DNA of 64,000 nucleotides, taken from Marinicella meishanensis. Lineage in GTDB: Bacteria; Pseudomonadota; Gammaproteobacteria; Xanthomonadales; Marinicellaceae. Under the pieces are notes generated by a model. It ran no database searches and was not told the DNA's origin. It saw only the letters and a list, made by a program, of their open reading frames with translations. Positions 1-64,000 of the stretch are shown here, one piece after another (within the stretch, counting starts at the first letter, position 1; each line of letters starts with the position of its first letter). The DNA lies in contig NZ_JAIOUV010000001.1 in assembly GCF_019931145.1 (NCBI RefSeq), forward strand, positions 62,001 to 126,000, written 5' to 3'. The position numbers and the translations under genes are program-made.

Positions 1-1524
1 CCTGAACATGTTGCCTTCGGCTATGAAATTCGGTCGGGTGCCAGTCGGCTCACCAACAAATATGGCATCAGACCATTTATCCAATGCTGCAATAGGCGGC
101 ATGGTGGCAGAGAACGTATTTCTGCCGATGATGATGAATAAGCGGTTGGGCCGGTTGTATGGTGACTTCAACAGATTTTTGACCAAGTTTCTGGCCACAT
201 TGGCATTACCGCCATTGTTGAGCCTGACATCAATGACCACAGCTTGGGCCTCGAGTTGTTGGGCATCGGCCAAAAACGCCTCGGTGAATTGTGCCAAAGT
301 CTGATCGGCTTGATCACGCATGTTGTTGATTTGCATGTACATGATTTGGTCTTTATCTAAATGGGTTTTCCAAAAAGTTTGCTCGGGGTGTTTTAAAAAC
401 AGTGGCTTGGGATTTTTGGCCTGAGCATTCATGTGCACCCAGTCGTCAGCTGCCACACTGGACATCAAATTCATCATGTCCAAGGGCTCCTGTGCTTCAA
501 TCGTGACCTCTTTGATTTGGTTTGACTCATCCTCAACCGTCAAGGCCACCCGATCAACAGCAGGCGTCACACCCACCCCGTGCAGCACTTCCGGTACCCG
601 CAAAAACCATGGCAATTGCCACTTAAACTGGAAGGCATTGTCCAGGCCAACCAATGGCTCTGACCGAAAAATTTCTGCCACAGCGGCCACATTCTTGTCA
701 CCGACTTTCACCACTTTATGACCAACCAAATTATGGTACTTGGGGTGAGCAGCGCGAATAAATAAATCATCTCCAAAGAAATAAAACTCCAGTGGCAGCA
801 TGTGATAAGGGTGTTCCAATTTCATACCGAACAAAGGGGTAGCATATGAATGACTGTCCATCGCCAGTGCACCGATTTTTTGGAATTCAAGCAAAACCTC
901 AGACAACGACTTTCCAGGGATTTGGTCATACAAGGTTTTGATCTTTTGGTTCCATTCAGCTTCTGTGGTGTGGTGAAACAGATCGTGATGAGATCGCTCA
1001 AATCGATTTTTTAAAAACAACAGATCATTTCGCCAGCCACTGACTGGGTCTTTGGTTGTTGCTTGATCAATCCCCAACATTTCGGCGAACTGTTTTTGTG
1101 GGCGTAATTGGGCAAAGATGGGGTCTTGTAAAGCGATATTGATGTAATTGGGTGACAGATCGATGCCTTGGGACAAATGCAGATAGGCCATGCTTTTGTC
1201 ATCTTGTTTGGCGGCAATTTTGGCCAAGTAATAATGCGCGTGACCACTGTTGCTTGAGATGCCGTATTGCAATGCCCGTTGAAAATTGATTTGGGCGTTG
1301 GCCAAATCGTCACTATAAAAATAGGCTCGACCAAGCCTGTAGAAAAAGTCGCCATGATACGGACTGGCCTGTGTTAACACTTCATATGCATTGATCGCTG
1401 CTGGCCAGTTTTCATTGAAATAGGCCTGTTCGGCTGTTTCCAGCAGGGTGGCTTTGGCGAAACCAGTTCCGGACAGCCAGGCCAGCATGACGATCAACGC
1501 CAAGTCATTGAATGGTTTTTTCAT
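1..1524 (-). CDS. TPR and S41-like peptidase domain protein (3' end cut by window)
   Basis: The frame stays open from an ATG at 1524 to the left edge, giving 508 residues without a stop. AGGAA lies about seven bases before the ATG. Residues 1-24 look like a signal peptide (MKKPFNDLALIVMLAWLSG...), so export is expected. Residues about 30-130 read as TPR-like helices (AYFNENWPAAINAYEVL, YYLAKIAAKQDDKSMAYLHL). The C-terminal part resembles S41 tail-specific proteases: VVIDVRLNNGG followed by GRNTFSATM, where Ser occupies the usual nucleophile position, then VGEPTG. The PDZ domain is not obvious. An AraC-type regulator lies just upstream on the same strand (about 70 bp gap), so co-expression is possible. 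Family assignment is by motif; the true C-terminus is outside the window. Confidence 0.75.
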   Translation of the reverse strand, partial: MKKPFNDLALIVMLAWLSGTGFAKATLLETAEQAYFNENWPAAINAYEVLTQASPYHGDFFYRLGRAYFYSDDLANAQINFQRALQYGISSNSGHAHYYLAKIAAKQDDKSMAYLHLSQGIDLSPNYINIALQDPIFAQLRPQKQFAEMLGIDQATTKDPVSGWRNDLLFLKNRFERSHHDLFHHTTEAEWNQKIKTLYDQIPGKSLSEVLLEFQKIGALAMDSHSYATPLFGMKLEHPYHMLPLEFYFFGDDLFIRAAHPKYHNLVGHKVVKVGDKNVAAVAEIFRSEPLVGLDNAFQFKWQLPWFLRVPEVLHGVGVTPAVDRVALTVEDESNQIKEVTIEAQEPLDMMNLMSSVAADDWVHMNAQAKNPKPLFLKHPEQTFWKTHLDKDQIMYMQINNMRDQADQTLAQFTEAFLADAQQLEAQAVVIDVRLNNGGNANVARNLVKNLLKSPYNRPNRLFIIIGRNTFSATMPPIAALDKWSDAIFVGEPTGTRPNFIAEGNMFR

Positions 1525-1593
1525 GGGTATTCCTCACTTGTTTGAAAACAACAAATTGAACACCATGCGGTAGAACAGATCGACTTCCTGGGT

Positions 1594-2691
1594 TTAGGAG
1601 GTCACTTTTTTTTGCGAATTTTTGAATTGGCTGGGTGACGAGCCCATGACTTTTCGAAAAGCCCGGTAAAAGGCTGACTTGCTGTTGAAACCACAATCCA
1701 TCGAGATTGACAACATTGACTTCTCAGAGGTCAACATCATCTGGCAGGCCTCTTTGATTCTCAATGCATTGATGAAATTGTAGAAATTGTCTCCTGATAT
1801 TTCATTGATCACTTGAGACAGCTGATTTGGTTTGACTTCCAATAAGGATGCCAATTTTTGCAGTGTGAGGTCGGGGTCTGTAAACAGTTTATTGTGATTG
1901 AGGGTCGCCTCAAATTTGGCAAATATTCGCTGTTTATCCGTTGCAGTCAGCCCAGAGGTGAGGTACTTTTGGGCCTTGAGCTGAGGCAACAGCACCTTGG
2001 GTTTGACAAACATCACCAACGCATACAAATACATGATGAATGACAGCACCAATGAGCCGAGCCGGTCCGAATCTAAAAAGACCCGAAAACCCATGACTTG
2101 CAGAATGAACACGCCATACACCAATACCAGAACCATCACCTTGAACCACAAAATGGCCGACAACCCATGCAAGTTGTGGATGGCTTCCTGATTCAAGTCA
2201 GAGCGCTTTTTCTGATGTTTGAGGTCATGCAGTATGTAAAGCATGTAGACCAAATAATGCACACCTTTAAATCCAGCAAATAAGGCCACAGAGGCAGGGA
2301 TACCGTTGGTTCTTCTGGCCGTTATGTAGGCAGATTTGAGTTCCATTGGTTGCAAATAAAATGACAGGTAAATCAAGACAAACGCCACGAAGGGTAAAAA
2401 GTGTCCGTATGTAGACCATTGTTTAAACACATTGTTGCTGATAAAAATGGACCGGTAATGCGCCAACATCAAAGGACCAAACAACAATGGAATGGTTTCT
2501 TCCATCCGATACAGCTTCAATTTGAGGTTGGGGTGATTGATTGACAACAAATCAGCAAAGAGGATCAGCACAGAACAGGCAATCAACAAATTGAGTGATA
2601 TGAGGGTGTCCTTTTTGTGTTGCATCAAAGACAGGGCCAGCAACAAAAACAGTCCTTGTATGATGCCCAAGTAAAGGATGATATGTGTCAT
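1594..2691 (-). CDS. AraC-family regulator with N-terminal membrane domain
   Basis: The product has 365 residues. Residues 1 to about 230 form a series of hydrophobic segments (ILYLGIIQGLFLLLALSL, LLIACSVLILFADLL, FLPFVAFVLIYLSFYL and others), predicting an integral membrane sensor of about seven helices. The last 100 residues are an AraC/XylS double helix-turn-helix, with the typical DPDLTLQKLASLLEVKPNQLSQVIN and the family signature CGFNSKSAFYRAFRKVMGSSP near the end. Membrane-anchored AraC regulators of this layout usually control neighbouring genes in response to an external signal. Here the S41/TPR gene starts 70 bp downstream on the same strand and is the natural candidate target. The inducer cannot be told from the sequence. 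Confidence 0.88.
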   Translation of the reverse strand: MTHIILYLGIIQGLFLLLALSLMQHKKDTLISLNLLIACSVLILFADLLSINHPNLKLKLYRMEETIPLLFGPLMLAHYRSIFISNNVFKQWSTYGHFLPFVAFVLIYLSFYLQPMELKSAYITARRTNGIPASVALFAGFKGVHYLVYMLYILHDLKHQKKRSDLNQEAIHNLHGLSAILWFKVMVLVLVYGVFILQVMGFRVFLDSDRLGSLVLSFIMYLYALVMFVKPKVLLPQLKAQKYLTSGLTATDKQRIFAKFEATLNHNKLFTDPDLTLQKLASLLEVKPNQLSQVINEISGDNFYNFINALRIKEACQMMLTSEKSMLSISMDCGFNSKSAFYRAFRKVMGSSPSQFKNSQKKVTS

Positions 2692-2844
2692 TCAGCAACC
2701 CTGTGTTCAATCAGTTATGCAACAAATCTTATGGGTTGAAAGCGTTGATGACAAGCCCTTAAGTGAAAATCAATGCGGCCAGAATTGACGGTGACATACC
2801 GAAATTTTGACCGCATCAATCAATCATTTAATGGGCAATCAGGT

Positions 2845-3231
2845 TTATTCAACCATGCAAAAGGCGTTGAGTTTGTTGCCATCCAGATCACGAAAGTAAC
2901 CGGCGTAGAAGCCCTTGTTGGCTTCGGGTGGACGAAATCCGGGTTGGCCTTCATCGGTACCGCCCAACTCCAGGGCTTTCTGATAAAAGGCATCCACTTG
3001 TTCAGGGGTTTCCAAGTACAAGGCGACCATGTTGCCATTGCCTACGGTGGCTGCTTCTTGATTGAATGGGATGGTGACCGAGACGCCTGGGGCATTCTGC
3101 CCAGGCGACCAGGCCACAAAATAATTGTCTTCTTCCAAAAATCGACCGACCCCGATCGATTTGAACAATGCATCATAGTAAGCGGTGGCGCGGGGCAAGT
3201 CATTGGTGCCCATGGTGACGTATCCAATCAT
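2845..3231 (-). CDS. VOC-family (glyoxalase/bleomycin resistance-like) protein
   Basis: The product is about 128 residues, a single-subunit VOC length. I chose the ATG at 3231 because AGGAGA sits seven bases before it and the protein then begins MIGYVTMGTNDLPRATAYYDALF, the classic first beta-alpha-beta unit. The end GYFRDLDGNKLNAFCMVE matches the conserved VOC metal-site end (GYFRDPDGNKLE...). The fold binds metals and small substrates; the actual substrate is unknown. A YafY/WYL-type regulator is divergently encoded at 3499. VOC genes beside such regulators are common, which suggests local control of this gene. Confidence 0.85.
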   Translation of the reverse strand: MIGYVTMGTNDLPRATAYYDALFKSIGVGRFLEEDNYFVAWSPGQNAPGVSVTIPFNQEAATVGNGNMVALYLETPEQVDAFYQKALELGGTDEGQPGFRPPEANKGFYAGYFRDLDGNKLNAFCMVE

Positions 3232-3397
3232 GTTGATTTCTCCTGTGTTGTGAAAAGAAATGCCACTGTAACAAGGGTCTGCTGACAGCATGGTGTCAGC
3301 AGTGTTTTGCTACACTATACTCAAGTGCTCAAGATGCCATCAGGAATGCGTTTAATGACCAGAATTTTCAAGCCCGTTCCAATTCGCTGCACTGTGG

Positions 3398-3425
3398 ATT
3401 TCCCGGTCAAGCCGGGTAATGACGA
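3398..3425. repeat. GC-rich extragenic palindrome
   Basis: Between the VOC gene and the WYL regulator lies CCCGGT-CAA-GCCGGG, an inverted repeat with one G-T pair, within TTTCCCGG...GGGTAATGACG. Elements of this wording (a dispersed 'gtcaagccgggtaatgacg' block) occur as short extragenic repeats in several proteobacterial genomes. I see only one copy in this window, so calling it a genomic repeat family is an inference. Confidence 0.35.
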
Positions 3426-3498
3426 ATATTTTTTTATTAAGATTTGAATCAACCAGAACCCAAATGAATGTGACAGGAATGAACCCAAAGGTTAAACC

Positions 3499-4194
3499 AT
3501 GAGACGTGCCGATCGCTTGATGAAAATCACCCATTTTTTGCGTCAGCATCGCCAAGCCGTGACCGCCAGACAAGTGGCGGAACACTTTTCGATTTGTCAA
3601 CGCACGGTGTACCGGGACATCCAATGCCTGATGGATTCGGGGGTGCCGATCCGGGGCGAGGCTGGCGTCGGATACACCATCGACAAACAGTATTTCATGC
3701 CACCCATCGCCTTTGATGCCGATGAATTGGAAGCCATCGCCCTGGGCATCAGCATGGTGCGCCAATGGACCGATCAACGCTTTGCCGACAAAGCCAACAG
3801 TGCCCTGGACAAGGTGCAAGCGGTGCTGCCGGCCAGTCTGCAAGGCGAGCTGCAACAAATCACCACCTATGCCGTACCCAACCGCCCTGCGGTGCCGTGG
3901 TCGGTGAATTTTTCTGACTTGCGGGAGCACATCCGCAAGGGGCAAAAAATTGATTTGGCCTATGCCGATGAACGGGGACAACACACCAACCGCACCGTGC
4001 GGCCACTGGCCTTGTTGTTTTTCAATCCAGTGTGGCTGCTCACCACCTGGTGTGAATTGCGCCAGGATTTCCGCAATTTTCGTTTGGATCGGATGCAAAA
4101 GTTAACCGCCAATGGTGACGTTTTTGCCGATGAGGCAGACAAGAATTTGGCCGCTTATTTGGCTTTGGTTAAAGAATGTCATGATCGGGCGTGA
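3499..4194 (+). CDS. YafY-type HTH/WYL-domain transcriptional regulator
   Basis: The product is 231 residues. Residues 1-60 form a winged HTH of the HTH_11 type (RRADRLMKITHFLRQHRQAVTARQVAEHFSICQRTVYRDIQCL). Residues about 140-230 are a WYL domain (INFSDLREHIRKGQKIDLAYADERG, TVRPLALLFFNPVWLLTTWCELRQDFRNFRLDRM), with the WLLTTW-type motif in place of the literal WYL. Such proteins sense small ligands, often nucleotides, through the WYL domain, and repress or activate neighbouring genes. The divergent VOC gene is the likely target. AAGG lies about ten bases before the ATG. The length is normal for the family. Confidence 0.9.
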   Translation: MRRADRLMKITHFLRQHRQAVTARQVAEHFSICQRTVYRDIQCLMDSGVPIRGEAGVGYTIDKQYFMPPIAFDADELEAIALGISMVRQWTDQRFADKANSALDKVQAVLPASLQGELQQITTYAVPNRPAVPWSVNFSDLREHIRKGQKIDLAYADERGQHTNRTVRPLALLFFNPVWLLTTWCELRQDFRNFRLDRMQKLTANGDVFADEADKNLAAYLALVKECHDRA

Positions 4195-4206
4195 ACCAAC
4201 CAGCAC

Positions 4207-5469
4207 TCAGTGTTGGGCGAATATCAGATAATAATAGCCATAGCCACTGAGCAGGATCATCCCGAAAGCCAGGGTGGAGGCATAAAACAAACGCATTGAT
4301 CCGACGCGGGCGATGATGATCAGCTTCATGATGATGTTGGTGGTCATGGCCAGTAATATGGCCAATGCAGCCACCGGCATCAGTATTTCACCTACGTTGA
4401 ATAATTCGGTGACCGAAAAAGTAACCACCCGCAAACTGGCAAAACCACCCAAAGCTGACGTGATCATGACACCCACCGAACCGAGTATCCTGGCCGCCAA
4501 AGCAATCACAATCAATCCCAAAGAAATCAACGCCGCAAAGGTCAAGGTGCTTTTCAGGGAAATGGGGTTGTCCACAGACAAGGGCACGTCCTCTGCATCG
4601 CTGGGGTTGCGACTAACCAGCATCAAGGTCAAGGCAATGAGGATACCCACCGCCGCGGGGATTCCTAACAACAAAGTCAGTTGCCAGGTGATTTGATCGG
4701 CAATGATGGCCACCACCATGATCTGGATAAGCAAGGAAGACACCTCTGCCAACACCAAAGCCCCCACCGACAACATCACCCCAGTTGACTGGGTTTTGGA
4801 TTTGATGGCCAAGCCCAAAGTGGTGGCGGTGGCTGAGACGAAACCACCCAAAAATCCGGTGAGCAAGAGGCCCCATTTTTGTCCCATTTGGCGCAATGCG
4901 ATGTAACTGAAAAACTGGACGCCAGCAATCAACACAAACAACAACCAAATTCGGGTGGGGTGGATCAGTCCCCATGGGTCGATGTAGTCATTGGGCAACA
5001 AGGGTAAAATGACAAAGGCACTGATCAAGAAGGTCACCGCGGCCGACATTTCCTGTCTTGATATCCCCGTTCTGACGAATTCTCGCAAGCGGTTCCTGAT
5101 GGCCAACACACCAAACACCACCACCCCCAAGATCACCGCCAGTTGTCCATTGTCATGGGCCATGTAGCCAAGCACAAAAGTGATGATGGCGGCCATGGCC
5201 GAGGTGCCCGCCACCGACAAGGTCCGATCGGCCGCATCCCACCGCACATCGTTGAGCAACACAATCAGGCACACAAAGACGCTGATGATGACCAGCAGAA
5301 TGGTTTGGTTGATGGCAGCTGTCAAAGCACCCAACAAACCAATCAAAGGCAAAGTTCTGGCGCCCAGCACCGAGCGCAGGCCTTTTTTGCTTTGTGAGCG
5401 TTCACGTTCAACACCGATCAGCAAACCGATCACCAGGGCTGTCAAAAAGGGGCTGAATTGCTGAAACAT
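4207..5469 (-). CDS. MgtC/SapB N-domain and DUF4010 membrane protein
   Basis: The product is about 420 residues and strongly hydrophobic, with roughly 11-12 predicted membrane helices. The N-terminus (FLTALVIGLLIGVERERSQ) and GLRSVLGARTLPLIGLLGAL match the MgtC/SapB family start, where the GxxxGxERE motif is conserved. The remainder (VRTGISRQEMSAAVTFLISAFVILPLLPN, GFLGGFVSATATTLGLA) fits DUF4010. I placed the start at the ATG at 5469 because the family motif begins immediately after it; the open frame continues upstream only through atypical sequence with a TTG. Function is unknown; MgtC relatives affect growth in low magnesium. The gene converges on the WYL regulator, with stops 12 bp apart. 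Confidence 0.85.
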   Translation of the reverse strand: MFQQFSPFLTALVIGLLIGVERERSQSKKGLRSVLGARTLPLIGLLGALTAAINQTILLVIISVFVCLIVLLNDVRWDAADRTLSVAGTSAMAAIITFVLGYMAHDNGQLAVILGVVVFGVLAIRNRLREFVRTGISRQEMSAAVTFLISAFVILPLLPNDYIDPWGLIHPTRIWLLFVLIAGVQFFSYIALRQMGQKWGLLLTGFLGGFVSATATTLGLAIKSKTQSTGVMLSVGALVLAEVSSLLIQIMVVAIIADQITWQLTLLLGIPAAVGILIALTLMLVSRNPSDAEDVPLSVDNPISLKSTLTFAALISLGLIVIALAARILGSVGVMITSALGGFASLRVVTFSVTELFNVGEILMPVAALAILLAMTTNIIMKLIIIARVGSMRLFYASTLAFGMILLSGYGYYYLIFAQH

Positions 5470-5731
5470 GGGTGCATGATGACAAATAACGATCCTGCAG
5501 TTTAGCAAAGGGGGATGATCTGTGGCGTCAAATTCATGCCCAATTGGCGGATATTCTGCTTGGGTCAATGGGCATCAAGGGTTGAATCCAGCAGGCTACA
5601 CCCCTGCTTGCATCAGACCAAAATGACATGCTGCGAACCTGCCAATGGGTCAAAATGTGACGCGTGCATTAACGATCGACCAACCATCTGATATACACTG
5701 GGGCACACTGAATTTCATTTGGGTGGGCAAA

Positions 5732-7099
5732 ATGACCAACAAAATTCGTCTATTGGCCGCTGGTTTGATGGTCTGTGCGATGTGTTCAACATCCGCATTG
5801 GAATTCACTGTCAACACCACAGCAGACACAACCGATCTGACTTTGGGCAACGGTGTCTGTGCTGACATCAATGGTGATTGCAGCCTGCGAGCGGCCATCA
5901 TGGAAGCCAACCAAAACCTCACTGCCGACACCATATACTTGCCGCGCAACGCCGTGTATTTCTTGAGCTTGACCGATGTCGTCACCGACACCCAAGCTTT
6001 TGGTGATTTGGACATCAGCAGTGACTTGACCATCAGCATTGAAAATCCAGGCATTCCGGCCGCCAGTGTGACCGAAATACCGATCATCAGCGCCAATGGC
6101 ATCGATCGGGTGTTCGAAGTAACCGATGCCAACAGCGTGACATTTTTTGCGGTGTCAATCATCAATGGGGATGCCACAGCCGGAACCAACATCAGCCAAC
6201 TGGGTGGGGGCATCAAAGTGGCCGACACGGTGAATCAGTTTAATCTGTTGAATTCGATCATGTGGTTCAATCGAGCCGAGCAAGGCGCGGGCATTCATTC
6301 ACGGGCCAGTAACAGCTTGATCAGCCTATCAGACATCTCCTTCAACACCTTGGTGCAAGGCACCAGCAATGCCGATGGCTTGGCCATTTACAACGCAGGA
6401 GGCAGCATGCAAATTCAATTCAGCTCCCTGCACAACAACACCCTGGATGCCAGTGTGATTTCCTGCAGCAAAAACACCATCAGACACAACAATACCAGCC
6501 AAGAAATGCGGCTGTTCAACACCAGCGTGCTTGAAAATGGCATCTTGGCCGATGGCACCATGCAAACCTGTGTCAACGGCATTTACAGCCAAAATGGCAG
6601 CCTGACTTTGATCAACGCCACGATCAACAACAACGCTGGAGCCGGGCTTGGATTTTTTGACTTCAATGGCAATCTGGAAACCCTGTTTGTGCGCAACAGC
6701 ATCATCGCCAATCAAGGGGTCAGTGATTGCACCACAATCAACTCAGGAGTGATCAATTTTGGTGATGGCAACGGCGGACACAACATCACCTCGGACTTCA
6801 GTTGTCATTTACCCAGCGGAGCCAATAACATGGAGAACACCGACCCGCTGTTGAATGCCCCAAAATCGGCCTTCGGTAACAGCTTGGTGCTGTTGCATCA
6901 AGAGCCTTTGCCTTGGAGCCCGGCGGTTGATCAAGGCAGTCCCTTACCGGTCAATGTGGGCAATCCCAATGCTTGCCAGCAGTTGGACCAAAGATTGGTC
7001 ACACGCCCGATCGATGGCGATTTCGATGCCAGCGCGGTTTGTGACATCGGTGCAGTGGAATACAACTTGGATCTGATTTTCTTGGATGATTTTGAGTAA
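5732..7099 (+). CDS. Secreted CSLREA-domain parallel beta-helix protein with C-terminal IFxDxFE tail
   Basis: The product is about 455 residues. The start at 5732 gives a clear signal peptide (MTNKIRLLAAGLMVCAMCSTSA), followed directly by a CSLREA domain (FTVNTTADTTD...GDCSLRAAIMEAN), an N-terminal module typical of exported beta-helix proteins. The middle is Asn/Ser-rich with repeating short strands (NSLISLSDISFNTL, LTLINATINNNAG), consistent with a right-handed parallel beta-helix. The region before the end (DGDFDASAVCDIGAVEYN) is the 'choice of anchor' type ending common in CSLREA proteins. The last ten residues, LDLIFLDDFE, match four other proteins in this window. The protein is likely surface-exposed or secreted; no enzymatic function can be assigned. 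Confidence 0.85.
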   Translation: MTNKIRLLAAGLMVCAMCSTSALEFTVNTTADTTDLTLGNGVCADINGDCSLRAAIMEANQNLTADTIYLPRNAVYFLSLTDVVTDTQAFGDLDISSDLTISIENPGIPAASVTEIPIISANGIDRVFEVTDANSVTFFAVSIINGDATAGTNISQLGGGIKVADTVNQFNLLNSIMWFNRAEQGAGIHSRASNSLISLSDISFNTLVQGTSNADGLAIYNAGGSMQIQFSSLHNNTLDASVISCSKNTIRHNNTSQEMRLFNTSVLENGILADGTMQTCVNGIYSQNGSLTLINATINNNAGAGLGFFDFNGNLETLFVRNSIIANQGVSDCTTINSGVINFGDGNGGHNITSDFSCHLPSGANNMENTDPLLNAPKSAFGNSLVLLHQEPLPWSPAVDQGSPLPVNVGNPNACQQLDQRLVTRPIDGDFDASAVCDIGAVEYNLDLIFLDDFE

Positions 7100-7213
7100 A
7101 CTGGTGCTTAATGTGGAATGCACTCAACCTTGCGATTGCCCTGAAATTGCTGTTAATTTCACGACCCAGGTAGTAAATTAATTGGGTGAGCATTCAAGCC
7201 TGAGGAGGCCAGC

Positions 7214-7783
7214 ATGAAACCATCCATCAATCCTGTCAAAAACGGTCCTTTGAAAGTGGAAGGGGTGACAGAAATCCACCGCAATGGGCAAAGCCAAGCG
7301 GTCGACGGGCCCTTGTTTTTGTGTCGTTGTGGACAATCAGAGAACAAACCTTTTTGTGATGGTTCACACAGCCGGGTGGGCTTTGATGACAGCCGGCCCG
7401 ACAACCCCGATGATGAACGGCTGACCTTTAAACAAGCGCGCTTGACCGTGTATGAAAACGTCGCCATCTGTTGCCACGCCGGCAACTGCCCCAAAGGCAA
7501 ACCAGACCAATGGGACCTGGCCGATGTCGGGGCCATGATCAACATCGTGCGCTCTTGCCCTTCGGGCGCTTTGAGTTATGCCCTGGATGACATCGAGCAC
7601 CGCGATGTTGAGCGCGAAGCCAAGCTGATCGTGGATGATTTGAGTCCGATTAAAGTCGAAGGTGCCATCGAGTTGCGCAACACCACCTGGGGTGATGGCG
7701 CTTCTCAAGAACACTACGCCTTGTGCACCTGTGGTCATTCAAAGATGAAGCCCTTCTGTGATGGCTCTCATGATGCGCTTTAA
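7214..7783 (+). CDS. CDGSH iron-sulfur protein with two CDGSH motifs and a central Fe-S domain
   Basis: The product is 189 residues, without a signal peptide, so cytosolic. GAGGAGG precedes the ATG at 7214. Two CDGSH zinc-finger-like motifs bind 2Fe-2S clusters through three Cys and one His: C37-x-C39...PFC48DGSH52 and C171-x-C173...PFC182DGSH186. Between them (residues about 70-125) lies a divergent ferredoxin-like module with C86, C87, C92 and C115 in an AICCHAGNC...RSCPSGAL arrangement, as in the Fer4_19 family. The protein therefore probably carries three clusters and acts in electron transfer or cluster handling; the partner is not evident. It stands alone between two secreted-protein genes. 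Confidence 0.92.
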   Translation: MKPSINPVKNGPLKVEGVTEIHRNGQSQAVDGPLFLCRCGQSENKPFCDGSHSRVGFDDSRPDNPDDERLTFKQARLTVYENVAICCHAGNCPKGKPDQWDLADVGAMINIVRSCPSGALSYALDDIEHRDVEREAKLIVDDLSPIKVEGAIELRNTTWGDGASQEHYALCTCGHSKMKPFCDGSHDAL

Positions 7784-7898
7784 AACAGTGATTGAATCGA
7801 CAAATTAGCTGGAATTCAATTTAATTCAGCCATTTTGGTGGTTAACCCAATGGCTCGTGTGATATCTTGGTGACGATGTCATTTCATGGAGCATTGCA

Positions 7899-9509
7899 AT
7901 GATCAACGTATTTTTGATGATTTGGACTGGGGTGTTTGGGTTACAGCACAGTCAGTCAGCTGAGAATGAGGCGTCTGTCTTTGGTGCCGAAATATTGCTC
8001 AGTTATGTGCTTGATTTGGATTCACCTGGCACACCATCGGCCACAGCACCAGGAGATTTCTTTGGGTTTTCATCGGCCACTGGAGATTTCAATGGAGATG
8101 GTATAGACGACTTGGCAGTGGGTATTCCAGGATGGGACTTTAACGTGGGGGTAGATGACACCGGCATGGTGATGGTTGTGTATGGAACATTCAATGGCAT
8201 TCCCAGTCAATCGGTGGAATTGACCCAAAGTTTGCTGCTTGATTCGGATGGTCTGGAACCGGGAGACTTGTTTGGTGGCACATTGGCCGTTGGTGATTTT
8301 GATGGCGATGGCTATGATGATTTGGTGGTGGGAACAGAAAATGAGGACGTCACCACTGACTTCAATGACCCCAACAACACGACTTTTGTGAATGCCGGGG
8401 CAATCAATATATTTTACGGCAGCAGCAGCGGCATTGAAACAGATTCTGATTACATTCACATCGACATCGATGACCCGTTCAGCGGTGACTTGTTACAAGA
8501 CGAAGCCCGCTTTGGACATGCCTTGACAGTGGGTAATTTCAATAATGATGACTGGGACGATTTGGTGGTCAGTGTGCATCGACAAGATGTGGTGTTTGAT
8601 GACATCAACAATCCTGTGATGGATGCCGGCATGGTGGTTATTTACAATGGTCATCCATTAGGAATCCGCAACACCGACAGAGACATCCTCAGTCAAGCCA
8701 ATGGCGCACTTTCTGGAGTTCCTGAAGTGCAAGACTATTTTGGCATCAGTTTGGTCGCTGGTAATTTTAACAACGACGATTATGATGATTTGGTCATCGG
8801 CGTCCCTTACGAAGATTACAACGGTGTCATTGATGCAGGAATCGTACAAGTTCTGTATGGCGCATCCAATGGTTTGGTATTCAACAATGAAATTTGGTCT
8901 CAAGATGATTTATTCGGAGTGGTTTTAGAAGTCAACGACCTGTTTGGCTTTTCCATGACCACGGGTAACATCAATGGCGATGGGTTTGATGATTTGATCG
9001 TCAGCGCGGCTTATGAAGACATTGAGAGTTTGGTTGATGCCGGCGTGGTCCACTCCATCCTGGGTTCCAGTGGTGGATTACAAGTCGCCAGCAATCAAAC
9101 CGTGTCACAGAACGATGGCACTTTGTTTGGAGTGGCTGAAACCGGTGATGTGTTTGGCTTGAGTTTGCACGCCGCTGATTTGAACTACGATGGTTTTGAT
9201 GAGGTCATCATTGGCACCCCGTTTGAGGACACCGCCATGAATGCCGGAGGCATTGTGCATGTGATTTTTGGTACCGCTGGCGGCATGGACATCAATGACA
9301 CCCAACATTTCCTGTCTGATGAATTGGACGCCAACTTCGGCTTTTCTTTGACCAGTGGCAATTATGGACAAGGCTCGACTTTGACCATGGGTAAACCCGG
9401 CAATGAATCCAATGACATGGATCCATTGGCTGGCTCCATATTTAATTTGGTCTACAAAAACCCTGACGTCATATTTAAAGATGGATTTGACCAGCCACCA
9501 AAGTTTTGA
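7899..9509 (+). CDS. Secreted FG-GAP (integrin alpha-like) repeat protein with C-terminal IFxDGF tail
   Basis: The product is 536 residues and begins with a short hydrophobic leader ending near QHSQSAEN. About seven blade repeats follow. Each carries a calcium-loop type motif (TGDFNGDGIDDLAVG, VGDFDGDGYDDLVVG, VGNFNNDDWDDLVVS, AGNFNNDDYDDLVIG, TGNINGDGFDDLIVS, AADLNYDGFDEVIIG) and a 'Y/FGS..G' strand. This is the FG-GAP beta-propeller, usually extracellular and calcium-binding. The C-terminus reads PDVIFKDGFDQPPKF, the shared tail extended by six residues. It converges on the PD40 gene with 16 bp between stops. The ligand is unknown. GGAG lies about eight bases before the ATG. Confidence 0.88.
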   Translation: MINVFLMIWTGVFGLQHSQSAENEASVFGAEILLSYVLDLDSPGTPSATAPGDFFGFSSATGDFNGDGIDDLAVGIPGWDFNVGVDDTGMVMVVYGTFNGIPSQSVELTQSLLLDSDGLEPGDLFGGTLAVGDFDGDGYDDLVVGTENEDVTTDFNDPNNTTFVNAGAINIFYGSSSGIETDSDYIHIDIDDPFSGDLLQDEARFGHALTVGNFNNDDWDDLVVSVHRQDVVFDDINNPVMDAGMVVIYNGHPLGIRNTDRDILSQANGALSGVPEVQDYFGISLVAGNFNNDDYDDLVIGVPYEDYNGVIDAGIVQVLYGASNGLVFNNEIWSQDDLFGVVLEVNDLFGFSMTTGNINGDGFDDLIVSAAYEDIESLVDAGVVHSILGSSGGLQVASNQTVSQNDGTLFGVAETGDVFGLSLHAADLNYDGFDEVIIGTPFEDTAMNAGGIVHVIFGTAGGMDINDTQHFLSDELDANFGFSLTSGNYGQGSTLTMGKPGNESNDMDPLAGSIFNLVYKNPDVIFKDGFDQPPKF

Positions 9510-9525
9510 TGACCGGCTTAATCAT

Positions 9526-12102
9526 TCATTCAAAATCATCCAAAAAGATCACATCAGGATTCCAAATCGGCTGTTGATACAAATACGCTTCGTCATGACC
9601 AGGGTGACCCAAGCGACCGGTGAGGCTGCCATGGTCGGCCATGAACACCACGCCGACGGTTGGTGAGGCACTGGTCAAATCTGACCTGATTTGGATTTCC
9701 AATTCAACTTCATCGATGGTTTCGGTGCCATCAATCATCCGCGAAACGATCTGTCGATGCTGCGTCGCCGTGTCAATCAGCACCAAATCCCGATTGCCAT
9801 CGGTGTCACCGGCAAATTCAGGGTTGCTGCCACCTCGATTGTTGTTGTCATCTGGATCAACATCGGTGAATACATAGCCGACATAACGGCCGGCATCAGA
9901 CACCGCCACCTGACTGATGCCTGAGGTGCCGGCTTGGGTCAAGGGCACACCCTGTTGATTCAATGACACCAAAGTGTGGTCACCTGCCAAGCGATCGTAC
10001 AACAACACCTGCGAGTTGTTGGCACCGCTGTAGTCATCAGCAGTCAAGTTGTCCGCGTCGGTGATGAAAGCCACCCAACGCCCATCGGCTGATATGGCCG
10101 GATCGCGTGACTGGTCGTTGGCTTCGGTGCCACCCATGGTTTGAGATATCCGCACCGTACCACCACCCAATTGCCTGAGGAACACATCGGTTTGGCCATT
10201 GCCGTCGTGGTTGACGATCTGGTCGTTATCTGAGGTGTAAGTGACCCACAACTCCCCAGCCAGCCCGCTGAAATCAAATTCTTCGGATCCGGCGGCTTGC
10301 CCAGCCATGTCCTCACTGATCAGCACCACCTGACCGTTGTTTGGGTTATAAGCATACACATCACGTTGACCATTGCTGTCGTTGGGCACCAAGTCCTCGA
10401 AGGTGTCGAACACCACCACCCCTTGGTCATTGACCCGATTGTTAAAGCCTTCGGCAATCTGCAAAAAGGCGTTGTTTTGACGGTCATAACGGTACAAAAA
10501 ATAGCTGCCCAAAGAATTCAGGCCCATGGGTGGTTCATACTGGGTCCGAAACGACACATAGCGCCCTGAAGGCGACAAGGCCGGTTCATAGGTGCTGATG
10601 TTGGCTGCGAGTCGATCCATGATGCCGTTGTCACGATTCAACACAAACAAATCCAAGGTGTCATTCAAGGGTTCGGGCACCAAATTGGGGGATTTGCTGG
10701 AGAGTAAAACAGTCAACTGGTCGCTGCTGATTTTGACGTGGTTGATGTCATCCATCACCGTTTCTGGGGTGAAAGCCGCCACGTGTTCTTGTTGCATGGA
10801 GCCGTCGGTAAAGTCATGCTGTAAGATCGAGGTATTGGGCCCAAATGTGGGTGTTAAGGTCAGGTCGGTGGCCGCGGTGGTGAACAACAACTGTTCACCA
10901 AAGACCCCCAATTGTGGGTCATAACTGTGGCCATTGGCTTTTTCTCCCAAAGCGTTCTGCGACACCAAGGTCAACACACCGGTGGCGGTGTCATAAGCAT
11001 ACAAATCATAATCACCATTGGTTGAACTCGGGAACATCTCATCCGATGATTCGGTGAACGCCACCCGCGTTCCATCGCCACTGATCGCCACATCACTGAA
11101 ACTGCTGTGATTGAGCAGTTGGTTGCCCAAGTCATCCACATTGAGGCGGGTGATGGTGCCACTGTCATACCAAAACACATCGATGCGGTTGTTGCTGTCA
11201 TCGGCCACCAGGTCTTCTTGTCTCGAGGAGAACACCACCGTGCCTTGATTGCTGACTTGCCCAGCCCAGCCAGAAAACTCACTGTCACTGGAATTGACTC
11301 CGCCGGGGGTGACATTGATGAGGGTTCTGGCGTCATTCAACCGATCCAGCACGAACAGGTTGTCACCGCTGTTATTGATCACCTCTGCACTTAAATTATC
11401 CGCCCGAGAAACCATCAAGACATATCGCCCACTGCTGGAAACATGTTCATTGTGGGTGTCGCCATCAGCGGCCGCCGCACCATCCAGTGAGGTGCTCAAC
11501 AAGGTGTAACTGTCATCGCTCAAATCTTTGCGGTAGATTTGGGTCGAATTGTTGCCGACGTGCAAAGGATCAATGGCTGTGCGGCTGCTGAAAATCACGC
11601 CCTGCCCATCATCTGACAGATACAGTTCACCGCTGGTGATTTCGACCATGCCATTGCTGCCAAAACCACTTTCGTTGAACAGTTCGCCAGTCACCAGGTC
11701 TTTGATGTACAGCTGATAAGCCTCACCATTGCCGCCAGGATACTCGGTCGCTTGACTGGCAAAGGCCACGTAGCGACCATCAAATGAAGGACGTGAAAAC
11801 GAATAAATGCCCTCAGACAAAGCCTGCTGACCACTTTGGCTCACTGAGACCAATTGGGTGGTCTCCGTTTGCAAATCCCTGATGAACAAATCCTCAATGT
11901 GATTCGCATCGTTGTTCACCAGGTTATTGGCTTTGCTGACAAAGCTGATGTAACGACCGGTGTTGGACAACCGCAAATCTTCGGCCCCGTGATCGGCCAA
12001 CAAGCCCACATCCAAATTGGGCTCGGTCAACCAGGACAACTCATTGGCCGTGGCCCGATCAACTGACCACAACAAACCCCAAAAGAACACCACTCTTAAC
12101 AT
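9526..12102 (-). CDS. Secreted TolB-like PD40 propeller protein with C-terminal IFxDxFE tail
   Basis: The product is about 858 residues. I prefer the ATG at 12102 because GGGGA precedes it by seven bases and a signal peptide follows (MLRVVFFWGLLWSVDRATA); an in-frame ATG at 12132 adds ten residues. The body is a long series of WD40-like PD40 repeats, recognisable by recurring SxxGRYVxFxS and SxDGTRVAFxS strands, for example SNTGRYISFVSKA, SFDGRYVAFASQA, SSSGRYVLMVSRA, SADGRWVAFITDA and SDAGRYVGYVF, with '..DLFVxDR' strands between. This predicts one or more beta-propellers outside the cytoplasm. The protein ends PDVIFLDDFE, almost identical to the tail of the CSLREA protein. Substrate or partner is unknown. 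Confidence 0.87.
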   Translation of the reverse strand: MLRVVFFWGLLWSVDRATANELSWLTEPNLDVGLLADHGAEDLRLSNTGRYISFVSKANNLVNNDANHIEDLFIRDLQTETTQLVSVSQSGQQALSEGIYSFSRPSFDGRYVAFASQATEYPGGNGEAYQLYIKDLVTGELFNESGFGSNGMVEITSGELYLSDDGQGVIFSSRTAIDPLHVGNNSTQIYRKDLSDDSYTLLSTSLDGAAAADGDTHNEHVSSSGRYVLMVSRADNLSAEVINNSGDNLFVLDRLNDARTLINVTPGGVNSSDSEFSGWAGQVSNQGTVVFSSRQEDLVADDSNNRIDVFWYDSGTITRLNVDDLGNQLLNHSSFSDVAISGDGTRVAFTESSDEMFPSSTNGDYDLYAYDTATGVLTLVSQNALGEKANGHSYDPQLGVFGEQLLFTTAATDLTLTPTFGPNTSILQHDFTDGSMQQEHVAAFTPETVMDDINHVKISSDQLTVLLSSKSPNLVPEPLNDTLDLFVLNRDNGIMDRLAANISTYEPALSPSGRYVSFRTQYEPPMGLNSLGSYFLYRYDRQNNAFLQIAEGFNNRVNDQGVVVFDTFEDLVPNDSNGQRDVYAYNPNNGQVVLISEDMAGQAAGSEEFDFSGLAGELWVTYTSDNDQIVNHDGNGQTDVFLRQLGGGTVRISQTMGGTEANDQSRDPAISADGRWVAFITDADNLTADDYSGANNSQVLLYDRLAGDHTLVSLNQQGVPLTQAGTSGISQVAVSDAGRYVGYVFTDVDPDDNNNRGGSNPEFAGDTDGNRDLVLIDTATQHRQIVSRMIDGTETIDEVELEIQIRSDLTSASPTVGVVFMADHGSLTGRLGHPGHDEAYLYQQPIWNPDVIFLDDFE

Positions 12103-12163
12103 GACAAATCCCCAAAAAATGAAAGGCTTCATTCTAGGAAATGGGTGGAGCTGAAACCTGAAA

Positions 12164-12222
12164 GGCTGCTGAATTCATCCTGAATTCAGCAGCCAATGGG
12201 CCCCAAGCCATGGTTTGGGGCC
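12164..12222 (-). terminator. Two tandem strong hairpins downstream of the ECF operon
   Basis: The first hairpin has a perfect 13-bp stem, GGCTGCTGAATTC (12164-12176) and its complement (12182-12194), with a 5-base loop; on the minus strand CCTTTC follows. The second has an 8-bp stem, GGCCCCAA (12199-12206) with TTGGGGCC (12215-12222). They lie just past the stop of the minus-strand gene ending at 12244 and before the PD40 start, so transcription termination or mRNA end protection is likely. The U-run is short. Confidence 0.6.
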
Positions 12223-12243
12223 TGATCAGTCAGAACCTCTGTA

Positions 12244-13215
12244 TCAGCGCAGGCTGCCGCACTTGTGACCTGAAGTGGGCGTACCTATGGCATTCAGTAA
12301 ATGAATGGGTGGGCGATAATTAGATCCAATTGTGCCGGCAGATGTGGTTGCGTAAGGGGATTCTTGTTTGGTTTGGATCAACTGGTCCAAATATTGATTC
12401 CAGGGTGGTTTTCCATGGGTGCGCTTGAGTCTCTCGATGGCATCCTCGCTGGCTTTTTCTTGGGTTTTTTTGGCTGGTGTGATTTTACCGTAAACGATGA
12501 ATGGTCCACCGTTCTCAAAGCCGCTTGGTCCAATGCCCACTCGCAATATTTTAAGTAAATGATCTCCTTCCAAACCCACATGAATGGTGCCTTTGTAGTA
12601 TGTGCCTATGGGCTGCCAATCTTTCAGGGGTTTGAGTGATAATTCCACATTATTGAGCCCGGGTACGCCTGTTTTCAATCGCTCACCGAAACCAGTGTAA
12701 TCGCCCAAATAATAAGTTTCGTTATAGATCACCGCCGAGCGATTGAAGCACATGTGATTCAATCCAAAGTTATCAGCGGTCAATTCGATGGCCTCGGGTT
12801 GTGCGGCTTTCAATTTGGGCACCACATTGAGGCGGATCTGACCTTCGGTGAAGTCATAAAGTACATGCGATGACATTGCAAGCTGTGAAACATCTATCTT
12901 TTGATCAAGCAAGGCATCGTCTTTTTGCTTGAGGTAAAACAACAGATGCAATTGGTTTTCTTCATTCAAAAACATTTCTAGATTCCAGGGACCGCCGGGT
13001 TTGAGGTGATCGATGTATTCATTTTTCATTGAACGGTATGTTGAAGTGTGGCCTGGAAATACGCGGTGTGTTGCCAATTCTTCAATCATTTCCTGATCTG
13101 AATTGGGTGTGAAATAAAGCGCCATTTCTACAAATATGGTGGCTGGTTGTTCAGCCTGGACGTAAGCTCCCACAACAACGTTCCACAGCAAAATCCAATT
13201 GAAGAGGTGTCTCAT
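12244..13215 (-). CDS. Exported protein of unknown function, third gene of an ECF sigma operon
   Basis: The product is about 323 residues. The ATG at 13215 overlaps the upstream stop as ATGA and has GGGAGA eight bases before it, so it is translationally coupled. The N-terminus (MRHLFNWILLWNVVVGAYVQAEQP) is a signal peptide. The mature protein is mixed alpha/beta with no family I recognise. It has few cysteines (one near HMCFNR, one near the end in HKCGSLR), a stretch of charged helix (KKTQEKASEDAIERLKRTHG), and a C-terminal region rich in small residues. Its position after a sigma factor and an anti-sigma-like membrane protein suggests it is the envelope target or sensor of that system. This is a context inference only. 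Confidence 0.7.
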   Translation of the reverse strand: MRHLFNWILLWNVVVGAYVQAEQPATIFVEMALYFTPNSDQEMIEELATHRVFPGHTSTYRSMKNEYIDHLKPGGPWNLEMFLNEENQLHLLFYLKQKDDALLDQKIDVSQLAMSSHVLYDFTEGQIRLNVVPKLKAAQPEAIELTADNFGLNHMCFNRSAVIYNETYYLGDYTGFGERLKTGVPGLNNVELSLKPLKDWQPIGTYYKGTIHVGLEGDHLLKILRVGIGPSGFENGGPFIVYGKITPAKKTQEKASEDAIERLKRTHGKPPWNQYLDQLIQTKQESPYATTSAGTIGSNYRPPIHLLNAIGTPTSGHKCGSLR

Positions 13216-13550
13216 GATTTGTTCTCCCAAATGATGGTGATGGATTGATGAAGACCGTCTGGTGATTCATCACTTTGAACGATGGAGTATCCACCGGGGT
13301 TTTTTTGTGCATCTTCATGCTGCCCAACCGCACTTTCTGCTTGATCAGGTGTGGCTTCGAGCAGTTGGAACTGCACCACATTCAAAGTCAAAGACAGCAA
13401 CAAGGCTGCTGCCATGGACCATTGCCAAAATGGTTTGAGGTTGATTGAGCCAATGGCTGGTTGTCCAAACAATTCATCGGCTTTGGTTTGATATCTCGCA
13501 CTGGCAGGCTTCAATGAGAGTGATTTCAGTATGTCTTCGGGTTGATTCAT
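13212..13550 (-). CDS. Small single-pass membrane protein, anti-sigma-like
   Basis: The product is 112 residues. The cytoplasmic N-terminal part, about 42 residues, ends at a single hydrophobic segment (FWQWSMAAALLLSLTLNVVQF), followed by an acidic outer region of about 45 residues. The gene overlaps the sigma factor gene upstream (ATGA) and the exported-protein gene downstream (ATGA). Size, topology and position fit an anti-sigma factor or regulatory subunit that holds the ECF sigma at the membrane. I see no zinc-binding HxxxCxxC (ZAS) motif, so it would be a non-classical one. The alternative is a small structural membrane protein co-expressed with the sigma factor. Confidence 0.7.
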   Translation of the reverse strand: MNQPEDILKSLSLKPASARYQTKADELFGQPAIGSINLKPFWQWSMAAALLLSLTLNVVQFQLLEATPDQAESAVGQHEDAQKNPGGYSIVQSDESPDGLHQSITIIWENKS

Positions 13551-14008
13551 GGTGTTGACTCCTGGAGCTTTTCGATGGCCCGGCGGTAACGCGAAGCCAC
13601 GGTATTGATGGATTGATTGCTGCTGAGGGCGATTTCTTTGAAGGTCAAGCCACCGATGGCTTTCATGACCAACAACTGCTGTTCTGCTTCAGACAGTTGT
13701 GACATGAGTTGCAACACGGTTTGTTGTTGGTGGCGCAAAGCCGGATCGGCTTGTTGCCAATCAATCACCTCCGTCCAAGTGGATTGATGGCGCATGGATT
13801 GTTGGCGCAACCGCAGGGCCTGATTGCGCACGGCGCGATACACATAGGCCACCAAATTGTCGGGCTCGGCCGGGGTTTCGGCCACCGCCAACAAGGCTTC
13901 ATGCACCGCATCCTCAGCCAACTGACGGTTTTTGGTGATCGCCAAAGCGCACACATACCATCGCTGTTGGTGCTTTTGAAACAGTGGCCCCAGTTGCTTT
14001 ATCCTCAT
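13547..14008 (-). CDS. ECF-type RNA polymerase sigma factor
   Basis: The product is 153 residues. Region 2 is recognisable (WYVCALAITKNRQLAEDAVHEALLAVAE...NLVAYVYRAVRNQALRLRQQ) with the DAVHEALL helix that contacts core polymerase. Region 4 follows (LSEAEQQLLVMKAIGGLTFKEIALSSNQSINTVASRYRRAIEKLQE), an HTH typical of sigma-70 region 4. The linker is short and there is no extra domain. It is the first gene of a three-gene operon with ATGA overlaps, followed by a small membrane protein and an exported protein. ECF factors usually control an envelope or stress regulon and often their own operon; the promoter in the 160-bp gap before the alkaline phosphatase gene was not resolved. Confidence 0.9.
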   Translation of the reverse strand: MRIKQLGPLFQKHQQRWYVCALAITKNRQLAEDAVHEALLAVAETPAEPDNLVAYVYRAVRNQALRLRQQSMRHQSTWTEVIDWQQADPALRHQQQTVLQLMSQLSEAEQQLLVMKAIGGLTFKEIALSSNQSINTVASRYRRAIEKLQESTP

Positions 14009-14171
14009 ACTTACAGATTTTTATTCATATGAGTGTCGGGCGGGGGATTTTTGTGCATCAGGGCTGAAGTTTTTTTACTTTGGGTGGTGAATCACCAGCT
14101 GCCCTTCTCCTTGCATTCGTGATAAGGTGGTTGGGTTTTGATTTGTTGTTGATTCTCAGCACCACCCGCTC

Positions 14172-15359
14172 ATGAATGATTGGAAAAAAATCAGTGCCTT
14201 GTCACTGTTGTTCTTTGCCTTGTTGTTGGCTTTGTTCATCTACCTGTTCAAAATCAACATTTCATTGCCTTCGAATAACTTGCCCTTCGTGGCCGAAGCA
14301 AAACGCCAAACACCGCTGCCCACTTGGCAGGGGACACGGCCAAAGAACATCATTGTGTTCATTGCCGATGGCATGGGATTCAGTCATTTGACAGTGGCCA
14401 TGCACACCCAACAACAAGCCGGTCAATCCTCGGTCTGGCAACAATTCGAGGTCAAAACTTGGCATGATGCGCGCTCCCACTACGGTCCTTTGACCGATTC
14501 TGAGGCTGCTGCCACGGCCATGGCCACGGGTCACTCAACCGCTTTTGGTCACATCGGCATGGACGCCGAACAAAACCACCTGAGCAATGTCTTTGAACTG
14601 GCATCCGCCCAAGGTATGGTGACTGGGGTGGTGACCGATTCATATGTTTGGGATGGCACACCTGCTGGTTTCACCACCCACATCCGCAATGAAGACGATG
14701 CCAGAAACATCCTCAAGCAACAGGCCAACAGCCAGTTGGCACTGCTGTTTGGTGAGCTGGAAGATTTGGGTGAAGGCCTGGTCCCTGAACAGGCTGAAAC
14801 GGAATCCATCTTGAGCCAACGGTTTCAATTACTGGACAAATCCCTGACCTTGCCGGCACAAACCGAACCACTGCCACCCATCGCAGTTTTGTATGATGAA
14901 GATGAAATTCAAAACCTGAACTCATCGCCCAACCTACCGCAAATGACCGCCACGGCGCTGCAGTATTTGTCATGGCACCAGCAGCCCATGCTGCTGTTGG
15001 TCGAAAGTGAGGAGCTGGACTCGGCATCCCACACCAATGATGCAGATCGGGTCATTGCCGGCTTGCAAGTCATTCAACACACCCTGGCGGTGCTGCTGCA
15101 GTACACCGCCGAAAATCCCGACACTTTGCTGGTATTCACCGCCGATCACGAAACCGGTGGGCTGGCCGCCACCGCCGACTACACCACCTACCCCGATCTA
15201 CAAATGCGCTGGTCAACCAGGCACCACACGGCGGTGGTGGTGCCCTTGTTGGCCACAGGCCCTGGGGCCCAAGCATTTACCCGGGTCCAACGCAACACGG
15301 ACATTGGTCTGGTGCTGAAAGACTTGTTGACTCCACATGAGGCAACAACGACGCCATAA
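14172..15359 (+). CDS. Alkaline phosphatase family protein
   Basis: The product is 395 residues, with an N-terminal hydrophobic segment (residues 8-26) serving as signal anchor, so it acts in the periplasm. Alkaline phosphatase metal and catalytic residues are in order: IADGMG with D66, TDSEAAATAMATG with the nucleophile S110 after D109, VTDSYVWDGTPAGF (about 154-167), D283 and H287 in LDSASHTND, and TADHETGG with D325 and H326. It should hydrolyse phosphomonoesters with two zinc ions. The DSEAAATA motif differs from the common DSAASATA at one small residue after the serine. The protein is somewhat shorter than PhoA (about 450). No pho box was identified. A bidirectional terminator follows. 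Confidence 0.9.
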   Translation: MNDWKKISALSLLFFALLLALFIYLFKINISLPSNNLPFVAEAKRQTPLPTWQGTRPKNIIVFIADGMGFSHLTVAMHTQQQAGQSSVWQQFEVKTWHDARSHYGPLTDSEAAATAMATGHSTAFGHIGMDAEQNHLSNVFELASAQGMVTGVVTDSYVWDGTPAGFTTHIRNEDDARNILKQQANSQLALLFGELEDLGEGLVPEQAETESILSQRFQLLDKSLTLPAQTEPLPPIAVLYDEDEIQNLNSSPNLPQMTATALQYLSWHQQPMLLLVESEELDSASHTNDADRVIAGLQVIQHTLAVLLQYTAENPDTLLVFTADHETGGLAATADYTTYPDLQMRWSTRHHTAVVVPLLATGPGAQAFTRVQRNTDIGLVLKDLLTPHEATTTP

Positions 15360-15382
15360 ACACCCCTGATTTGACCCAAAAA

Positions 15383-15403
15383 AACCACCCTGTCTGGGTG
15401 GTT
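15383..15403. terminator. Bidirectional intrinsic terminator
   Basis: An 8-bp perfect stem, AACCACCC / GGGTGGTT, with loop TGTCT, is flanked by A-runs on the left and TCTTGCTTT on the right. It lies between the convergent alkaline phosphatase gene and the M56 gene, so it can terminate both. Confidence 0.8.
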
Positions 15404-15426
15404 TCTTGCTTTAATTGGTTTGACGA

Positions 15427-17787
15427 TCAGCTGATCGCGGCCAACACCCGGTTGCGTTCAAAGTTGCTGCCGATGCTGTTCGCGGCGGCTTTGATGCGGG
15501 CTTTGATGGCGTCATTCATGGCCGGCTGGCGGCTGATGCTGAGCAACAAGTTGGCCAATTCAAAATCCGAACCGATGTGTTCGGCCGCGGCTTCGATCAT
15601 GCGGGCCAAATGCGCTTCTGGCACGTTAAACTTGAGCAAATCGGCATACACTTTTTTCATCTCGAAATCAGAGCCTATGTGACTGGCCAGATCCAGATAG
15701 GCGGTGAACAAAGCCTCATCGGCTTGTTCGATGTGTTGATTGGCAGCCAACATGACTTTGGCCAATTCGAAATCCGAGCCGATGGCGGTGGCCAAGGCAA
15801 ACAGGTTTTGTACATTCACCCCTTGATCGCCGCGTTGATCCAGATAAGCGATCAACACCTTGGCCATTTCAAAGTCCGATCCAATGCTTTCAGCGGCGGT
15901 GAAATAGGCTTGGTTGATGGCGGTGCTGGGTGGTAATTGCGGCAGCACGTTGAGCATGGTTTTGGCCATTTCGAAGTCCGAACCAATGCTGCCAGTAGCG
16001 GCAAAAAAGTCCAACCACTGACCTTCTGATTCGATCTCTTGGGTGGCCACCATGGCCGACAACACATGTGCCAACTCAAAGTCCGAACCGATGTCGGCCG
16101 CCAGGGTCATGGCCTGTGACAAATCGCGATCACTCAATACAGACAAGCTGAACAAATGCTTGAGGTAGGCTTTGCGCACAAAATCACTGTGGATCAAAGC
16201 CACTTCTTCCAACACACCTTGATCTCCGTGGTGGGATTGAATGCGTTCGACCCGGGCTTCCGCCTGCAAGCCGGTTTCCCGATAAACCATGGGTATGACG
16301 CTGGCAAACCAGCGCCTGGCAGCGGCATCAAAGGCTTGCTCATCACCCTCGTACCAATAAGTGTAGGCGGCATTTTCGGCATTGGTCCCGGGCGCACTTT
16401 CAATCAAAATGCGTTGTTTGATGCCCCCTTCGCTGTGGGTCAGATCAAAGCGGCTGTTGCTGGGGAAGGCCAGAATTTGACTTTCGTCGTCATTGAATTG
16501 AATGTCGCCTTTGAGCTTGGCTTTGACTTTCAGTTGGCGGTCATCGCGGGAAGAACTGATCGATATTTCAGTCTCACCACCATCGGTGCTGATGTGGTGG
16601 TAGGATGAGCCACTGGCATGGTGGATGTTGGTCAGGACCGAATGGGTTTGGGCCACCACGCCAGGGGCGGTCACCACGATCAGGGCCAAAATGCCCATCA
16701 GACCCATGGTCCACAGGCGGCTGGTTCGTTTGTTTTGGGGCTGCATGATGTTTTCCACACGTTGCAGCAGTTGGCTTTTCTTTGATGTCATAGCGGGTAC
16801 CATTAGGGGTTGAGGTTGTTGATTGAGCTGTCTGGGTTGTTGGGCTTTGGCCACATCAACCAAAGTCACTGCCAGGGCCTTGGGATTGTTGGTCCAGGTG
16901 GTGGCCAGGGCATCGGCTTGTTGTTCGGTGGCTTGGTGAATGTGTTGGGTCAACAGGCGGTTCAGTGGTTGGAAGAACAACACCATCTGCCACCATTGGT
17001 TGATGGCCAGCCACAGCCCATCACGGCGTTTGATGTGGGCCAATTCATGGGCCAGGGCGGCTTCAATTTGTTCGGCTCGACACTGTTGCAAAAAGGCCGT
17101 TGGGCACACCACTTCGCGGTGCAAGGCAATCGGTGAAGTCAACACTTCCGATTGGCTCAATCGGGTGTTGGCCGGCAAGCCACTGTGTACCAACAAGCGA
17201 TGGAAAGCGGTGAGGGTGTCCGGGTTGGTTACGGCCTGTCTGGATTGCATCAGCCAACACCATTGGCGCTGACTGTGTCGGTGTCGATAAACCAAACCGA
17301 TCAATCCGGCCAGCCAAATCAATGACCACCACATGGCTGGGTTGATTGGGTCTGGCTGGCCATTTCTTTGGCCAAGATCTTGCCCAATCCCTTGCCCCAC
17401 ATGCGGCTTGATGTCTGCGCCCTCTGGGTGGCTGGGTGCGGGGGTGTGCTCTGTCGGCACGGTGACCACTGGGTCAGTCTTGGCTGAACTGCGGTTTGGT
17501 GGTTTGACTGTTGGTTGCTTGCTGACCAAAGGTTGGTTGGATGGCTGCCATTGTGCAGGGCTCCAGGTCATGGCCCCCTGGGGAATCCAGCCTTGGGTCT
17601 GTACCCAGGCCGTGCACAAGCCCAGCAACAACACCGACTTCATGACCCATTCACCCAAACGATCAAAGGCCAACAAGCCCAGTCGGATGGCCACCAACAC
17701 CAGGCCAATCAGCACGGTGGAGTGAATGAAATAGTTGACCGCAAACAGCATCAGCTGTTCGGCCAAAGTTTGGATGGTCTCAATCAC
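15427..17787 (-). CDS. BlaR1-like M56 metallopeptidase with seven IGSDFE repeats
   Basis: The product is 786 residues. The start is GTG at 17787, overlapping the BlaI stop by 8 bp. N-terminal membrane helices occur at about 20-42, 47-60 and 151-168. The M56 zinc site is HELAH at 247-251, within AALAHELAHIKRRDG. A further membrane segment follows (LWTMGLMGILALIVVTAPGVVA). In BlaR1 proteins this protease cleaves or activates cleavage of the paired repressor on signal. Instead of a penicillin-binding sensor domain, residues about 566-786 carry seven copies of IGS[DN]FE with a period of 34-35 residues, probably a helical solenoid in the periplasm. Related M56 proteins have SSDYEK-type repeats. 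The signal sensed is unknown and need not be a beta-lactam. Confidence 0.9.
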   Translation of the reverse strand: MIETIQTLAEQLMLFAVNYFIHSTVLIGLVLVAIRLGLLAFDRLGEWVMKSVLLLGLCTAWVQTQGWIPQGAMTWSPAQWQPSNQPLVSKQPTVKPPNRSSAKTDPVVTVPTEHTPAPSHPEGADIKPHVGQGIGQDLGQRNGQPDPINPAMWWSLIWLAGLIGLVYRHRHSQRQWCWLMQSRQAVTNPDTLTAFHRLLVHSGLPANTRLSQSEVLTSPIALHREVVCPTAFLQQCRAEQIEAALAHELAHIKRRDGLWLAINQWWQMVLFFQPLNRLLTQHIHQATEQQADALATTWTNNPKALAVTLVDVAKAQQPRQLNQQPQPLMVPAMTSKKSQLLQRVENIMQPQNKRTSRLWTMGLMGILALIVVTAPGVVAQTHSVLTNIHHASGSSYHHISTDGGETEISISSSRDDRQLKVKAKLKGDIQFNDDESQILAFPSNSRFDLTHSEGGIKQRILIESAPGTNAENAAYTYWYEGDEQAFDAAARRWFASVIPMVYRETGLQAEARVERIQSHHGDQGVLEEVALIHSDFVRKAYLKHLFSLSVLSDRDLSQAMTLAADIGSDFELAHVLSAMVATQEIESEGQWLDFFAATGSIGSDFEMAKTMLNVLPQLPPSTAINQAYFTAAESIGSDFEMAKVLIAYLDQRGDQGVNVQNLFALATAIGSDFELAKVMLAANQHIEQADEALFTAYLDLASHIGSDFEMKKVYADLLKFNVPEAHLARMIEAAAEHIGSDFELANLLLSISRQPAMNDAIKARIKAAANSIGSNFERNRVLAAIS

Positions 17788-18169
17788 GGCGCACCTCCTG
17801 ATCCAGCAAGGCTTTGATTTTCAGCAAGTCATCTTCAGACACCGTTTCTTGGTCCACCAAGTGGTGCACCAAGGCTTCAGGTTCACCATCGAACAATTGC
17901 TGCAACAAACTGCCCAACATCGATGAGCGCACTTCGGCTTCACTGACTTGGGCTTGATAGAGGTATTGGCGGCCGTCTTTTTCGTAACCAATGACGCCCT
18001 TTTCCTGTAAGCGCTTGAGCATGGTCGCCACCGTGGTCAAGGCCAGCGGTTTGTGTTGGTTCAGTAGTTGGTGCACTTCACTGACACTGAGTTTGTCGTG
18101 CTGCCACAACACTTTCATCACTTCGATTTGAGCCTGGCTGAGCTTGATGGCGGGTCTGGTTTGGGTCAT
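17780..18169 (-). CDS. BlaI/MecI/CopY-family repressor
   Basis: The product is 129 residues, standard for the family. The winged helix is clear (LSQAQIEVMKVLWQHDKLSVSEVHQLLN...LALTTVATMLKRLQEKGVIGYEKDGRQYLYQA), and the C-terminal helices mediate dimerisation. The downstream M56 peptidase overlaps by 8 bp, the usual blaI-blaR pairing, in which repressor cleavage relieves repression. Two near-perfect ACTACA-N2-TGTAGT palindromes lie immediately upstream, fitting the known TACA/TGTA recognition of BlaI proteins and indicating autoregulation. No beta-lactamase gene is adjacent. Confidence 0.94.
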   Translation of the reverse strand: MTQTRPAIKLSQAQIEVMKVLWQHDKLSVSEVHQLLNQHKPLALTTVATMLKRLQEKGVIGYEKDGRQYLYQAQVSEAEVRSSMLGSLLQQLFDGEPEALVHHLVDQETVSEDDLLKIKALLDQEVRRD

Positions 18170-18184
18170 GGGATGTGATTAATT

Positions 18185-18222
18185 ACTACAACTGTAGTTT
18201 AATTTAATACTACATGTGTAGT
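18185..18222 (-). promoter_or_regulatory. Tandem BlaI-type operators
   Basis: ACTACA-AC-TGTAGT occupies 18185-18198 and ACTACA-TG-TGTAGT occupies 18209-18222. Both have perfect 6-bp arms and their centres are 24 bp apart. They match the TACA...TGTA operator logic of BlaI/MecI repressors and lie 16-53 bp upstream of the BlaI start. The spacing of little more than two helical turns suggests two dimers bound side by side. Confidence 0.85.
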
Positions 18223-18265
18223 TTGTCAATCCATTTTTACATTTTTTGTCACCCAGCAAGACGGA

Positions 18266-18802
18266 TCAAAACTCATGTTCACGACACAGCTGCAGCTGAC
18301 CTGTGGTCGATAAGGTCTCCTTGGTCAGTTGGCAAAGGAACTGCTTTTCATCCATCGGTTGGTGGTAACGACAGGACTGACACAAACCAAAACCCGGTTG
18401 CTCGTGGTGTTGTTGCCAGCCCTTTAATAAATTGCGGATGCCGGCCGTCAGTTGCTCATGGTTGTGGTCCACCACCACCAACTGTTCTGCCACCGCGGTC
18501 AACTGCGCACGCGCCAGCTTGGTCAAGGCCAAGCGCACAATGCGTTTGTCGCGGGTGCAGTTGCTTTTGGTCACCAAGCCCAACTGTTCCATCACTTTCA
18601 ACGTTTGCGAGATGCTGCCTTTGGTTTGGCCCAGGTATTCACTCAGGGCTTGGGCGGTGTTGGAGTAGCCATTACAGACCGACAGGTACTGCATCACTTC
18701 CAAATGCACCATTTGTAGGCCGGCTGAACTGGCTGCCTGCCGCATTTGGCTTTTGTACAAAGAGGTCAGGCGTTCCAGCCACACATTCAATTCTTGATTC
18801 AT
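18266..18802 (-). CDS. MarR-family regulator with a C-terminal four-cysteine cluster
   Basis: The product is 178 residues from the ATG at 18802. The MarR winged helix spans about 30-110 (LEVMQYLSVC...NTAQALSEYLGQTKGSISQTLKVMEQLGLVTKSNCTRDKRIVRLALTKLA). The C-terminal 40 residues carry C141-x2-C144, C157 and C173 with nearby histidines, enough to bind zinc or an Fe-S cluster or to form redox disulfides. This extension is longer than in typical MarR proteins. The gene is divergent from an AhpD-like gene, and two matching inverted sites flank the intergenic promoter, so it probably represses that gene and itself. Redox sensing is inferred from the cysteines and the neighbour's chemistry. Confidence 0.87.
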   Translation of the reverse strand: MNQELNVWLERLTSLYKSQMRQAASSAGLQMVHLEVMQYLSVCNGYSNTAQALSEYLGQTKGSISQTLKVMEQLGLVTKSNCTRDKRIVRLALTKLARAQLTAVAEQLVVVDHNHEQLTAGIRNLLKGWQQHHEQPGFGLCQSCRYHQPMDEKQFLCQLTKETLSTTGQLQLCREHEF

Positions 18803-18812
18803 GCATATATGG

Positions 18813-18883
18813 TATAGCACCTAAACTTTCTTGACAAGCCCAATTTTATCGGTATACTGCGGCATAAAGTTTAGAAACTATAC
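18813..18883 (+). promoter_or_regulatory. Sigma-70 promoter of the AhpD-like gene with two flanking MarR-type sites
   Basis: TTGACA (18831-18836) and TATACT (18853-18858) with a 16-bp spacer form a near-consensus promoter. Two inverted copies of one site flank it: TATAG-CAC-CTAAACTTT (18813-18829) and AAAGTTTAG-AAA-CTATA (18866-18882). Their symmetric placement on both sides of the promoter suggests repression by the divergent MarR protein at both ends. Confidence 0.8.
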
Positions 18884-18914
18884 TAATATTTTTTCAGTTT
18901 ACGAGGACAAAACC

Positions 18915-19460
18915 ATGAGTCACATCCCTTTATTCGATCCCGCCAAGGCCGTGGGACAACACCACCAAGACTTCAAAAACATCCAACTGGCTTTTGGCCA
19001 AGTGCCCAACATGTTCAAAGCCATCGGTCAGTCACCGGCTGCCTTGAACAGCCTGTGGACTTCGTTCGTCGCGCTGGGTCAAGGCCAGCTAGACACCCAA
19101 CTGACTGAACAGATTGCAGTGCTGGTGGCCAACTTGAACCGTTGTGAGTATTGCCTGGCTGCCCACACCCTGCTGGGCCAAAATGCCGGCCTCACGGCGA
19201 CCCAAATGGAACAAGCCCAACAGGGGCTCTCTACCGATGCCAGAACCGCTGCAGCCTTGCAGTTCGTGCAACAAATGGTGACGCAAAAAGCCCACCTCAG
19301 TGAGGCCGATGTGGCCCAGGTGAAACAAGCCGGTTTTACCGACGCTGAAGTGGCCGAACTGGTGGCCCACGTGGCCTTGAATGTGTTCACTAACTACACC
19401 AATGTCGGCTTGGCAGTGCCCACCGACTTTCCGGTTGTACCCTTCAAGTCAGCCGCCTGA
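18915..19460 (+). CDS. AhpD-like carboxymuconolactone decarboxylase family protein
   Basis: The product is 181 residues from the ATG at 18915, which has GAGGA nine bases upstream. The CMD/AhpD core motif R-C77-EYC80-LAAH84 is present with the two cysteines and the histidine that relay protons and electrons in AhpD. Following helices (EVAELVAHVALNVFTNYTN) fit the family. Such proteins act as peroxidase partners or alkylhydroperoxidase-like reductants in the cytosol. The gene is first of a likely operon with a DUF2024 protein 17 bp downstream and a further gene 28 bp after that, under a strong promoter flanked by probable MarR sites. The physiological substrate is not evident. Confidence 0.92.
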   Translation: MSHIPLFDPAKAVGQHHQDFKNIQLAFGQVPNMFKAIGQSPAALNSLWTSFVALGQGQLDTQLTEQIAVLVANLNRCEYCLAAHTLLGQNAGLTATQMEQAQQGLSTDARTAAALQFVQQMVTQKAHLSEADVAQVKQAGFTDAEVAELVAHVALNVFTNYTNVGLAVPTDFPVVPFKSAA

Positions 19461-19477
19461 AACAGGCAGGAGTTCAC

Positions 19478-19747
19478 ATGAAAATCGATGTTTACGATTC
19501 TTATGCCACCGCCCGCAATGGCCAACGAATGCACTTTGACGTGCTGGTTACCACCGACACCGCGGCCGCGCAAGCCCATCAATATGGGCAGCAATGGCTG
19601 CAGTCGATTGGAGAACCTGCCCACGGGCTGCAACAATCTCATTGTCAGTTCTGTCATACCGCTGCCGCCAATCCGGAGGTCGCCAGACACATCCAACAAC
19701 ACGGGTACTTCATCCTCCAAATGGAAGGCTGTCCAGCACCTTACTGA
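19478..19747 (+). CDS. DUF2024-family protein
   Basis: The product is 89 residues, normal for DUF2024. It starts MKIDVYDSYATARNGQRMHFDVLV, the conserved family opening (short strand, 'D.Y...', then 'MHFDV'), with AGGAG before the ATG. The middle has HCQFCHTAA, a C-x2-C-H that could bind a metal, and it ends FILQMEGCP. The function of the family is unknown. Its place between an AhpD-like gene and an uncharacterised gene under one promoter suggests a role in the same stress response. Confidence 0.85.
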   Translation: MKIDVYDSYATARNGQRMHFDVLVTTDTAAAQAHQYGQQWLQSIGEPAHGLQQSHCQFCHTAAANPEVARHIQQHGYFILQMEGCPAPY

Positions 19748-19775
19748 CCCCTCATCACCACCACAGGAGCAAACC

Positions 19776-20540
19776 ATGCAACTTAAATCACCATCCACTG
19801 GGGCTTTGATCGCCCTGACCCTATTCAGCCAAACGATTTGGCCGCACCAGGAAACCAAGCATCAGCCGTCGGCTGGTGCCGCCATCCAAGCCACTGCGGG
19901 TAACACACCCTTGGCCGCCTTTGATTTGGTGCAAGCCGAAATCACCGCCAGTGACCATTGGTTGACGTTCACCATGCAAGTCAGTGATCAGGCCGGCACT
20001 TCCAAGCCCACCCCCACCGGCAAACTGGAAGGCAGCGAGGTTTTTTCCTATGTGTGGCCCACCCAAATCAACAGTGCCGAGGTCGGTTTTGCCGCCGATC
20101 AGGGCATCTTGTCGATGGCCATCACGTCCCATCCTGATTTCGATGACACCCCTTTGTTTGATGAAAACGGTGATGGCAACCTGAACAATGACGGCACTGT
20201 GTGGCACTCTCATTGGGTGGTGTTGGTGCCCGATGAGGCTTGCGGCCCGGGAGCCCTCAAGGTGAAAGACATCCCCGCAGGGGCCCAACCGCAATTGCCC
20301 TTGACTTGGCCAGGCCTGCCGATCTTGATCGACAGCCCCGGTTACAGTCCCATTTTGACCCAACAACAAGTCAGTGTGCGGGTGCCATACAAGCAAGCCA
20401 AAGCACTCAAAGGCGTGGCCTTCGATGGCGTCACCGCTGGCCTCAGGGTCAATGAAAGCGCCCATGCCCCTTTGTTGTGTGTGGTGAATGTGTTTGATGT
20501 GGCCTCTGGCGACTTGTCTATGCCGGGTCGGGTGCGGTGA
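19776..20540 (+). CDS. Unrecognised protein with an EF-hand-like Asp loop
   Basis: The product is 254 residues from the ATG at 19776, preceded by CAGGAG. Residues 1-20 are hydrophobic enough for a signal peptide. I do not recognise the family. Visible features are a D-E-N-G-D-G-N-L-N-N-D-G stretch, which fits a calcium-binding loop of the DxDxDG kind, directly before VWHSHWVVLVPDEACGPG, a Trp/His-rich strand with a Cys. A second Cys lies near the end (LLCVVNVFD). The end TAGLRVNE...VFDVASGD suggests a beta-sandwich. It is the third gene after an AhpD-like protein and a DUF2024 protein and is probably co-transcribed; a terminator follows at 20690. Confidence 0.75.
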   Translation: MQLKSPSTGALIALTLFSQTIWPHQETKHQPSAGAAIQATAGNTPLAAFDLVQAEITASDHWLTFTMQVSDQAGTSKPTPTGKLEGSEVFSYVWPTQINSAEVGFAADQGILSMAITSHPDFDDTPLFDENGDGNLNNDGTVWHSHWVVLVPDEACGPGALKVKDIPAGAQPQLPLTWPGLPILIDSPGYSPILTQQQVSVRVPYKQAKALKGVAFDGVTAGLRVNESAHAPLLCVVNVFDVASGDLSMPGRVR

Positions 20541-20689
20541 ACCACGGCTGAAAACAATCAGCCCAATGTGTCACCAAGATGTCCGCAAATCCGTTTTGTA
20601 TCAATGGGTCAACTTTGATCATTCTGTTGTTACCCCGGTGGAGTGAGTTTCCTCTGGTTGCACCCCCTGTTTTGTGCCATTCACACAAA

Positions 20690-20722
20690 AAGCCACCCCG
20701 ATCCTTTGGGTGGCTTCCTTTT
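20690..20722. terminator. Bidirectional intrinsic terminator
   Basis: The stem AAGCCACCC (20690-20698) pairs with GGGTGGCTT (20708-20716), followed by CCTTTT on the plus strand and by a U-run from the AAAAA to the left on the minus strand. It separates the plus-strand redox cluster from the convergent beta-helix gene. Confidence 0.8.
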
Positions 20723-20741
20723 CTCACCATTGGTTGCTGTT

Positions 20742-22787
20742 TCAGTCAAAGGCCGTGATGAAAATCTCATCGGTGCAAACTTCGATCTGCGCCGGATCCA
20801 ACAACACATGAAAGGTCGCGCCGGCTGGCATGGGCGAAGTGTCTTGGTTGTAGATCAACCAACGGCCCATCGTGTTGTCAAAGCGAACCCCAACGGGCGC
20901 CGGATTAACCAAGCCGGTCTCGGCCGACTGGGTGACTTGCAGCTGGGCACAAGACCAACCATTGATCAAGGGGTTGTTCAACATCGTGGCGTAATTCATC
21001 ACCGGATCCGGGTGGATGTTGCCACTGCCAACGGTGTGCTTGAAAGCGCTGATGCTGGGATCCTGATAATACACATTGAACGTGGTGTTCAATGGCAGGG
21101 TGGCGGCATCGAGGTTTTGTACGTACCACCGATCAATGAGGTAATTGATGCCCACCGGATGGTCATTGAAGCCTGGATTGCTGCTGTCATATTTTTGCAT
21201 CACATGGACAATTTTTTCGGGTCGACCATTCAAACCCGTGCGGTCGATTTCAACAAAATTAGCGGCACCACTTTGTTGCACCTCGAAAGTGGTGAACGTT
21301 TTGGCGATGTTCAAAATGTTGAATACCGAGCCCACTTGTATGTCGAAGCCACCATAGTTATAGATCCGCCACAGGCCACTGCCGTCGATGTATTCAAGGT
21401 CGGAATTGGCGTTGTTGTAGAACCCGCTGAGACCCCCATCCAGATTGAATTGATGGGTCACGTGCAATCCAATCAAGCCCGGATAACCATCCATGCTGGC
21501 ATGACTCACGTTGGAGATGTTGTCAACCGGCCCTGCATGCACATGCTGGTGTGAGACCACCCCAAATTCATGGGCGCCGATGTCCAACATCACCACCTCA
21601 TCGCCGTTGCCATCCTTTTCCCGATACAAACCGTCCATGTCCAAATAAGGCAACAGGCTGCCGGCCAAAATCGAGGCATCGGCGGCATCAATGGCCGGTG
21701 ACAGTGGCAGCAACCGACCATAGCGGTCCAGCAGTGGATCGGTGTCCGGGGTTTCGGGCACAAAATTACTGTGAAACGAAATGTTGTGATACAGATTAAA
21801 GGAATTGCTGACCATGGCATCACCTTGCACCCAGATGCCCGTATTGAAATCCTGCATGATGTTGTTGTGGTACTCGAATGAAAAGTCAGCTGCCGCTCCG
21901 GTGTTCAGGACGCGGATGGCTTCACCCAAGTTAAATGTCTGGTTGCGGTCCATCAAGGTGTTGTTGACCATGGTCACCGCCATCGAGTCGCCGCCGTCAT
22001 TCCTGAACCGCATGGCGGTGGAAAATGAGGAGGTGGTCAACATGTTGATCAAGTTGGATTCGGCATGCACGGAGAATGTGGCGCCTGGGGCAAAATTGCC
22101 AAATTCGTTGCCATAATACCTGGAGTAGAATTTGTTGGCTTGCAACACCACTGCCATGGCGGCATTGGTTGCCGCACCGTTGTTGCCAATCGTCATCAGG
22201 CTGGTTTGGGCGTGCATGCTGTTGCCAATCAATTCAACCTGCATGTTGGCATTGGCTGCGTAGTTGGTCAAGTAGACCGTACTTTGTCCGGTGTCGGTGG
22301 CCAGTGTCCGCAAGCGGTTGTTGCTGATGTGCGCCGTGACCTCGACATCGGCATTGTTGCTGATGACAATTGGATGCCCGGAATGGTCTTTGTTGATATT
22401 GTTGTGTTTGATGCGGATCTCCAGGGCACTGTCTGCCTCGTCATCCACAATCAAATACAGGTTGCCATCGACAAAGGTCAAGCCACTGAATTCTGCCAAG
22501 CCACCAGTCAAATAAGCATCGATGCGATGACCCGCGGCAAACACCGGTCGATAGCCTTCACCGGCCATGATGGAGATGCCGGGTCCAGTCAGGCTGACGC
22601 CTTCATCAATCGGTCCATCGATGTGCAGCAGCACCCGATCACCCGGGGCTGCGGCATTGGCACACACATCCAGGCTGTCGCCACAAAGGCTGCCCGCGCC
22701 GCTCCAAATGTGGTCTGCCGCTTGTGCGGTTGTGTTGATCATCGACCAGCCCAACAGGCCGATCAGGGTAAATTTCAAGTATTTCAT
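20742..22787 (-). CDS. Secreted beta-helix protein with C-terminal repeats and IF-x-x-x-F-D tail
   Basis: The product is 681 residues with signal peptide MKYLKFTLIGLLGWSMINTTAQA. Residues about 25-400 look like a right-handed parallel beta-helix (LTFVDGNLYLIVDD, ALEIRIKHNNINKDHSGHPIVISNNADVEV, MVNNTLMDRNQ, YHNNIMQDFNTGIWVQGDA), ending in DIGAHEFG, as in choice-of-anchor proteins. Residues about 420-670 hold three or four copies of a 60-70 residue unit with a W-x-I/V-x-N then 'FNV' strand (SGLWRIYNYGGFDIQVGSVFNIL, DRWYVQNLDAATLPLNTTFNVYY, GRWLIYNQDTSPMPAGATFHVLL). I associate this unit tentatively with DUF7452. The last residues, TDEIFITAFD, are a divergent form of the window's shared tail. 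No catalytic residues are recognisable. Confidence 0.82.
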   Translation of the reverse strand: MKYLKFTLIGLLGWSMINTTAQAADHIWSGAGSLCGDSLDVCANAAAPGDRVLLHIDGPIDEGVSLTGPGISIMAGEGYRPVFAAGHRIDAYLTGGLAEFSGLTFVDGNLYLIVDDEADSALEIRIKHNNINKDHSGHPIVISNNADVEVTAHISNNRLRTLATDTGQSTVYLTNYAANANMQVELIGNSMHAQTSLMTIGNNGAATNAAMAVVLQANKFYSRYYGNEFGNFAPGATFSVHAESNLINMLTTSSFSTAMRFRNDGGDSMAVTMVNNTLMDRNQTFNLGEAIRVLNTGAAADFSFEYHNNIMQDFNTGIWVQGDAMVSNSFNLYHNISFHSNFVPETPDTDPLLDRYGRLLPLSPAIDAADASILAGSLLPYLDMDGLYREKDGNGDEVVMLDIGAHEFGVVSHQHVHAGPVDNISNVSHASMDGYPGLIGLHVTHQFNLDGGLSGFYNNANSDLEYIDGSGLWRIYNYGGFDIQVGSVFNILNIAKTFTTFEVQQSGAANFVEIDRTGLNGRPEKIVHVMQKYDSSNPGFNDHPVGINYLIDRWYVQNLDAATLPLNTTFNVYYQDPSISAFKHTVGSGNIHPDPVMNYATMLNNPLINGWSCAQLQVTQSAETGLVNPAPVGVRFDNTMGRWLIYNQDTSPMPAGATFHVLLDPAQIEVCTDEIFITAFD

Positions 22788-22885
22788 GTTTCCACCTCAG
22801 TTATTCGATACCCATGCTTAACGCAATCGGCGAAAATAAGGCGACATGATCAGTGAAGAAAATCGGACATTCAGCCGCAACCGGC

Positions 22886-25750
22886 TTAGGGTGTTCGGGG
22901 CAAGGCTTTGATTTGATCGATGACTTGCTGCTGTTGATCGACCAGCTCTGCGGCATAATCCTGAGCCTGCATCAGCTGCGCCAAAGCATCCATGTGGGTC
23001 TGCATCAGCGCGAAGTCATGGGGTTTTGATTGCAACAGAATCTCCAACAGAATGATGTGGTAACGCACGGTGATGGGATGCGCTTCGCCAAGCATCGCTT
23101 GACCCAGGCGCAATGCCCTGAGGATGTGTTCTTGCGCTGCCACGAAATCGCCCAACTCGATGTTGACCAGGGCCAACCTGGCGGCGGCTTTTCTGACCAC
23201 CGGGCTTTCGGTCTTTTCGTTGTCGATGCTGTGATGGAAGGCCAGCTTGGCTTGGGGGTAAACCGCCGCCTCTTGATAAATCACCCCTTGGGCGTACAAA
23301 ATTTCAGAAGTCATTGGATGGAACGCCGGCAAATGTTCGCGGGCCAAGGCAACGGTTGACTCGATCTCGGCAAAAGCCGCTTCGGTGTGTTTGATTTTGG
23401 CCAAAATCTCCGCATAAAGTTTTTGCGTGTACAGGGTTTGGTCGTGGTACGGGCCCAAACTGATTCGCTGCGACTCCAACACCTGTTTGGTCACTGCCAG
23501 GGCTTCAGTGAACTTTTTCTGCACCTTCAACACCGCGGCATGGTTCGATTTCAACTCCAGTGTGTCCGAATAGTTGGGTGGCAACTTGGCTTCAAAAATG
23601 GCCACCGCCTCAGCCAACAGGGCTTCTGAGCGATCCAAGTCGCGCTGCGCGTAAGCGATGGTGGCCAAATTATTCAACACATAACCGGTTTGGATGCTGT
23701 CAGCCCCAAAATGCTTGAGACTGATGGCATGGGCTTGGGTGGATTTTTCCATCGCTTGATCGATCAAACCCAGATCCTTCAGGGTGGCCGAGCTCACCCG
23801 CAAAGTCTCCAACAAATCGGGGTGGTCATCCCCCAACACCCGTCGCTGATCAATCAACAACTGCTCCAACACCGCCATGGCGTCTTCGTAAGCACCCAAT
23901 TCCAGGTGATATTCACTCAGGTCTTTCCTGATTTCAAAAAACAAACGCTGGTTGTGATCCATCGCCGAATCAGCCAACAAGCGGGTGAGGATGGCCACGC
24001 TTTGCTGGGGATTGGATTGAAAAAAGTGGATTTCTGCCAACAGTTTTTGACTCAGCACATATTCAATGCCTTGGTTGTTGGTGAAGGGCAGTTGTAAGGC
24101 CTGGTCTGCCGCCAGCAGGGCTTGATCATATTGCATTTGACGGGCCAGGAACCGGGATTTCACCCGATACATTTTGGCCAGGTCAGAGAGGCTGTCATGG
24201 GCAAAGATGTCCGGCCGCTGCAGCCAGCCCTCAAGCCGGTCAAAATTTTGTGAGTCATAGAGGAATTGCAACAAATGGGCCATTGATCGGGGTTCATTCG
24301 GCTGCAGTTGCAACGATTGCTGCAAGTGATCAATGGCCTGTTGGTAGAGTCCCAGCTTACCAAAGGCGATGCCCATGCTCTGTAACAAATCAAACTTAAT
24401 CGCTTGATCCATGCGGCGGTCTGCTTGCAACCGCAAAGCGGCCGCTTGTAACAGGTCATTGGCTGTGACGGTTGCCCCCTGGTTGACGTCGGGGTTGGTG
24501 TTTTCAAATGCATCCAACATGAACTGTTTGACCACCGCAGCTTTTTGCGCTTCGGCTTGGATTTGCTGGTTTTTATACAAGGTAACCGACAAGGCGCTGC
24601 ACAACAGCAACACCCCAGCGACCACTGCAGTGACCACCGCTGGCTTACGGATCGCATACTTCTTCAAACGGTAGCCAAACGATTGGGGCGAGGCGTTGAC
24701 TGGCTTGTTGTCGAGCCAGTGCTGCAAGTCTTCGGCAAAGGCATACATCGACGGATAACGCCGCTCCGGCTCATTCTGCAAGGCCGTTCTCAAGATGTTT
24801 TTCAGGTCCCCATCCACCCGCAAAGCCTTGAGGTGTTGGTCCACGGCCAACTCGTCATGGGCACAGGATTTGAGCAAGCGGTCTCTGGGCAATGGGGGTT
24901 GACCAACCAGCAACTCCAAGGCCACCACCGCCAAGGAAAAAACATCGGTGGTGACGCTGACTGCTTGGGCATTGATTTGTTCGGGGGAAGCGTAATTCGG
25001 GGTCAAAGCCAAAATTGTGGTTTTGTTGGCTTGAATTTTTTGGTCAATCAGTTTGGCGATACCAAAGTCGACAATTTTCAGCACCTCATTGCGATCGATC
25101 AAAATGTTGTCTGGCTTCAAATCGCGGTGAATGATCAAGTTGGCGTGTGAATATGACAGGGCTTGGGCACATTGCAAAATCAAACGCATCCGCTCGCGCA
25201 CCGTGCCACCTTGTTGTTGGCAATGGGCTGTGATCGGCATGGCCTCTTCAATCAATTCCATCACCAAAAACACATCGTGGTTTTCGGTTTGACCACCATG
25301 CAGCATGTCGACGATGTTCGGGTGGGACAAGCCAGCCAGGATTTCTTGTTCTTTGACAAATTGGTGCAACAATTCATCGGCTTCCTTACCTTGCGGGGAA
25401 AGCACTTTGATGGCCACCCATTTTTGCACGTCTTCACCCAAACGCTTGGCTTTGAACACCTGCGACATGCCGCCTTCACCCAATGGCTCCAACAACTCAT
25501 ACTCATTCAAGCGGTCACCGGCCTGATAGCGATTGCGAATGGCTTGTTGGGTGTCACTCATCAAGCGGTCTTCCAAATAGCCGCCATCCTGTTCTTCGGC
25601 TTGAATCAAGTTGATCACCGACGCTTTGACCGCGGCATCCAAATCATCCATGGCGGCCACCTGCGCCAGGGCCTCAGCGGTGGGCAGATCGGCCAATTGC
25701 AGGAAAATGTCACAGGCCTGTTGCCAAATTTTTGCTTGGTTGGGATCCAT
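22886..25750 (-). CDS. Membrane Ser/Thr protein kinase with C-terminal TPR domain
   Basis: The product is 954 residues. The kinase domain spans about 84-350: Gly loop LGEGGMSQVFKAKR, catalytic Lys in VAIKVL (K115), HRDLKPDN (D210), DFGIAK (D228) and SPEQ, all intact. A single membrane helix lies at 371-391. The remaining 550 residues are mostly TPR helices (DQAIKFDLLQSMGIAFGKLGLYQQAIDHLQQSL, YVLNNLATIAYAQRDLDRSEALLAEAVAIFEA), probably periplasmic or used for partner binding. The gene starts one base after the stop of an ECF sigma gene. Kinase-TPR proteins paired with this sigma family are frequent in Xanthomonadales-like genomes, so the kinase probably gates sigma activity; that role is inferred. 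Confidence 0.93.
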   Translation of the reverse strand: MDPNQAKIWQQACDIFLQLADLPTAEALAQVAAMDDLDAAVKASVINLIQAEEQDGGYLEDRLMSDTQQAIRNRYQAGDRLNEYELLEPLGEGGMSQVFKAKRLGEDVQKWVAIKVLSPQGKEADELLHQFVKEQEILAGLSHPNIVDMLHGGQTENHDVFLVMELIEEAMPITAHCQQQGGTVRERMRLILQCAQALSYSHANLIIHRDLKPDNILIDRNEVLKIVDFGIAKLIDQKIQANKTTILALTPNYASPEQINAQAVSVTTDVFSLAVVALELLVGQPPLPRDRLLKSCAHDELAVDQHLKALRVDGDLKNILRTALQNEPERRYPSMYAFAEDLQHWLDNKPVNASPQSFGYRLKKYAIRKPAVVTAVVAGVLLLCSALSVTLYKNQQIQAEAQKAAVVKQFMLDAFENTNPDVNQGATVTANDLLQAAALRLQADRRMDQAIKFDLLQSMGIAFGKLGLYQQAIDHLQQSLQLQPNEPRSMAHLLQFLYDSQNFDRLEGWLQRPDIFAHDSLSDLAKMYRVKSRFLARQMQYDQALLAADQALQLPFTNNQGIEYVLSQKLLAEIHFFQSNPQQSVAILTRLLADSAMDHNQRLFFEIRKDLSEYHLELGAYEDAMAVLEQLLIDQRRVLGDDHPDLLETLRVSSATLKDLGLIDQAMEKSTQAHAISLKHFGADSIQTGYVLNNLATIAYAQRDLDRSEALLAEAVAIFEAKLPPNYSDTLELKSNHAAVLKVQKKFTEALAVTKQVLESQRISLGPYHDQTLYTQKLYAEILAKIKHTEAAFAEIESTVALAREHLPAFHPMTSEILYAQGVIYQEAAVYPQAKLAFHHSIDNEKTESPVVRKAAARLALVNIELGDFVAAQEHILRALRLGQAMLGEAHPITVRYHIILLEILLQSKPHDFALMQTHMDALAQLMQAQDYAAELVDQQQQVIDQIKALPRTP

Positions 25751-25751
25751 G

Positions 25752-26363
25752 TTAGGGGTTTGAATCTGACAGTAATTCAGGTTGGTTCAGCACCGATATC
25801 AACAAAGCTTTGGCCACCTTCCAACGGCGCATCACTTGGCGTGAGCTGACTTCCAATAAGTCTCCCAGTTCTTGGAAGGTCAAGCCAAACAACACCTTCA
25901 ACTCAATCAATTGGGTGTGATTGGGATCCACCACAGACACCGCTTCCAGGGCTTTGTGGAAGTCATAAAAATCAATTTTGATGTCGTCATCGCCCACTTC
26001 TTGGGTCATCGAATAATCGGCCACCGGCACCCCGCTTTTTTGCGCTTGTTTGTGGCGCAACACGTCCAAAATGTAATGCCTCATGATCATGCCCAATGAG
26101 CGCATCAGGTGCTGTCGGTCGTTGAATTTTTTGGGCAAAGAGTGACAGAATTTTTCATAGGTTTCATGCACCAAAACAGTCGGGGTGATGGTTTTGCCGG
26201 CCGGCATTCGATAAAGGATGCCATTGGCAATTTTTTTGATGTCATCATACAGGTGGGCATACAAGGCGCTGGCCTCGCCCGGCAAGCCACCCTCCAACTT
26301 GTTGATCAGGACCGTGAGGTCCTCATCCTGAAATTTTGCCACGACAACCAAGCCCCCTTGCAT
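25752..26363 (-). CDS. ECF-type sigma factor (TIGR02999-like group)
   Basis: The product is 203 residues. The N-terminal part holds LYAHLYDDIKKIANGILYRM and the group-specific TPTVLVHETYEKFC motif of the 'ECF subfamily, kinase-linked' sigma group. Region 4 is LIELKVLFGLTFQELGDLLEVSSRQVMRRWKVAKALL. GAAGG precedes the ATG at 26363. The kinase gene begins one base after its stop, so both are co-translated. Factors of this group are usually controlled by a partner kinase rather than a ZAS anti-sigma factor. Its promoter would lie in the gap to the divergent MarR gene at 26524. Confidence 0.9.
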   Translation of the reverse strand: MQGGLVVVAKFQDEDLTVLINKLEGGLPGEASALYAHLYDDIKKIANGILYRMPAGKTITPTVLVHETYEKFCHSLPKKFNDRQHLMRSLGMIMRHYILDVLRHKQAQKSGVPVADYSMTQEVGDDDIKIDFYDFHKALEAVSVVDPNHTQLIELKVLFGLTFQELGDLLEVSSRQVMRRWKVAKALLISVLNQPELLSDSNP

Positions 26364-26463
26364 GTGAAACCTTCATTATAAAGAATCTGATCTGCAACAC
26401 CCAAACAAACCACACATTTTGTCTGGTACCCCAAGAACCAGCGCAGCCATGACTGATGGCCTG

Positions 26464-26502
26464 TTGCATCCAGGATTGACCTGGATATAATTGATATATC
26501 AA
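26464..26502 (+). promoter_or_regulatory. Promoter and palindromic operator of the MarR gene
   Basis: TTGCAT (26464-26469) and TATAAT (26486-26491) have a 16-bp spacer. The palindrome TGATATATCA (26492-26501) lies directly after the -10 box, where a bound repressor would block polymerase. A matching arrangement stands before the AraC gene near 44.5 kb. Confidence 0.65.
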
Positions 26503-26523
26503 ATAATTACCCAAACACCTGAT

Positions 26524-26949
26524 ATGGACCCACAACAAACCGTTTTTTATCGCATCGAAAAGGCCATCAAATCCTACCGCCAGTTTGCCCAGCAACAAAT
26601 TGCCGCCGTGCAATCCGGCATCACGGTGGATCAACTGTTGATCTTGGGCTTGCTGGATGCCGAGCCTGATTTGGCGCAAAAAGATTTGGCCAAAATGTTG
26701 TTCAAAGACCACGCCTCAATCACCCGCATGATTGAATTGTTGGTCAAACGCGGTCACTTGCTGCGCTCGGTCCACCCGGAGGACCGCAGGAAATTCAAGT
26801 TGGCCATCTCAACCCAAGGCCAACAAACACTGGCACAACTCAAACCCACCATTTTACGAAACCGGGCCCATGCCTTGCAGGGCATAGCGCCTGCTGAACT
26901 GCAACAACTGACCCACATATTGAACAAAATCATCAACAACTGTGACTGA
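26524..26949 (+). CDS. MarR-family transcriptional regulator
   Basis: The product is 141 residues from the ATG at 26524. The winged HTH is typical: ITVDQLLILGLLDAEPDLAQKDLAKMLFKDHASITRMIELLVKRGHLLRSVHPEDRRKFKLAISTQGQQTL, with the 'DRR' wing. It ends 10 bp before an S41 peptidase gene, so the two form an operon, and a palindrome overlaps the promoter, indicating autoregulation. The ligand is unknown. No cysteines suitable for redox sensing are present in the HTH. Confidence 0.9.
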   Translation: MDPQQTVFYRIEKAIKSYRQFAQQQIAAVQSGITVDQLLILGLLDAEPDLAQKDLAKMLFKDHASITRMIELLVKRGHLLRSVHPEDRRKFKLAISTQGQQTLAQLKPTILRNRAHALQGIAPAELQQLTHILNKIINNCD

Positions 26950-26959
26950 AGGAAATCCC

Positions 26960-28287
26960 ATGAAAACAAGCAAAACCCTGATCTGCCTGCTCACCGGTTT
27001 ACTGGTGGCTGGACTGGCAACCGCCCAAGAACCACCCGCGCCACTGACCCAAGCCGAACACGAAGCGGTGGTTGAGGCCATCAGCCGCCAACTGCAGGAC
27101 CATTACATTTTCCCCAAGTTGGCCGATAAAATGGCCAAATCCATCCGCAAAAACCTGAAAAAAGGCCAATACCAGGACATCACCGATGTGCAACTGTTCG
27201 CCCAAAGATTAACCGCTGACCTGGTTGCGGTGAGTGACGACAAACACATTCGGGTGATCTTTGATCCGGCCGCCATTGCCAGACAACGTCAGGCAGTGAC
27301 CCCTGCAGAAGAACAGCAACTGTATGCTGAGCTGGTGGCCCGCAACCGCATGAACAACTTTGGTTTTCACCAGGTCAAAGTGATGGAGGGCAATGTTGGC
27401 TACCTGGATCTGCGCTCTTTTCAAGGCACCGACTACGCCGGTGACACCGCGGTGGCGGCCATGAATTTTTTGGGCAACACCGATGCCCTGATCATTGACC
27501 TCAGACAAAATGGCGGTGGCAGCCCACAAATGATTCAGCTGATCTCTAGTTACCTGTTTGGGCCCGAACCGGTGCATTTGAACACCTTTTACCGCCGCGC
27601 CACCGAGCGTTATGACCAAACCTGGACCTTGCCCATGTAGACGGACAGCGACAACCAGACCGGCCGGTGTATGTGTTGACCAGCAACCGCACCTTTTCCG
27701 CTGCTGAGGAATTCAGTTACAACCTGAAAAACTTGGAACGGGCGACTTTGGTGGGTGAAACCACCGGTGGTGGCGCCCACCCAGGCGGTCCTTTGATCGC
27801 CACCGATCGCTACCAAGTGTGGGTGCCCACAGGCCGTGCCATCAACCCCATCACCAACACCAACTGGGAAGGCACCGGGGTGTCACCCCATGTGGCAGTG
27901 CCCCAAGCCGAGGCGCTGGACCGGGCCTACCTGATGGCCTTGGAAAAACTGATGGCTGAGAACCAGGATCCCACAGCCCAAGCCGCTTATCAGTGGTTGT
28001 TTGAAGGGTTGCAGGCCGAACACTCCCCCGTAACCCTGGCGGCAGCGGCCTTGCGACAGTATGTTGGCAGCTATGGTCCGCGGCAGGTGACCCTGGAACA
28101 AGACCAACTGTATTACCAACGCGGAGCCGGTGAAAAGCACGCCATGATACCCATGGGAAACCACCGCTTCATGTTCGCAACCATTCCCTATTTTCGGATT
28201 GAGTTTGAGGTCAACGAAGGCGTTGCTGGCGCCATTGTCGGCCATTACAACAACGGCCGCACCGACAAGAACGAACGCGGTGATTGA
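26960..28287 (+). pseudogene. S41 peptidase gene broken by a one-base frameshift
   Basis: The start ATG at 26960 has GAAGGAAA upstream and a signal peptide follows (MKTSKTLICLLTGLLVAGLATA). The first frame encodes an IRBP/S41-type N-terminal domain and VGYLDLRSFQGTDYAGDTAV...DALIIDLRQNGGGSP, then stops at 27638-27640 (TAG). The next frame continues the family sequence in register: HVDGQRQPDRPVYVLTSNRTFSAAEEF (nucleophile Ser), then TLVGETTGGGAHPGG and a normal C-terminus to 28287. Adding one base to the CCC at 27632-27634 would restore a single reading frame of about 440 residues. It is either a recent inactivation or an assembly error in a short C-run; all catalytic parts are otherwise intact. 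It is in an operon with the preceding MarR gene. Confidence 0.85.
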
Positions 28288-28325
28288 AAATAGAATGCTG
28301 GCTTGAGTTGCAGCCGATCACGGCT

Positions 28326-29651
28326 TCAGTCAAAACCATCGATAAAGATGAGGTCGTGATTGGGGTTGAACTCATCGGCACCAACATCGGCGTTGCTGCC
28401 GCCCGGTCTGGGTTCGCCGTCATGGTCCAGTTGGGCATCCAGCGGTGCCATCACCTGATCCATCACCGCCGTGGCGGCAGGCAGCAAATGTAAATCGCCT
28501 TGGGCCGGATTGAGGAACCAGCTGGCGATGGCGCTGGTCACATTACCAGATTGGCTGAAGGTGGCCCCATTTCTGGAGCCGATGTCGGCATCGGTCAAAT
28601 TGTTTTGCAGGTCACTGCCGGTGGTGTCAAAGCGCATTTCAATCGACAGCCTTTGATTCAGATTGGACACCACGCTGTTGTGCAACACCTGGGTTTGGGG
28701 CGAGTCCCAAACGATGATCAAACCATCCGAATTGGCCCGGCGAGCCGCACTGTAGGTACCCGGCGTCATGTGGACCATGTTGTTGCGGATGATGCCCCCG
28801 GTATGATCGGTGCCCGATGGCCGGTCCACCAGACCATAGGCGATGGCCCGATCCACATCCACAAAGCGGTTGTTCTCGGTGATGGTGTTGCGGGCCCCGT
28901 TCCACATCAACACCGCTGGATTCCACAGGTGATCGCTGCCATCCGGGGTGTGAAAGTTCTGAAACAGGTTGTGACTGATCAACCAGCCATCGCCGCCGTG
29001 AATATCTACCCCATTGGTGTAGCCGGTGCCACCACCGTGGTCGGTGGCCGGCGGGCCGGCGGTGTAGGCCATGATGCTGTGCGACACCACCCCGTCATCC
29101 ACCCCGATGCCAAAGCCACCAGAGCTGCCTTTGATGAATTGTTCACCGGCATCGAGCAAGCGCACGTTGTGAATCACCGGTGCGTCGGCCCCCGGATCGA
29201 ATTGAATGGGGTGGTGATAAACATCCCGAATGGTCAGGTTCAACACCGTTAAGTTGGTGGCATTGGTCCAAATGCCGTGAGGCACTTGACCAAAATTGGG
29301 GTTTTCCATGCCAGGGCCAATCAGGTTAACGGCATCACAGCGGTCACTGTTGCCGCGAATGGTGATGTCATCCTGTTGGATCCACAGGGTTTGGGTCAAG
29401 ACATAGTCCCCCGGTTCCAGCAGCAGGGTGCTGTCGGCTTGCAGGTTGTTCAAGGCTTGGTTCAACTCACCGACATTGGCAATGTTCACCACTTGACCCG
29501 TGGGTGCCGGCCACACCGGTGCGGTCAAACAAGCCGGGGTGGCACCATGAGCTGGTGCGGCCAGCAAGAATCCAACCAAGCGGCACAAACCCACCCAGCC
29601 TAAGCCGTGTTGTGCCCTCACATGGTGCAAAGGAGTCCAGTTATTCACCAT
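28326..29651 (-). CDS. Secreted right-handed beta-helix protein with C-terminal IFIDGFD tail
   Basis: The product is about 441 residues; two adjacent ATGs lie at 29654 and 29651, with GGGGA before them. The N-terminal leader runs to about residue 38 (VGLCRLVGFLLAAPAHG-ATP). The body is a parallel beta-helix of the pectate-lyase-like kind (ITIRGNSDRCDAVNLIG, LTVLNLTIRDVYHHPIQF, IHNVRLLDAGEQFIKG, NTITENNRFVDVDRAIAYGLVDR, GIIRNNMVHM), which in many relatives binds or cleaves polysaccharide; I cannot identify catalytic residues. It ends GADEFNPNHDLIFIDGFD, combining the choice-of-anchor ending with the shared tail. It converges on the S41 pseudogene. Confidence 0.84.
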   Translation of the reverse strand: MVNNWTPLHHVRAQHGLGWVGLCRLVGFLLAAPAHGATPACLTAPVWPAPTGQVVNIANVGELNQALNNLQADSTLLLEPGDYVLTQTLWIQQDDITIRGNSDRCDAVNLIGPGMENPNFGQVPHGIWTNATNLTVLNLTIRDVYHHPIQFDPGADAPVIHNVRLLDAGEQFIKGSSGGFGIGVDDGVVSHSIMAYTAGPPATDHGGGTGYTNGVDIHGGDGWLISHNLFQNFHTPDGSDHLWNPAVLMWNGARNTITENNRFVDVDRAIAYGLVDRPSGTDHTGGIIRNNMVHMTPGTYSAARRANSDGLIIVWDSPQTQVLHNSVVSNLNQRLSIEMRFDTTGSDLQNNLTDADIGSRNGATFSQSGNVTSAIASWFLNPAQGDLHLLPAATAVMDQVMAPLDAQLDHDGEPRPGGSNADVGADEFNPNHDLIFIDGFD

Positions 29652-29799
29652 CATGTCCCCATCTTAGCGCATCAGACACCGCTTGAATGAGACCGGCATC
29701 AAGTATGTCCAAGCAGGCATCAGTCAGAAGTCGGGTTTCATCATCCAATTTTCATGGGACTGCGTTACAATCGCCCAAATTCAATCATTCGAGAAACCC

Positions 29800-30630
29800 A
29801 TGAAACCCAAAGCCCTGTCTGCTGTGATGTTGATCTCTGTCATGCTGCTGCTTGGTTGCAGCAAGCCACAAACCACCCAACCAGCGCCCACCACCGATGC
29901 CCACTTGGGCATTCCCATCAAAGAACATTTGGTGTTGGCGGTGTTGTGGCAACAGCATGCCGCAGAATACCGCGCCTTGTGTTACCAAGCTTACAATGTG
30001 GCCAAACAACGCATCGATTGGGTGCTGGCCAACCACGACAGTGACTTGCCCCTGGCCATCATTGCCGACATCGATGAAACGGTGTTGGACAACAGCCCTT
30101 ATTCAAGCCGCATGATCCTCGACGACATCAATTACTCCAGGCCCACTTGGTATGAGTGGGGCCGCAAAGAGTCGGCGAAACCGGTGCCCGGCGCACTGGA
30201 TTTTTACCGTTATGTGGCTGACCAAGGCATCACCGTGTTTTATGTGTCCAACCGCTACCAGGAACAGTTGACCGAAACCATCAACAACCTGCAACACCAC
30301 GGCTTTCCCTTTGCCCAAGCCGCTCATGTGTTGCTGAAAACCGAGACTTCAGGCAAGGAGCCACGTCGCCAACAAATCCTGACTGAGCATGAGGTGGTGA
30401 TGTTGATCGGTGACAATTTGTCTGATTTCCATCAGGATTTCGATGACCGCAGCAGTGCTGAACGCAACCACACGGCGAAAAAAATGCAGCAGCAATTCGG
30501 CAGCCGCTACATCGTCTTGCCCAACCCCATGTATGGCGACTGGGAAACCGATGGCCTGTATGAAGGCCGTTATGATTGGAGTGAAGCCGAGAAAGCGGCC
30601 ATGCGCCGCAGCAAACTGCTGCCTGACTGA
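29800..30630 (+). CDS. Acid phosphatase / 5'-nucleotidase lipoprotein, e(P4)-like HAD family
   Basis: The product is 276 residues from the ATG at 29800. The signal peptide ends in lipobox LLLGC, so it is an outer-membrane-directed lipoprotein. The HAD motif I is IADIDETVLDN (both Asp present), motif II lies in VFYVSNR, and GDNLSDF is the acidic motif. These features and the order match class B/C acid phosphatases such as Haemophilus e(P4), which dephosphorylate nucleotides at the cell surface, for example to recover nicotinamide riboside. The length is normal. The neighbouring locus imports heme, and e(P4) was first described in connection with heme; a functional link here is speculative. Confidence 0.9.
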   Translation: MKPKALSAVMLISVMLLLGCSKPQTTQPAPTTDAHLGIPIKEHLVLAVLWQQHAAEYRALCYQAYNVAKQRIDWVLANHDSDLPLAIIADIDETVLDNSPYSSRMILDDINYSRPTWYEWGRKESAKPVPGALDFYRYVADQGITVFYVSNRYQEQLTETINNLQHHGFPFAQAAHVLLKTETSGKEPRRQQILTEHEVVMLIGDNLSDFHQDFDDRSSAERNHTAKKMQQQFGSRYIVLPNPMYGDWETDGLYEGRYDWSEAEKAAMRRSKLLPD

Positions 30631-30685
30631 GGGTCAATGACCGACCCCACCCGCTGGGTTCGGTGGGGCCGGGCGTTCGCCGGGT

Positions 30686-31438
30686 TCACACCGCAGCAGG
30701 TGTCAGTTTCGCGCGGGCTTGTTGGGTCATCTGAACCAGCTGAATCCGGATGTCCTGGGCCTGCATCACCGGTGCAGGAAATGGCAAGAAATGGTTGTGT
30801 TGTTCATTGGCTTGCAACACACAGCCATCGGCATACAAATGGGTCATGCGGATGTGATCGGCCTCAAAGTTGCGGTAATATGAACAGATAAATTTCATCG
30901 CATCTTGGTGGTCTTCATTCATGTGATCAATGGCAGCTTGTTCATGGCCCAACCAGTCTGGTTGGGGCAAGATGAATTGATTCACATCCAACCAGAAGAT
31001 TTGTCCAAACCCACCAATGTATCTGACGTATTCAACACGAATTCGATAAAACTCGAAATCATGGGTGTCTTGATATTGCTGGCTCTCTGGGAATTTCAAG
31101 AAAAATTTGGCCGCCAATGCGGCGCTTTCATCGCTTGACACCCGCTCCGCCCGTCCCAACAAGGTCAATCGAGCCCCGGCATTGATGTCGTCTGTATGGT
31201 CTTGATTGACCAACAGACTCATTTGTGGGTTTTGCTGGATGTTTTTGGTGTGTTGCGCCAAATAGCTGATGTAGATGATGGGGTGGCCTTGGTGGTCGGT
31301 CATGTAAGTGGTGACCGAGCCAAAAGGGTAACCCGTTTTGCTGTAAGAATGGGTCGACAACAGGGCTTTTTCTTGGCTGCGCAGCAAATTTCTGGCAGCC
31401 GTTGTGGCTTTGGTTTTTCGGTTCATGATAGGTCTCAT
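30686..31438 (-). CDS. hugZ: HugZ-family heme-utilisation protein
   Basis: The product is 250 residues. The N-terminal 150 residues are a pyridoxamine-phosphate-oxidase-like split barrel (KALLSTHSYSKTGYPFGSVTTYMTDHQGHPIIYISYLAQHTKNI), and the end is a DUF2470-type domain (AAIDHMNEDHQDAMKFICSYY...LYADGCVLQA), together the HugZ layout. HugZ proteins bind or degrade heme in the cytosol to free iron. The ATG at 31438 overlaps the stop of the ABC ATPase gene (ATGA), so it is the last gene of the hmuTUV operon and is expected to be Fur-controlled from the promoter near 34.2 kb. Confidence 0.9.
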   Translation of the reverse strand: MRPIMNRKTKATTAARNLLRSQEKALLSTHSYSKTGYPFGSVTTYMTDHQGHPIIYISYLAQHTKNIQQNPQMSLLVNQDHTDDINAGARLTLLGRAERVSSDESAALAAKFFLKFPESQQYQDTHDFEFYRIRVEYVRYIGGFGQIFWLDVNQFILPQPDWLGHEQAAIDHMNEDHQDAMKFICSYYRNFEADHIRMTHLYADGCVLQANEQHNHFLPFPAPVMQAQDIRIQLVQMTQQARAKLTPAAV

Positions 31439-32238
31439 GGTTGCGTGCTAATAGGTTGGTTGATGGGTTTGTGGATGATCGGTCGTTGCTGTTGACCAGA
31501 CAAGGACACCTCAATGTCCACCTCAAAAACGGTTTTCATCAGCCGTTGGGAGATCGCCCGTTGCGGCACATCCTGGCAGACCAGGCGGCCGTGGTTGATG
31601 ACCCAAATTTCATCACAATAACTGGCCGCCAAGTTGATGTCGTGTATCACCACGAGGCTGCTGATGTTCTGGGTGGTCAGTTGTTGTAGTTGGCTAAACA
31701 ATTGATGCTGATGCTTCAAATCAAGGGGCGCTGTGGGCTCATCCAAACACAAGAAGCGCATGGCTTCACTGGGCTCATGCTGTAACAACTGAGCCAATAC
31801 CCGAGCAATGTGCACCCGTTGTTTTTCTCCCCCTGACAAACTGAGGAAATTGCGTAGGGCCAAATGCTGCGCGGCCACCATGGACAAGCAAGCATCAATC
31901 AGCTGCTCTTGTTGAGCCAAAGAAATGCGCGACAAAGCAAAACTCATACCCACCACCGCGGCGGCTGGAAAGGGAAAATTCAACGGTGACTCTTGCGGCA
32001 AGGCCGCCCTGATTTTCGCCAATGCCAAAGGGCTGAAAGCCGCCAATGGTTGGCCATTGAGTTGGATGCAACCAGGGCTTGGCAGCAGGGCCGTGAGGCA
32101 TTTCAGCAAGGTTGACTTGCCGGCGCCGTTGGGGCCGATGATGCCAATGACTTTGGCTTGGTTGACCGCCACCGACATGTTTTTCAGCAACATTTTACCG
32201 GGCACGGCATAATTCAGATTGTTGACTTGTAAACTCAT
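31435..32238 (-). CDS. hmuV: Heme ABC transporter ATP-binding protein HmuV
   Basis: The product is 267 residues from the ATG at 32238, one base after the permease stop. Walker A GPNGAGKST, signature LSGGEKQR, Walker B FLCLDEPTA and the switch His in VVIHDINLAA are all intact. The family member that energises FecCD-type importers is indicated by its context with HmuU and HmuT. Both NBDs come from this one gene. It couples ATP hydrolysis at the inner membrane to heme import. Confidence 0.94.
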   Translation of the reverse strand: MSLQVNNLNYAVPGKMLLKNMSVAVNQAKVIGIIGPNGAGKSTLLKCLTALLPSPGCIQLNGQPLAAFSPLALAKIRAALPQESPLNFPFPAAAVVGMSFALSRISLAQQEQLIDACLSMVAAQHLALRNFLSLSGGEKQRVHIARVLAQLLQHEPSEAMRFLCLDEPTAPLDLKHQHQLFSQLQQLTTQNISSLVVIHDINLAASYCDEIWVINHGRLVCQDVPQRAISQRLMKTVFEVDIEVSLSGQQQRPIIHKPINQPISTQP

Positions 32239-32239
32239 T

Positions 32240-33283
32240 TCATATCCCAAAGGCCAGTTTCTGCTTTTGTTTGATCAGCAACAGGATGAACACCGGCGCA
32301 CCGATGACGGAAGTGATGATGCCGATGGGCACCTCGGCCGGCGCCGCCGCCATGCGGGCCACCAAATCAGCCAGCAACATCACAGCAGCACCCAACAACA
32401 TGGCGTTGGCCAACAAAAACCGGTAATCACTGCCCAAGGTGATGCGCAGGATGTGCGGCACCACCAAGCCGACGAAGCCAATGATGCCACTGACCGACAC
32501 CGCCACCCCCACAGTCAGGGCGTTGAGCCACAACAATTGTTGTTTCACCCGATCCACTTCCACGCCCATATATTTGGCGTTGGCTTCGCCCAACAACAGC
32601 AAGTTCAACTCATGGCGTTTGCGGTAGATGCCCCACACAGACAGGCCCAAAATCGGGGTCACAATCAAGATGTTGGTCCAATTGGCTGCCCCCAAAGAAC
32701 CCATCAGCCAATAGGTGATCAGACGCAAGGACTGGTCATCGGCCAAATAACTCATCAAGCCGATCACGGCCGCAAACAAGGCATTCAAAGCGATGCCAGC
32801 CAGCAACAAGGTGACGATTTCCAGTTTGCCATTCACCTGGGCCATGCGGTTGATCAACAGCGCGGTGAAGGCGGCGCCAGCAAAGGCCAAAGCCGGCAGC
32901 AAGTAAGGTCTGATCACATCCGGCACCGACCATTGGGTCATGAACACGATGCCAATCACCGCGGCAGCGGCGGCGCCTGAAGAAATGCCCAACAGGCCTG
33001 GGTCAGCCAATGGGTTGCGGCAGATGCCTTGCAATGAGGCTCCGCTGATGGCCAGTGCGCCACCAATCAGCATGGCCAGAATGGCCCGAGGCAGACGGAT
33101 GTTGTTGACGATGGACAACATGAAGTCAACTTCATCGGTGCCATTGAATATGGTGTCCATGGATTTGAACAAGCCCCAAAAATCAATCAAGGCCGGGCCC
33201 ACTGAGACTGCCATGATGAAACTCAGCAACAGCAACAACAGCAGCCAAAACCGATCACCGATGGCCCATTTCTTGTGACTCAT
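32240..33283 (-). CDS. hmuU: Heme ABC transporter permease HmuU
   Basis: The product is 347 residues from the ATG at 33283; an ATG at 33331 overlapping the upstream gene is also possible. The FecCD family is clear: about ten membrane helices, LPRAILAMLIGGALAISGASLQGICRNPLADPGLLGISSGAAAAAV near the start, and SGIIGFVGLVVPHILRITLGSDYRFLLANAMLLGAA...PAEVPIGIITSVIGAPVFILLL at the end, the coupling and gating region. It forms the inner-membrane channel with HmuV, receiving heme from HmuT. Confidence 0.93.
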   Translation of the reverse strand: MSHKKWAIGDRFWLLLLLLLSFIMAVSVGPALIDFWGLFKSMDTIFNGTDEVDFMLSIVNNIRLPRAILAMLIGGALAISGASLQGICRNPLADPGLLGISSGAAAAAVIGIVFMTQWSVPDVIRPYLLPALAFAGAAFTALLINRMAQVNGKLEIVTLLLAGIALNALFAAVIGLMSYLADDQSLRLITYWLMGSLGAANWTNILIVTPILGLSVWGIYRKRHELNLLLLGEANAKYMGVEVDRVKQQLLWLNALTVGVAVSVSGIIGFVGLVVPHILRITLGSDYRFLLANAMLLGAAVMLLADLVARMAAAPAEVPIGIITSVIGAPVFILLLIKQKQKLAFGI

Positions 33284-33320
33284 TGGGTTGGCGCCGGTTG
33301 GGCAGTCAACCGCCCTGGCC

Positions 33321-34169
33321 TCAACGCTCATGATTGGCCAGCACGGCGACCGCTTGATCGATGCGGGTGCCAAATCCCAATGCCAACAAACCATCCACCA
33401 CCAAAATATCACAACCCCGTTCAGCAGTGGCCATGGCGATGGTCAGGTTCTGACAAATGGTTGCAACCCCACCGATGTTCTCCACCGCATGCGATGGCAT
33501 CACAATCACATCGGGTTTGCTTTGAATCAATTGTTCGGCACTGTAAGGTTTGTACCCTTCAAATTCATTGACGATGTTGTTGAAATGGGCCAACTCAAAC
33601 AGCATGTTGGGCACGGTGTTCAAACCCGCCGCCACCAAGCCGCGATCGCCAACATCCATGAGGAAAATGGCGGTCTTCTCTTGTCCAGCGGGCGGGCGTT
33701 TCAGCTCGGCCAACTGGTCATCAACCCGGGCGATGATCTGATTTGCTTGATCTGGCACCCTGAAATAGGCACCCACTGCCCGCACATGAGACTTCCAAGC
33801 CGGCAAGTTGTATTGTTCCGGGTTGAACACTTTAACTTCCACCCCGGCCTGGCGAATTTGCTGCAGGACGGCATCCGGTCCAGCGCCTCCGGCAGCCACC
33901 AAGCGGCTGGGTTGGGTGGACAACACCCCTTCAGCAGACAATTGGCGGAAATAACCAACTTTGGGTTTGGCCGCGGCTGCGGCAGGGAAGTAACTGCTGG
34001 TATCAACCGCGATGATTTCATCGCCCAAACCCAAGGCATACATGATTTCGGTGATGCTGCCGCCAGCAGCAATGGTGCGGTTCTCGGACCCGGCAAACGC
34101 CATCCAAGAGCTGGTTAACAAGCCAAACAGTCCAAGCAGTGAGGTGGTTTTCAAATGGGATGATTTCAT
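33321..34169 (-). CDS. hmuT: Periplasmic hemin-binding protein HmuT
   Basis: The product is 282 residues with signal peptide MKSSHLKTTSLLGLFGLLTSSWMAFA. The cluster A-II binding-protein fold is shown by RTIAAGGSITEIMYALGLGDEIIAVDTSSYFP, the HmuT/ShuT opening, and by KPDVIVMPSHAVENIGG. It carries heme across the periplasm from the TonB receptor to HmuU. It is the first gene of the minus-strand operon and is divergent from the TonB receptor gene with a 95-bp gap holding a Fur box. Axial heme ligand Tyr residues are candidates in SSYFPAA but are not proven. Confidence 0.93.
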   Translation of the reverse strand: MKSSHLKTTSLLGLFGLLTSSWMAFAGSENRTIAAGGSITEIMYALGLGDEIIAVDTSSYFPAAAAAKPKVGYFRQLSAEGVLSTQPSRLVAAGGAGPDAVLQQIRQAGVEVKVFNPEQYNLPAWKSHVRAVGAYFRVPDQANQIIARVDDQLAELKRPPAGQEKTAIFLMDVGDRGLVAAGLNTVPNMLFELAHFNNIVNEFEGYKPYSAEQLIQSKPDVIVMPSHAVENIGGVATICQNLTIAMATAERGCDILVVDGLLALGFGTRIDQAVAVLANHER

Positions 34170-34195
34170 GGAATTTGATTTTTATAAATATTAAT

Positions 34196-34214
34196 GATAA
34201 TGATTTGCATTTGC
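34196..34214. promoter_or_regulatory. Fur box between hmuT and the TonB receptor gene
   Basis: GATAATGATTTGCATTTGC matches the 19-bp Fur consensus at about 14 positions, including an unbroken GATAATGAT half. An additional overlapping TTAATGATAATGATT lies at its left. Its place in the short divergent gap supports Fur repression of both the receptor and the import operon when iron is plentiful. Confidence 0.8.
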
Positions 34215-34264
34215 GTAAATTATCAATTACATTACCGCCCAAGTCAATCATTACCAATCAAAAC

Positions 34265-36502
34265 ATGAAAAAATTTGTGACCTGCACAGCCCTGGCCATG
34301 GGCATTGTGACCGCACTGCAAGAAGTGCGGGCTGAAGAAGACGAATCATTGGAACTGGAAAAAGTCACCGTCACGGCCAACCGCACCAGCAAAACCCTGG
34401 ATGAATTGAGTAACAAAGCCTCGGTCATCACCGCCGAAGAAATCGATAAGTATCTGCACCAAGACATCCGTGATCTGGTCCGCTATGAGCCGGGAGTGAC
34501 GGTCTCTGGCTTGGGTCGATTTGGTTTATCGGGCTTCAACATTCGGGGCATCGGCGGTGATCGCGTGTTGACCTTGGTTGATGGGGCCCCCATCGCCGAT
34601 GAGTTTTCTTTTGGGCCGGCTTTGTCAGCCCGCCGCAACTACATCGACGTGGACGCGTTGAAAGCGGTCGAGATCGTGCGTGGTCCGGCTTCCAGTTTAT
34701 ACGGCAGCAACGCCATTGGGGGATTGGTCACTTTCATCACCAAAGACCCCAGCGATTACTACCAAGGTTCCGATGACCAGCAATACGTCTCAATCAAGTC
34801 AGGTTGGGACTCGTCCGATGCTTCTTTTGACCACACCTTCACCTATGCCGGTGGCGGCGATCGCTTCCAAGGTATGGTGGTGGGCACCCACCGCCATGGC
34901 GAAGCAACCCAATCGTATTTCACAGCCGATCGCAGCACCGGTGCCAATCGCATGTCGGCCAACCCCATCGACAACACCGAAGTCAATTGGTTGGGTAAAA
35001 TGGTGTTCCAAGCCAGTGCAGACCACACCTTCAAATTCACCGCTGAAAAATACCAAGCCGATGTCGACACCAGCGTGTTGACGCAAGCCGGCTCGGTGGT
35101 CTTTGGCACAGTTAAACTGAGTGTTGATGCCAAGGACAGCCGTGACCGCAACCGCTTTTCATTCGAATACTTGGGCACCCCCAGCACAGCGATGTTTGAT
35201 GAAGTCAATGTCAACGTATACTTCCAAAATTCCGATTCTGCACAAAACACTTTTGAAGAGCGCCTGTCGCCGGCACAAGTCAGACAAACCCGCACCCGCA
35301 ATTCATTCTATGAGCAAGACAACCGCGGCTTCAAAGTGAGTTTTATCAAAGACATTGATACCCCGGTGGGGCAACAATGGGTGTATGGCATTGATTATGA
35401 TTTCTCCGACATCCAAACCTTGCGTGCCGGCCAAACCATTGCCACCCAAACCGGTGAAATCATCCCAGAAACCAGCAATTTCCCCACTCGAGATTTCCCC
35501 AATTCTGAATACCAGTCCCTTGGTTTGTTTGTGCAAAATGAGTTGTCCTTCCTGGGTGGCCGCCTGTCCATCATTCCCAGTTTGCGGTGGGACGATTTTA
35601 AATTAACCCCCATAGTGGACGACATTTACCTGTCAGGCAACAGCGGCTCACCCACCCCGGCTGCCTACTCTGAGTCTGAACTCTCTTCGAAATTGGGTTT
35701 CATCCACCGATTCACTGACCAATGGGCTGTTTTCGGTCAGTACGCCGAAGGATTCAAAGCCCCGCCAATCGATGCGGTGAACACCGGATTCACCAACTTC
35801 GCTGGTGGCTACACCACCTTACCCAACCCTGATTTGAATCCAGAATCGTCCAAAACCACTGAATTGGGCTTGCGGTTCAAAGGCGAACAACACCAGGTGG
35901 AGCTGTCTTTTTACCGCAGTCGCTACGAGGACTTCATTGAATCATTGGCTTTTCGTGGGTTCAACCCCACCACTGGCCTGTTGGAATTCCAGGCCAGAAA
36001 CTTGGATGAGGCTGAGATCGTAGGCTTTGAATTGCGTGGACACCTGGACCTGGCCAACTTTCATGAAGGCATGCATCTGCAATACGCCTATGCCCATTCT
36101 GATGGCGAAGACGACACCACTGGCTTGCCCATCAACACCGTGCAACCAGAGTCATTGGTGGTGGGATTGGGTTATGATGCCCCCAGCGGCCGATGGGGTT
36201 CAGAGCTGATCATGACCGTGAATGACCGCAAAACCGACATCGATGACAGCGCCATTCAACCGGCTGATCCAGCCGATCCAGCCGTACCCGCCTTCAACAC
36301 CCCGGGGTTCAGCACCTATGATTGGGTGGGTTACTACAACCTCAGGGACAACCTCCGCGTTAATTGGGGCATTTTCAATTTGACCGACAAACAATATTGG
36401 CAGTGGAACGACGTGCTGTTGCAACCCGCTGGTGCCGCCAACTTGGCTCGCTTGACGCAACCAGGACGCAACGCGTCCCTGACGGTTCGCTACGAATTCT
36501 GA
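34265..36502 (+). CDS. TonB-dependent heme/hemoglobin receptor
   Basis: The product is 745 residues from the ATG at 34265, with a signal peptide to about residue 23 (QEVRA). The TonB box region (LEKVTVTANRTSKTLDEL) and plug domain (VITAEEIDKYLHQDIRDLVRYEPGV, FNIRGIGGDRVLTLVDGAPI, KAVEIVRGPASSLYGSNAIGGLVTFIT) are typical of the hemoglobin/transferrin receptor group. The barrel follows and ends in the outer-membrane signature ASLTVRYEF with terminal Phe. It brings heme through the outer membrane using TonB energy. Divergence from hmuTUV-hugZ and the shared Fur box identify heme as the substrate with good confidence. A strong terminator follows. Confidence 0.94.
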   Translation: MKKFVTCTALAMGIVTALQEVRAEEDESLELEKVTVTANRTSKTLDELSNKASVITAEEIDKYLHQDIRDLVRYEPGVTVSGLGRFGLSGFNIRGIGGDRVLTLVDGAPIADEFSFGPALSARRNYIDVDALKAVEIVRGPASSLYGSNAIGGLVTFITKDPSDYYQGSDDQQYVSIKSGWDSSDASFDHTFTYAGGGDRFQGMVVGTHRHGEATQSYFTADRSTGANRMSANPIDNTEVNWLGKMVFQASADHTFKFTAEKYQADVDTSVLTQAGSVVFGTVKLSVDAKDSRDRNRFSFEYLGTPSTAMFDEVNVNVYFQNSDSAQNTFEERLSPAQVRQTRTRNSFYEQDNRGFKVSFIKDIDTPVGQQWVYGIDYDFSDIQTLRAGQTIATQTGEIIPETSNFPTRDFPNSEYQSLGLFVQNELSFLGGRLSIIPSLRWDDFKLTPIVDDIYLSGNSGSPTPAAYSESELSSKLGFIHRFTDQWAVFGQYAEGFKAPPIDAVNTGFTNFAGGYTTLPNPDLNPESSKTTELGLRFKGEQHQVELSFYRSRYEDFIESLAFRGFNPTTGLLEFQARNLDEAEIVGFELRGHLDLANFHEGMHLQYAYAHSDGEDDTTGLPINTVQPESLVVGLGYDAPSGRWGSELIMTVNDRKTDIDDSAIQPADPADPAVPAFNTPGFSTYDWVGYYNLRDNLRVNWGIFNLTDKQYWQWNDVLLQPAGAANLARLTQPGRNASLTVRYEF

Positions 36503-36567
36503 ATCTTTGCCAAATCAGGGTCAGTCATATGCCATCACTGGCCCTGACATCTACCCAACCCCTGTTT

Positions 36568-36594
36568 GGCCGGTTGCAAGACTGGCCTTTTTTT
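36568..36594 (+). terminator. Intrinsic terminator of the TonB receptor gene
   Basis: GGCCGGT (36568-36574) pairs with ACTGGCC (36581-36587) through one G-T pair, with a 6-base loop, followed by seven T. It lies 66 bp past the receptor stop. Confidence 0.85.
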
Positions 36595-36598
36595 AATG

Positions 36599-37906
36599 TC
36601 ACTCACAAAAGACATTGGGCACACTGCGCTCCAAGTCGATTGTGCCACTTAAGCCACCATCAATTTGGTAGCTGAGTTGCGCTGTCGAACAGTCCAAAAA
36701 CCGCATTTCTGCGGTACCCACCGGCAAGGTCTCGGTCTCACTCAAGGCATTGAACAGGCCTCCTGTGGTGTTGAAAATGGTCGCTTCAATGGTGGGCCCG
36801 GATCCCAACTCGCCTTGGATGGTTAACCAGCGCAGCGCCCCTTGAACCTCATCGTCATAAGTGAACCAGGCAGCGAAAAACAAACCAATGTCGGTTTTGA
36901 TGTCGACCAACAGGCCCTGTCCTGAAATGTCTAAATTATGCCAAGCACCGGTCAATCCATCATTGGGCATGATACCGGTGCCATTGTTTGGGTCATCCAG
37001 TTCGATCACCCGCAACACATTCGGGGCGATGTCATCCTGGGTGCCAACCACCGCAGAATCATTGACATAGAGCTTGCTGCCATCGGGACTGACGTCTATG
37101 CCATTGGGCAAGGAAAAGCGGGCGGTCAGGGCATCCCCGTCATCGCGCCCTGCTTGCCCCGAACCGGCAATCACGGTCAATTCACCCGTTAAAGACAAAC
37201 CAAACACCTGATGGGTGGCATTGCTGACCAAATACAATTGATCATTGCCATAAGCGATGTGGCCATTGCCACCGGCTGGTTTGTTGGGGGCGCCTGGTGT
37301 GCGGGCAAAGAAAGTGGCCTCACCGGCGGGGGTGATTTTCACCACGATGCCGTTGTTGAAATTCACGGCGTATAAATTATCGGCCTCATCAATGGCCAAG
37401 CCATTCGGACAGGACAGTAAAGGCGAATCAGAAAACAAAGACACCCCACCTGCCAGGTTCACCTTGGATACGGTGTTGTTGCCACAGTTGTTGACGAAGA
37501 GGTTGCCAGCGGAGTCAAAAGCCAAGCCAATGGGCCCGGCAATGCCGCCGTTGCGGGCATAAGGCGTCTTGTTGCCAGCCGCATCAATGCGGTCAACCCC
37601 CACAGCGCCTCCATTGGATTGATACAAAGCGCCATCGGGACCGATGACATTACCCGTGGCGCTGAAAAACCCAGTGGCCCACACAGAGACCTCGCTTGCC
37701 GGTGTCACCCGATAGACGCGACTGCCATTCGCTTGGCTTAATTTAACCCCATAATCGGCCACAAAAATGTCACCATTGGGGGCCACCGCCACATCCCCGC
37801 TGGCTTGGAATGGGGTGGGTGTTAAGGTCGTCACTTGTCCGGCTTCTGCCCCGAAAATGAACAACCACAGGAACAGCCAAATGAATTGATGATGAATTGC
37901 TTGCAT
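36599..37906 (-). CDS. Secreted NHL/SMP-30-like propeller protein with C-terminal Trp/Cys module
   Basis: The product is 435 residues from the ATG at 37906, with AAGGAGG upstream, and a signal peptide (MQAIHHQFIWLFLWLFIFGAEA). Residues about 25-310 are propeller repeats of the 'DVAVAPNGDIFVAD', 'GLAFDSAGNLFVNN', 'GLAIDEADNLYAVN' type. The last 120 residues form the shared module, starting GLTGAWHNLDISGQGLLVDI, then AAWFTYDDE, RFLDCSTAQLSY and NVFCE at the end. The gene starts 13 bp after the stop of the FG-GAP gene and so is co-transcribed with it. Many NHL proteins bind other proteins or lactones; no specific activity is indicated. Confidence 0.85.
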   Translation of the reverse strand: MQAIHHQFIWLFLWLFIFGAEAGQVTTLTPTPFQASGDVAVAPNGDIFVADYGVKLSQANGSRVYRVTPASEVSVWATGFFSATGNVIGPDGALYQSNGGAVGVDRIDAAGNKTPYARNGGIAGPIGLAFDSAGNLFVNNCGNNTVSKVNLAGGVSLFSDSPLLSCPNGLAIDEADNLYAVNFNNGIVVKITPAGEATFFARTPGAPNKPAGGNGHIAYGNDQLYLVSNATHQVFGLSLTGELTVIAGSGQAGRDDGDALTARFSLPNGIDVSPDGSKLYVNDSAVVGTQDDIAPNVLRVIELDDPNNGTGIMPNDGLTGAWHNLDISGQGLLVDIKTDIGLFFAAWFTYDDEVQGALRWLTIQGELGSGPTIEATIFNTTGGLFNALSETETLPVGTAEMRFLDCSTAQLSYQIDGGLSGTIDLERSVPNVFCE

Positions 37907-37919
37907 GGGGGCGCCTCCT

Positions 37920-39638
37920 TCAGTGCTTGAGTGAATGCTTGTGGGTGATCGATGGTGGCTCATCCACGGTGCTTTGCAGGTTTTGACAAAACCGATCGGG
38001 CGTTAAGCGAAACAAATTCAGCTGGCCCGATGCGACCAACCCATCCGGGATCGCCAAATCATACGTCAGCGATCCATGTTGACAGTCGCTGAAAGTCAAT
38101 TCTGCCGTGCCCACTTCAGTTAAGCCGGTGGGGCTGGGGTCCACAAACAAGCCGTCGCTGGACAAGGCCAAAGTCAATGGCGCTTGGGCACCTTCATAAG
38201 AACCATAAGCGGTTAACCACAGGTGTTCCGGGGCGCCAATGGTCTTGACACCGGCTGCGTGGTCAGTGGTCTGTGATGCGGTGCCATCGGCATACGTGAA
38301 CCAAGCCCCAAACACAAATGACAATTGATCATTGATGTCAAACATCAAGCCTTGCGAATCCGCCCCTTCAATGCCCCAAGCGCCGGACAGGCCGGGGTTG
38401 ATGGCAAATGTTTGGAGGTCGGGTTTGGCCACCGTACCGGCCACCACATAAACCACATTGCCATTGGCGGCAGACAACAAATGGTCGTCTTTGCCGTCTT
38501 GGTTGACGTCCCCCAGGCCAACGGCATCAAAGCCCAATTGGCTGTTGGCCAAGTTGTGTTGCATGACCTGCAGTACACTGCCATCAGCACCGGAAAACAC
38601 CGTGACTTTGCCGGCTTGATTGGGGCCCGCCGTATACGAGCCCACGATCAAGTCAGCATGTCCATCACCATTGACATCGCCGGCGCGCCTACCCGGACCC
38701 ACCCCCTCCCCGGCCTGACCGGAAAATCGATGGATGACCTGTTGGTTGGCACCGGAATAGATGTAAACGCGACCCCTGCCACCGGCATGGTTGTAATCGC
38801 CCACATAGATGTCATGGGTACCATCGTGGTCGACATCTCCCGCATCAGCCACAAAGAATTGACCGTAGGCGCTGGCCCCGGGATCTGGCAACAAGGTAAA
38901 CAACAGTTGGCCGTCGATACCCGAATAGACATAAGCTTGTCCCCCACGATTGGTGCCCGCATCGTAGGCCCCAACAATGAACTCATGGATGCCGTCTTGA
39001 TTCAAATCTCCCAACAAGCCAACCCCGCCGCCAAAGCGATCGCGGTTGGCGGCAGCGTCCAGGGTTCTGATCAATTGACCATCCTGACCTGAATACACAT
39101 AAACCCGACCGGCTTCGATGTTATTGGGGGCATAAGACTCGGCCCCGACCAACACATCGGCAAACCCATCGCCGTTCACATCACCCGCTGAGGCCACAGC
39201 AGAACCCAATCGATCACCGGCTTGCTCACCATCAAAGCGCCACAATTGGGCGCCGGTGGCACCCGAATAGACCACGGCCACCCCCCTGGATCCATTCAGT
39301 AGAGTCCCACCCGTGATGATGTCATGCACCCCATCGTTGTCCACATCTCCGGCATCGGCCATGGCGTATCCCAAACTCGAACCGGGCAGGGTGAAGCGAT
39401 GGATCAACTGACCATCGGCGCCAGAGAACACATCGGTGGTGTGGGTGCCGGTGGCTCCAATGATGTAGTCCGTAATCCCATCACCGTTGATGTCTGTCAG
39501 CTCGGATACAGCCCAGCCATAAGAGCCAGCACCCGTGTGGCTTTGCAGCACTTGGGTGTCATCTGAAAATTGCGCATGCACCGATCCACAGCACAGGATC
39601 ATGGTGGTGGTGATGGCCCAAGAAAGGATTCTATTCAT
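37920..39638 (-). CDS. Secreted FG-GAP repeat protein with C-terminal Trp/Cys module
   Basis: The product is about 572 residues from the ATG at 39638, with AGGAA upstream, and a signal peptide (MNRILSWAITTTMILCCGSVHA). About seven FG-GAP blades have calcium-loop motifs (LTDINGDGITDYIIGA, AGDVDNDGVHDIITGG, AGDVNGDGFADVLVGA, LGDLNQDGIHEFIVGA, AGDVDHDGTHDIYVGD, AGDVNGDGHADLIVGS, LGDVNQDGKDDHLLSA). Unlike the FG-GAP protein at 7.9 kb, this one ends in the Trp/Cys module (GLSGAWGIEGADSQGLMFDI, GAWFTYADG, LTFSDCQHGSLTY, RFCQ) plus an 18-residue tail. It is the first gene of a two-gene operon with the NHL protein. Confidence 0.86.
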   Translation of the reverse strand: MNRILSWAITTTMILCCGSVHAQFSDDTQVLQSHTGAGSYGWAVSELTDINGDGITDYIIGATGTHTTDVFSGADGQLIHRFTLPGSSLGYAMADAGDVDNDGVHDIITGGTLLNGSRGVAVVYSGATGAQLWRFDGEQAGDRLGSAVASAGDVNGDGFADVLVGAESYAPNNIEAGRVYVYSGQDGQLIRTLDAAANRDRFGGGVGLLGDLNQDGIHEFIVGAYDAGTNRGGQAYVYSGIDGQLLFTLLPDPGASAYGQFFVADAGDVDHDGTHDIYVGDYNHAGGRGRVYIYSGANQQVIHRFSGQAGEGVGPGRRAGDVNGDGHADLIVGSYTAGPNQAGKVTVFSGADGSVLQVMQHNLANSQLGFDAVGLGDVNQDGKDDHLLSAANGNVVYVVAGTVAKPDLQTFAINPGLSGAWGIEGADSQGLMFDINDQLSFVFGAWFTYADGTASQTTDHAAGVKTIGAPEHLWLTAYGSYEGAQAPLTLALSSDGLFVDPSPTGLTEVGTAELTFSDCQHGSLTYDLAIPDGLVASGQLNLFRLTPDRFCQNLQSTVDEPPSITHKHSLKH

Positions 39639-39999
39639 AGCAAATTCCTGATCATTCATGGTTTGTCAGCACCATCCAAATTAATCGAAACGAAACCCTT
39701 AGTACATGTCAATCATTGCTTTTTTATTGTCGTTATTGATCGAGGAACAATGGGTTGTGATGAATGGTCTGGAGCATCAGGTGCCTGTGCCTCACCACCG
39801 AATTGGGCGGAGCAGAAATTAGGTCTCAATGGCGGTGATGTGATTATTTTTTCTTACGCAACATGCCTGGTTGACTGCATGCGCGGGTCAGGTGTTGCAA
39901 GCAGGTGGTCTGCAACACCTGAAAAGTCAATAGCACCGGGTACATGGCCGGTCAGGGTTTGCGGGTTAAGGATCGGCGGTTGTGCTTATGCCACCTTAT
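39639..39999. other. 361-bp gap with one inverted repeat
   Basis: The gap lies upstream of the FG-GAP gene and downstream of the BNR gene, both on the minus strand. No open frame with a family signature was seen. An 11-bp perfect inverted repeat, CAGGTGTTGCA (39889-39899) with TGCAACACCTG (39911-39921), could end the BNR transcript, though no U-run follows. The promoter for the FG-GAP operon should lie in the AT-richer part near 39.67-39.86 kb; no clear boxes were fixed. Confidence 0.5.
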
Positions 40000-42900
40000 T
40001 CAATCACACGCGTAACCGCTGAGTTGGGTCAAACGGGTGACGGCCAATTCACCATCTGGGAATCCGGGCAGGGTGCTGGTCCAGCTGACCACCGCATTGT
40101 TGTCATCGACTTTGGTGAAGCTCAGGGTGCCCCAGTCGGTCAGCACCACATCGTCTTGGTTGAAGTCGTTGGGGAATGAGGTGCCGGAGCCGGTGATCGC
40201 CGGCATGGTGGCCACGTCACCATCGATGGGGCCGTTGGCCAGCAGCCAGTATTGTTGGCCATTGACATAAGTGTACCAAGTCATCAACATGTTCAGGCCA
40301 GAACCGGCTTCGATCACTTCGACCAAAAAGCCATGGCCACTTTGTTCGGTGCTGAACCACGAGCCGCTGTGACAGGAACGCAGACCTGTGGCACTGCTGT
40401 CATCCGGAGCCAACTGCGTCAACCGTTCCATCAGCATGCTGCCGTTGTTGTAAGTCGACAAAGTGGAAGACCAAATCACTTGGGCACTGCGATCCGATTC
40501 GAACACCAGGGTCACCGTACCCCACGGGGTTTGTACCACGTCATCAGGGTCGAAATTGGCCAAGGGAAAACCGGTGCCCTCGGTGATGTTCAAATCCAGG
40601 GTGGCTTGGTTACCGGAGATTTCGCCCACCCCGATCAACCACATCGGTTCACCGTCGATGTAGGCATACCAAGCCGCCAACACCGCCGGGGTGCCGTTCA
40701 AGTCAATCACCTGAACCTGCAAACCATGACCGGATTGGTCGCGGTTGAACCAAATGCCACTGACCTCATCATTGATGGCAAAATCAATCGCCCCATCCAA
40801 GTCGGCCAATGGCACCCGCCACACCCCACGGCCGTAGGTGAAGGCAAACAACAGTGGATCGCCGCCTTGGGCCGGTTCGCGGATCACCAAGTCTTCGACA
40901 ATCACTTGACTGAAGCCGGTGTTTTCCACCACCCAGTTTTCGCCGCCATCGACCGTCACAAACACACCCAAGTCGGTGCCGATGAACAGGCGTTGGGAAT
41001 CATTCGGATCGATCACGATTTTGTGGACCGGCACATCGGGCAATTGACCCGCTCCGCTGCCATCAATGGCCCGCCAGGTGGCACCGCCATTGGTGCTGCG
41101 CCACACGTGTTGACCACCGAAAGTGGAATAGGTGGCATAGGCCACATCGGGATTACCCGGCTCAAAGGCCAGGGACGACACCCAGCCGGTTCGTGGGCGG
41201 GAGAAAGACACGTTGAACAAACCGCTGTTGTCCAAGGCATTGTTGACACGGGCAATGATTTGGTTGTTGCCATACAGCACGTGGTTGGAATCACCGGGCG
41301 CCACCGCCAGCGCGGAAATCAAATCATTGAAGGTGCTGCCGGCACTGGGGCTGGCTTGATGCCAGGACACCCCTTGATCGTCACTGCGCCACAAGCGATC
41401 GCCTCCCAAGAACAAACGATTGGGGTCATTTTCATCGATTTCAAAGGGGGTCACAAAAATCTTATTGGGCCACACCCCGAGGTTGTGCCACGGCGTCACC
41501 GTGGGCGAATTCTGGGCAAAGGAAATCAGACTGGTGAACGATTGGCCACCATCGGTGGTGCGTTGGATGTTGGCATTCTGCGATGACACATAGAAATTAT
41601 TGTCATCGCTGGGGTTGATGGCCAAATCGGTGCCATCCCCGCCATTGATCCACTGCCAATTATTCACCCCAAACACGTCACTGCCGAATTGGGTGCCGTT
41701 GTCCTGGGCGCCAGCCAGGTAGGAACGGCCATCGGAAAACACCCCACCGGCATAAAACTGGGTGGTGCCATAATCGTTGTTGATGCTGCGCCATTGCACC
41801 CCATCGGTGGCGGGCAAACACGGTGCCGTGTCACCATATTTGACCGCAGGTGAATCATCTTCGGTCAAGAAAATGCCGCCGTCGTTGATGGCATACAAGG
41901 TGCGGTTGTTCTGGCCGTCATACTCCGGATGAAAGTAGAAGCCATGTTGGTCGGCATGCACATAGGCGCCGTCATACGCGGGGTTGTTGTAAAACTCAGC
42001 ATCCCAGTCTGAGGCCATGCCAAAATTGCGGCCACCGTCATCCGAGCGGTAAATTTCCATGCCACCGACCCACACCACATTGGGATCAGTCGGACTGACC
42101 GCGATGGCTTGGTTGTACCAACCGGCACTGTAATACCAAGGGGCTTGATTGCCACATGAGGCGGCCAATGCCCCATCGGCATAGGAGAACAATTGGGTGT
42201 TGAGGATGTTGCTGTCGGTGTTGCGCAACCGCGCCTGCCAACTCAAACCACCGTCGTCCGAATAAAAAATCGCGTGCAAGCCGTTGTGCAGATCGGGCTG
42301 GCCATCAAAATTGAAATCAGGCCCACCATCGGTGTTGGCCGATGCCGCATAGATGATGTTTTGATTGGCTTGGTGGATCGACATTTCGGTGCGGCCCATG
42401 CCCGGTTCGGTGTGGGTCATTTGCCAATCGTCGCCGCTTTGCGCCTGGGTATTGACATAAATGCGGGCATCACATGGACCGTCACAGGCGTCGGGCAACA
42501 AGCCTGGCAGGTAATAGCGGTCATCGGTCGAACGTGAGGCGCATGAAACCAACAACCAATCGTCGGCCAAATCATCACGCAGGCTCAAATCATTACACCC
42601 TTCAAACAAAGTTTGGCCCTGGTCAGAGACCGGGTTCAAGGTTTGGGTGAAGGTTCGGCCGCCATCGGTTGAACGCCAAACCCCAGAATTGGTGGCGGCA
42701 TACACCGTCTCACTGTGGTTGGGGCTGATCAAAACATCACTGACGTACATGAACTGTTCATTAACCGTGGCTGACAACTGAAACCAGGTCTCACCGCCGT
42801 CGGTGGATTTGAAGATCCCGGCACCGGTCATGCTGGAATATGGGCGCAGGGTCTTGCGATACAATTCTCCGGTGCCGGCATACAGCACCCGGGGATCATG

Positions 42901-43410
42901 GCGGCTGATGGCCAAGGCACCGACATTGATGTTGGCCATGTTGTCGGCCAAGGCCTGCCAGTTGTCCCCACCGTTGGTTGATTTCCACACCCCACCTGAA
43001 ACCCCGGCGGCATACATCACCGCTGGATCTTCTGGGTGAAACAACAGCGCCCGCGTGCGTCCGCCGACGTTGCCAGGGCCCAACCATTCCCAGGCTGTGG
43101 CAGCTGCTTGTTTGGTCGACTTCAAACTCTTTTCTTGGGCATTCAAAGCCCGACCCAAACGGGTTGAAAAGACTGGTTTTTGCAAGGTGGCATTGATGGC
43201 TTCCCGGTAAGGATCCATCGGCAGTTGATCCATGCCGGCCGGCAATCGTTTTTGCAAAAAATGTTGCTGCCGTTCATAAGCCGCCGCCGGGTATTGGGCG
43301 TCCGGTCGTGGCAGTTCAATGCCAGCTCCGCTCTGCTTGACTTGTTGTTGGGTGGCTGACCAGGTCAACACCAGCCCCATCAGCAAACTGATCACAATGA
43401 ATTTTTTCAT
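40000..43410 (-). CDS. Large secreted BNR/sortilin-like propeller protein with two C-terminal Trp/Cys modules
   Basis: The product is 1136 residues with signal peptide MKKFIVISLLMGLVLTWSA. Residues about 110-860 contain many BNR/Asp-box repeats (S-x-D-G-G-x-T/S-W: SGGVWKSTNGGDNW, AGIFKSTDGGETW, SGVWRSTDGGRTF, YSDDGGLSW, IYRSDDGGRNF, RTTDGGQSF, WRSDDQGVSW, WRSTNGGATW, VTVDGGENW), the fold of sialidases and sortilin-like propellers; no sialidase Arg triad is evident. The last 270 residues hold two copies of the Trp/Gly module (SGIWFNRDQSGHGLQVQVI... and GSWFSTEQSGHGFLVEVI...), the second ending YACD. It is the only protein here with a doubled module. Function unknown, probably extracellular. 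Confidence 0.87.
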   Translation of the reverse strand: MKKFIVISLLMGLVLTWSATQQQVKQSGAGIELPRPDAQYPAAAYERQQHFLQKRLPAGMDQLPMDPYREAINATLQKPVFSTRLGRALNAQEKSLKSTKQAAATAWEWLGPGNVGGRTRALLFHPEDPAVMYAAGVSGGVWKSTNGGDNWQALADNMANINVGALAISRHDPRVLYAGTGELYRKTLRPYSSMTGAGIFKSTDGGETWFQLSATVNEQFMYVSDVLISPNHSETVYAATNSGVWRSTDGGRTFTQTLNPVSDQGQTLFEGCNDLSLRDDLADDWLLVSCASRSTDDRYYLPGLLPDACDGPCDARIYVNTQAQSGDDWQMTHTEPGMGRTEMSIHQANQNIIYAASANTDGGPDFNFDGQPDLHNGLHAIFYSDDGGLSWQARLRNTDSNILNTQLFSYADGALAASCGNQAPWYYSAGWYNQAIAVSPTDPNVVWVGGMEIYRSDDGGRNFGMASDWDAEFYNNPAYDGAYVHADQHGFYFHPEYDGQNNRTLYAINDGGIFLTEDDSPAVKYGDTAPCLPATDGVQWRSINNDYGTTQFYAGGVFSDGRSYLAGAQDNGTQFGSDVFGVNNWQWINGGDGTDLAINPSDDNNFYVSSQNANIQRTTDGGQSFTSLISFAQNSPTVTPWHNLGVWPNKIFVTPFEIDENDPNRLFLGGDRLWRSDDQGVSWHQASPSAGSTFNDLISALAVAPGDSNHVLYGNNQIIARVNNALDNSGLFNVSFSRPRTGWVSSLAFEPGNPDVAYATYSTFGGQHVWRSTNGGATWRAIDGSGAGQLPDVPVHKIVIDPNDSQRLFIGTDLGVFVTVDGGENWVVENTGFSQVIVEDLVIREPAQGGDPLLFAFTYGRGVWRVPLADLDGAIDFAINDEVSGIWFNRDQSGHGLQVQVIDLNGTPAVLAAWYAYIDGEPMWLIGVGEISGNQATLDLNITEGTGFPLANFDPDDVVQTPWGTVTLVFESDRSAQVIWSSTLSTYNNGSMLMERLTQLAPDDSSATGLRSCHSGSWFSTEQSGHGFLVEVIEAGSGLNMLMTWYTYVNGQQYWLLANGPIDGDVATMPAITGSGTSFPNDFNQDDVVLTDWGTLSFTKVDDNNAVVSWTSTLPGFPDGELAVTRLTQLSGYACD

Positions 43411-43618
43411 GTCGGTCTCCTGCAGTTTTTCACCTCCAAAATCATCATTGGATGGTGGTTACAACCATTTTATGCCATCAGCCGGATGAATTCATCTGCG
43501 TGATGGGTTAGTTGGGCTCAAGCCCAATCCAGGCCCAGATTAAATGCTGGGGCTGCTTGCTTTGGGGCCGTGCCCCTGGGTTCAAGATAAATGAATGGCC
43601 ATGGGCTGAACATGTCAT

Positions 43619-44521
43619 TCATTGCTTTTTTAAGTCAGAGGGTTTGATGCCAGACAACCTTTTGAACTGTTTGCTGAAGGTGTAGACATCAGGATATCCC
43701 AAGCATTCTGCGACATCGGTGAGGTTGGTTCCATGATGTTGAATCAAGTGCTTGGCCCGATTGTGTCGCAACCAAGTGTGCAAACGAATTGGTGTGATGC
43801 CATACAATTGCTTGAATCGTCTGAGCAAAACAAATTTAGAGGTGCCAACCTGCCTGGCCACTTGCGCCAAGTTCAAAGGCGCATGGGCATGGGCATAAAT
43901 GAATTCTTTGGCCTCATCCAATTGGTCTCTGATGCGCTTTGAAGTGCGCTTCATTTGACAAGCCAATTTGTGCCAAGCTTCCTCATGGGTCATGAAAGCC
44001 GTCATGAACACCAAGCCCAACTCCAAATAAAACTCTTCACCCAGCACCGCTTGCGGACGGCGCAACAATTGGTGCCAAATCCGGGTCAGGTGGGCCGAGT
44101 GCAATGGCAGGCAGTGGGCTCTGCTGAAAGGTTTCAGGGATTGCAGTTCTTGATCAAACAGCGCCATCCCCAATGCTTCCATCACTTGATCATCAATGAA
44201 CACAGAAAAACAATCGGCTGAGCATTTAACGGCCACATCCCGGCGGTTATTCACCAACAACGTGTCGCCAGCCTGGATCCACTTTTTGTGGCCATTGATA
44301 GTGTATTCTTCATGACCTTCAATGACGTATTTCAAGGAAAAAATGGATTGATAAGCCACCGAGGACTGCATGATTCGACCCTGCTCATCCATTTGATTTG
44401 ACACAAACCGCAGCACCTTGTTGCCCAGCTTTTCAGGAAAATACATCTCGTCCATGACCAGTTCAAGCTGATCAGCGTGGTGGATGATCGGGGCATCGTG
44501 TGGGGACTGTTGGTTGTTCAT
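43619..44521 (-). CDS. AraC-family transcriptional regulator
   Basis: The product is about 300 residues from the ATG at 44521. The N-terminal 190 residues are a ligand-binding or oligomerisation domain (EEYTINGHKKWIQAGDTLLVNN, a cupin-like strand pair). The C-terminal 100 residues are the AraC double HTH (FIYAHAHAPLNLAQVARQVGTSKFVLLRRFKQLYGITPIRLHTWLRHNRAKHLI...LTDVAECLGYPDVYTFSKQFKRLSGIKPS). It is soluble, unlike the membrane AraC at 1.6 kb. A palindrome TGATATATCA lies just behind its -10 box, the same as at the MarR promoter near 26.5 kb. It sits between two genes for module-bearing secreted proteins, which it may control. Confidence 0.9.
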   Translation of the reverse strand: MNNQQSPHDAPIIHHADQLELVMDEMYFPEKLGNKVLRFVSNQMDEQGRIMQSSVAYQSIFSLKYVIEGHEEYTINGHKKWIQAGDTLLVNNRRDVAVKCSADCFSVFIDDQVMEALGMALFDQELQSLKPFSRAHCLPLHSAHLTRIWHQLLRRPQAVLGEEFYLELGLVFMTAFMTHEEAWHKLACQMKRTSKRIRDQLDEAKEFIYAHAHAPLNLAQVARQVGTSKFVLLRRFKQLYGITPIRLHTWLRHNRAKHLIQHHGTNLTDVAECLGYPDVYTFSKQFKRLSGIKPSDLKKQ

Positions 44522-44534
44522 TGACACATTTAGT

Positions 44535-44574
44535 TGATATATCACATAATTACACAGATTGCCCCACCTTGCAA
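44535..44574 (-). promoter_or_regulatory. Promoter and palindromic operator of the AraC gene
   Basis: On the minus strand TTGCAA (44569-44574) and TAATTA (44547-44552) are 16 bp apart, followed two bases later by the palindrome TGATATATCA (44535-44544). The flanking sequence also resembles the MarR operator at 26491 (TAATTAT...TGATATATCAA). Confidence 0.55.
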
Positions 44575-44688
44575 TTCATTTCAGCCCATTTTCAGTGGTT
44601 CAACGCCGCTTGTTGGGGCCCATTATCCCCCCTTCAGGGGATCAGAGGCACCAGCTGTGACGCCCTGTGTTCCAGCCAAAACCAGCCT

Positions 44689-46407
44689 TTATTCGCTGTC
44701 TTGCTCGCAACTCAGACCCGCGTTTCTGGCCAATGGCACCATCGACAAGCTGCCGGCTTCATAGCCCAGACCAGGGTTCGGGGTCCAACGGAATTTAGCG
44801 GCATCACAAGCACTCACTTCAAATTCAAAAGTGCCCCACTCGGTGAACTCCACATCACTGGAATTGAACAAAGGTGGGAACAGGGCACCGCGAGTCATAT
44901 TGACCGACAAGGTGGCCAAATTGTTTGCATACGACCCAGCCCCCAGCAACCAGATTTGATTGCCCTGGGTGTCGTAGGTGTACCAAAAAATCACCATTTG
45001 GTTGTTGGGCAGCACATCAACGCTGAGGCCGTGGCCGCCTTGATCGGGATTGATCCACAAACCCGAGTGGTGCGCTTCGATGTCCACGATTTCAGCCAAA
45101 TTGGGGCGCAAAATGAAGACCCCTCGATTGACATCGGAAACCATGACCACGCCGTTGTCAAAAAACGGATAGACGTTCCAGGCACCGCCAAAGTTGGACG
45201 TGTTATCGGGATCCGGATAGGTGTCGAAATAAGCCACTTCGGTCATTTCTGCGGCCGCCAAATCACCCAGCTTGAGAATCCGCAAGCCGCGGATGTAATT
45301 GGCTTGGTAAGTGTGGCCGTCAACGATGTATTGGTTGTGATCAACCGCCACGCCATCGGCTTCGTGGTATCCCGTCAGCACCGGGTTGTCCAAATCCGTC
45401 AGGTCCATCACATAGGTGCGGGTGTGGTCTGAAAGCCCCGCATCGCGGCGCACCAATTCATCCAACTCGTCGTCGATCAAAAAATATTTTTGGTCGGCCG
45501 TGAGCCACCCCTGGTGGGTGTATTGTTGGCCGTTGTAGCCTGTGCGGCTGAGCATGGTGGGGTTGTTCTTATTGGTCACATCGACGATGGTGACGGTGTC
45601 TTCATTGCTGGCAAAACAGATTTCTCTGCCCAAATGATCGCTGTCTGGTCCGGCATAGATCAAACACTGGGCGTCGTGGGTGTAACCATCGGCATCATAA
45701 CAGGCCGTGTATTGCGGCGACACCGGATTTTGGATGTTGACCATGTGCAAACCGCCCAAACAATTGTTTTGTCCACCGACCAGATAAGCAAATCCAGTGG
45801 CTTCGTTGATCACGATGTTGTGGGCCGAGACAAAACCACCCCCTTCATACAAATGATCCGGGGTGAAGGTTTGCACACCTTGCACATTCAACAAACGGGT
45901 CAAATTAAACACCTGCATGCCGTGTTCGATGTCATCGGCCACGATGAACGCATGGTCTTGGTAGGTTTTGATGTCTCGCCAGGCGCTGGCTTGACCATTG
46001 GTGCTGGGTAAGTTGCCCAAATAAACGGGATTGGCCGGATCGGTGATCTCGACAAAAGAGGTGCCATTGGAGCGACCAACCAAAGCAAAATACCGACCAC
46101 TGGTCTCGTGTTTCCAGCCCCAACTGTCTGAACCCTGACCACCGCCAATTTGATTCAAGTCCAAATGACCCAACAAATCCACGTTGTGACAGGCAAACAC
46201 ATCGGCTTGGCCATTTTCACATGCAGCCGGTCCATTGAATTGGTAGCCTTTGTAAGGTTGGTTGTGGGCTTTGTGCATCATTTTCACAAAGTCCCAATCG
46301 GGATACATTTTGTTCAGTTTGGCGGATTGTTGCGGGGTGTGGCAAGCCCAGGCAGTGACATGCACAAAAGCGGCCATCAGCAAGATCAAATACAATTTAT
46401 TCTTCAT
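44689..46407 (-). CDS. Choice-of-anchor B (LVIVD-repeat) secreted protein with C-terminal Trp/Cys module
   Basis: The product is 572 residues from the ATG at 46407, with signal peptide MKNKLYLILLMAAFVHVTAWA. The domain has LVIVD-type strands (YFALVGRSNGTSFVEITDPANPVYLGNL, AFIVADDIEHGMQVFNLTRL, FASNEDTVTIVDVTNKNNPTMLSRTGY, RTYVMDLTDLDNPVLTGY, VVMVSDVNRGVFILRPN) as in the 'choice-of-anchor B' family, which forms a surface propeller. The end is the Trp/Gly/Cys module (SGLWINPDQGGHGLSVDVLPN, FWYTYDTQGNQIWLLGAG, EVSACDAAKFRW, LSCEQDSE). In other bacteria this family carries various C-terminal anchors, so the module may be its anchor here. Confidence 0.88.
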   Translation of the reverse strand: MKNKLYLILLMAAFVHVTAWACHTPQQSAKLNKMYPDWDFVKMMHKAHNQPYKGYQFNGPAACENGQADVFACHNVDLLGHLDLNQIGGGQGSDSWGWKHETSGRYFALVGRSNGTSFVEITDPANPVYLGNLPSTNGQASAWRDIKTYQDHAFIVADDIEHGMQVFNLTRLLNVQGVQTFTPDHLYEGGGFVSAHNIVINEATGFAYLVGGQNNCLGGLHMVNIQNPVSPQYTACYDADGYTHDAQCLIYAGPDSDHLGREICFASNEDTVTIVDVTNKNNPTMLSRTGYNGQQYTHQGWLTADQKYFLIDDELDELVRRDAGLSDHTRTYVMDLTDLDNPVLTGYHEADGVAVDHNQYIVDGHTYQANYIRGLRILKLGDLAAAEMTEVAYFDTYPDPDNTSNFGGAWNVYPFFDNGVVMVSDVNRGVFILRPNLAEIVDIEAHHSGLWINPDQGGHGLSVDVLPNNQMVIFWYTYDTQGNQIWLLGAGSYANNLATLSVNMTRGALFPPLFNSSDVEFTEWGTFEFEVSACDAAKFRWTPNPGLGYEAGSLSMVPLARNAGLSCEQDSE

Positions 46408-46915
46408 GGTGGTTTGGTTTATTCCTTTAATCCTTTCATTGTAGTGGATCAAAGCGCAGATAGGAAGCATCTATTAAGGGTTTCGTCGATGTGACCAATG
46501 GTGTTCATGGGACCCGGTCGCTTACGGACCACAGTGCCGACCCGCCACCACCGACTCTTTTGTGCCAAAAAAAACAAACCAATTCGCAAGCCTGTCACCG
46601 CGCCACTTGGGGTGTAAATTCAGTCACCAAGCGGGCGTTGCCGTTATCCACAGAGCCTGTGGATAACTTTGTTGATAAGCGGTCAAATCACTGCTTCGAA
46701 AACAGCAGTCTTTACATTTCATTCACTTTGGTTAAATTTTAACCAAAACATGAAAAATCATATATTTCAATCACTTAAAAGACTTTTCAAACGTTGAAAA
46801 TCAATGTTGCAAACTAAATTCTTGTTTTATGAAAGTCAGATGACCGAATGTGTATAAATCAAAAAAATCAAGATATTTTTTGGGTTTTTTTCAGGCCATT
46901 CTGCCTCGCGCCCTG
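46408..46915. other. AT-rich 508-bp gap with paired DnaA boxes and palindromes
   Basis: GTTATCCACAG (46643-46653) and its complement CTGTGGATAAC (46657-46667) form a perfect head-to-head pair of consensus DnaA boxes (TTATCCACA). A third site, TGTTGATAA (46670-46678), differs at one base. About 220 bp of AT-rich DNA follow, including the palindrome TTGGTTAAA-T-TTTAACCAA (46727-46745) and AT tracts up to 46890. This looks like an origin or DnaA-binding regulatory element. The neighbours (folE2 and a secreted protein gene) are not those of a usual gammaproteobacterial oriC, so a DnaA titration or reactivation site is equally likely. The promoter of the choice-of-anchor B gene should also lie in this gap. 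Confidence 0.55.
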
Positions 46916-47836
46916 TTATTCGCTGTAGGCTTCAGCGGTGGCGTCGTGGGGGTGTAAGGACTCGTGATGGGTCACCCGTAAGTGGAAGTGTTTAACGGCA
47001 GGCTCTTTGCCCAAGGCCTGTTTGATGCGCCTGGCGGCATCTTCACAAAACATCAAGTTTTGTCCATTGCGCAGCGCAAAAGCCTGTTCGTCGGCCCGCT
47101 TGACGGCGGCCTGAACGGCCGTTTGTAAAGCGTTTTCGACCAAGTCGATCATTTTCAACAACGGCACTTGCTGTTGTTGTTTGGACAATTTGACTTTAAC
47201 CACGGCTGAGCTTCTTTGGCTGTGTGGGGTGGCATTGATGCCTTGTTCCGACCCCAACCAGTCCACCACGGCCTGAAAGTCCACCGCACCGGGGTCAAAA
47301 TTTTGTTTGAAATTTTCTTGAATCAACTGTCTGGCCAAGGCCGCTGAACAGGGACAGGTGCTGGAATAAGTCACTTGAAAGCTCAGGTATTGGCTGAGCC
47401 CAGATTGGTGACATTGAACCACCGAAAGCTTGATTGGATACGATCGCCACCCGGCATTCTCACTGACCAAGGCCGGTCGGCGCAACAGCGCTTCGGATTC
47501 AACTTCTATCAACGCGTTTTGCGAGAGTTCGCGATGCGAGTCCAGAAACTGATGGGTCAGTTGTTGCAGCTGTTGGTAGTCTATTCGACCGCCACTGAAG
47601 ACCTCATCACAGGCCAGGTACAAACGCGACATGTGGATGCCTTTGGAGACCTCATCATCCAGCGACACTTCAGCCCGCACGCGAGCCACCGCCGGCGGTA
47701 TCGAAACATCGGCCTGCAACTGCAGCGGCATTTCGATGTCACTCATGCCCACCCATTGCAACTGACCGCCCACTTTGGCTTTTTCCTCAGCGGCGATGTC
47801 TGGCAGGGTACACGATTGGTTGGTGGAATCTAACAC
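46916..47836 (-). CDS. folE2: GTP cyclohydrolase FolE2 (type IB)
   Basis: The product is 306 residues. The family is recognised by the GxSDIEMPL opening, the catalytic Cys in TYSSTCPCSAALARQ, and NGQNLMFCEDAARRIKQAL...HFHLRVTHHESLHPHDATA at the end. It converts GTP to dihydroneopterin triphosphate for folate, queuosine or other pterin synthesis, using a divalent metal other than zinc. In many bacteria FolE2 backs up FolE1 under zinc limitation and is Zur-controlled; I saw no convincing Zur box in the 110 bp upstream. The start is GTG at 47836 with no clear ribosome-binding site, so the N-terminus is uncertain. Confidence 0.93.
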   Translation of the reverse strand: MLDSTNQSCTLPDIAAEEKAKVGGQLQWVGMSDIEMPLQLQADVSIPPAVARVRAEVSLDDEVSKGIHMSRLYLACDEVFSGGRIDYQQLQQLTHQFLDSHRELSQNALIEVESEALLRRPALVSENAGWRSYPIKLSVVQCHQSGLSQYLSFQVTYSSTCPCSAALARQLIQENFKQNFDPGAVDFQAVVDWLGSEQGINATPHSQRSSAVVKVKLSKQQQQVPLLKMIDLVENALQTAVQAAVKRADEQAFALRNGQNLMFCEDAARRIKQALGKEPAVKHFHLRVTHHESLHPHDATAEAYSE

Positions 47837-47948
47837 GGAAACTGTCTATGCGGTCAAAGCTCTGATAATGAGGCCTATCTTAACAAATTCAAGCACCGCG
47901 CGGGTTGCTTTCACTTGCTTTTTGCCGTTCTGAATCCCGCTTTCGGGT

Positions 47949-49079
47949 TCACAGGTCATTGAAGCGGTTGTGCTGGAATCCAGGGATCGCCACCGACAAC
48001 CCGCGGGTGCCGACCATGGTTTTGAACTTTTCCCCCATTTCTTCGGGTAAGACCAACTGTTTCATTTCCGTCACCAAGCGGTAATGTGCGGTGAATTCTG
48101 CGGCTGGGTCCAACCATTGTTCGATGCCTGTGGCCAACAAAAAATCGGCCTGCGTGGTGTAGCCTTGCACCGTCAACCCGGCCGCTTCCATGGCTTCGGC
48201 CACGGCCGTGAAATCAACAAAGGCGGTGATGTCTTGCAAACCCACGTCCTGATAGGGGTTGAAGTTGGCTTGGTGGCGGCGGTGACAAACCACGGTGCCG
48301 TGGCGTCGTTGGGGGTGATACAAAGTTCGTCGCCCAAAACCATAATCCACCAACAGCACCATCCCTTGTTGCAAACCTGCCGTGATCGAGGCCAACCACG
48401 GTTTCAGCTGGGGGATGAATTCTCCTCGGTGACCGGATTCCACCTGCAAATCCATTTGGTCTAATTGGGCCGCCATGGCGTGATCAAACCCATGCCAGAC
48501 TTCGGTCAACTGGCCGCCTTGATCGACCAACATCAGGCGTTGGTATTGTGTATCTTGCCAACGAAAGACTTCCACCGGTAAAGCGTCAAGCACTTCATTG
48601 GCGAACACAATCCCGTTAAAAGGGGTGGCAGGCGGCTGCGCTTCCCAGCTCACCAATCGCGCCAAATGGGCGGGCAATTGGGCCACGGCTTGTTGTTGCA
48701 CGGCCCGCAGATCACCGCTGATTTCCACCACCACATAGCGCTCGGGCAGCACCCCCAACTGATCCAAAGCTTGCAGCACATCGACACAAAAACGCCCAGT
48801 CCCAGCGCCCAGTTCCACCACCGTTGGTCGGGTAACTGCGGTCAAAACGCGGGCAAAAGTGACGGCATGACAGCGGGCGAACAGCGAGCCCAACTCAGGG
48901 GCGGTGACAAAATCACCGGCCGAACCCAATTTATGCAAGCCGGCGCTGTAATATCCCAGCCCCGGTTCGTACAAAGCCATTTGCATGAATTGAGCAAAAC
49001 TAATCGCACCTTTTTGTTTGATTTGTGCGGTGATTTTGTGTTGCAATGAACGTTTTATTTCAGACAGTGAATCGGACAT
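47949..49079 (-). CDS. MidA/NDUFAF7-family SAM-dependent methyltransferase
   Basis: The product is 376 residues from the ATG at 49079. It begins with the family opening (FAQFMQMALYEPGLGYYSAG...GDFVTAPELGSLFA), followed by the SAM motif VVELGAGTGRFCVDVL and FANEVLDALPVEVF. The late VLLVDYGFGRRTLYHPQRRHGTVVCHRRHQ contains the 'YGF...YHP.R..GT..CH..H' box that is strongly conserved in the family. The mitochondrial relative methylates an arginine of complex I subunit NDUFS2; the bacterial substrate is not established. Its start is only five bases from that of the divergent phosphopantetheinyl transferase. Confidence 0.93.
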   Translation of the reverse strand: MSDSLSEIKRSLQHKITAQIKQKGAISFAQFMQMALYEPGLGYYSAGLHKLGSAGDFVTAPELGSLFARCHAVTFARVLTAVTRPTVVELGAGTGRFCVDVLQALDQLGVLPERYVVVEISGDLRAVQQQAVAQLPAHLARLVSWEAQPPATPFNGIVFANEVLDALPVEVFRWQDTQYQRLMLVDQGGQLTEVWHGFDHAMAAQLDQMDLQVESGHRGEFIPQLKPWLASITAGLQQGMVLLVDYGFGRRTLYHPQRRHGTVVCHRRHQANFNPYQDVGLQDITAFVDFTAVAEAMEAAGLTVQGYTTQADFLLATGIEQWLDPAAEFTAHYRLVTEMKQLVLPEEMGEKFKTMVGTRGLSVAIPGFQHNRFNDL

Positions 49080-49084
49080 CTTGG

Positions 49085-49657
49085 ATGGACATGGATTTAA
49101 CAATTTGGCTGCACAACAACCCCTATCAGAACAAAGCAGAGGCCAAACCCCACTCAGACGCCATTTTACAGCAGTTGTTACAAAACACACTGAATACCTC
49201 AAAAACCCTGACCATTCACAAAAACGACCACGGCAAACCCTTTGTCAATGAAGCGGTTTATTTTTCTCACAGCAATTGTCGCAACCTCCATGCCTACGTC
49301 ATCTCAACCACCGCAGAGGTCGGGGTGGATGTCGAATACATGCGCCCCAACCACGCTTTTCAAAAACTCGCTGACCGCTACTTCAGCCACGATGAACTGG
49401 CGGCCATGCAGCCGCTGGCAGCGGCTGCCCGCCGGTCCATGTTTTATCAACTGTGGACGCTGAAGGAAGCTTGGTGTAAATTGGACGGCGGCAACCTGTG
49501 GTCTTATTTGAATCGATCGGTGTTGGGCTTGGCCCAAGGCCAGTCAGCGGTGATGCCCGACAAGCACATCAAGACCACCCAAGACATTGCCGGTTATGCT
49601 TGCGCGGTGGCTTGCGCACAACCTTTCAATCGGATCTGGATCAATCATTTGGCATGA
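49085..49657 (+). CDS. 4'-phosphopantetheinyl transferase (Sfp-type)
   Basis: The product is 190 residues from the ATG at 49085; an in-frame ATG at 49091 and an upstream one at 49046 are alternatives. The Sfp-superfamily motifs are present: VGVDVEYMRP (metal-binding Asp), YFSHDELAAM, and FYQLWTLKEAWCKLDG (the KEAxxK signature with Glu and Lys). It transfers phosphopantetheine from CoA to carrier proteins in fatty acid, polyketide or peptide synthesis. It is short compared with Sfp (about 224), like the AcpT/HetI group. It heads a seven-gene plus-strand run; the next gene starts one base after its stop. No NRPS or PKS is in the window. Confidence 0.91.
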   Translation: MDMDLTIWLHNNPYQNKAEAKPHSDAILQQLLQNTLNTSKTLTIHKNDHGKPFVNEAVYFSHSNCRNLHAYVISTTAEVGVDVEYMRPNHAFQKLADRYFSHDELAAMQPLAAAARRSMFYQLWTLKEAWCKLDGGNLWSYLNRSVLGLAQGQSAVMPDKHIKTTQDIAGYACAVACAQPFNRIWINHLA

Positions 49658-49658
49658 C

Positions 49659-51395
49659 ATGAAACGCACGATATCAACAAGTTGGCTGCTGTTCTTGCTG
49701 CTCAATGCCTGTGCCGTGAACAAGGAAACCATTCGGCAAGTGGAACAAGTGATTGAAGTCAAGAAAGACGACACCATCACCTGTCCTGAGTCTGAGCCCA
49801 ACCGGTGCGCGCTGCCCAGCCCTTTTGCGGCCCAATTTCACTTGGCCACTGATCACGGACGCAACCGCATGCTGTTGTTGGATCATGGCGAAGATTCTTT
49901 GTTGGCCCGCATTCATCTGATTCGGGCCGCCACCGAATCCATCGACATCCAAACCTTCATTTGGGTTAATGATGAAGCCGGTCATTTCATGTTGCGCGAG
50001 TTGTTGGCTGCTGCCAAACGCGGGGTCAAAGTCAATGTCGTCATTGACCAGTTGTTTTCCATGGGCAATTCCTGGTTGGTCACGGACCTGGCCACCTTGC
50101 ACCAAAACCTGTCATTCAAGTTGTACAACCCGGTGTTTCAGGACGCCCACACCTCGCCGTTTGAATTCTTCAGTGCCATGGCCTGTTGCATGGCTCGCTT
50201 GAACAAGCGCATGCACAACAAAACCTTCATTGTGGACAACCGCTATGGCATCGTGGGAGGTCGCAATTACCAAAGTCGTTACTATGACTGGGACGAGAAT
50301 TTCAACTACAAAGACCGGGATGTGTTGGCCATCGGTCCGGTGGTCGCTGACATGACCACTTCTTTTGACAGCTTTTGGACCAGTCCCCATGTGGTGCCGG
50401 TGGAACACCTGCGCGATGTCAGCGCCCGCATCCTCAACAACGAACAATCTAAAATTGATTGGCAACAGCCCTTGAGTGAAAAAGCAGTCAACCTGCTGGC
50501 CCGGGCACAGGATTTGCCGCAGGTGATTGCCACCTTTTTTCCCCACATCATCGAAGTGGATCGGGTTGATTATTTCAGCGATACTCACGACAAACCATTC
50601 AATCGGGAAGCACGCCAAGCCAACGAGCAGCTGACCCAACAAATTCATCAAATTTTTGCCTCTGCCCAGCACAAAATATTGATCCAGACACCCTATTTGG
50701 TGTTCAGTCGGCAAGCCCGCAAAACCTTGCGCAAACTGCGCAAGAAGAACCCCGAGTTGGACTTGTTGGTGTCAACCAACTCCCTGGCCTCAACCGACGC
50801 CTATTACGTCTATGCCATTTCCTATAAATACAAGCGCTTTTATTTGAAAAAGCTGCAAATGCAAATTTTTGAATACAAAGACCGACCTGGCATGATCACC
50901 GAGCACTTTGCCCAACACACCGTCAATCAAAGTACCCGCATTGGCATGCACGGCAAATCTTTTGTCATTGATGACCACATCGCCATGATCGGCTCGCATA
51001 ATTTTGATCCCCGCTCAGATGTGCTGAACACCGAATCGGGCTTTGTGATTTACAGCGATGCTTTCGCGGCGGCCTTAACGGCCAACATCGAAACCGACAT
51101 GTTGGACCAAAACAGTTGGGTGGTGGCGGCCAAAGAGCAAATCCCCTTTTTCAGCCACATCAGTGGCATCATTGCCACCATTTCACGCAAACTGCCGATT
51201 TTTGACATCTGGCCTTTTCGCTATTCAACCAGTTATCGACTGAAAGCGGGCTATCCTGAAGTGCCACCCGATCACCCTGATTTTTATGAAAATTATGAAG
51301 CCATTGGCAATTTCCCTAATGTCAATTTGTCTTCCAAACAAATACAAACGATAATAATATCCGCTTTTGCTGGTTTTGCTGAACCTGTGATGTAA
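49659..51395 (+). CDS. Phospholipase D-like lipoprotein (cardiolipin synthase-like)
   Basis: The product is 578 residues from the ATG at 49659. The signal peptide ends in lipobox LLNAC, so it is a lipoprotein. Two HKD motifs are intact: HNKTFIVDNRYGIVGGRN and HGKSFVIDDHIAMIGSHN. The first domain also has ESIDIQTFIWVNDEAGHFMLRELLAAAKRGVKVNVVID. The pair defines a PLD-superfamily phosphodiesterase or transphosphatidylase such as cardiolipin synthase C-type enzymes, acting on lipid headgroups at the envelope. It starts one base after the PPTase stop and is followed 11 bp later by an unknown protein gene. Confidence 0.9.
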   Translation: MKRTISTSWLLFLLLNACAVNKETIRQVEQVIEVKKDDTITCPESEPNRCALPSPFAAQFHLATDHGRNRMLLLDHGEDSLLARIHLIRAATESIDIQTFIWVNDEAGHFMLRELLAAAKRGVKVNVVIDQLFSMGNSWLVTDLATLHQNLSFKLYNPVFQDAHTSPFEFFSAMACCMARLNKRMHNKTFIVDNRYGIVGGRNYQSRYYDWDENFNYKDRDVLAIGPVVADMTTSFDSFWTSPHVVPVEHLRDVSARILNNEQSKIDWQQPLSEKAVNLLARAQDLPQVIATFFPHIIEVDRVDYFSDTHDKPFNREARQANEQLTQQIHQIFASAQHKILIQTPYLVFSRQARKTLRKLRKKNPELDLLVSTNSLASTDAYYVYAISYKYKRFYLKKLQMQIFEYKDRPGMITEHFAQHTVNQSTRIGMHGKSFVIDDHIAMIGSHNFDPRSDVLNTESGFVIYSDAFAAALTANIETDMLDQNSWVVAAKEQIPFFSHISGIIATISRKLPIFDIWPFRYSTSYRLKAGYPEVPPDHPDFYENYEAIGNFPNVNLSSKQIQTIIISAFAGFAEPVM

Positions 51396-51406
51396 CAGAG
51401 AAGAAT

Positions 51407-52732
51407 ATGAATAACAGAACTAAACTTATTATTTTGGCCGTGTTGTTGGCGGCGGTGGCTTTGCCGTATTGGCGCATCAACCACAACAGCCAGTTTTTTG
51501 CCGAAGGCATCATCGGCCACCTCAGTCACTTGGGTGAATGGTCACAACAAGGTGTCAGCACTTCATTGAATGGCGAAGTCTCCATCAGTGGTCTGACTTT
51601 TCGCCCCAAAGGATTCCAACAATCGATTCATATCAATTCCATCAAAGTCCACACGGACATGAAAAAGCTGTTGTTCTCTGGCAGCCAAAGCCTGATCACC
51701 CACATGCCCAAAAACATGACCCTATCATTCAGCAATGTTCGGGTGTCTGGCGACGGCAATGACTTACAGCAAGCCATCAACCAAGCCAACTATTGGCCGA
51801 TGGCCGCGCAATACTTGGGCGCTTTTGGCTGTGGCGAAAGCCCTGGACCGGCCTTCAGCAACAGCCAGTGGCAAGCCATTTTCCCCATGGCACCGACCTT
51901 CAATATGGAAGTCAGTTATTCATTGGTGGATGATTACCACATCGACTTTAATGTCAACATCGACAGCCCGGGCAATTGGTTCATTGCCTGGTCAGGCACC
52001 CTGACCCGCCCCAGTGACATTGAGCGCATCACCTTTCATGACACCATCATGGACACCTTGTATTACTACCACATAGACCAAGGTTTCAATAAGAAGCGCA
52101 ATGACATGTGTGCCCAATACAACAAAAATTCATTCGCCGCATATCGCTTAAAAAGCGCCGAAGAAATCCAAAAACACCTGCGTGTTTACGCCGGCAAAGA
52201 GATGCCCGATTTTTTGAGCAACCAATACCAACGGGCGCTGTCTGAAAACATCGAACTGAATGCCATTTTCCAATTGATCGAACCCAAGTACATCTTTGAA
52301 GTGACCGACATGAGCCAAACCCAGTTCTATGGCCAGGTGAACATCGAAGCGGCCCTGGGCGAAAATGAATACCAAAAGATCGAACTGGCCGACATTGACT
52401 TTTTGGAACTGGACATGGACACCTTGCGGGCTGAAATGGAAGCCAAACAAAAGGAGGCTGAACGCCTGGAAGCCGAAGCCAACAAACCCAAAGAGTTGCT
52501 GAAAACCATCACCCGCAGCATCGGCCGCAGTGTCAATGAAACCAAAATTTCTGATTGGTCACAAGCGGTGGGACAAAACATCAAAGTCAGGACCAAACGG
52601 GGACGACCCATATTCGGCCGCCTGATGTCCATTGACAGCGATCAACTGACCATTTCTTCAAAATACATGCGCGGTAATGCCACCATCACGGTAGCCCGCA
52701 AAGACGTGGTGTCGATGAGCGTCAGTCGCTGA
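51407..52732 (+). CDS. Membrane-anchored protein of unknown function with an LSm-like C-terminus
   Basis: The product is 441 residues with an N-terminal hydrophobic segment (LIILAVLLAAVALPYW) as signal anchor and AGAGAAG before the ATG. Residues 30-300 are mixed strands without a recognised family (GVSTSLNGEVSISGLTFRPKG recalls the AsmA-like or lipid-transfer style, weakly). A helix rich in Glu, Ala and Lys occupies about 345-370 (AEMEAKQKEAERLEAEANKP), a probable coiled coil. The last 45 residues (NIKVRTKRGRPIFGRLMSIDSDQLTISSKYMRGNATITVARKDVVSMSV) look like a small beta-barrel of LSm style. It lies between a PLD lipoprotein and an ABC permease in a tight run, suggesting an envelope role. Confidence 0.7.
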   Translation: MNNRTKLIILAVLLAAVALPYWRINHNSQFFAEGIIGHLSHLGEWSQQGVSTSLNGEVSISGLTFRPKGFQQSIHINSIKVHTDMKKLLFSGSQSLITHMPKNMTLSFSNVRVSGDGNDLQQAINQANYWPMAAQYLGAFGCGESPGPAFSNSQWQAIFPMAPTFNMEVSYSLVDDYHIDFNVNIDSPGNWFIAWSGTLTRPSDIERITFHDTIMDTLYYYHIDQGFNKKRNDMCAQYNKNSFAAYRLKSAEEIQKHLRVYAGKEMPDFLSNQYQRALSENIELNAIFQLIEPKYIFEVTDMSQTQFYGQVNIEAALGENEYQKIELADIDFLELDMDTLRAEMEAKQKEAERLEAEANKPKELLKTITRSIGRSVNETKISDWSQAVGQNIKVRTKRGRPIFGRLMSIDSDQLTISSKYMRGNATITVARKDVVSMSVSR

Positions 52733-52744
52733 TCGCCCGGACTG

Positions 52745-53707
52745 ATGGCGGTCACTGGCAAGCTGCTGGGGCAATGGTGGTTCTGGCTGTTGCTGATGAT
52801 GCTGTTGGTCGTGGCATCATTGACTGTGGGCACCGTATCGGTGCCCCTGACGGCCCTGTTCAACCCCGAGTCTGAATATTTCAACATCATTTGGCAGCTG
52901 CGCTTGCCGCGCATCATCAATGCGTTGCTGGTGGGAGGTTGCTTGTCCCTGTCCGGTCTGTTGATCCAAAACCTGGTGAAAAACCCCTTGGCCGATCCGT
53001 ACCTATTGGGGGTCTCAGGTGGGGCAGCCAGTGTCCAATTGATGGTCATTCTGATTGGCTTAAGCTGGTCCCAACATGGCCTGTTTGTGGCTGGTTTTGT
53101 GGGCAGTTTGTTGGCCACCTTGCTGTTGTTGAAACTCAGCTATGAAGGCCGCATCAGGCCCGACAAAATCACCCTCAATGGCGTGGTCATGGCTTTTGGC
53201 TTTGCCGCCTTCATCAGTTTCATGTTGACCACCGCTTCGGGTCAACAAATTAAATCCATGATGTTTTGGCTGATGGGGGATTTGAGTTACGCCCAACCCA
53301 ATGTGCTGATGCCGGTGCTGTTGCTCATCAGTGTGGTGGCTTTGTTCCGGCGGCACCGGGCCCTGGACCTGTTGGCCCGGGGTGAGTTGTTTGCCATCAA
53401 ATCTGGGGTCAATGCCCACCGCATCAATTTGCTGGTGTTCATCATCACGGCCCTGTTGACCTCCATGGCCGTGGCCCAAGCCGGCACCATTGGCTTCGTG
53501 GGCTTGATCATTCCCCACCTGGTGCGGATGATGGCGGGCTATCAACACCGGCAATTGATCCCCATGTGTTTGTTGGTTGGGGCCTGTTTTTTGCTGGCTG
53601 CCGACACCTTGGCGCGGACGGTGATGAGTCCCCTGCAATTACCGGTGGGTATTTTTACTGCCATGATTGGTGTGCCGGTGTTTTTGTGGCTCAATCGGAG
53701 GGTGTGA
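52745..53707 (+). CDS. FecCD/BtuC-type ABC transporter permease
   Basis: The product is 320 residues. Start and end show the FecCD fold: LPRIINALLVGGCLSLSGLLIQNLVKNPLADPYLLGVSGGAASV near the beginning, and AQAGTIGFVGLIIPHLVRMMAGYQHRQLIPMCLLVGACFLLAADTLARTVMSPLQLPVGIFTAMIGVPVFLWLN at the end, with about ten membrane helices. It imports an iron chelate or cobalamin with the ATPase encoded next, whose ATG overlaps this stop by one base. No substrate-binding protein gene is adjacent, so the substrate is not fixed. It is a second FecCD system in the window, distinct from hmuU. Confidence 0.9.
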   Translation: MAVTGKLLGQWWFWLLLMMLLVVASLTVGTVSVPLTALFNPESEYFNIIWQLRLPRIINALLVGGCLSLSGLLIQNLVKNPLADPYLLGVSGGAASVQLMVILIGLSWSQHGLFVAGFVGSLLATLLLLKLSYEGRIRPDKITLNGVVMAFGFAAFISFMLTTASGQQIKSMMFWLMGDLSYAQPNVLMPVLLLISVVALFRRHRALDLLARGELFAIKSGVNAHRINLLVFIITALLTSMAVAQAGTIGFVGLIIPHLVRMMAGYQHRQLIPMCLLVGACFLLAADTLARTVMSPLQLPVGIFTAMIGVPVFLWLNRRV

Positions 53708-54411
53708 TGCTGACCATCGAAGGCTTGCACCTGCATCAAGACAACCTCACGGTGTTCAAAGACCTCAACGCGGCCTTCAAGCCCGGTGAGTTTTGGGCCG
53801 TGGTCGGACAAAACGGGGTCGGCAAAACCACCCTGTTGCAAACCATGGCGGGCATCAGCCAGCCACGTCAAGGGCGGGTGCAAGTGGCCGGGCACAACCT
53901 GTTTGAGCTGGACATCGCCGCGCGGGCCCAGCAAGTCAGTTTTTTGTTGCAAGACCAAGAACCCTGTTTGGCGTTTTCGGTGCGCGATGCGGTGGGCATG
54001 GGCCGCTTTCCTTGGCGCAGCAAAAAGCAACAAGATCAAGCCATCACCACCGCAGCCCTTGAGACCTGTGGCATCAGCCACCTGGCAGACCGCTCCATCC
54101 TTAAATTGTCCGGTGGCGAACGGCGCAAAGTAGAAATCGCCACCTGTTTGGCCCAACAATCGGACTTTTTGTTGTTGGACGAACCTTTGAATCACTTGGA
54201 TGTGGTCTACCGTCAACAGATCCTTAAGGTGTTTGCTGAATACAGCCAACAACGCTGCGTGGTGATGGTTTGCCATGATTTGGAAGTTATCAAACACCAC
54301 TGCAGCCATGTGTTGATGCTGATGGCGAATGACTGTTATCTGGCGGGTACTTCCGCTACAATATTGAATCAAACCAACCTGGATCAACTGTTTGATGCCC
54401 GCAGCGAGTAA
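53707..54411 (+). CDS. ABC transporter ATP-binding protein (BtuD/FecE-like)
   Basis: The product is 234 residues from the ATG at 53707, overlapping the permease stop as TGATG. Walker A GQNGVGKTTL, signature LSGGERRKVEIA, Walker B FLLLDEPLNHLD and switch CHDLEVI are present. It partners the FecCD permease upstream. The protein is slightly shorter than typical BtuD/FecE. The GspE-like gene begins within or just after its 3' end. The substrate is cobalamin or an iron complex by family; nothing in the sequence decides between them. Confidence 0.9.
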   Translation: MLTIEGLHLHQDNLTVFKDLNAAFKPGEFWAVVGQNGVGKTTLLQTMAGISQPRQGRVQVAGHNLFELDIAARAQQVSFLLQDQEPCLAFSVRDAVGMGRFPWRSKKQQDQAITTAALETCGISHLADRSILKLSGGERRKVEIATCLAQQSDFLLLDEPLNHLDVVYRQQILKVFAEYSQQRCVVMVCHDLEVIKHHCSHVLMLMANDCYLAGTSATILNQTNLDQLFDARSE

Positions 54412-54427
54412 AACAAGCACCAACTTC

Positions 54428-56170
54428 ATGGCCACCATTGCCAAGCAATGGCTGCAGGCCAAAATCATCTCACAAAAAGAATTTGCCAAGTTGTTGGAGA
54501 AATCTTCGGTGACCTCTGCCTCGGTCCATCCCTACATCTCCATTGTGGACAACAAGCTGACCAACATCCAGACCGGCAAGCCCATCACCATGGAGTTTTT
54601 GACCCAATGGGTGGCCAAAATCAACAAATTGGATTACCTGAAAATTGACCCGACCAAGATCAACGTCAATCAAGTCACCCAGGTCATTTCACAAGCTTAC
54701 GCCCGGCAGCACCAGATCCTGCCGGTAGCGGTGGACACCGGTGAGATCGTGATCGCGGTGGCTGACCCCAAAAACACCGCGTGGATCATTGACATCCAAA
54801 AGATACATCGCCAGAAAATCAAGCGGGTGCATGCCAATCCGATTGACATCCAACGCCTGTTGTTTGAGTTCTATGGCGTCAACCGTCAGGTCCAGGGCGC
54901 CAAAAAGCTGCACAAGTCAAAAAGCAATGACCCCGTGCTCAACCTCGAGCAACTGGTCAAATTGGGCGGCAAAAAAGACCTCAATGCCGACGATCAGCAC
55001 GTCATTGGTTTGGTTGATTGGTTGTTGCAATACGCCTTTGATCAACGGGCCAGTGACATCCACTTGGAACCCAAACGCGACAATTGCCTGATCCGCTTTC
55101 GCATCGACGGCAAATTGTTGAAGGTCTACGACTTGCCACCGGCGGTGATGGCGGCGGTGATCAGCCGCATCAAAATCCTGTCGCGCATCGATGTGGCAGA
55201 AAAACGGCGACCACAAGACGGCCGCATCAAAACCGTGTCCCAAGGCAACCGCGAAATTGAATTGCGGGTCTCCACCATGCCCACCACTTTTGGTGAAAAA
55301 TGTGTGATGCGGATTTTCGATCCGGACGCGGTGGTGGTCAACTACCAAGACTTGGGCTTCAGTGAAACCGAGGCCGAACAATGGCGGCAAATGATCGACC
55401 GACCGCACGGCATCGTGTTGGTCACCGGGCCCACCGGCTCGGGTAAAACCACCACTTTGTATTCCACCCTGAAAAAACTGGCCACCCCAGAAGTCAATGT
55501 GTCCACCGTCGAAGACCCCATTGAAATGGTCGATCCGATCTTGAATCAAATGCAGGTCAACCCCAAAATCGGGCTGCATTTCGCCGACGGGGTGCGGACT
55601 TTGATGCGCCAAGATCCGGACATCATCATGATCGGTGAGATCCGTGATTTGGAGACCGCTCAAATGGCCGTGCAAGCCTCTTTGACCGGTCACTTGGTGC
55701 TGTCCACATTGCACACCAACGACGCCCCCTCCAGCATCAACCGCTTGTTGGATTTGGGGGTTCCCGATTACCTGTTGCGCAGTACATTGGCCGGGGTTTT
55801 GGCCCAACGCCTGATTCGTTTGTTGTGCCCACACTGCAAATCACCCACCAAGGTGGACGCCGAGAAATGGGTCTCCATGGTGCACCCATTTGACATCCAG
55901 CCACCCAAGGAATTGTTTGAGGCCAAAGGCTGCGATGAGTGTCGCAACACCGGTTATCACGGCCGTTCTGGGGTGTTTGAGATGATGCCGATTCACAACC
56001 AAGTCCGGCGTTTGATCCGCAATGACGTGCCTTCTGAGAAAGTCGCGGCGGCGGCCTATGAGCAGGGCATGATGCCGCTGCGCATTGCCATCTCCCATTT
56101 GCTCAAAGCCGGCAGCACCTCATTGGAAGAAGCGATGCGCCTGGCACCACCCGATTTTCAACACCACTGA
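54428..56170 (+). CDS. GspE/PilB-type secretion or pilus ATPase
   Basis: The product is about 580 residues from the ATG at 54428; an ATG at 54395 would add eleven residues and overlap the ABC gene. The N-terminal T2SSE_N/MshEN-like region (residues 1-150) is followed by the ATPase core: Walker A GPTGSGKTTTLYST, Asp box VSTVEDPIEM, Walker B QDPDIIMIGEIRD, His box LSTLHTND, and a zinc motif with C-x2-C twice (CPHC, CDEC). All are intact, so it should power type II secretion or type IV pili. It is isolated from other gsp or pil genes here, lying after an ABC pair and before a glutamine amidotransferase. Confidence 0.93.
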   Translation: MATIAKQWLQAKIISQKEFAKLLEKSSVTSASVHPYISIVDNKLTNIQTGKPITMEFLTQWVAKINKLDYLKIDPTKINVNQVTQVISQAYARQHQILPVAVDTGEIVIAVADPKNTAWIIDIQKIHRQKIKRVHANPIDIQRLLFEFYGVNRQVQGAKKLHKSKSNDPVLNLEQLVKLGGKKDLNADDQHVIGLVDWLLQYAFDQRASDIHLEPKRDNCLIRFRIDGKLLKVYDLPPAVMAAVISRIKILSRIDVAEKRRPQDGRIKTVSQGNREIELRVSTMPTTFGEKCVMRIFDPDAVVVNYQDLGFSETEAEQWRQMIDRPHGIVLVTGPTGSGKTTTLYSTLKKLATPEVNVSTVEDPIEMVDPILNQMQVNPKIGLHFADGVRTLMRQDPDIIMIGEIRDLETAQMAVQASLTGHLVLSTLHTNDAPSSINRLLDLGVPDYLLRSTLAGVLAQRLIRLLCPHCKSPTKVDAEKWVSMVHPFDIQPPKELFEAKGCDECRNTGYHGRSGVFEMMPIHNQVRRLIRNDVPSEKVAAAAYEQGMMPLRIAISHLLKAGSTSLEEAMRLAPPDFQHH

Positions 56171-56172
56171 CC

Positions 56173-56904
56173 ATGTATTTGATCATCCAAACCGGTGATC
56201 CGGTGCCCTCAGCACAACGTGCTTTCGGACCGTTTTCGCGGATGTTCTGTGACGCCATGCAATTGGACCAAGCCCAAGTCATCAACGTGCATCGCCACGA
56301 GCCCTTACCGGCCATGGCCGAAGCTGCGGAGCAATTGACCGGCGTCATCATCACCGGCTCGGCGGCCATGGTCACCGACCAGGATGATTGGCTGAGAAAG
56401 ACCCAAGCTTGGCTGCAAGCCAGCCTGGCCCACCACATCCCCACTTTGGGGGTCTGTTTTGGCCATCAACTGTTGGTGGATTTGTTGGGCGGGCAGGTGG
56501 CTTACAACCCTCATGGCAGGAACCTGGGGCTCAGTCGCTTCAGTATGAGTGCGGCCGCAGCCGATGATCCCTTGCTCGGACCCATTGCGCCGCTGGGTGC
56601 CATTGACACCCTGGCTTCACACTTACAGGTGGCCACCCGTTTGCCTCAGAGCGCCACTTTACTGGGCCATTGTGCCTTGGATGAGCACCACGCGTTTCAT
56701 GCCGAGCAAGTCATTTGGGGGCTGCAATTTCACCCCGAATGGAACCCCACGATCACCCAGCATTACATCGAAACCCGGAGCCCAGAATTGCGCCAGGAGG
56801 ACCACAGTCCCAAGGCCATGATTGAGGCACTCAGACCCTGTCCAGAGGCCACGGCCTTGTTGCGTCGCTTTCGCCAGCTGGCTGAGCAACGGCGGGCGGC
56901 TTGA
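56173..56904 (+). CDS. Class I glutamine amidotransferase-like protein
   Basis: The product is 243 residues, starting two bases after the GspE stop. The GATase triad is visible: nucleophile Cys in TLGVCFGHQL (with GSAAMV upstream as the oxyanion region) and His/Glu in LQFHPEWN. It has no synthase domain, like the GuaA-GATase-related standalone group. It probably hydrolyses Gln or gamma-glutamyl amides, or releases ammonia to an unidentified partner. It ends the seven-gene plus-strand run and converges on the YebC-family gene with a 24-bp gap. Confidence 0.9.
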   Translation: MYLIIQTGDPVPSAQRAFGPFSRMFCDAMQLDQAQVINVHRHEPLPAMAEAAEQLTGVIITGSAAMVTDQDDWLRKTQAWLQASLAHHIPTLGVCFGHQLLVDLLGGQVAYNPHGRNLGLSRFSMSAAAADDPLLGPIAPLGAIDTLASHLQVATRLPQSATLLGHCALDEHHAFHAEQVIWGLQFHPEWNPTITQHYIETRSPELRQEDHSPKAMIEALRPCPEATALLRRFRQLAEQRRAA

Positions 56905-56928
56905 AGGTCAATGCATCTGCAGTGAAAC

Positions 56929-57645
56929 TCAGATTTCGGCATTGTGGAACACGTTTTGCACGTCGTCCAACTCATCCAACATGGCAATGAATTTTTCGAA
57001 ATTGGGCAGGTCGTCGGCCCCAATGGCGGTGGTGGTTTGTGGAATGAATTGAATTTCATCGACCTCAAAATTAACCCCTTCAACCGCGTCTTGAATGGCT
57101 TGTTTGGCCTTGAAATATTCGGTGTGGGGGGTGAACACAGAGATTTTACCGTCTTCTGATTCAATGTCCGTGACGTCCACATCGGCGTCCATCAAAACCT
57201 CCAGAATGGTGTCTTCGTCATCCCCGTCAAACACCAGGATGGCGGCATGATCAAACATGTGCATCACGGTGCCTTGGGTGCCGATTTTGCTGTCGGTTTT
57301 GGTGAAACACAGGCGCACATCGCCAAAGGTGCGGTTGGGGTTGTCGGTCAAACAATCCACAATCACCATGCACCCGCCCGGGCCATAGCCTTCGTAGCGG
57401 GCCACGGCGAAATCTTCGCCGCCGGCACCTTGCGACTTGTCCAAGGCGTTTTTGATCACATGGGCCGGCACCTGGGCTTTTTTGGCCCGGTCCAACAAAC
57501 TGCGCAAAGCCAAATTGGCATCCGGATCGGCGCCGCCGGCTTTGGCACACACATAAATTTCCCGGCTGAACTTGCTGTATACCTTGGCGTTGGCATCCGA
57601 AGTTTTGGCCATCGATTCTTTGCGGTTTTGGTAGGCTCTTCCCAT
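56929..57645 (-). CDS. YebC/PmpR-family protein (YeeN-like)
   Basis: The product is 238 residues. The N-terminus [31 protein letters not shown] is that of the YeeN-like subgroup of the YebC/PmpR family; the classic YebC starts differently (AGHSKWANI). The rest ([34 protein letters not shown]...[23 protein letters not shown]) is well conserved. Family members were called transcription regulators; newer work connects YebC-type proteins with ribosomes and translation of proline stretches. It stands alone and is followed on the same strand, about 70 bp upstream, by the end of batD. Confidence 0.93.
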
Positions 57646-57714
57646 GGTGATCTCGGTTAATGACTGAAAGGCCGCTATTTTACCGCGTTCAGCGCGGTTT
57701 GCAAAACCCGATAC

Positions 57715-59376
57715 TCAATCATACAGGCCGGGTAAGCCCACGGCCTTGGGCGCTTGCTGGCTGTGCGGATGTAACAAGCCTTGTTTGATCCAAACCGGCC
57801 AAGGCTGCGGCTCGGCGGTGGTCGTCGCCGCCCCATACAGCTGTTGTTGTAAAGCATCGATCGCCGCTTTGGGTTCACCGTCGGCCAACTGGGCGCTGAT
57901 TTGACCCAAGTTGGTGACCCGTTGCTCATGTGCCTGATTCCACCAATTAATCAAGGTCTGTTGTACTTCACTGGGGGTCGCCTGGGCCAACGAATTGATG
58001 GCCACTGGGTTGTTGGGGGCCGCCTCAGCTGCGCTGGCGTGGACTCGGCGTGCCGGTCGTCGCCACCAGAGCATGACCGTGAACAGCCACAACGCCGCGA
58101 ACACCACCGTCAAGACCTGCCAGACAAACGCAGACCCAGTCGCCTCAGGGCTCACCAGCTCACCAATGGGCACCGCCGTGGGTTGAATGGCTGGTGGGTT
58201 GAAGTCCACCGCTTGTGGAGCTTGTACGGTGCTGGCATCGGCCGCCGCCACCGCCAGTGTGGTGGCCGGGATGCGTGCCACTTTGCCGCTTTGGCTGGTG
58301 GTATCAAACCAATCCAGGGTGAATTCCGGGATCTCCAACAACCCTTGGCGGGTGGGTATGATGGCATATTTGATGACCTTGGATGAAATCAATTGTTGCC
58401 CGTCCTGGCGGGTGATGGTGTCGGTTTTGTCTTGGTAAATTTTGGCCCCATCGATGTCAGCCAATTGCAGCTCTGGCAGTTGGGTTTCGGCCTGTCCAGC
58501 CACCGTCAGGTTGATGGTGCGGGTGATCGGTTCGCCGACCCGATACGGTTGGTCTTGTGACCAGCTTTGTTGCAGGGTCACTTGCCGGGCTGGGATCCAG
58601 GCCTGGTTGACGAATTCGGGCGGAATTTGTTTGATTTCCAAGTCCAGCATTTCGGACACGTGACGCACCGGTCGACCGCGTTGAAACAAACCAAAAGACT
58701 GGCGGCTGTTGTCGGTGACCTCGCCTTCAAAAACCAACGGGTTGAGGGTCAATGGTCCGCTGTTTTCGGCATAAATGGCGTATTTGCGCTCCAACACCTG
58801 GTAGGTTTTGCCATCTCGTTGTGTGGTGTAGTTGGCCCCTTTGCTGATTTGTTGCACAATCACCCCATCACCACCGGGCTCAGTCAAAGCCCCATTCTTG
58901 AGGTTGATGGCGTACATCAGCCGCACCGTCAGCAAAATTTCTTCCTGCACATAAGCGCTGTCTTTGTTGGTCTCCAACTCAATGAACAAATCGCCTTTGG
59001 CCTGGGCATTGGGGTCGGGCTTGTTGACGGTGATTTTGATGGTTTCGGTGCGCTCACCATCCACTTCCAACGGTGGAATCAGGTGGGTTCCCAATGACTT
59101 AGGCACCAACAACACCTGCCAAGTGGTTTGGGTATTGACTTCACCATTGATGATTTGGGTGGAGGAAGATTTGCCGGTTTGGCCCACGTGAAAAACCGCA
59201 TCCAACAAGGTGAAATCCGGTTGGCTGTTGGTGTTTTTATCGGCCGTGATGGTCAATGTCAGGGATTCGCCAAACAACACCGTGGAGCGATCCACCGCCG
59301 CTTTGATGGCTGCTTGAGCCCAGCTGCTGAGCAGCAGCAAGGACAGCGCGATGATGCCAGTCACTGACCGTGACAT
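57715..59376 (-). CDS. batD: BatD-like protein of the aerotolerance operon
   Basis: The product is 553 residues from the ATG at 59376, four bases after the preceding stop. A signal peptide is present (RSVTGIIALSLLLLSSWAQA). The extracytoplasmic part has repeated beta-sandwich domains (TVLFGESLTLTITADKN, YVQEEILLTVRLMYAINL, YRVGEPITRTINLTVAGQA) as in BatD/DUF11-like oxygen-tolerance proteins, and a membrane helix near residue 435-455 (VWQVLTVVFAALWLFTVML) precedes a cytoplasmic tail. It is the last gene of the moxR-bat operon. Bat proteins help cells withstand oxidative or envelope stress; the exact biochemical job is not established. Confidence 0.9.
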   Translation of the reverse strand: MSRSVTGIIALSLLLLSSWAQAAIKAAVDRSTVLFGESLTLTITADKNTNSQPDFTLLDAVFHVGQTGKSSSTQIINGEVNTQTTWQVLLVPKSLGTHLIPPLEVDGERTETIKITVNKPDPNAQAKGDLFIELETNKDSAYVQEEILLTVRLMYAINLKNGALTEPGGDGVIVQQISKGANYTTQRDGKTYQVLERKYAIYAENSGPLTLNPLVFEGEVTDNSRQSFGLFQRGRPVRHVSEMLDLEIKQIPPEFVNQAWIPARQVTLQQSWSQDQPYRVGEPITRTINLTVAGQAETQLPELQLADIDGAKIYQDKTDTITRQDGQQLISSKVIKYAIIPTRQGLLEIPEFTLDWFDTTSQSGKVARIPATTLAVAAADASTVQAPQAVDFNPPAIQPTAVPIGELVSPEATGSAFVWQVLTVVFAALWLFTVMLWWRRPARRVHASAAEAAPNNPVAINSLAQATPSEVQQTLINWWNQAHEQRVTNLGQISAQLADGEPKAAIDALQQQLYGAATTTAEPQPWPVWIKQGLLHPHSQQAPKAVGLPGLYD

Positions 59377-59380
59377 GGCG

Positions 59381-61180
59381 TCACCAGTCTTCTGTGGTTT
59401 GTTGGTCATAACTTTCACCGTCTTGGTTGCGTTTGTGGTACTGATACAGGAATTTTCTGCGCATCAGTCCACCGGGGTCGTCTTTGATTCTTCTGAGCCA
59501 CTGTTCCATGGCCTGTTTTTCTTCCGCGTCCAGCGCTTTCTCTTCAGGCGTGAGCTCGATTTCCTGTGGTTCTTCTTGGTCCTGTTCAGCCGCTTCTTGG
59601 GCCGCGGCTGCGTCCTGTTTTTCTTGGGCTTGTTGTTCGGCTTCGTTTTGCTGGTCTTGTTGGGCTTGTTGTTGCTGTTCTTGTTGCTCTTGTTCTGAAC
59701 TGGACTGGTTTTCTTGGTTTTGTTGGTTTTGCTGATCTTGCTGATCCTGCTGCTCTTGCTGTTCCGCGTTCTGCTGATTTGAGTTCTGCTGGTTTTGTTG
59801 TTCTTGTTCCTGCTGCTGTTGCAAGGCCTTTTCCACCAAGCGCTTGTTGTACAACGTGTCTTCATCATTGGGGTCATGGCCCAACGCCTGCTCATAGCTG
59901 GCCAACGCCCCTGCCAAATCGCCACTGCGGGCCAAAGCATTGCCGTGGTTGTAATGGTTCGCCAGGTTGTCAGCACCATCACCATACAATTGACTGGCCC
60001 GCTGGTAGTCCTGGTTCTTATAAGCCGCCGCGGCTTTGATGTCCGGATTTTTTGCTTGTTCAAAAGCCTCTTTGGGGGCCGAATCCAGCTTGCGGTGGGC
60101 CTGTTGGTCCTGATTCAACCACAAGTCATCCCAAGTCCAGGCCAGTGTCGATTCGGTGTGTAACAGCAAACCCACACACCACACCATGAGAATGCCCCGA
60201 CGATACAACAAGGCCAGCATGGGCACCACCAACAAAGCCAATAAAGGCCCCTCATCAATGAAGTTTTCACCGCCCAATTCATCGTCTTCGGCGGCAGCCC
60301 CATCGGCCTCACCATTCACTTCATAGAACAAATTTTCTGGCACCGAGTTGGACAACACATTGAAACGACCCTGGCCAATTTTGGCGGCTTCTTGTAAGGC
60401 CGGGTAATCGACTTGTGGGATGACGATTTGACCGCGTAAATCTTTCAAAAAGCCTTGGTTGGTCGGGATCGGCGCCCCTTCAGCCGTGCCCACTGCCAAC
60501 ACGTGCACGGTGGTGCCTCGATCGCTGACTTCGCGCAGTCGGTCTTTGGTTTTGTACAGGTCAATGCGGTCGGTGACCAACAAAATCTGGCCTTGGGTAA
60601 CGCCGGCTTGGGTCAACAAGTCAGTCGCTTTGTCCAGGGCCGCCACGGTGTTGGTACCGCTGACCGGCATGATGCTGGGGTTGAGCACATCCAGTAAAGC
60701 CACGATGGTTTCGGTGTCATCGGTCAACGGCGTGACCACAAACGCATCGCCTGAATAAACCACCAAAGCGGTTTGCCCATCCTGGCGATTTACCAACAGG
60801 TCTTGGATGGTGAATTTGGCGCGCTGCAAACGCGACGGCTTGAGGTCGTCAGCCAACATGCTCTTGGACACGTCCAGGGCCACGATCAGGGCCGACTGGT
60901 TCTTGACCATGGGCACCGGCATCTGCCGCACCGCGGGACCGGCCAAAGCCAGTACCGTCAGCACCATGATGGGCCAATACAACCACAACCAGCGACTGGC
61001 ATTGGCGGCCGACTGTAACTGCATGGCTTGCAACAATTCGGGGTCACAACTTTGTTGCCAGCCATCCTGTCGGCTGCTGTTGTTGAGCCAAAAATACAAC
61101 ACCAAGGCACCCGGCAGCAACAACCACAGCCAGGCTGGGCGCAGAAAATGAAATTGGCTCCAAACAATTTCTGAAATCAT
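59381..61180 (-). CDS. BatB/BatC fusion: VWA membrane protein with TPR and Gln/Glu-rich region
   Basis: The product is 599 residues. The ATG at 61180 overlaps the BatA stop by one base. Two membrane helices (LWLYWPIMVLTVLALAG and one near residue 320) flank a VWA domain with MIDAS DVSKS (VALDVSKSMLADD, residues about 96-100) at about 90-280. After residue 380 come TPR units (AAAYKNQDYQRASQLYGDGADNLANHYNHGNALARSGDLAGALASYEQAL), as in BatC. Residues about 455-555 are almost entirely Gln, Glu, Asn and Ala, a low-complexity stretch that is likely disordered. In most genomes BatB and BatC are separate; here they are fused. Confidence 0.92.
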   Translation of the reverse strand: MISEIVWSQFHFLRPAWLWLLLPGALVLYFWLNNSSRQDGWQQSCDPELLQAMQLQSAANASRWLWLYWPIMVLTVLALAGPAVRQMPVPMVKNQSALIVALDVSKSMLADDLKPSRLQRAKFTIQDLLVNRQDGQTALVVYSGDAFVVTPLTDDTETIVALLDVLNPSIMPVSGTNTVAALDKATDLLTQAGVTQGQILLVTDRIDLYKTKDRLREVSDRGTTVHVLAVGTAEGAPIPTNQGFLKDLRGQIVIPQVDYPALQEAAKIGQGRFNVLSNSVPENLFYEVNGEADGAAAEDDELGGENFIDEGPLLALLVVPMLALLYRRGILMVWCVGLLLHTESTLAWTWDDLWLNQDQQAHRKLDSAPKEAFEQAKNPDIKAAAAYKNQDYQRASQLYGDGADNLANHYNHGNALARSGDLAGALASYEQALGHDPNDEDTLYNKRLVEKALQQQQEQEQQNQQNSNQQNAEQQEQQDQQDQQNQQNQENQSSSEQEQQEQQQQAQQDQQNEAEQQAQEKQDAAAAQEAAEQDQEEPQEIELTPEEKALDAEEKQAMEQWLRRIKDDPGGLMRRKFLYQYHKRNQDGESYDQQTTEDW

Positions 61181-62145
61181 CACAAGCGCCTCAACCACAA
61201 GGTCAACCACAGGGTCATGAGTGAACCGAATAAGGGCCAAAAAAACAATTCATCGGTGGGCCGATAAAACTGCTCCTCTTCGGCCAGCGGTTCCAGCTCA
61301 TCCAACAATTCATAAATCTGCTCCAACTCTTCGGTGTCGCGGGCCCTGAAATACCGGCCTTCGGTAATCGCCGCAATGCGGCGCAATGAGGCTTCGTCCA
61401 AATCGGCCGAAGGGTTGATGCGTCTTTGCCCACCAAAAAAGCTGTTGACCACCATCTCATCGGCACCGACGCCAATGGTGTATATTTTCAGGGATTCGGC
61501 GCGGGCCAGTTCCGCGGCCTTCAAAGGCTCAATGGCCCCGGCGGTGTTTTGCCCATCGGTGAGCACGATCAGAATGCGGTTGTTGTCTTCGGTTTCGCGG
61601 GCTTTTTTCACCGCCAACCCGATGGAGTCACCGATCGCTGTGGACTTACCGGCCAGCCCAATGGCCGCCTCATTCAACAAGGTTTTCACCGTGGCCCGAT
61701 CAAAAGTCAAGGGCGCTTGTAGGTAGGCATTCTCACCAAATAAGATCAAACCAATGCGGTCGCCGACCCGCCGATCAATGAACTCGCCCGCCACTTTCTT
61801 CACCGCGGTCAAACGGTCCACCGCCTGGCCATTGATCAGCATGTCTTTTTGTTCCATGCTGCCTGAAATGTCGATGGCCAACATCAAATCCCGACCTTCG
61901 ATGGGCAAGGGCATCGGTTCGCCGATCCATTGTGGGCGACTGACCGCCAGCAACAACAGCAGCCACGGCAAGCCATTAAGCCACCGGCCCCGCTGTTGCA
62001 ACTGGGCTTGTTTGCGCCCAAATAAATCTTGTAAAAACGGCGCCCGGATGGTGGTGATGCTGGCTTGTCGCACCCGCGGCAACCATCGGACCAACAACGG
62101 CAGCGGCAGCAAAGCGAAGACCCAGGGCCAGTACACGCTATACAT
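61180..62145 (-). CDS. batA: BatA VWA-domain membrane protein
   Basis: The product is 321 residues from the ATG at 62145, overlapping the DUF4381 stop by 8 bp. N-terminal helices (YWPWVFALLPLPLLVRWL, GLPWLLLLLAVSRPQW) and a C-terminal one (FFWPLFGSLMTLWLTLWL) flank a VWA domain with an intact MIDAS motif DISGSM and the downstream T and D residues (STAIGDSIG, VLTDGQNTAG). VWA domains bind protein partners through a metal. It is co-translated with DUF4381 and batB/C. The length matches BatA. Confidence 0.93.
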   Translation of the reverse strand: MYSVYWPWVFALLPLPLLVRWLPRVRQASITTIRAPFLQDLFGRKQAQLQQRGRWLNGLPWLLLLLAVSRPQWIGEPMPLPIEGRDLMLAIDISGSMEQKDMLINGQAVDRLTAVKKVAGEFIDRRVGDRIGLILFGENAYLQAPLTFDRATVKTLLNEAAIGLAGKSTAIGDSIGLAVKKARETEDNNRILIVLTDGQNTAGAIEPLKAAELARAESLKIYTIGVGADEMVVNSFFGGQRRINPSADLDEASLRRIAAITEGRYFRARDTEELEQIYELLDELEPLAEEEQFYRPTDELFFWPLFGSLMTLWLTLWLRRL

Positions 62146-62650
62146 CGGCCACCTCCGTCGGGGTCTTGGCCGGGCGTCCCAGCACATGGCGCTTGATGAA
62201 TTGGCGGGTGGTTTGCAGCAAATGTTCCACATCACAGTCAAACTGCGGGGCATACACGCCCTCGGTCAGCGCCTGTTCGTAGCCAGCAAAAGCCCCAGGT
62301 TGCAAGGCGTCCAAGTGACGCAGCCAAGCCTCGCCGGCCAGGCTGGAAGCGCGTTTTTGTTGCAGCTGAAAACGCACAAAGCGGCGCAAAAAGGCCGATA
62401 ATTCAGTGAGCAAATGTTGGCGATCTTGGTGTTCATCATAAGCCAATTCAATGGCCGTCAGCTGTTGCTCGATTTGCGCCCATCGTTGTTTTTTCTGTCG
62501 GTAGCGACGCCACCAATAAAACAGCCCGAGCAGCAACACCGTGAGCAACACCATGACCACCCACCAGCCCGGTGCCAGCGGCCAAAACCCGGGTTCAGCG
62601 GGCAACTTCAGATCCCGCAACGGCAAGGCATCTGGCGCCAAACCTTGCAT
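62138..62650 (-). CDS. DUF4381 membrane protein of the bat operon
   Basis: The product is 170 residues from the ATG at 62650, overlapping the DUF58 stop by one base. A short N-terminal region ending in FWPLAPGWW precedes one membrane helix (VVMVLLTVLLLGLFYWW), followed by a basic, helical cytoplasmic part (FLRRFVRFQLQQKRASSLAGEAWLRHLDAL). This layout and the operon position between DUF58 and BatA fit DUF4381. The function is unknown. Confidence 0.9.
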   Translation of the reverse strand: MQGLAPDALPLRDLKLPAEPGFWPLAPGWWVVMVLLTVLLLGLFYWWRRYRQKKQRWAQIEQQLTAIELAYDEHQDRQHLLTELSAFLRRFVRFQLQQKRASSLAGEAWLRHLDALQPGAFAGYEQALTEGVYAPQFDCDVEHLLQTTRQFIKRHVLGRPAKTPTEVADV

Positions 62651-63615
62651 CAGCCCAGCCCCCCCAGCCAATGACTGAAGGCCAGTGAAGGGTTGCCCAA
62701 ACCATTTTTCAGGACGTTGACCCAAGGGTCGTTGGTTTGCACTGGAATCAGCGGAACCCCGGCTTTGATGATGTGTTCTTTCAAGGCCTGAATGTGGGCG
62801 CTTTGTTTGCTTTTGAGTCGGTCTTGAATGCGTTGGTTTTTGCTGTCCAGCACCCGTGCCCGTTGGGCCGTTTGCACCCCGTATAAAGCCGGTTTGGGCA
62901 TTTGGTTTTCGAACGGATCACTGATCTTGATGCCCAGCACATCGTTGTGTTTGCGCAGTTGCAACAAATGTTTCTTGGCATCCGCACCCAGTGCATAAAA
63001 GTCACTGATCACCAACACCAAACTGCCAGGCCGGATGATGGTGCGCAACTGTTTCAAAGCTTGGTCCAAGTCGTGTTGTTCTGGCTCTTGGTGCCTATCG
63101 GCCACCGGCTCATTGGCTTGGATCAGGTGTGACATCATACCCATCATGCCCCGCTTGCCGGCCGTGGCTTTGACGATGTGTACGCCATGGATGCCATAGG
63201 TCAACACACCGATGCGGTCTCCCTGCAACACCGAGGACCAACCCAATAAAGCCGCCACTTGGCTGGCCAGCACCGACTTGAATTGTGTTTTGGTGCCAAA
63301 CTGCATGCCGCTGTTGGTGTCCACCACCAAATAAGTGGGGCGTTCGCGTTCCTCTTGAAACAATTTGGTGTGGGCATCGCCGGTGCGCGCGGTGACCCGC
63401 CAATCCATGTTGCGGATGTCGTCACCGGCTTGATAGATGCGCGACTCCAGGTAGTCCATGCCGCGACCCCGAAAGCGGGAATCGTGCAAACCAGAGATGG
63501 CTGAGGTGGCTTTTTTGATGCTGCTGAGATTGAATTGTCTGGCGTGATGGCGGGTGGCCACCATGGCTTTGGCGGTGACCTGGGTTTTGGCTTGTTGTTC
63601 CACGGCCGCAGACAT
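62650..63615 (-). CDS. DUF58-domain protein of the moxR-bat operon
   Basis: The product is 321 residues from the ATG at 63615, with GAGG upstream. The DUF58 core is clear (SRFRGRGMDYLESRIYQAGDDIRNMDWRVTARTGDAHTKLFQEERERPTYLVVDTNSGMQF), containing the conserved 'Y..GDD.R.IDW..TAR' motif. The rest resembles a VWA fold (LVLVISDFYAL). No membrane segment is visible, so it is cytosolic or peripheral. It is co-translated with MoxR (14 bp gap) and DUF4381, and presumably works with the MoxR chaperone. Confidence 0.93.
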   Translation of the reverse strand: MSAAVEQQAKTQVTAKAMVATRHHARQFNLSSIKKATSAISGLHDSRFRGRGMDYLESRIYQAGDDIRNMDWRVTARTGDAHTKLFQEERERPTYLVVDTNSGMQFGTKTQFKSVLASQVAALLGWSSVLQGDRIGVLTYGIHGVHIVKATAGKRGMMGMMSHLIQANEPVADRHQEPEQHDLDQALKQLRTIIRPGSLVLVISDFYALGADAKKHLLQLRKHNDVLGIKISDPFENQMPKPALYGVQTAQRARVLDSKNQRIQDRLKSKQSAHIQALKEHIIKAGVPLIPVQTNDPWVNVLKNGLGNPSLAFSHWLGGLG

Positions 63616-63628
63616 CAATCAGCTGACC

Positions 63629-64000
63629 TCAAGGCAATGGCACGGTGGCCAATAACTGGTCAATCACCTGATCCACTGTCAAACCTTCGGCTTCGGCTTC
63701 AAATGACAGGATGATGCGGTGCCGCAGCACATCGTGGATCACGGCATGGATGTCCTCCGGCAACAAATGGTCCCGACCCTGCAAAAAAGCCTGGGCACGG
63801 GCGCAACGATCCAAGGCGATGGTGGCCCTGGGTGAGCCGCCAAAAGCGATTTGTTGCTCCAGGCTGGCGTCGTACTTGCCGGGGTCGCGGGTGGCCAGAA
63901 TCAAAGCCACCATGTATTGTTCCAAATTGTCCGCCACGAACAGATTGAGGATGTGTTTTTGGGCCGCAAAAATCTGCGCTTGGGTCAACAGGGTTTGGTG
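63629..64000 (-). CDS. MoxR-family AAA+ ATPase (C-terminal part, cut by window)
   Basis: The visible 123 residues hold the C-terminal lid of MoxR-type ATPases: DNLEQYMVALILATRDPGKYD followed by FGGSPRATIALDRCARAQAFLQGRDHLLPEDIHAVIHDVLRHRIIL, a highly conserved stretch with the sensor-2 Arg in SPRA. The ATP-binding motifs lie outside the window. It is the first visible gene of the operon moxR-DUF58-DUF4381-batA-batB/C-batD. MoxR proteins act as chaperones that insert cofactors or remodel VWA partners. Confidence 0.93.
   Translation of the reverse strand, partial: HQTLLTQAQIFAAQKHILNLFVADNLEQYMVALILATRDPGKYDASLEQQIAFGGSPRATIALDRCARAQAFLQGRDHLLPEDIHAVIHDVLRHRIILSFEAEAEGLTVDQVIDQLLATVPLP

Follow-up and report, generated by a model that had tools for sequence, protein, structure and literature searches.

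How the type II secretion system (T2SS) picks out its cargo has long been an open question, and a 64,000-nucleotide stretch of the Marinicella meishanensis genome (hereafter the window) bears on it. Five of its proteins end in a short IFxDxF tail; four others end in a different, homologous region, and the initial annotation suggested two parallel addressing systems. What, then, is this second module, and does it do the work of the tail?

The region had been described in an NHL, an FG-GAP, a BNR and a choice-of-anchor B protein as 110-140 residues long, with two tandem copies in the BNR protein. Both statements hold: the four proteins lie where they had been placed (Table 1), and their five copies align with 12 invariant columns. 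A profile built from these five recovered them at E 5e-53 to 7e-43 when run against the assembly (3,989,142 bases in 15 contigs, 98% complete) and found 44 further places at E<=1, far above chance, making 49 matches. Those in the window were confined to the five (C7:98602-107081, or window 36602-45081), so that the tail proteins of the window are without the module at E<=1. These tail proteins were recognised by reading translations, and four of the five also fit the tail pattern at one mismatch or fewer. Elsewhere in the window, a 786-residue frame (15427-17787, minus strand) has an IGSDFE-centred motif about every 35 residues throughout its C-terminal half, preceded by a part whose translation looks membrane peptidase-like, and two successive frames with a stop between them (26942-28287, plus strand) jointly resemble, in translation, one S41-type peptidase.

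Table 1. Module proteins, module copies and tail patterns in the window (window coordinates)
Feature	Position	Strand	Remark
NHL/SGL beta-propeller protein with C-terminal module	36599..37963	-	longest frame; later start likely
NHL protein, module copy	36623..36955	-	HMM envelope, residues 337-447
FG-GAP repeat protein with C-terminal module	37920..39659	-	
FG-GAP protein, module copy	38004..38390	-	HMM envelope, residues 424-552
BNR/Vps10-like propeller protein with two tandem C-terminal modules	40000..43410	-	
BNR protein, module copy 1	40420..40764	-	HMM envelope, residues 883-997
BNR protein, module copy 2	40030..40371	-	HMM envelope, residues 1014-1127
Choice-of-anchor B (TIGR04312) protein with C-terminal module	44689..46470	-	start probably 46407
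Choice-of-anchor B protein, module copy	44731..45069	-	HMM envelope
Tail pattern	7076-7096	+	
Tail pattern	9471-9491	+	
Tail pattern	9529-9549	-	
Tail pattern	28329-28349	-	

Iterating the profile brought the genome to 50 module copies in 37 reading frames; like a sorting signal, the module recurs on exported proteins that are otherwise unlike. A crude scan found a hydrophobic N-terminal stretch in 31 of the 37, the other six including a cut 5' end and late starts. The partners range over peptidases (S8, M12, M14, M23 and M28), a serine beta-lactamase-type protein, a metallo-beta-lactamase-fold protein, a cyclophilin, an amidohydrolase, LRR, Spondin_N and DUF4397 proteins and propellers, while for 11 of 30 scanned module proteins Pfam gave nothing at E<=0.001, or nothing but a match that misses the curated cut-off. 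The closest relative in this genome of the window's FG-GAP module (54% identity) sits on the metallo-beta-lactamase-fold protein, which points to shuffling between unlike partners. A second cluster (L047, G000:C14:169000-178000) looks like a duplication with domain shuffling: it groups an NHL paralogue and an M23 peptidase, both bearing the module, with a metallo-beta-lactamase-fold protein whose module resembles the FG-GAP one of the window (54%). Conserved aromatics in the module are W9, W33 and W44, often joined by W82 and W99. The pair of cysteines that the initial annotation had noticed recurs across the family at large (64 of 75 copies have C92 and 58 of 69 have C125), although both BNR copies are without the first of them.

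The module is not, however, a strictly C-terminal tag. Counting as C-terminal any module that ends within 30 residues of the C-terminus, the original description suits 28 of the 37 frames and fails in the other nine; among frames of other genomes with a closed 3' end, taken from the DNA-pattern finds, the module is C-terminal in 28 of 63. It occurs near the N-terminus, internally, doubled (two matches in 13 of the 37 frames, one of these partial) and alone behind a signal-like start (L016 and L056 are free-standing copies). A frame of about 1067 residues (L097) and another (L105) each begin with a pair of modules close to the N-terminus; in L097 a stretch rich in CxxCH motifs comes next, as in multihaem cytochromes.

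An AlphaFold2 model of the choice-of-anchor B module (window 44692-45081), the structure prediction that had been proposed as a check, gives an eight-stranded antiparallel barrel, as in the avidin family; the fold is confidently predicted and would place the module in the avidin/streptavidin fold class. Foldseek matches to the model (best E 0.015, none below 0.001) speak for a fold class and are silent on function. True avidin by sequence was rejected, with an hhalign probability of 1.1% against streptavidin plus avidin and no match to Pfam Avidin at E<=0.1 among 49 module copies. No Pfam or NCBIfam family covers the module: the 49 copies, scanned singly, gave isolated single-copy matches to unrelated families (best E 0.022 in Pfam and 0.0017 in NCBIfam), one of them a chance-level match to a sialidase lectin insertion (Pfam, E 0.062), and none matched an NCBIfam sorting-signal model. 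Against PHROGs, 75 copies likewise gave isolated matches only, the best at E 0.017. We therefore reject a known carbohydrate-binding, catalytic or phage family, of which the first two would have weighed against addressing in the eyes of the initial annotation. A solved relative by sequence was rejected as well, since PDB matches are weak (best E 0.014; CylK, a surface protein and MORN-type proteins), the CylK alignments listed resting on short 'YDxxGNxxW' stretches. The module is a large domain family not described before; a literature search found no paper describing it, which is no proof of absence from print.

Barrels of this kind bind small ligands in avidins and lipocalins, and the module may serve as an accessory domain for binding ligands or carbohydrates, delivering enzymes and propellers to a substrate without any sorting role and alternating with the tail merely because both join at the C-terminus. 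Its conserved aromatics, its many hydrolase partners, its tandem copies and its occurrence at either protein end would all suit such a domain, and the copies that are free-standing or away from the C-terminus are explained by a binding domain no less well than by a label. Yet there is no credible match to a known carbohydrate-binding family in Pfam, cyclophilin, DUF4397, Spondin_N and multihaem partners have no obvious common substrate, and the exchange with tail and IPTL-type anchor on homologous cores (below) is unexpected of a substrate-binding add-on; we regard this reading as unlikely, if a serious contender. The predicted avidin-type barrel also recalls the avidin-like domain of fibropellin, the title subject of work by Yanai in 2005. 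That domain, reportedly proposed to serve in oligomerisation, shares with the module an avidin fold and a setting in an extracellular mosaic protein. That the module similarly assembles exported proteins outside the cell strikes us as highly improbable: single copies are found alongside tandem ones, and the fibropellin domain is animal and avidin by sequence, whereas the module is bacterial and is not.

If module and tail are alternative labels, homologous cores should bear one or the other. Three families, choice-of-anchor B, Spondin_N and DUF4397, supplied 79 complete homologues, of which 36 have the module, 36 an IFxDGFE-like tail, three an IPTL-type end and four neither. Not one of the 79 combines module and tail, an overlap of zero whose nominal chance of 8e-16 is not a true p-value because the proteins are related. 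Nor did a regular expression find an IFxDxF-like tail in the last 20 residues of any of the 37 module frames of M. meishanensis. The sharing of a protein by both labels, which if frequent was to count against two addressing systems, is thus absent from both sets, and the claim that the window's four module proteins and five tail proteins share no label stands. In 81 genomes, choice-of-anchor B has 32 complete members, 26 with tail and six with module, none with both or neither. M. meishanensis itself has three: the window copy bears the module, and the others end in LIFIDGLD (C11:115312) and LIFATDFE (C9:360355). On the tree of choice-of-anchor B cores, the only one of the three families so analysed, the module label changes three times, at least two of these changes being forced by starred branches; it is clustered (three changes against a shuffled mean of 5.7), so independent swap events are few. 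The 13 Spondin_N members divide into five with module, seven with tail and one with neither, and the 34 complete DUF4397 members into 25 with module, three with tail, three with an IPTL-type end (L193 above the IPTL-CTERM cut-off, L178 and L194 merely similar) and three with neither.

Homologue tails were scored by eye, with degenerate forms counted (LLYRNSFE, IYGDRFAP, RLFSDSLE); one homologue, L265, has its tail about 40 residues ahead of the end. From 40 choice-of-anchor B matches we left out L149 (a copy of L120), second partial frames at L125 and L145, the cut-end rows L121, L122 (with one module) and L123, and five fragment matches; from Spondin_N the module-bearing L013 of M. meishanensis, below the E-value cut; and from DUF4397 L188 (whose frame ends within the module), L196 (a copy of L178) and the cut rows L177, L179, L180, L181 and L195, with L257-L260 in their place.

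Module and tail or anchor thus exchange on homologous cores, and these swaps, together with the mutual exclusion, favour a common role for all three at the end of the export route. The likeness extends to the IPTL-CTERM, PEP-CTERM, GlyGly-CTERM and MYXO-CTERM signals, which likewise recur many times within a genome on exported proteins of otherwise unrelated kinds, and in DUF4397 proteins the module takes the place where others carry an IPTL-type anchor. However, those signals are strictly C-terminal and consist of a motif, a transmembrane helix and a basic end, whereas the module, at about 115 residues, forms a folded barrel, free in position, whose model has no transmembrane helix of the sorting-signal kind, and we know of no processing enzyme for it. 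A whole barrel that varies in place and may be doubled or stand alone is no plain C-terminal address signal, and makes attachment, by binding or oligomerisation, likelier than recognition by a transporter. We give roughly even chances to an avidin-fold, exchangeable attachment or address domain of the order's exported proteins. A signal peptide would carry the protein across the inner membrane, and the barrel, usually C-terminal, sometimes elsewhere or doubled, would then hold it in position outside the cell, the likeliest means being contact with a surface or matrix component, or oligomerisation. The barrel takes, on homologous cores, the position of the IFxDGFE-like tail or IPTL-type anchor of sister proteins, with one label per gene. 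What we observed is the family, its confidently predicted fold, its range of partners, its absence from tail proteins and the swaps within families; attachment or addressing, the binding target and the secretion system of the module proteins are, in this account, what we infer.

The search of other genomes that had been proposed as a further check uncovered the module family there, with a distribution unlike that of the tail. At E<=1e-5 the module is present in 38 of 41 genomes, M. meishanensis included, with up to 60 copies in one. It was found in at least 175 of 398 genomes of an order survey and in at least four of 398, M. meishanensis again included, of a phylum-wide draw, surveys in which at most about 11 candidates were scored per genome, so that copy counts are lower bounds and distant copies may be missed. 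A DNA pattern picked out 67 loci in named genomes, every one of which has the domain; they lie in Wenzhouxiangella, Marinicella, Tahibacter, Rudaea, Chiayiivirga, Pseudomarimonas, a Lysobacter isolate, MAGs of Lysobacterales and some MAGs otherwise labelled, including Deltaproteobacteria. In the last (L053, L055, L056, L060 and L065) the proteins are of about 260-290 residues with little beyond two modules, and transfer or misbinned contigs are possible. A simple coupling of module and tail numbers is disfavoured by the weak correlation over the 41 genomes (Spearman 0.37 on counts and 0.27 per Mb, the latter with p 0.09; within the genus, 0.16).

The tail keeps different company. Its degenerate DNA pattern occurs 64 times in M. 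meishanensis at one mismatch or fewer, against none for the reversed control. A tree of 59 GspD sequences from 37 genomes has two clades, and a profile of seven clade A members separates them cleanly (A at least 509 bits, B at most 247). M. meishanensis has both lineages, A in a gspCDEF-like operon (about C9:118600-124100) and B in an Xps-like set (about C8:64000-72800). Of 81 genomes, 60 have lineage A among the matches listed, with 4-100 tails each (control subtracted; median 36), an assignment resting on partial matches only in G004, G007, G014, G024, G458, G561 and G575. Another 18 are without lineage A among the matches listed, and 15 of these have 0-8 tails; the exceptions, G455 (22 tails), G015 (49) and G009 (76), are assemblies of 180-530 contigs. 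The remaining three have a divergent A-like GspD and 0-2 tails. A rank test of tails against lineage A gives p 1.6e-8 with the genomes taken as unrelated. All 11 of the 81 without a module match in the order survey have 0-3 tails. Lineage A, considered as the module's genomic partner, does not follow it: G031, G435, G441, G446, G451, G456 and G459 have the module and 0-8 tails, with no lineage A among the matches listed. Since the module persists without lineage A and tails track it, the two have different genomic correlates, and the tail seems to sit inside the set of module-bearing genomes and to be bound to T2SS lineage A, whereas the module is not.

Might the module instead mark proteins for export by the second, Xps-like T2SS, as the tail would for the Gsp-type one? 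M. meishanensis has both systems and tail numbers track lineage A; the seven genomes just named all have lineage B among the matches listed, and the near-finished G018 has neither the module nor any GspD match among those listed. But G036, G250, G321, G449, G454, G460, G132 and G339 have lineage B and no module, the module is a whole domain free in position, and the swap with an IPTL-type anchor hints that it retains proteins instead of exporting them; this reading seems to us improbable. Of the two addressing systems first proposed, there survive the strict separation of the labels in the proteins examined, their common place on homologous cores and their different genomic correlates, and what does not survive is the module as a mere C-terminal address, given a folded barrel that also occurs elsewhere in the chain, doubled or alone; an addressing role for it is suggested by the former. 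With some hesitation, at a little under even chances, we propose two parallel address codes, an IFxDGFE-like tail read by the Gsp-type T2SS and an avidin-fold barrel attaching proteins, independently of that system, to the cell surface or matrix, between which genes of this order's bacteria would switch by swapping C-termini.

A short tail that tracks one of two coexisting T2SS lineages and is exchanged with a folded domain supplies matched protein pairs, which allow direct tests of cargo choice and surface retention. The module family would explain the accessory region in many exported proteins now called hypothetical, and the link between GspD lineage and tail bears more on the earlier finding of the tail than on the module. 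Tail patterns sometimes occur in tandem, about 30 bases apart, at G000:C15:171182-171232, G011:C33:167663-167713 and G011:C3:9228-9281.
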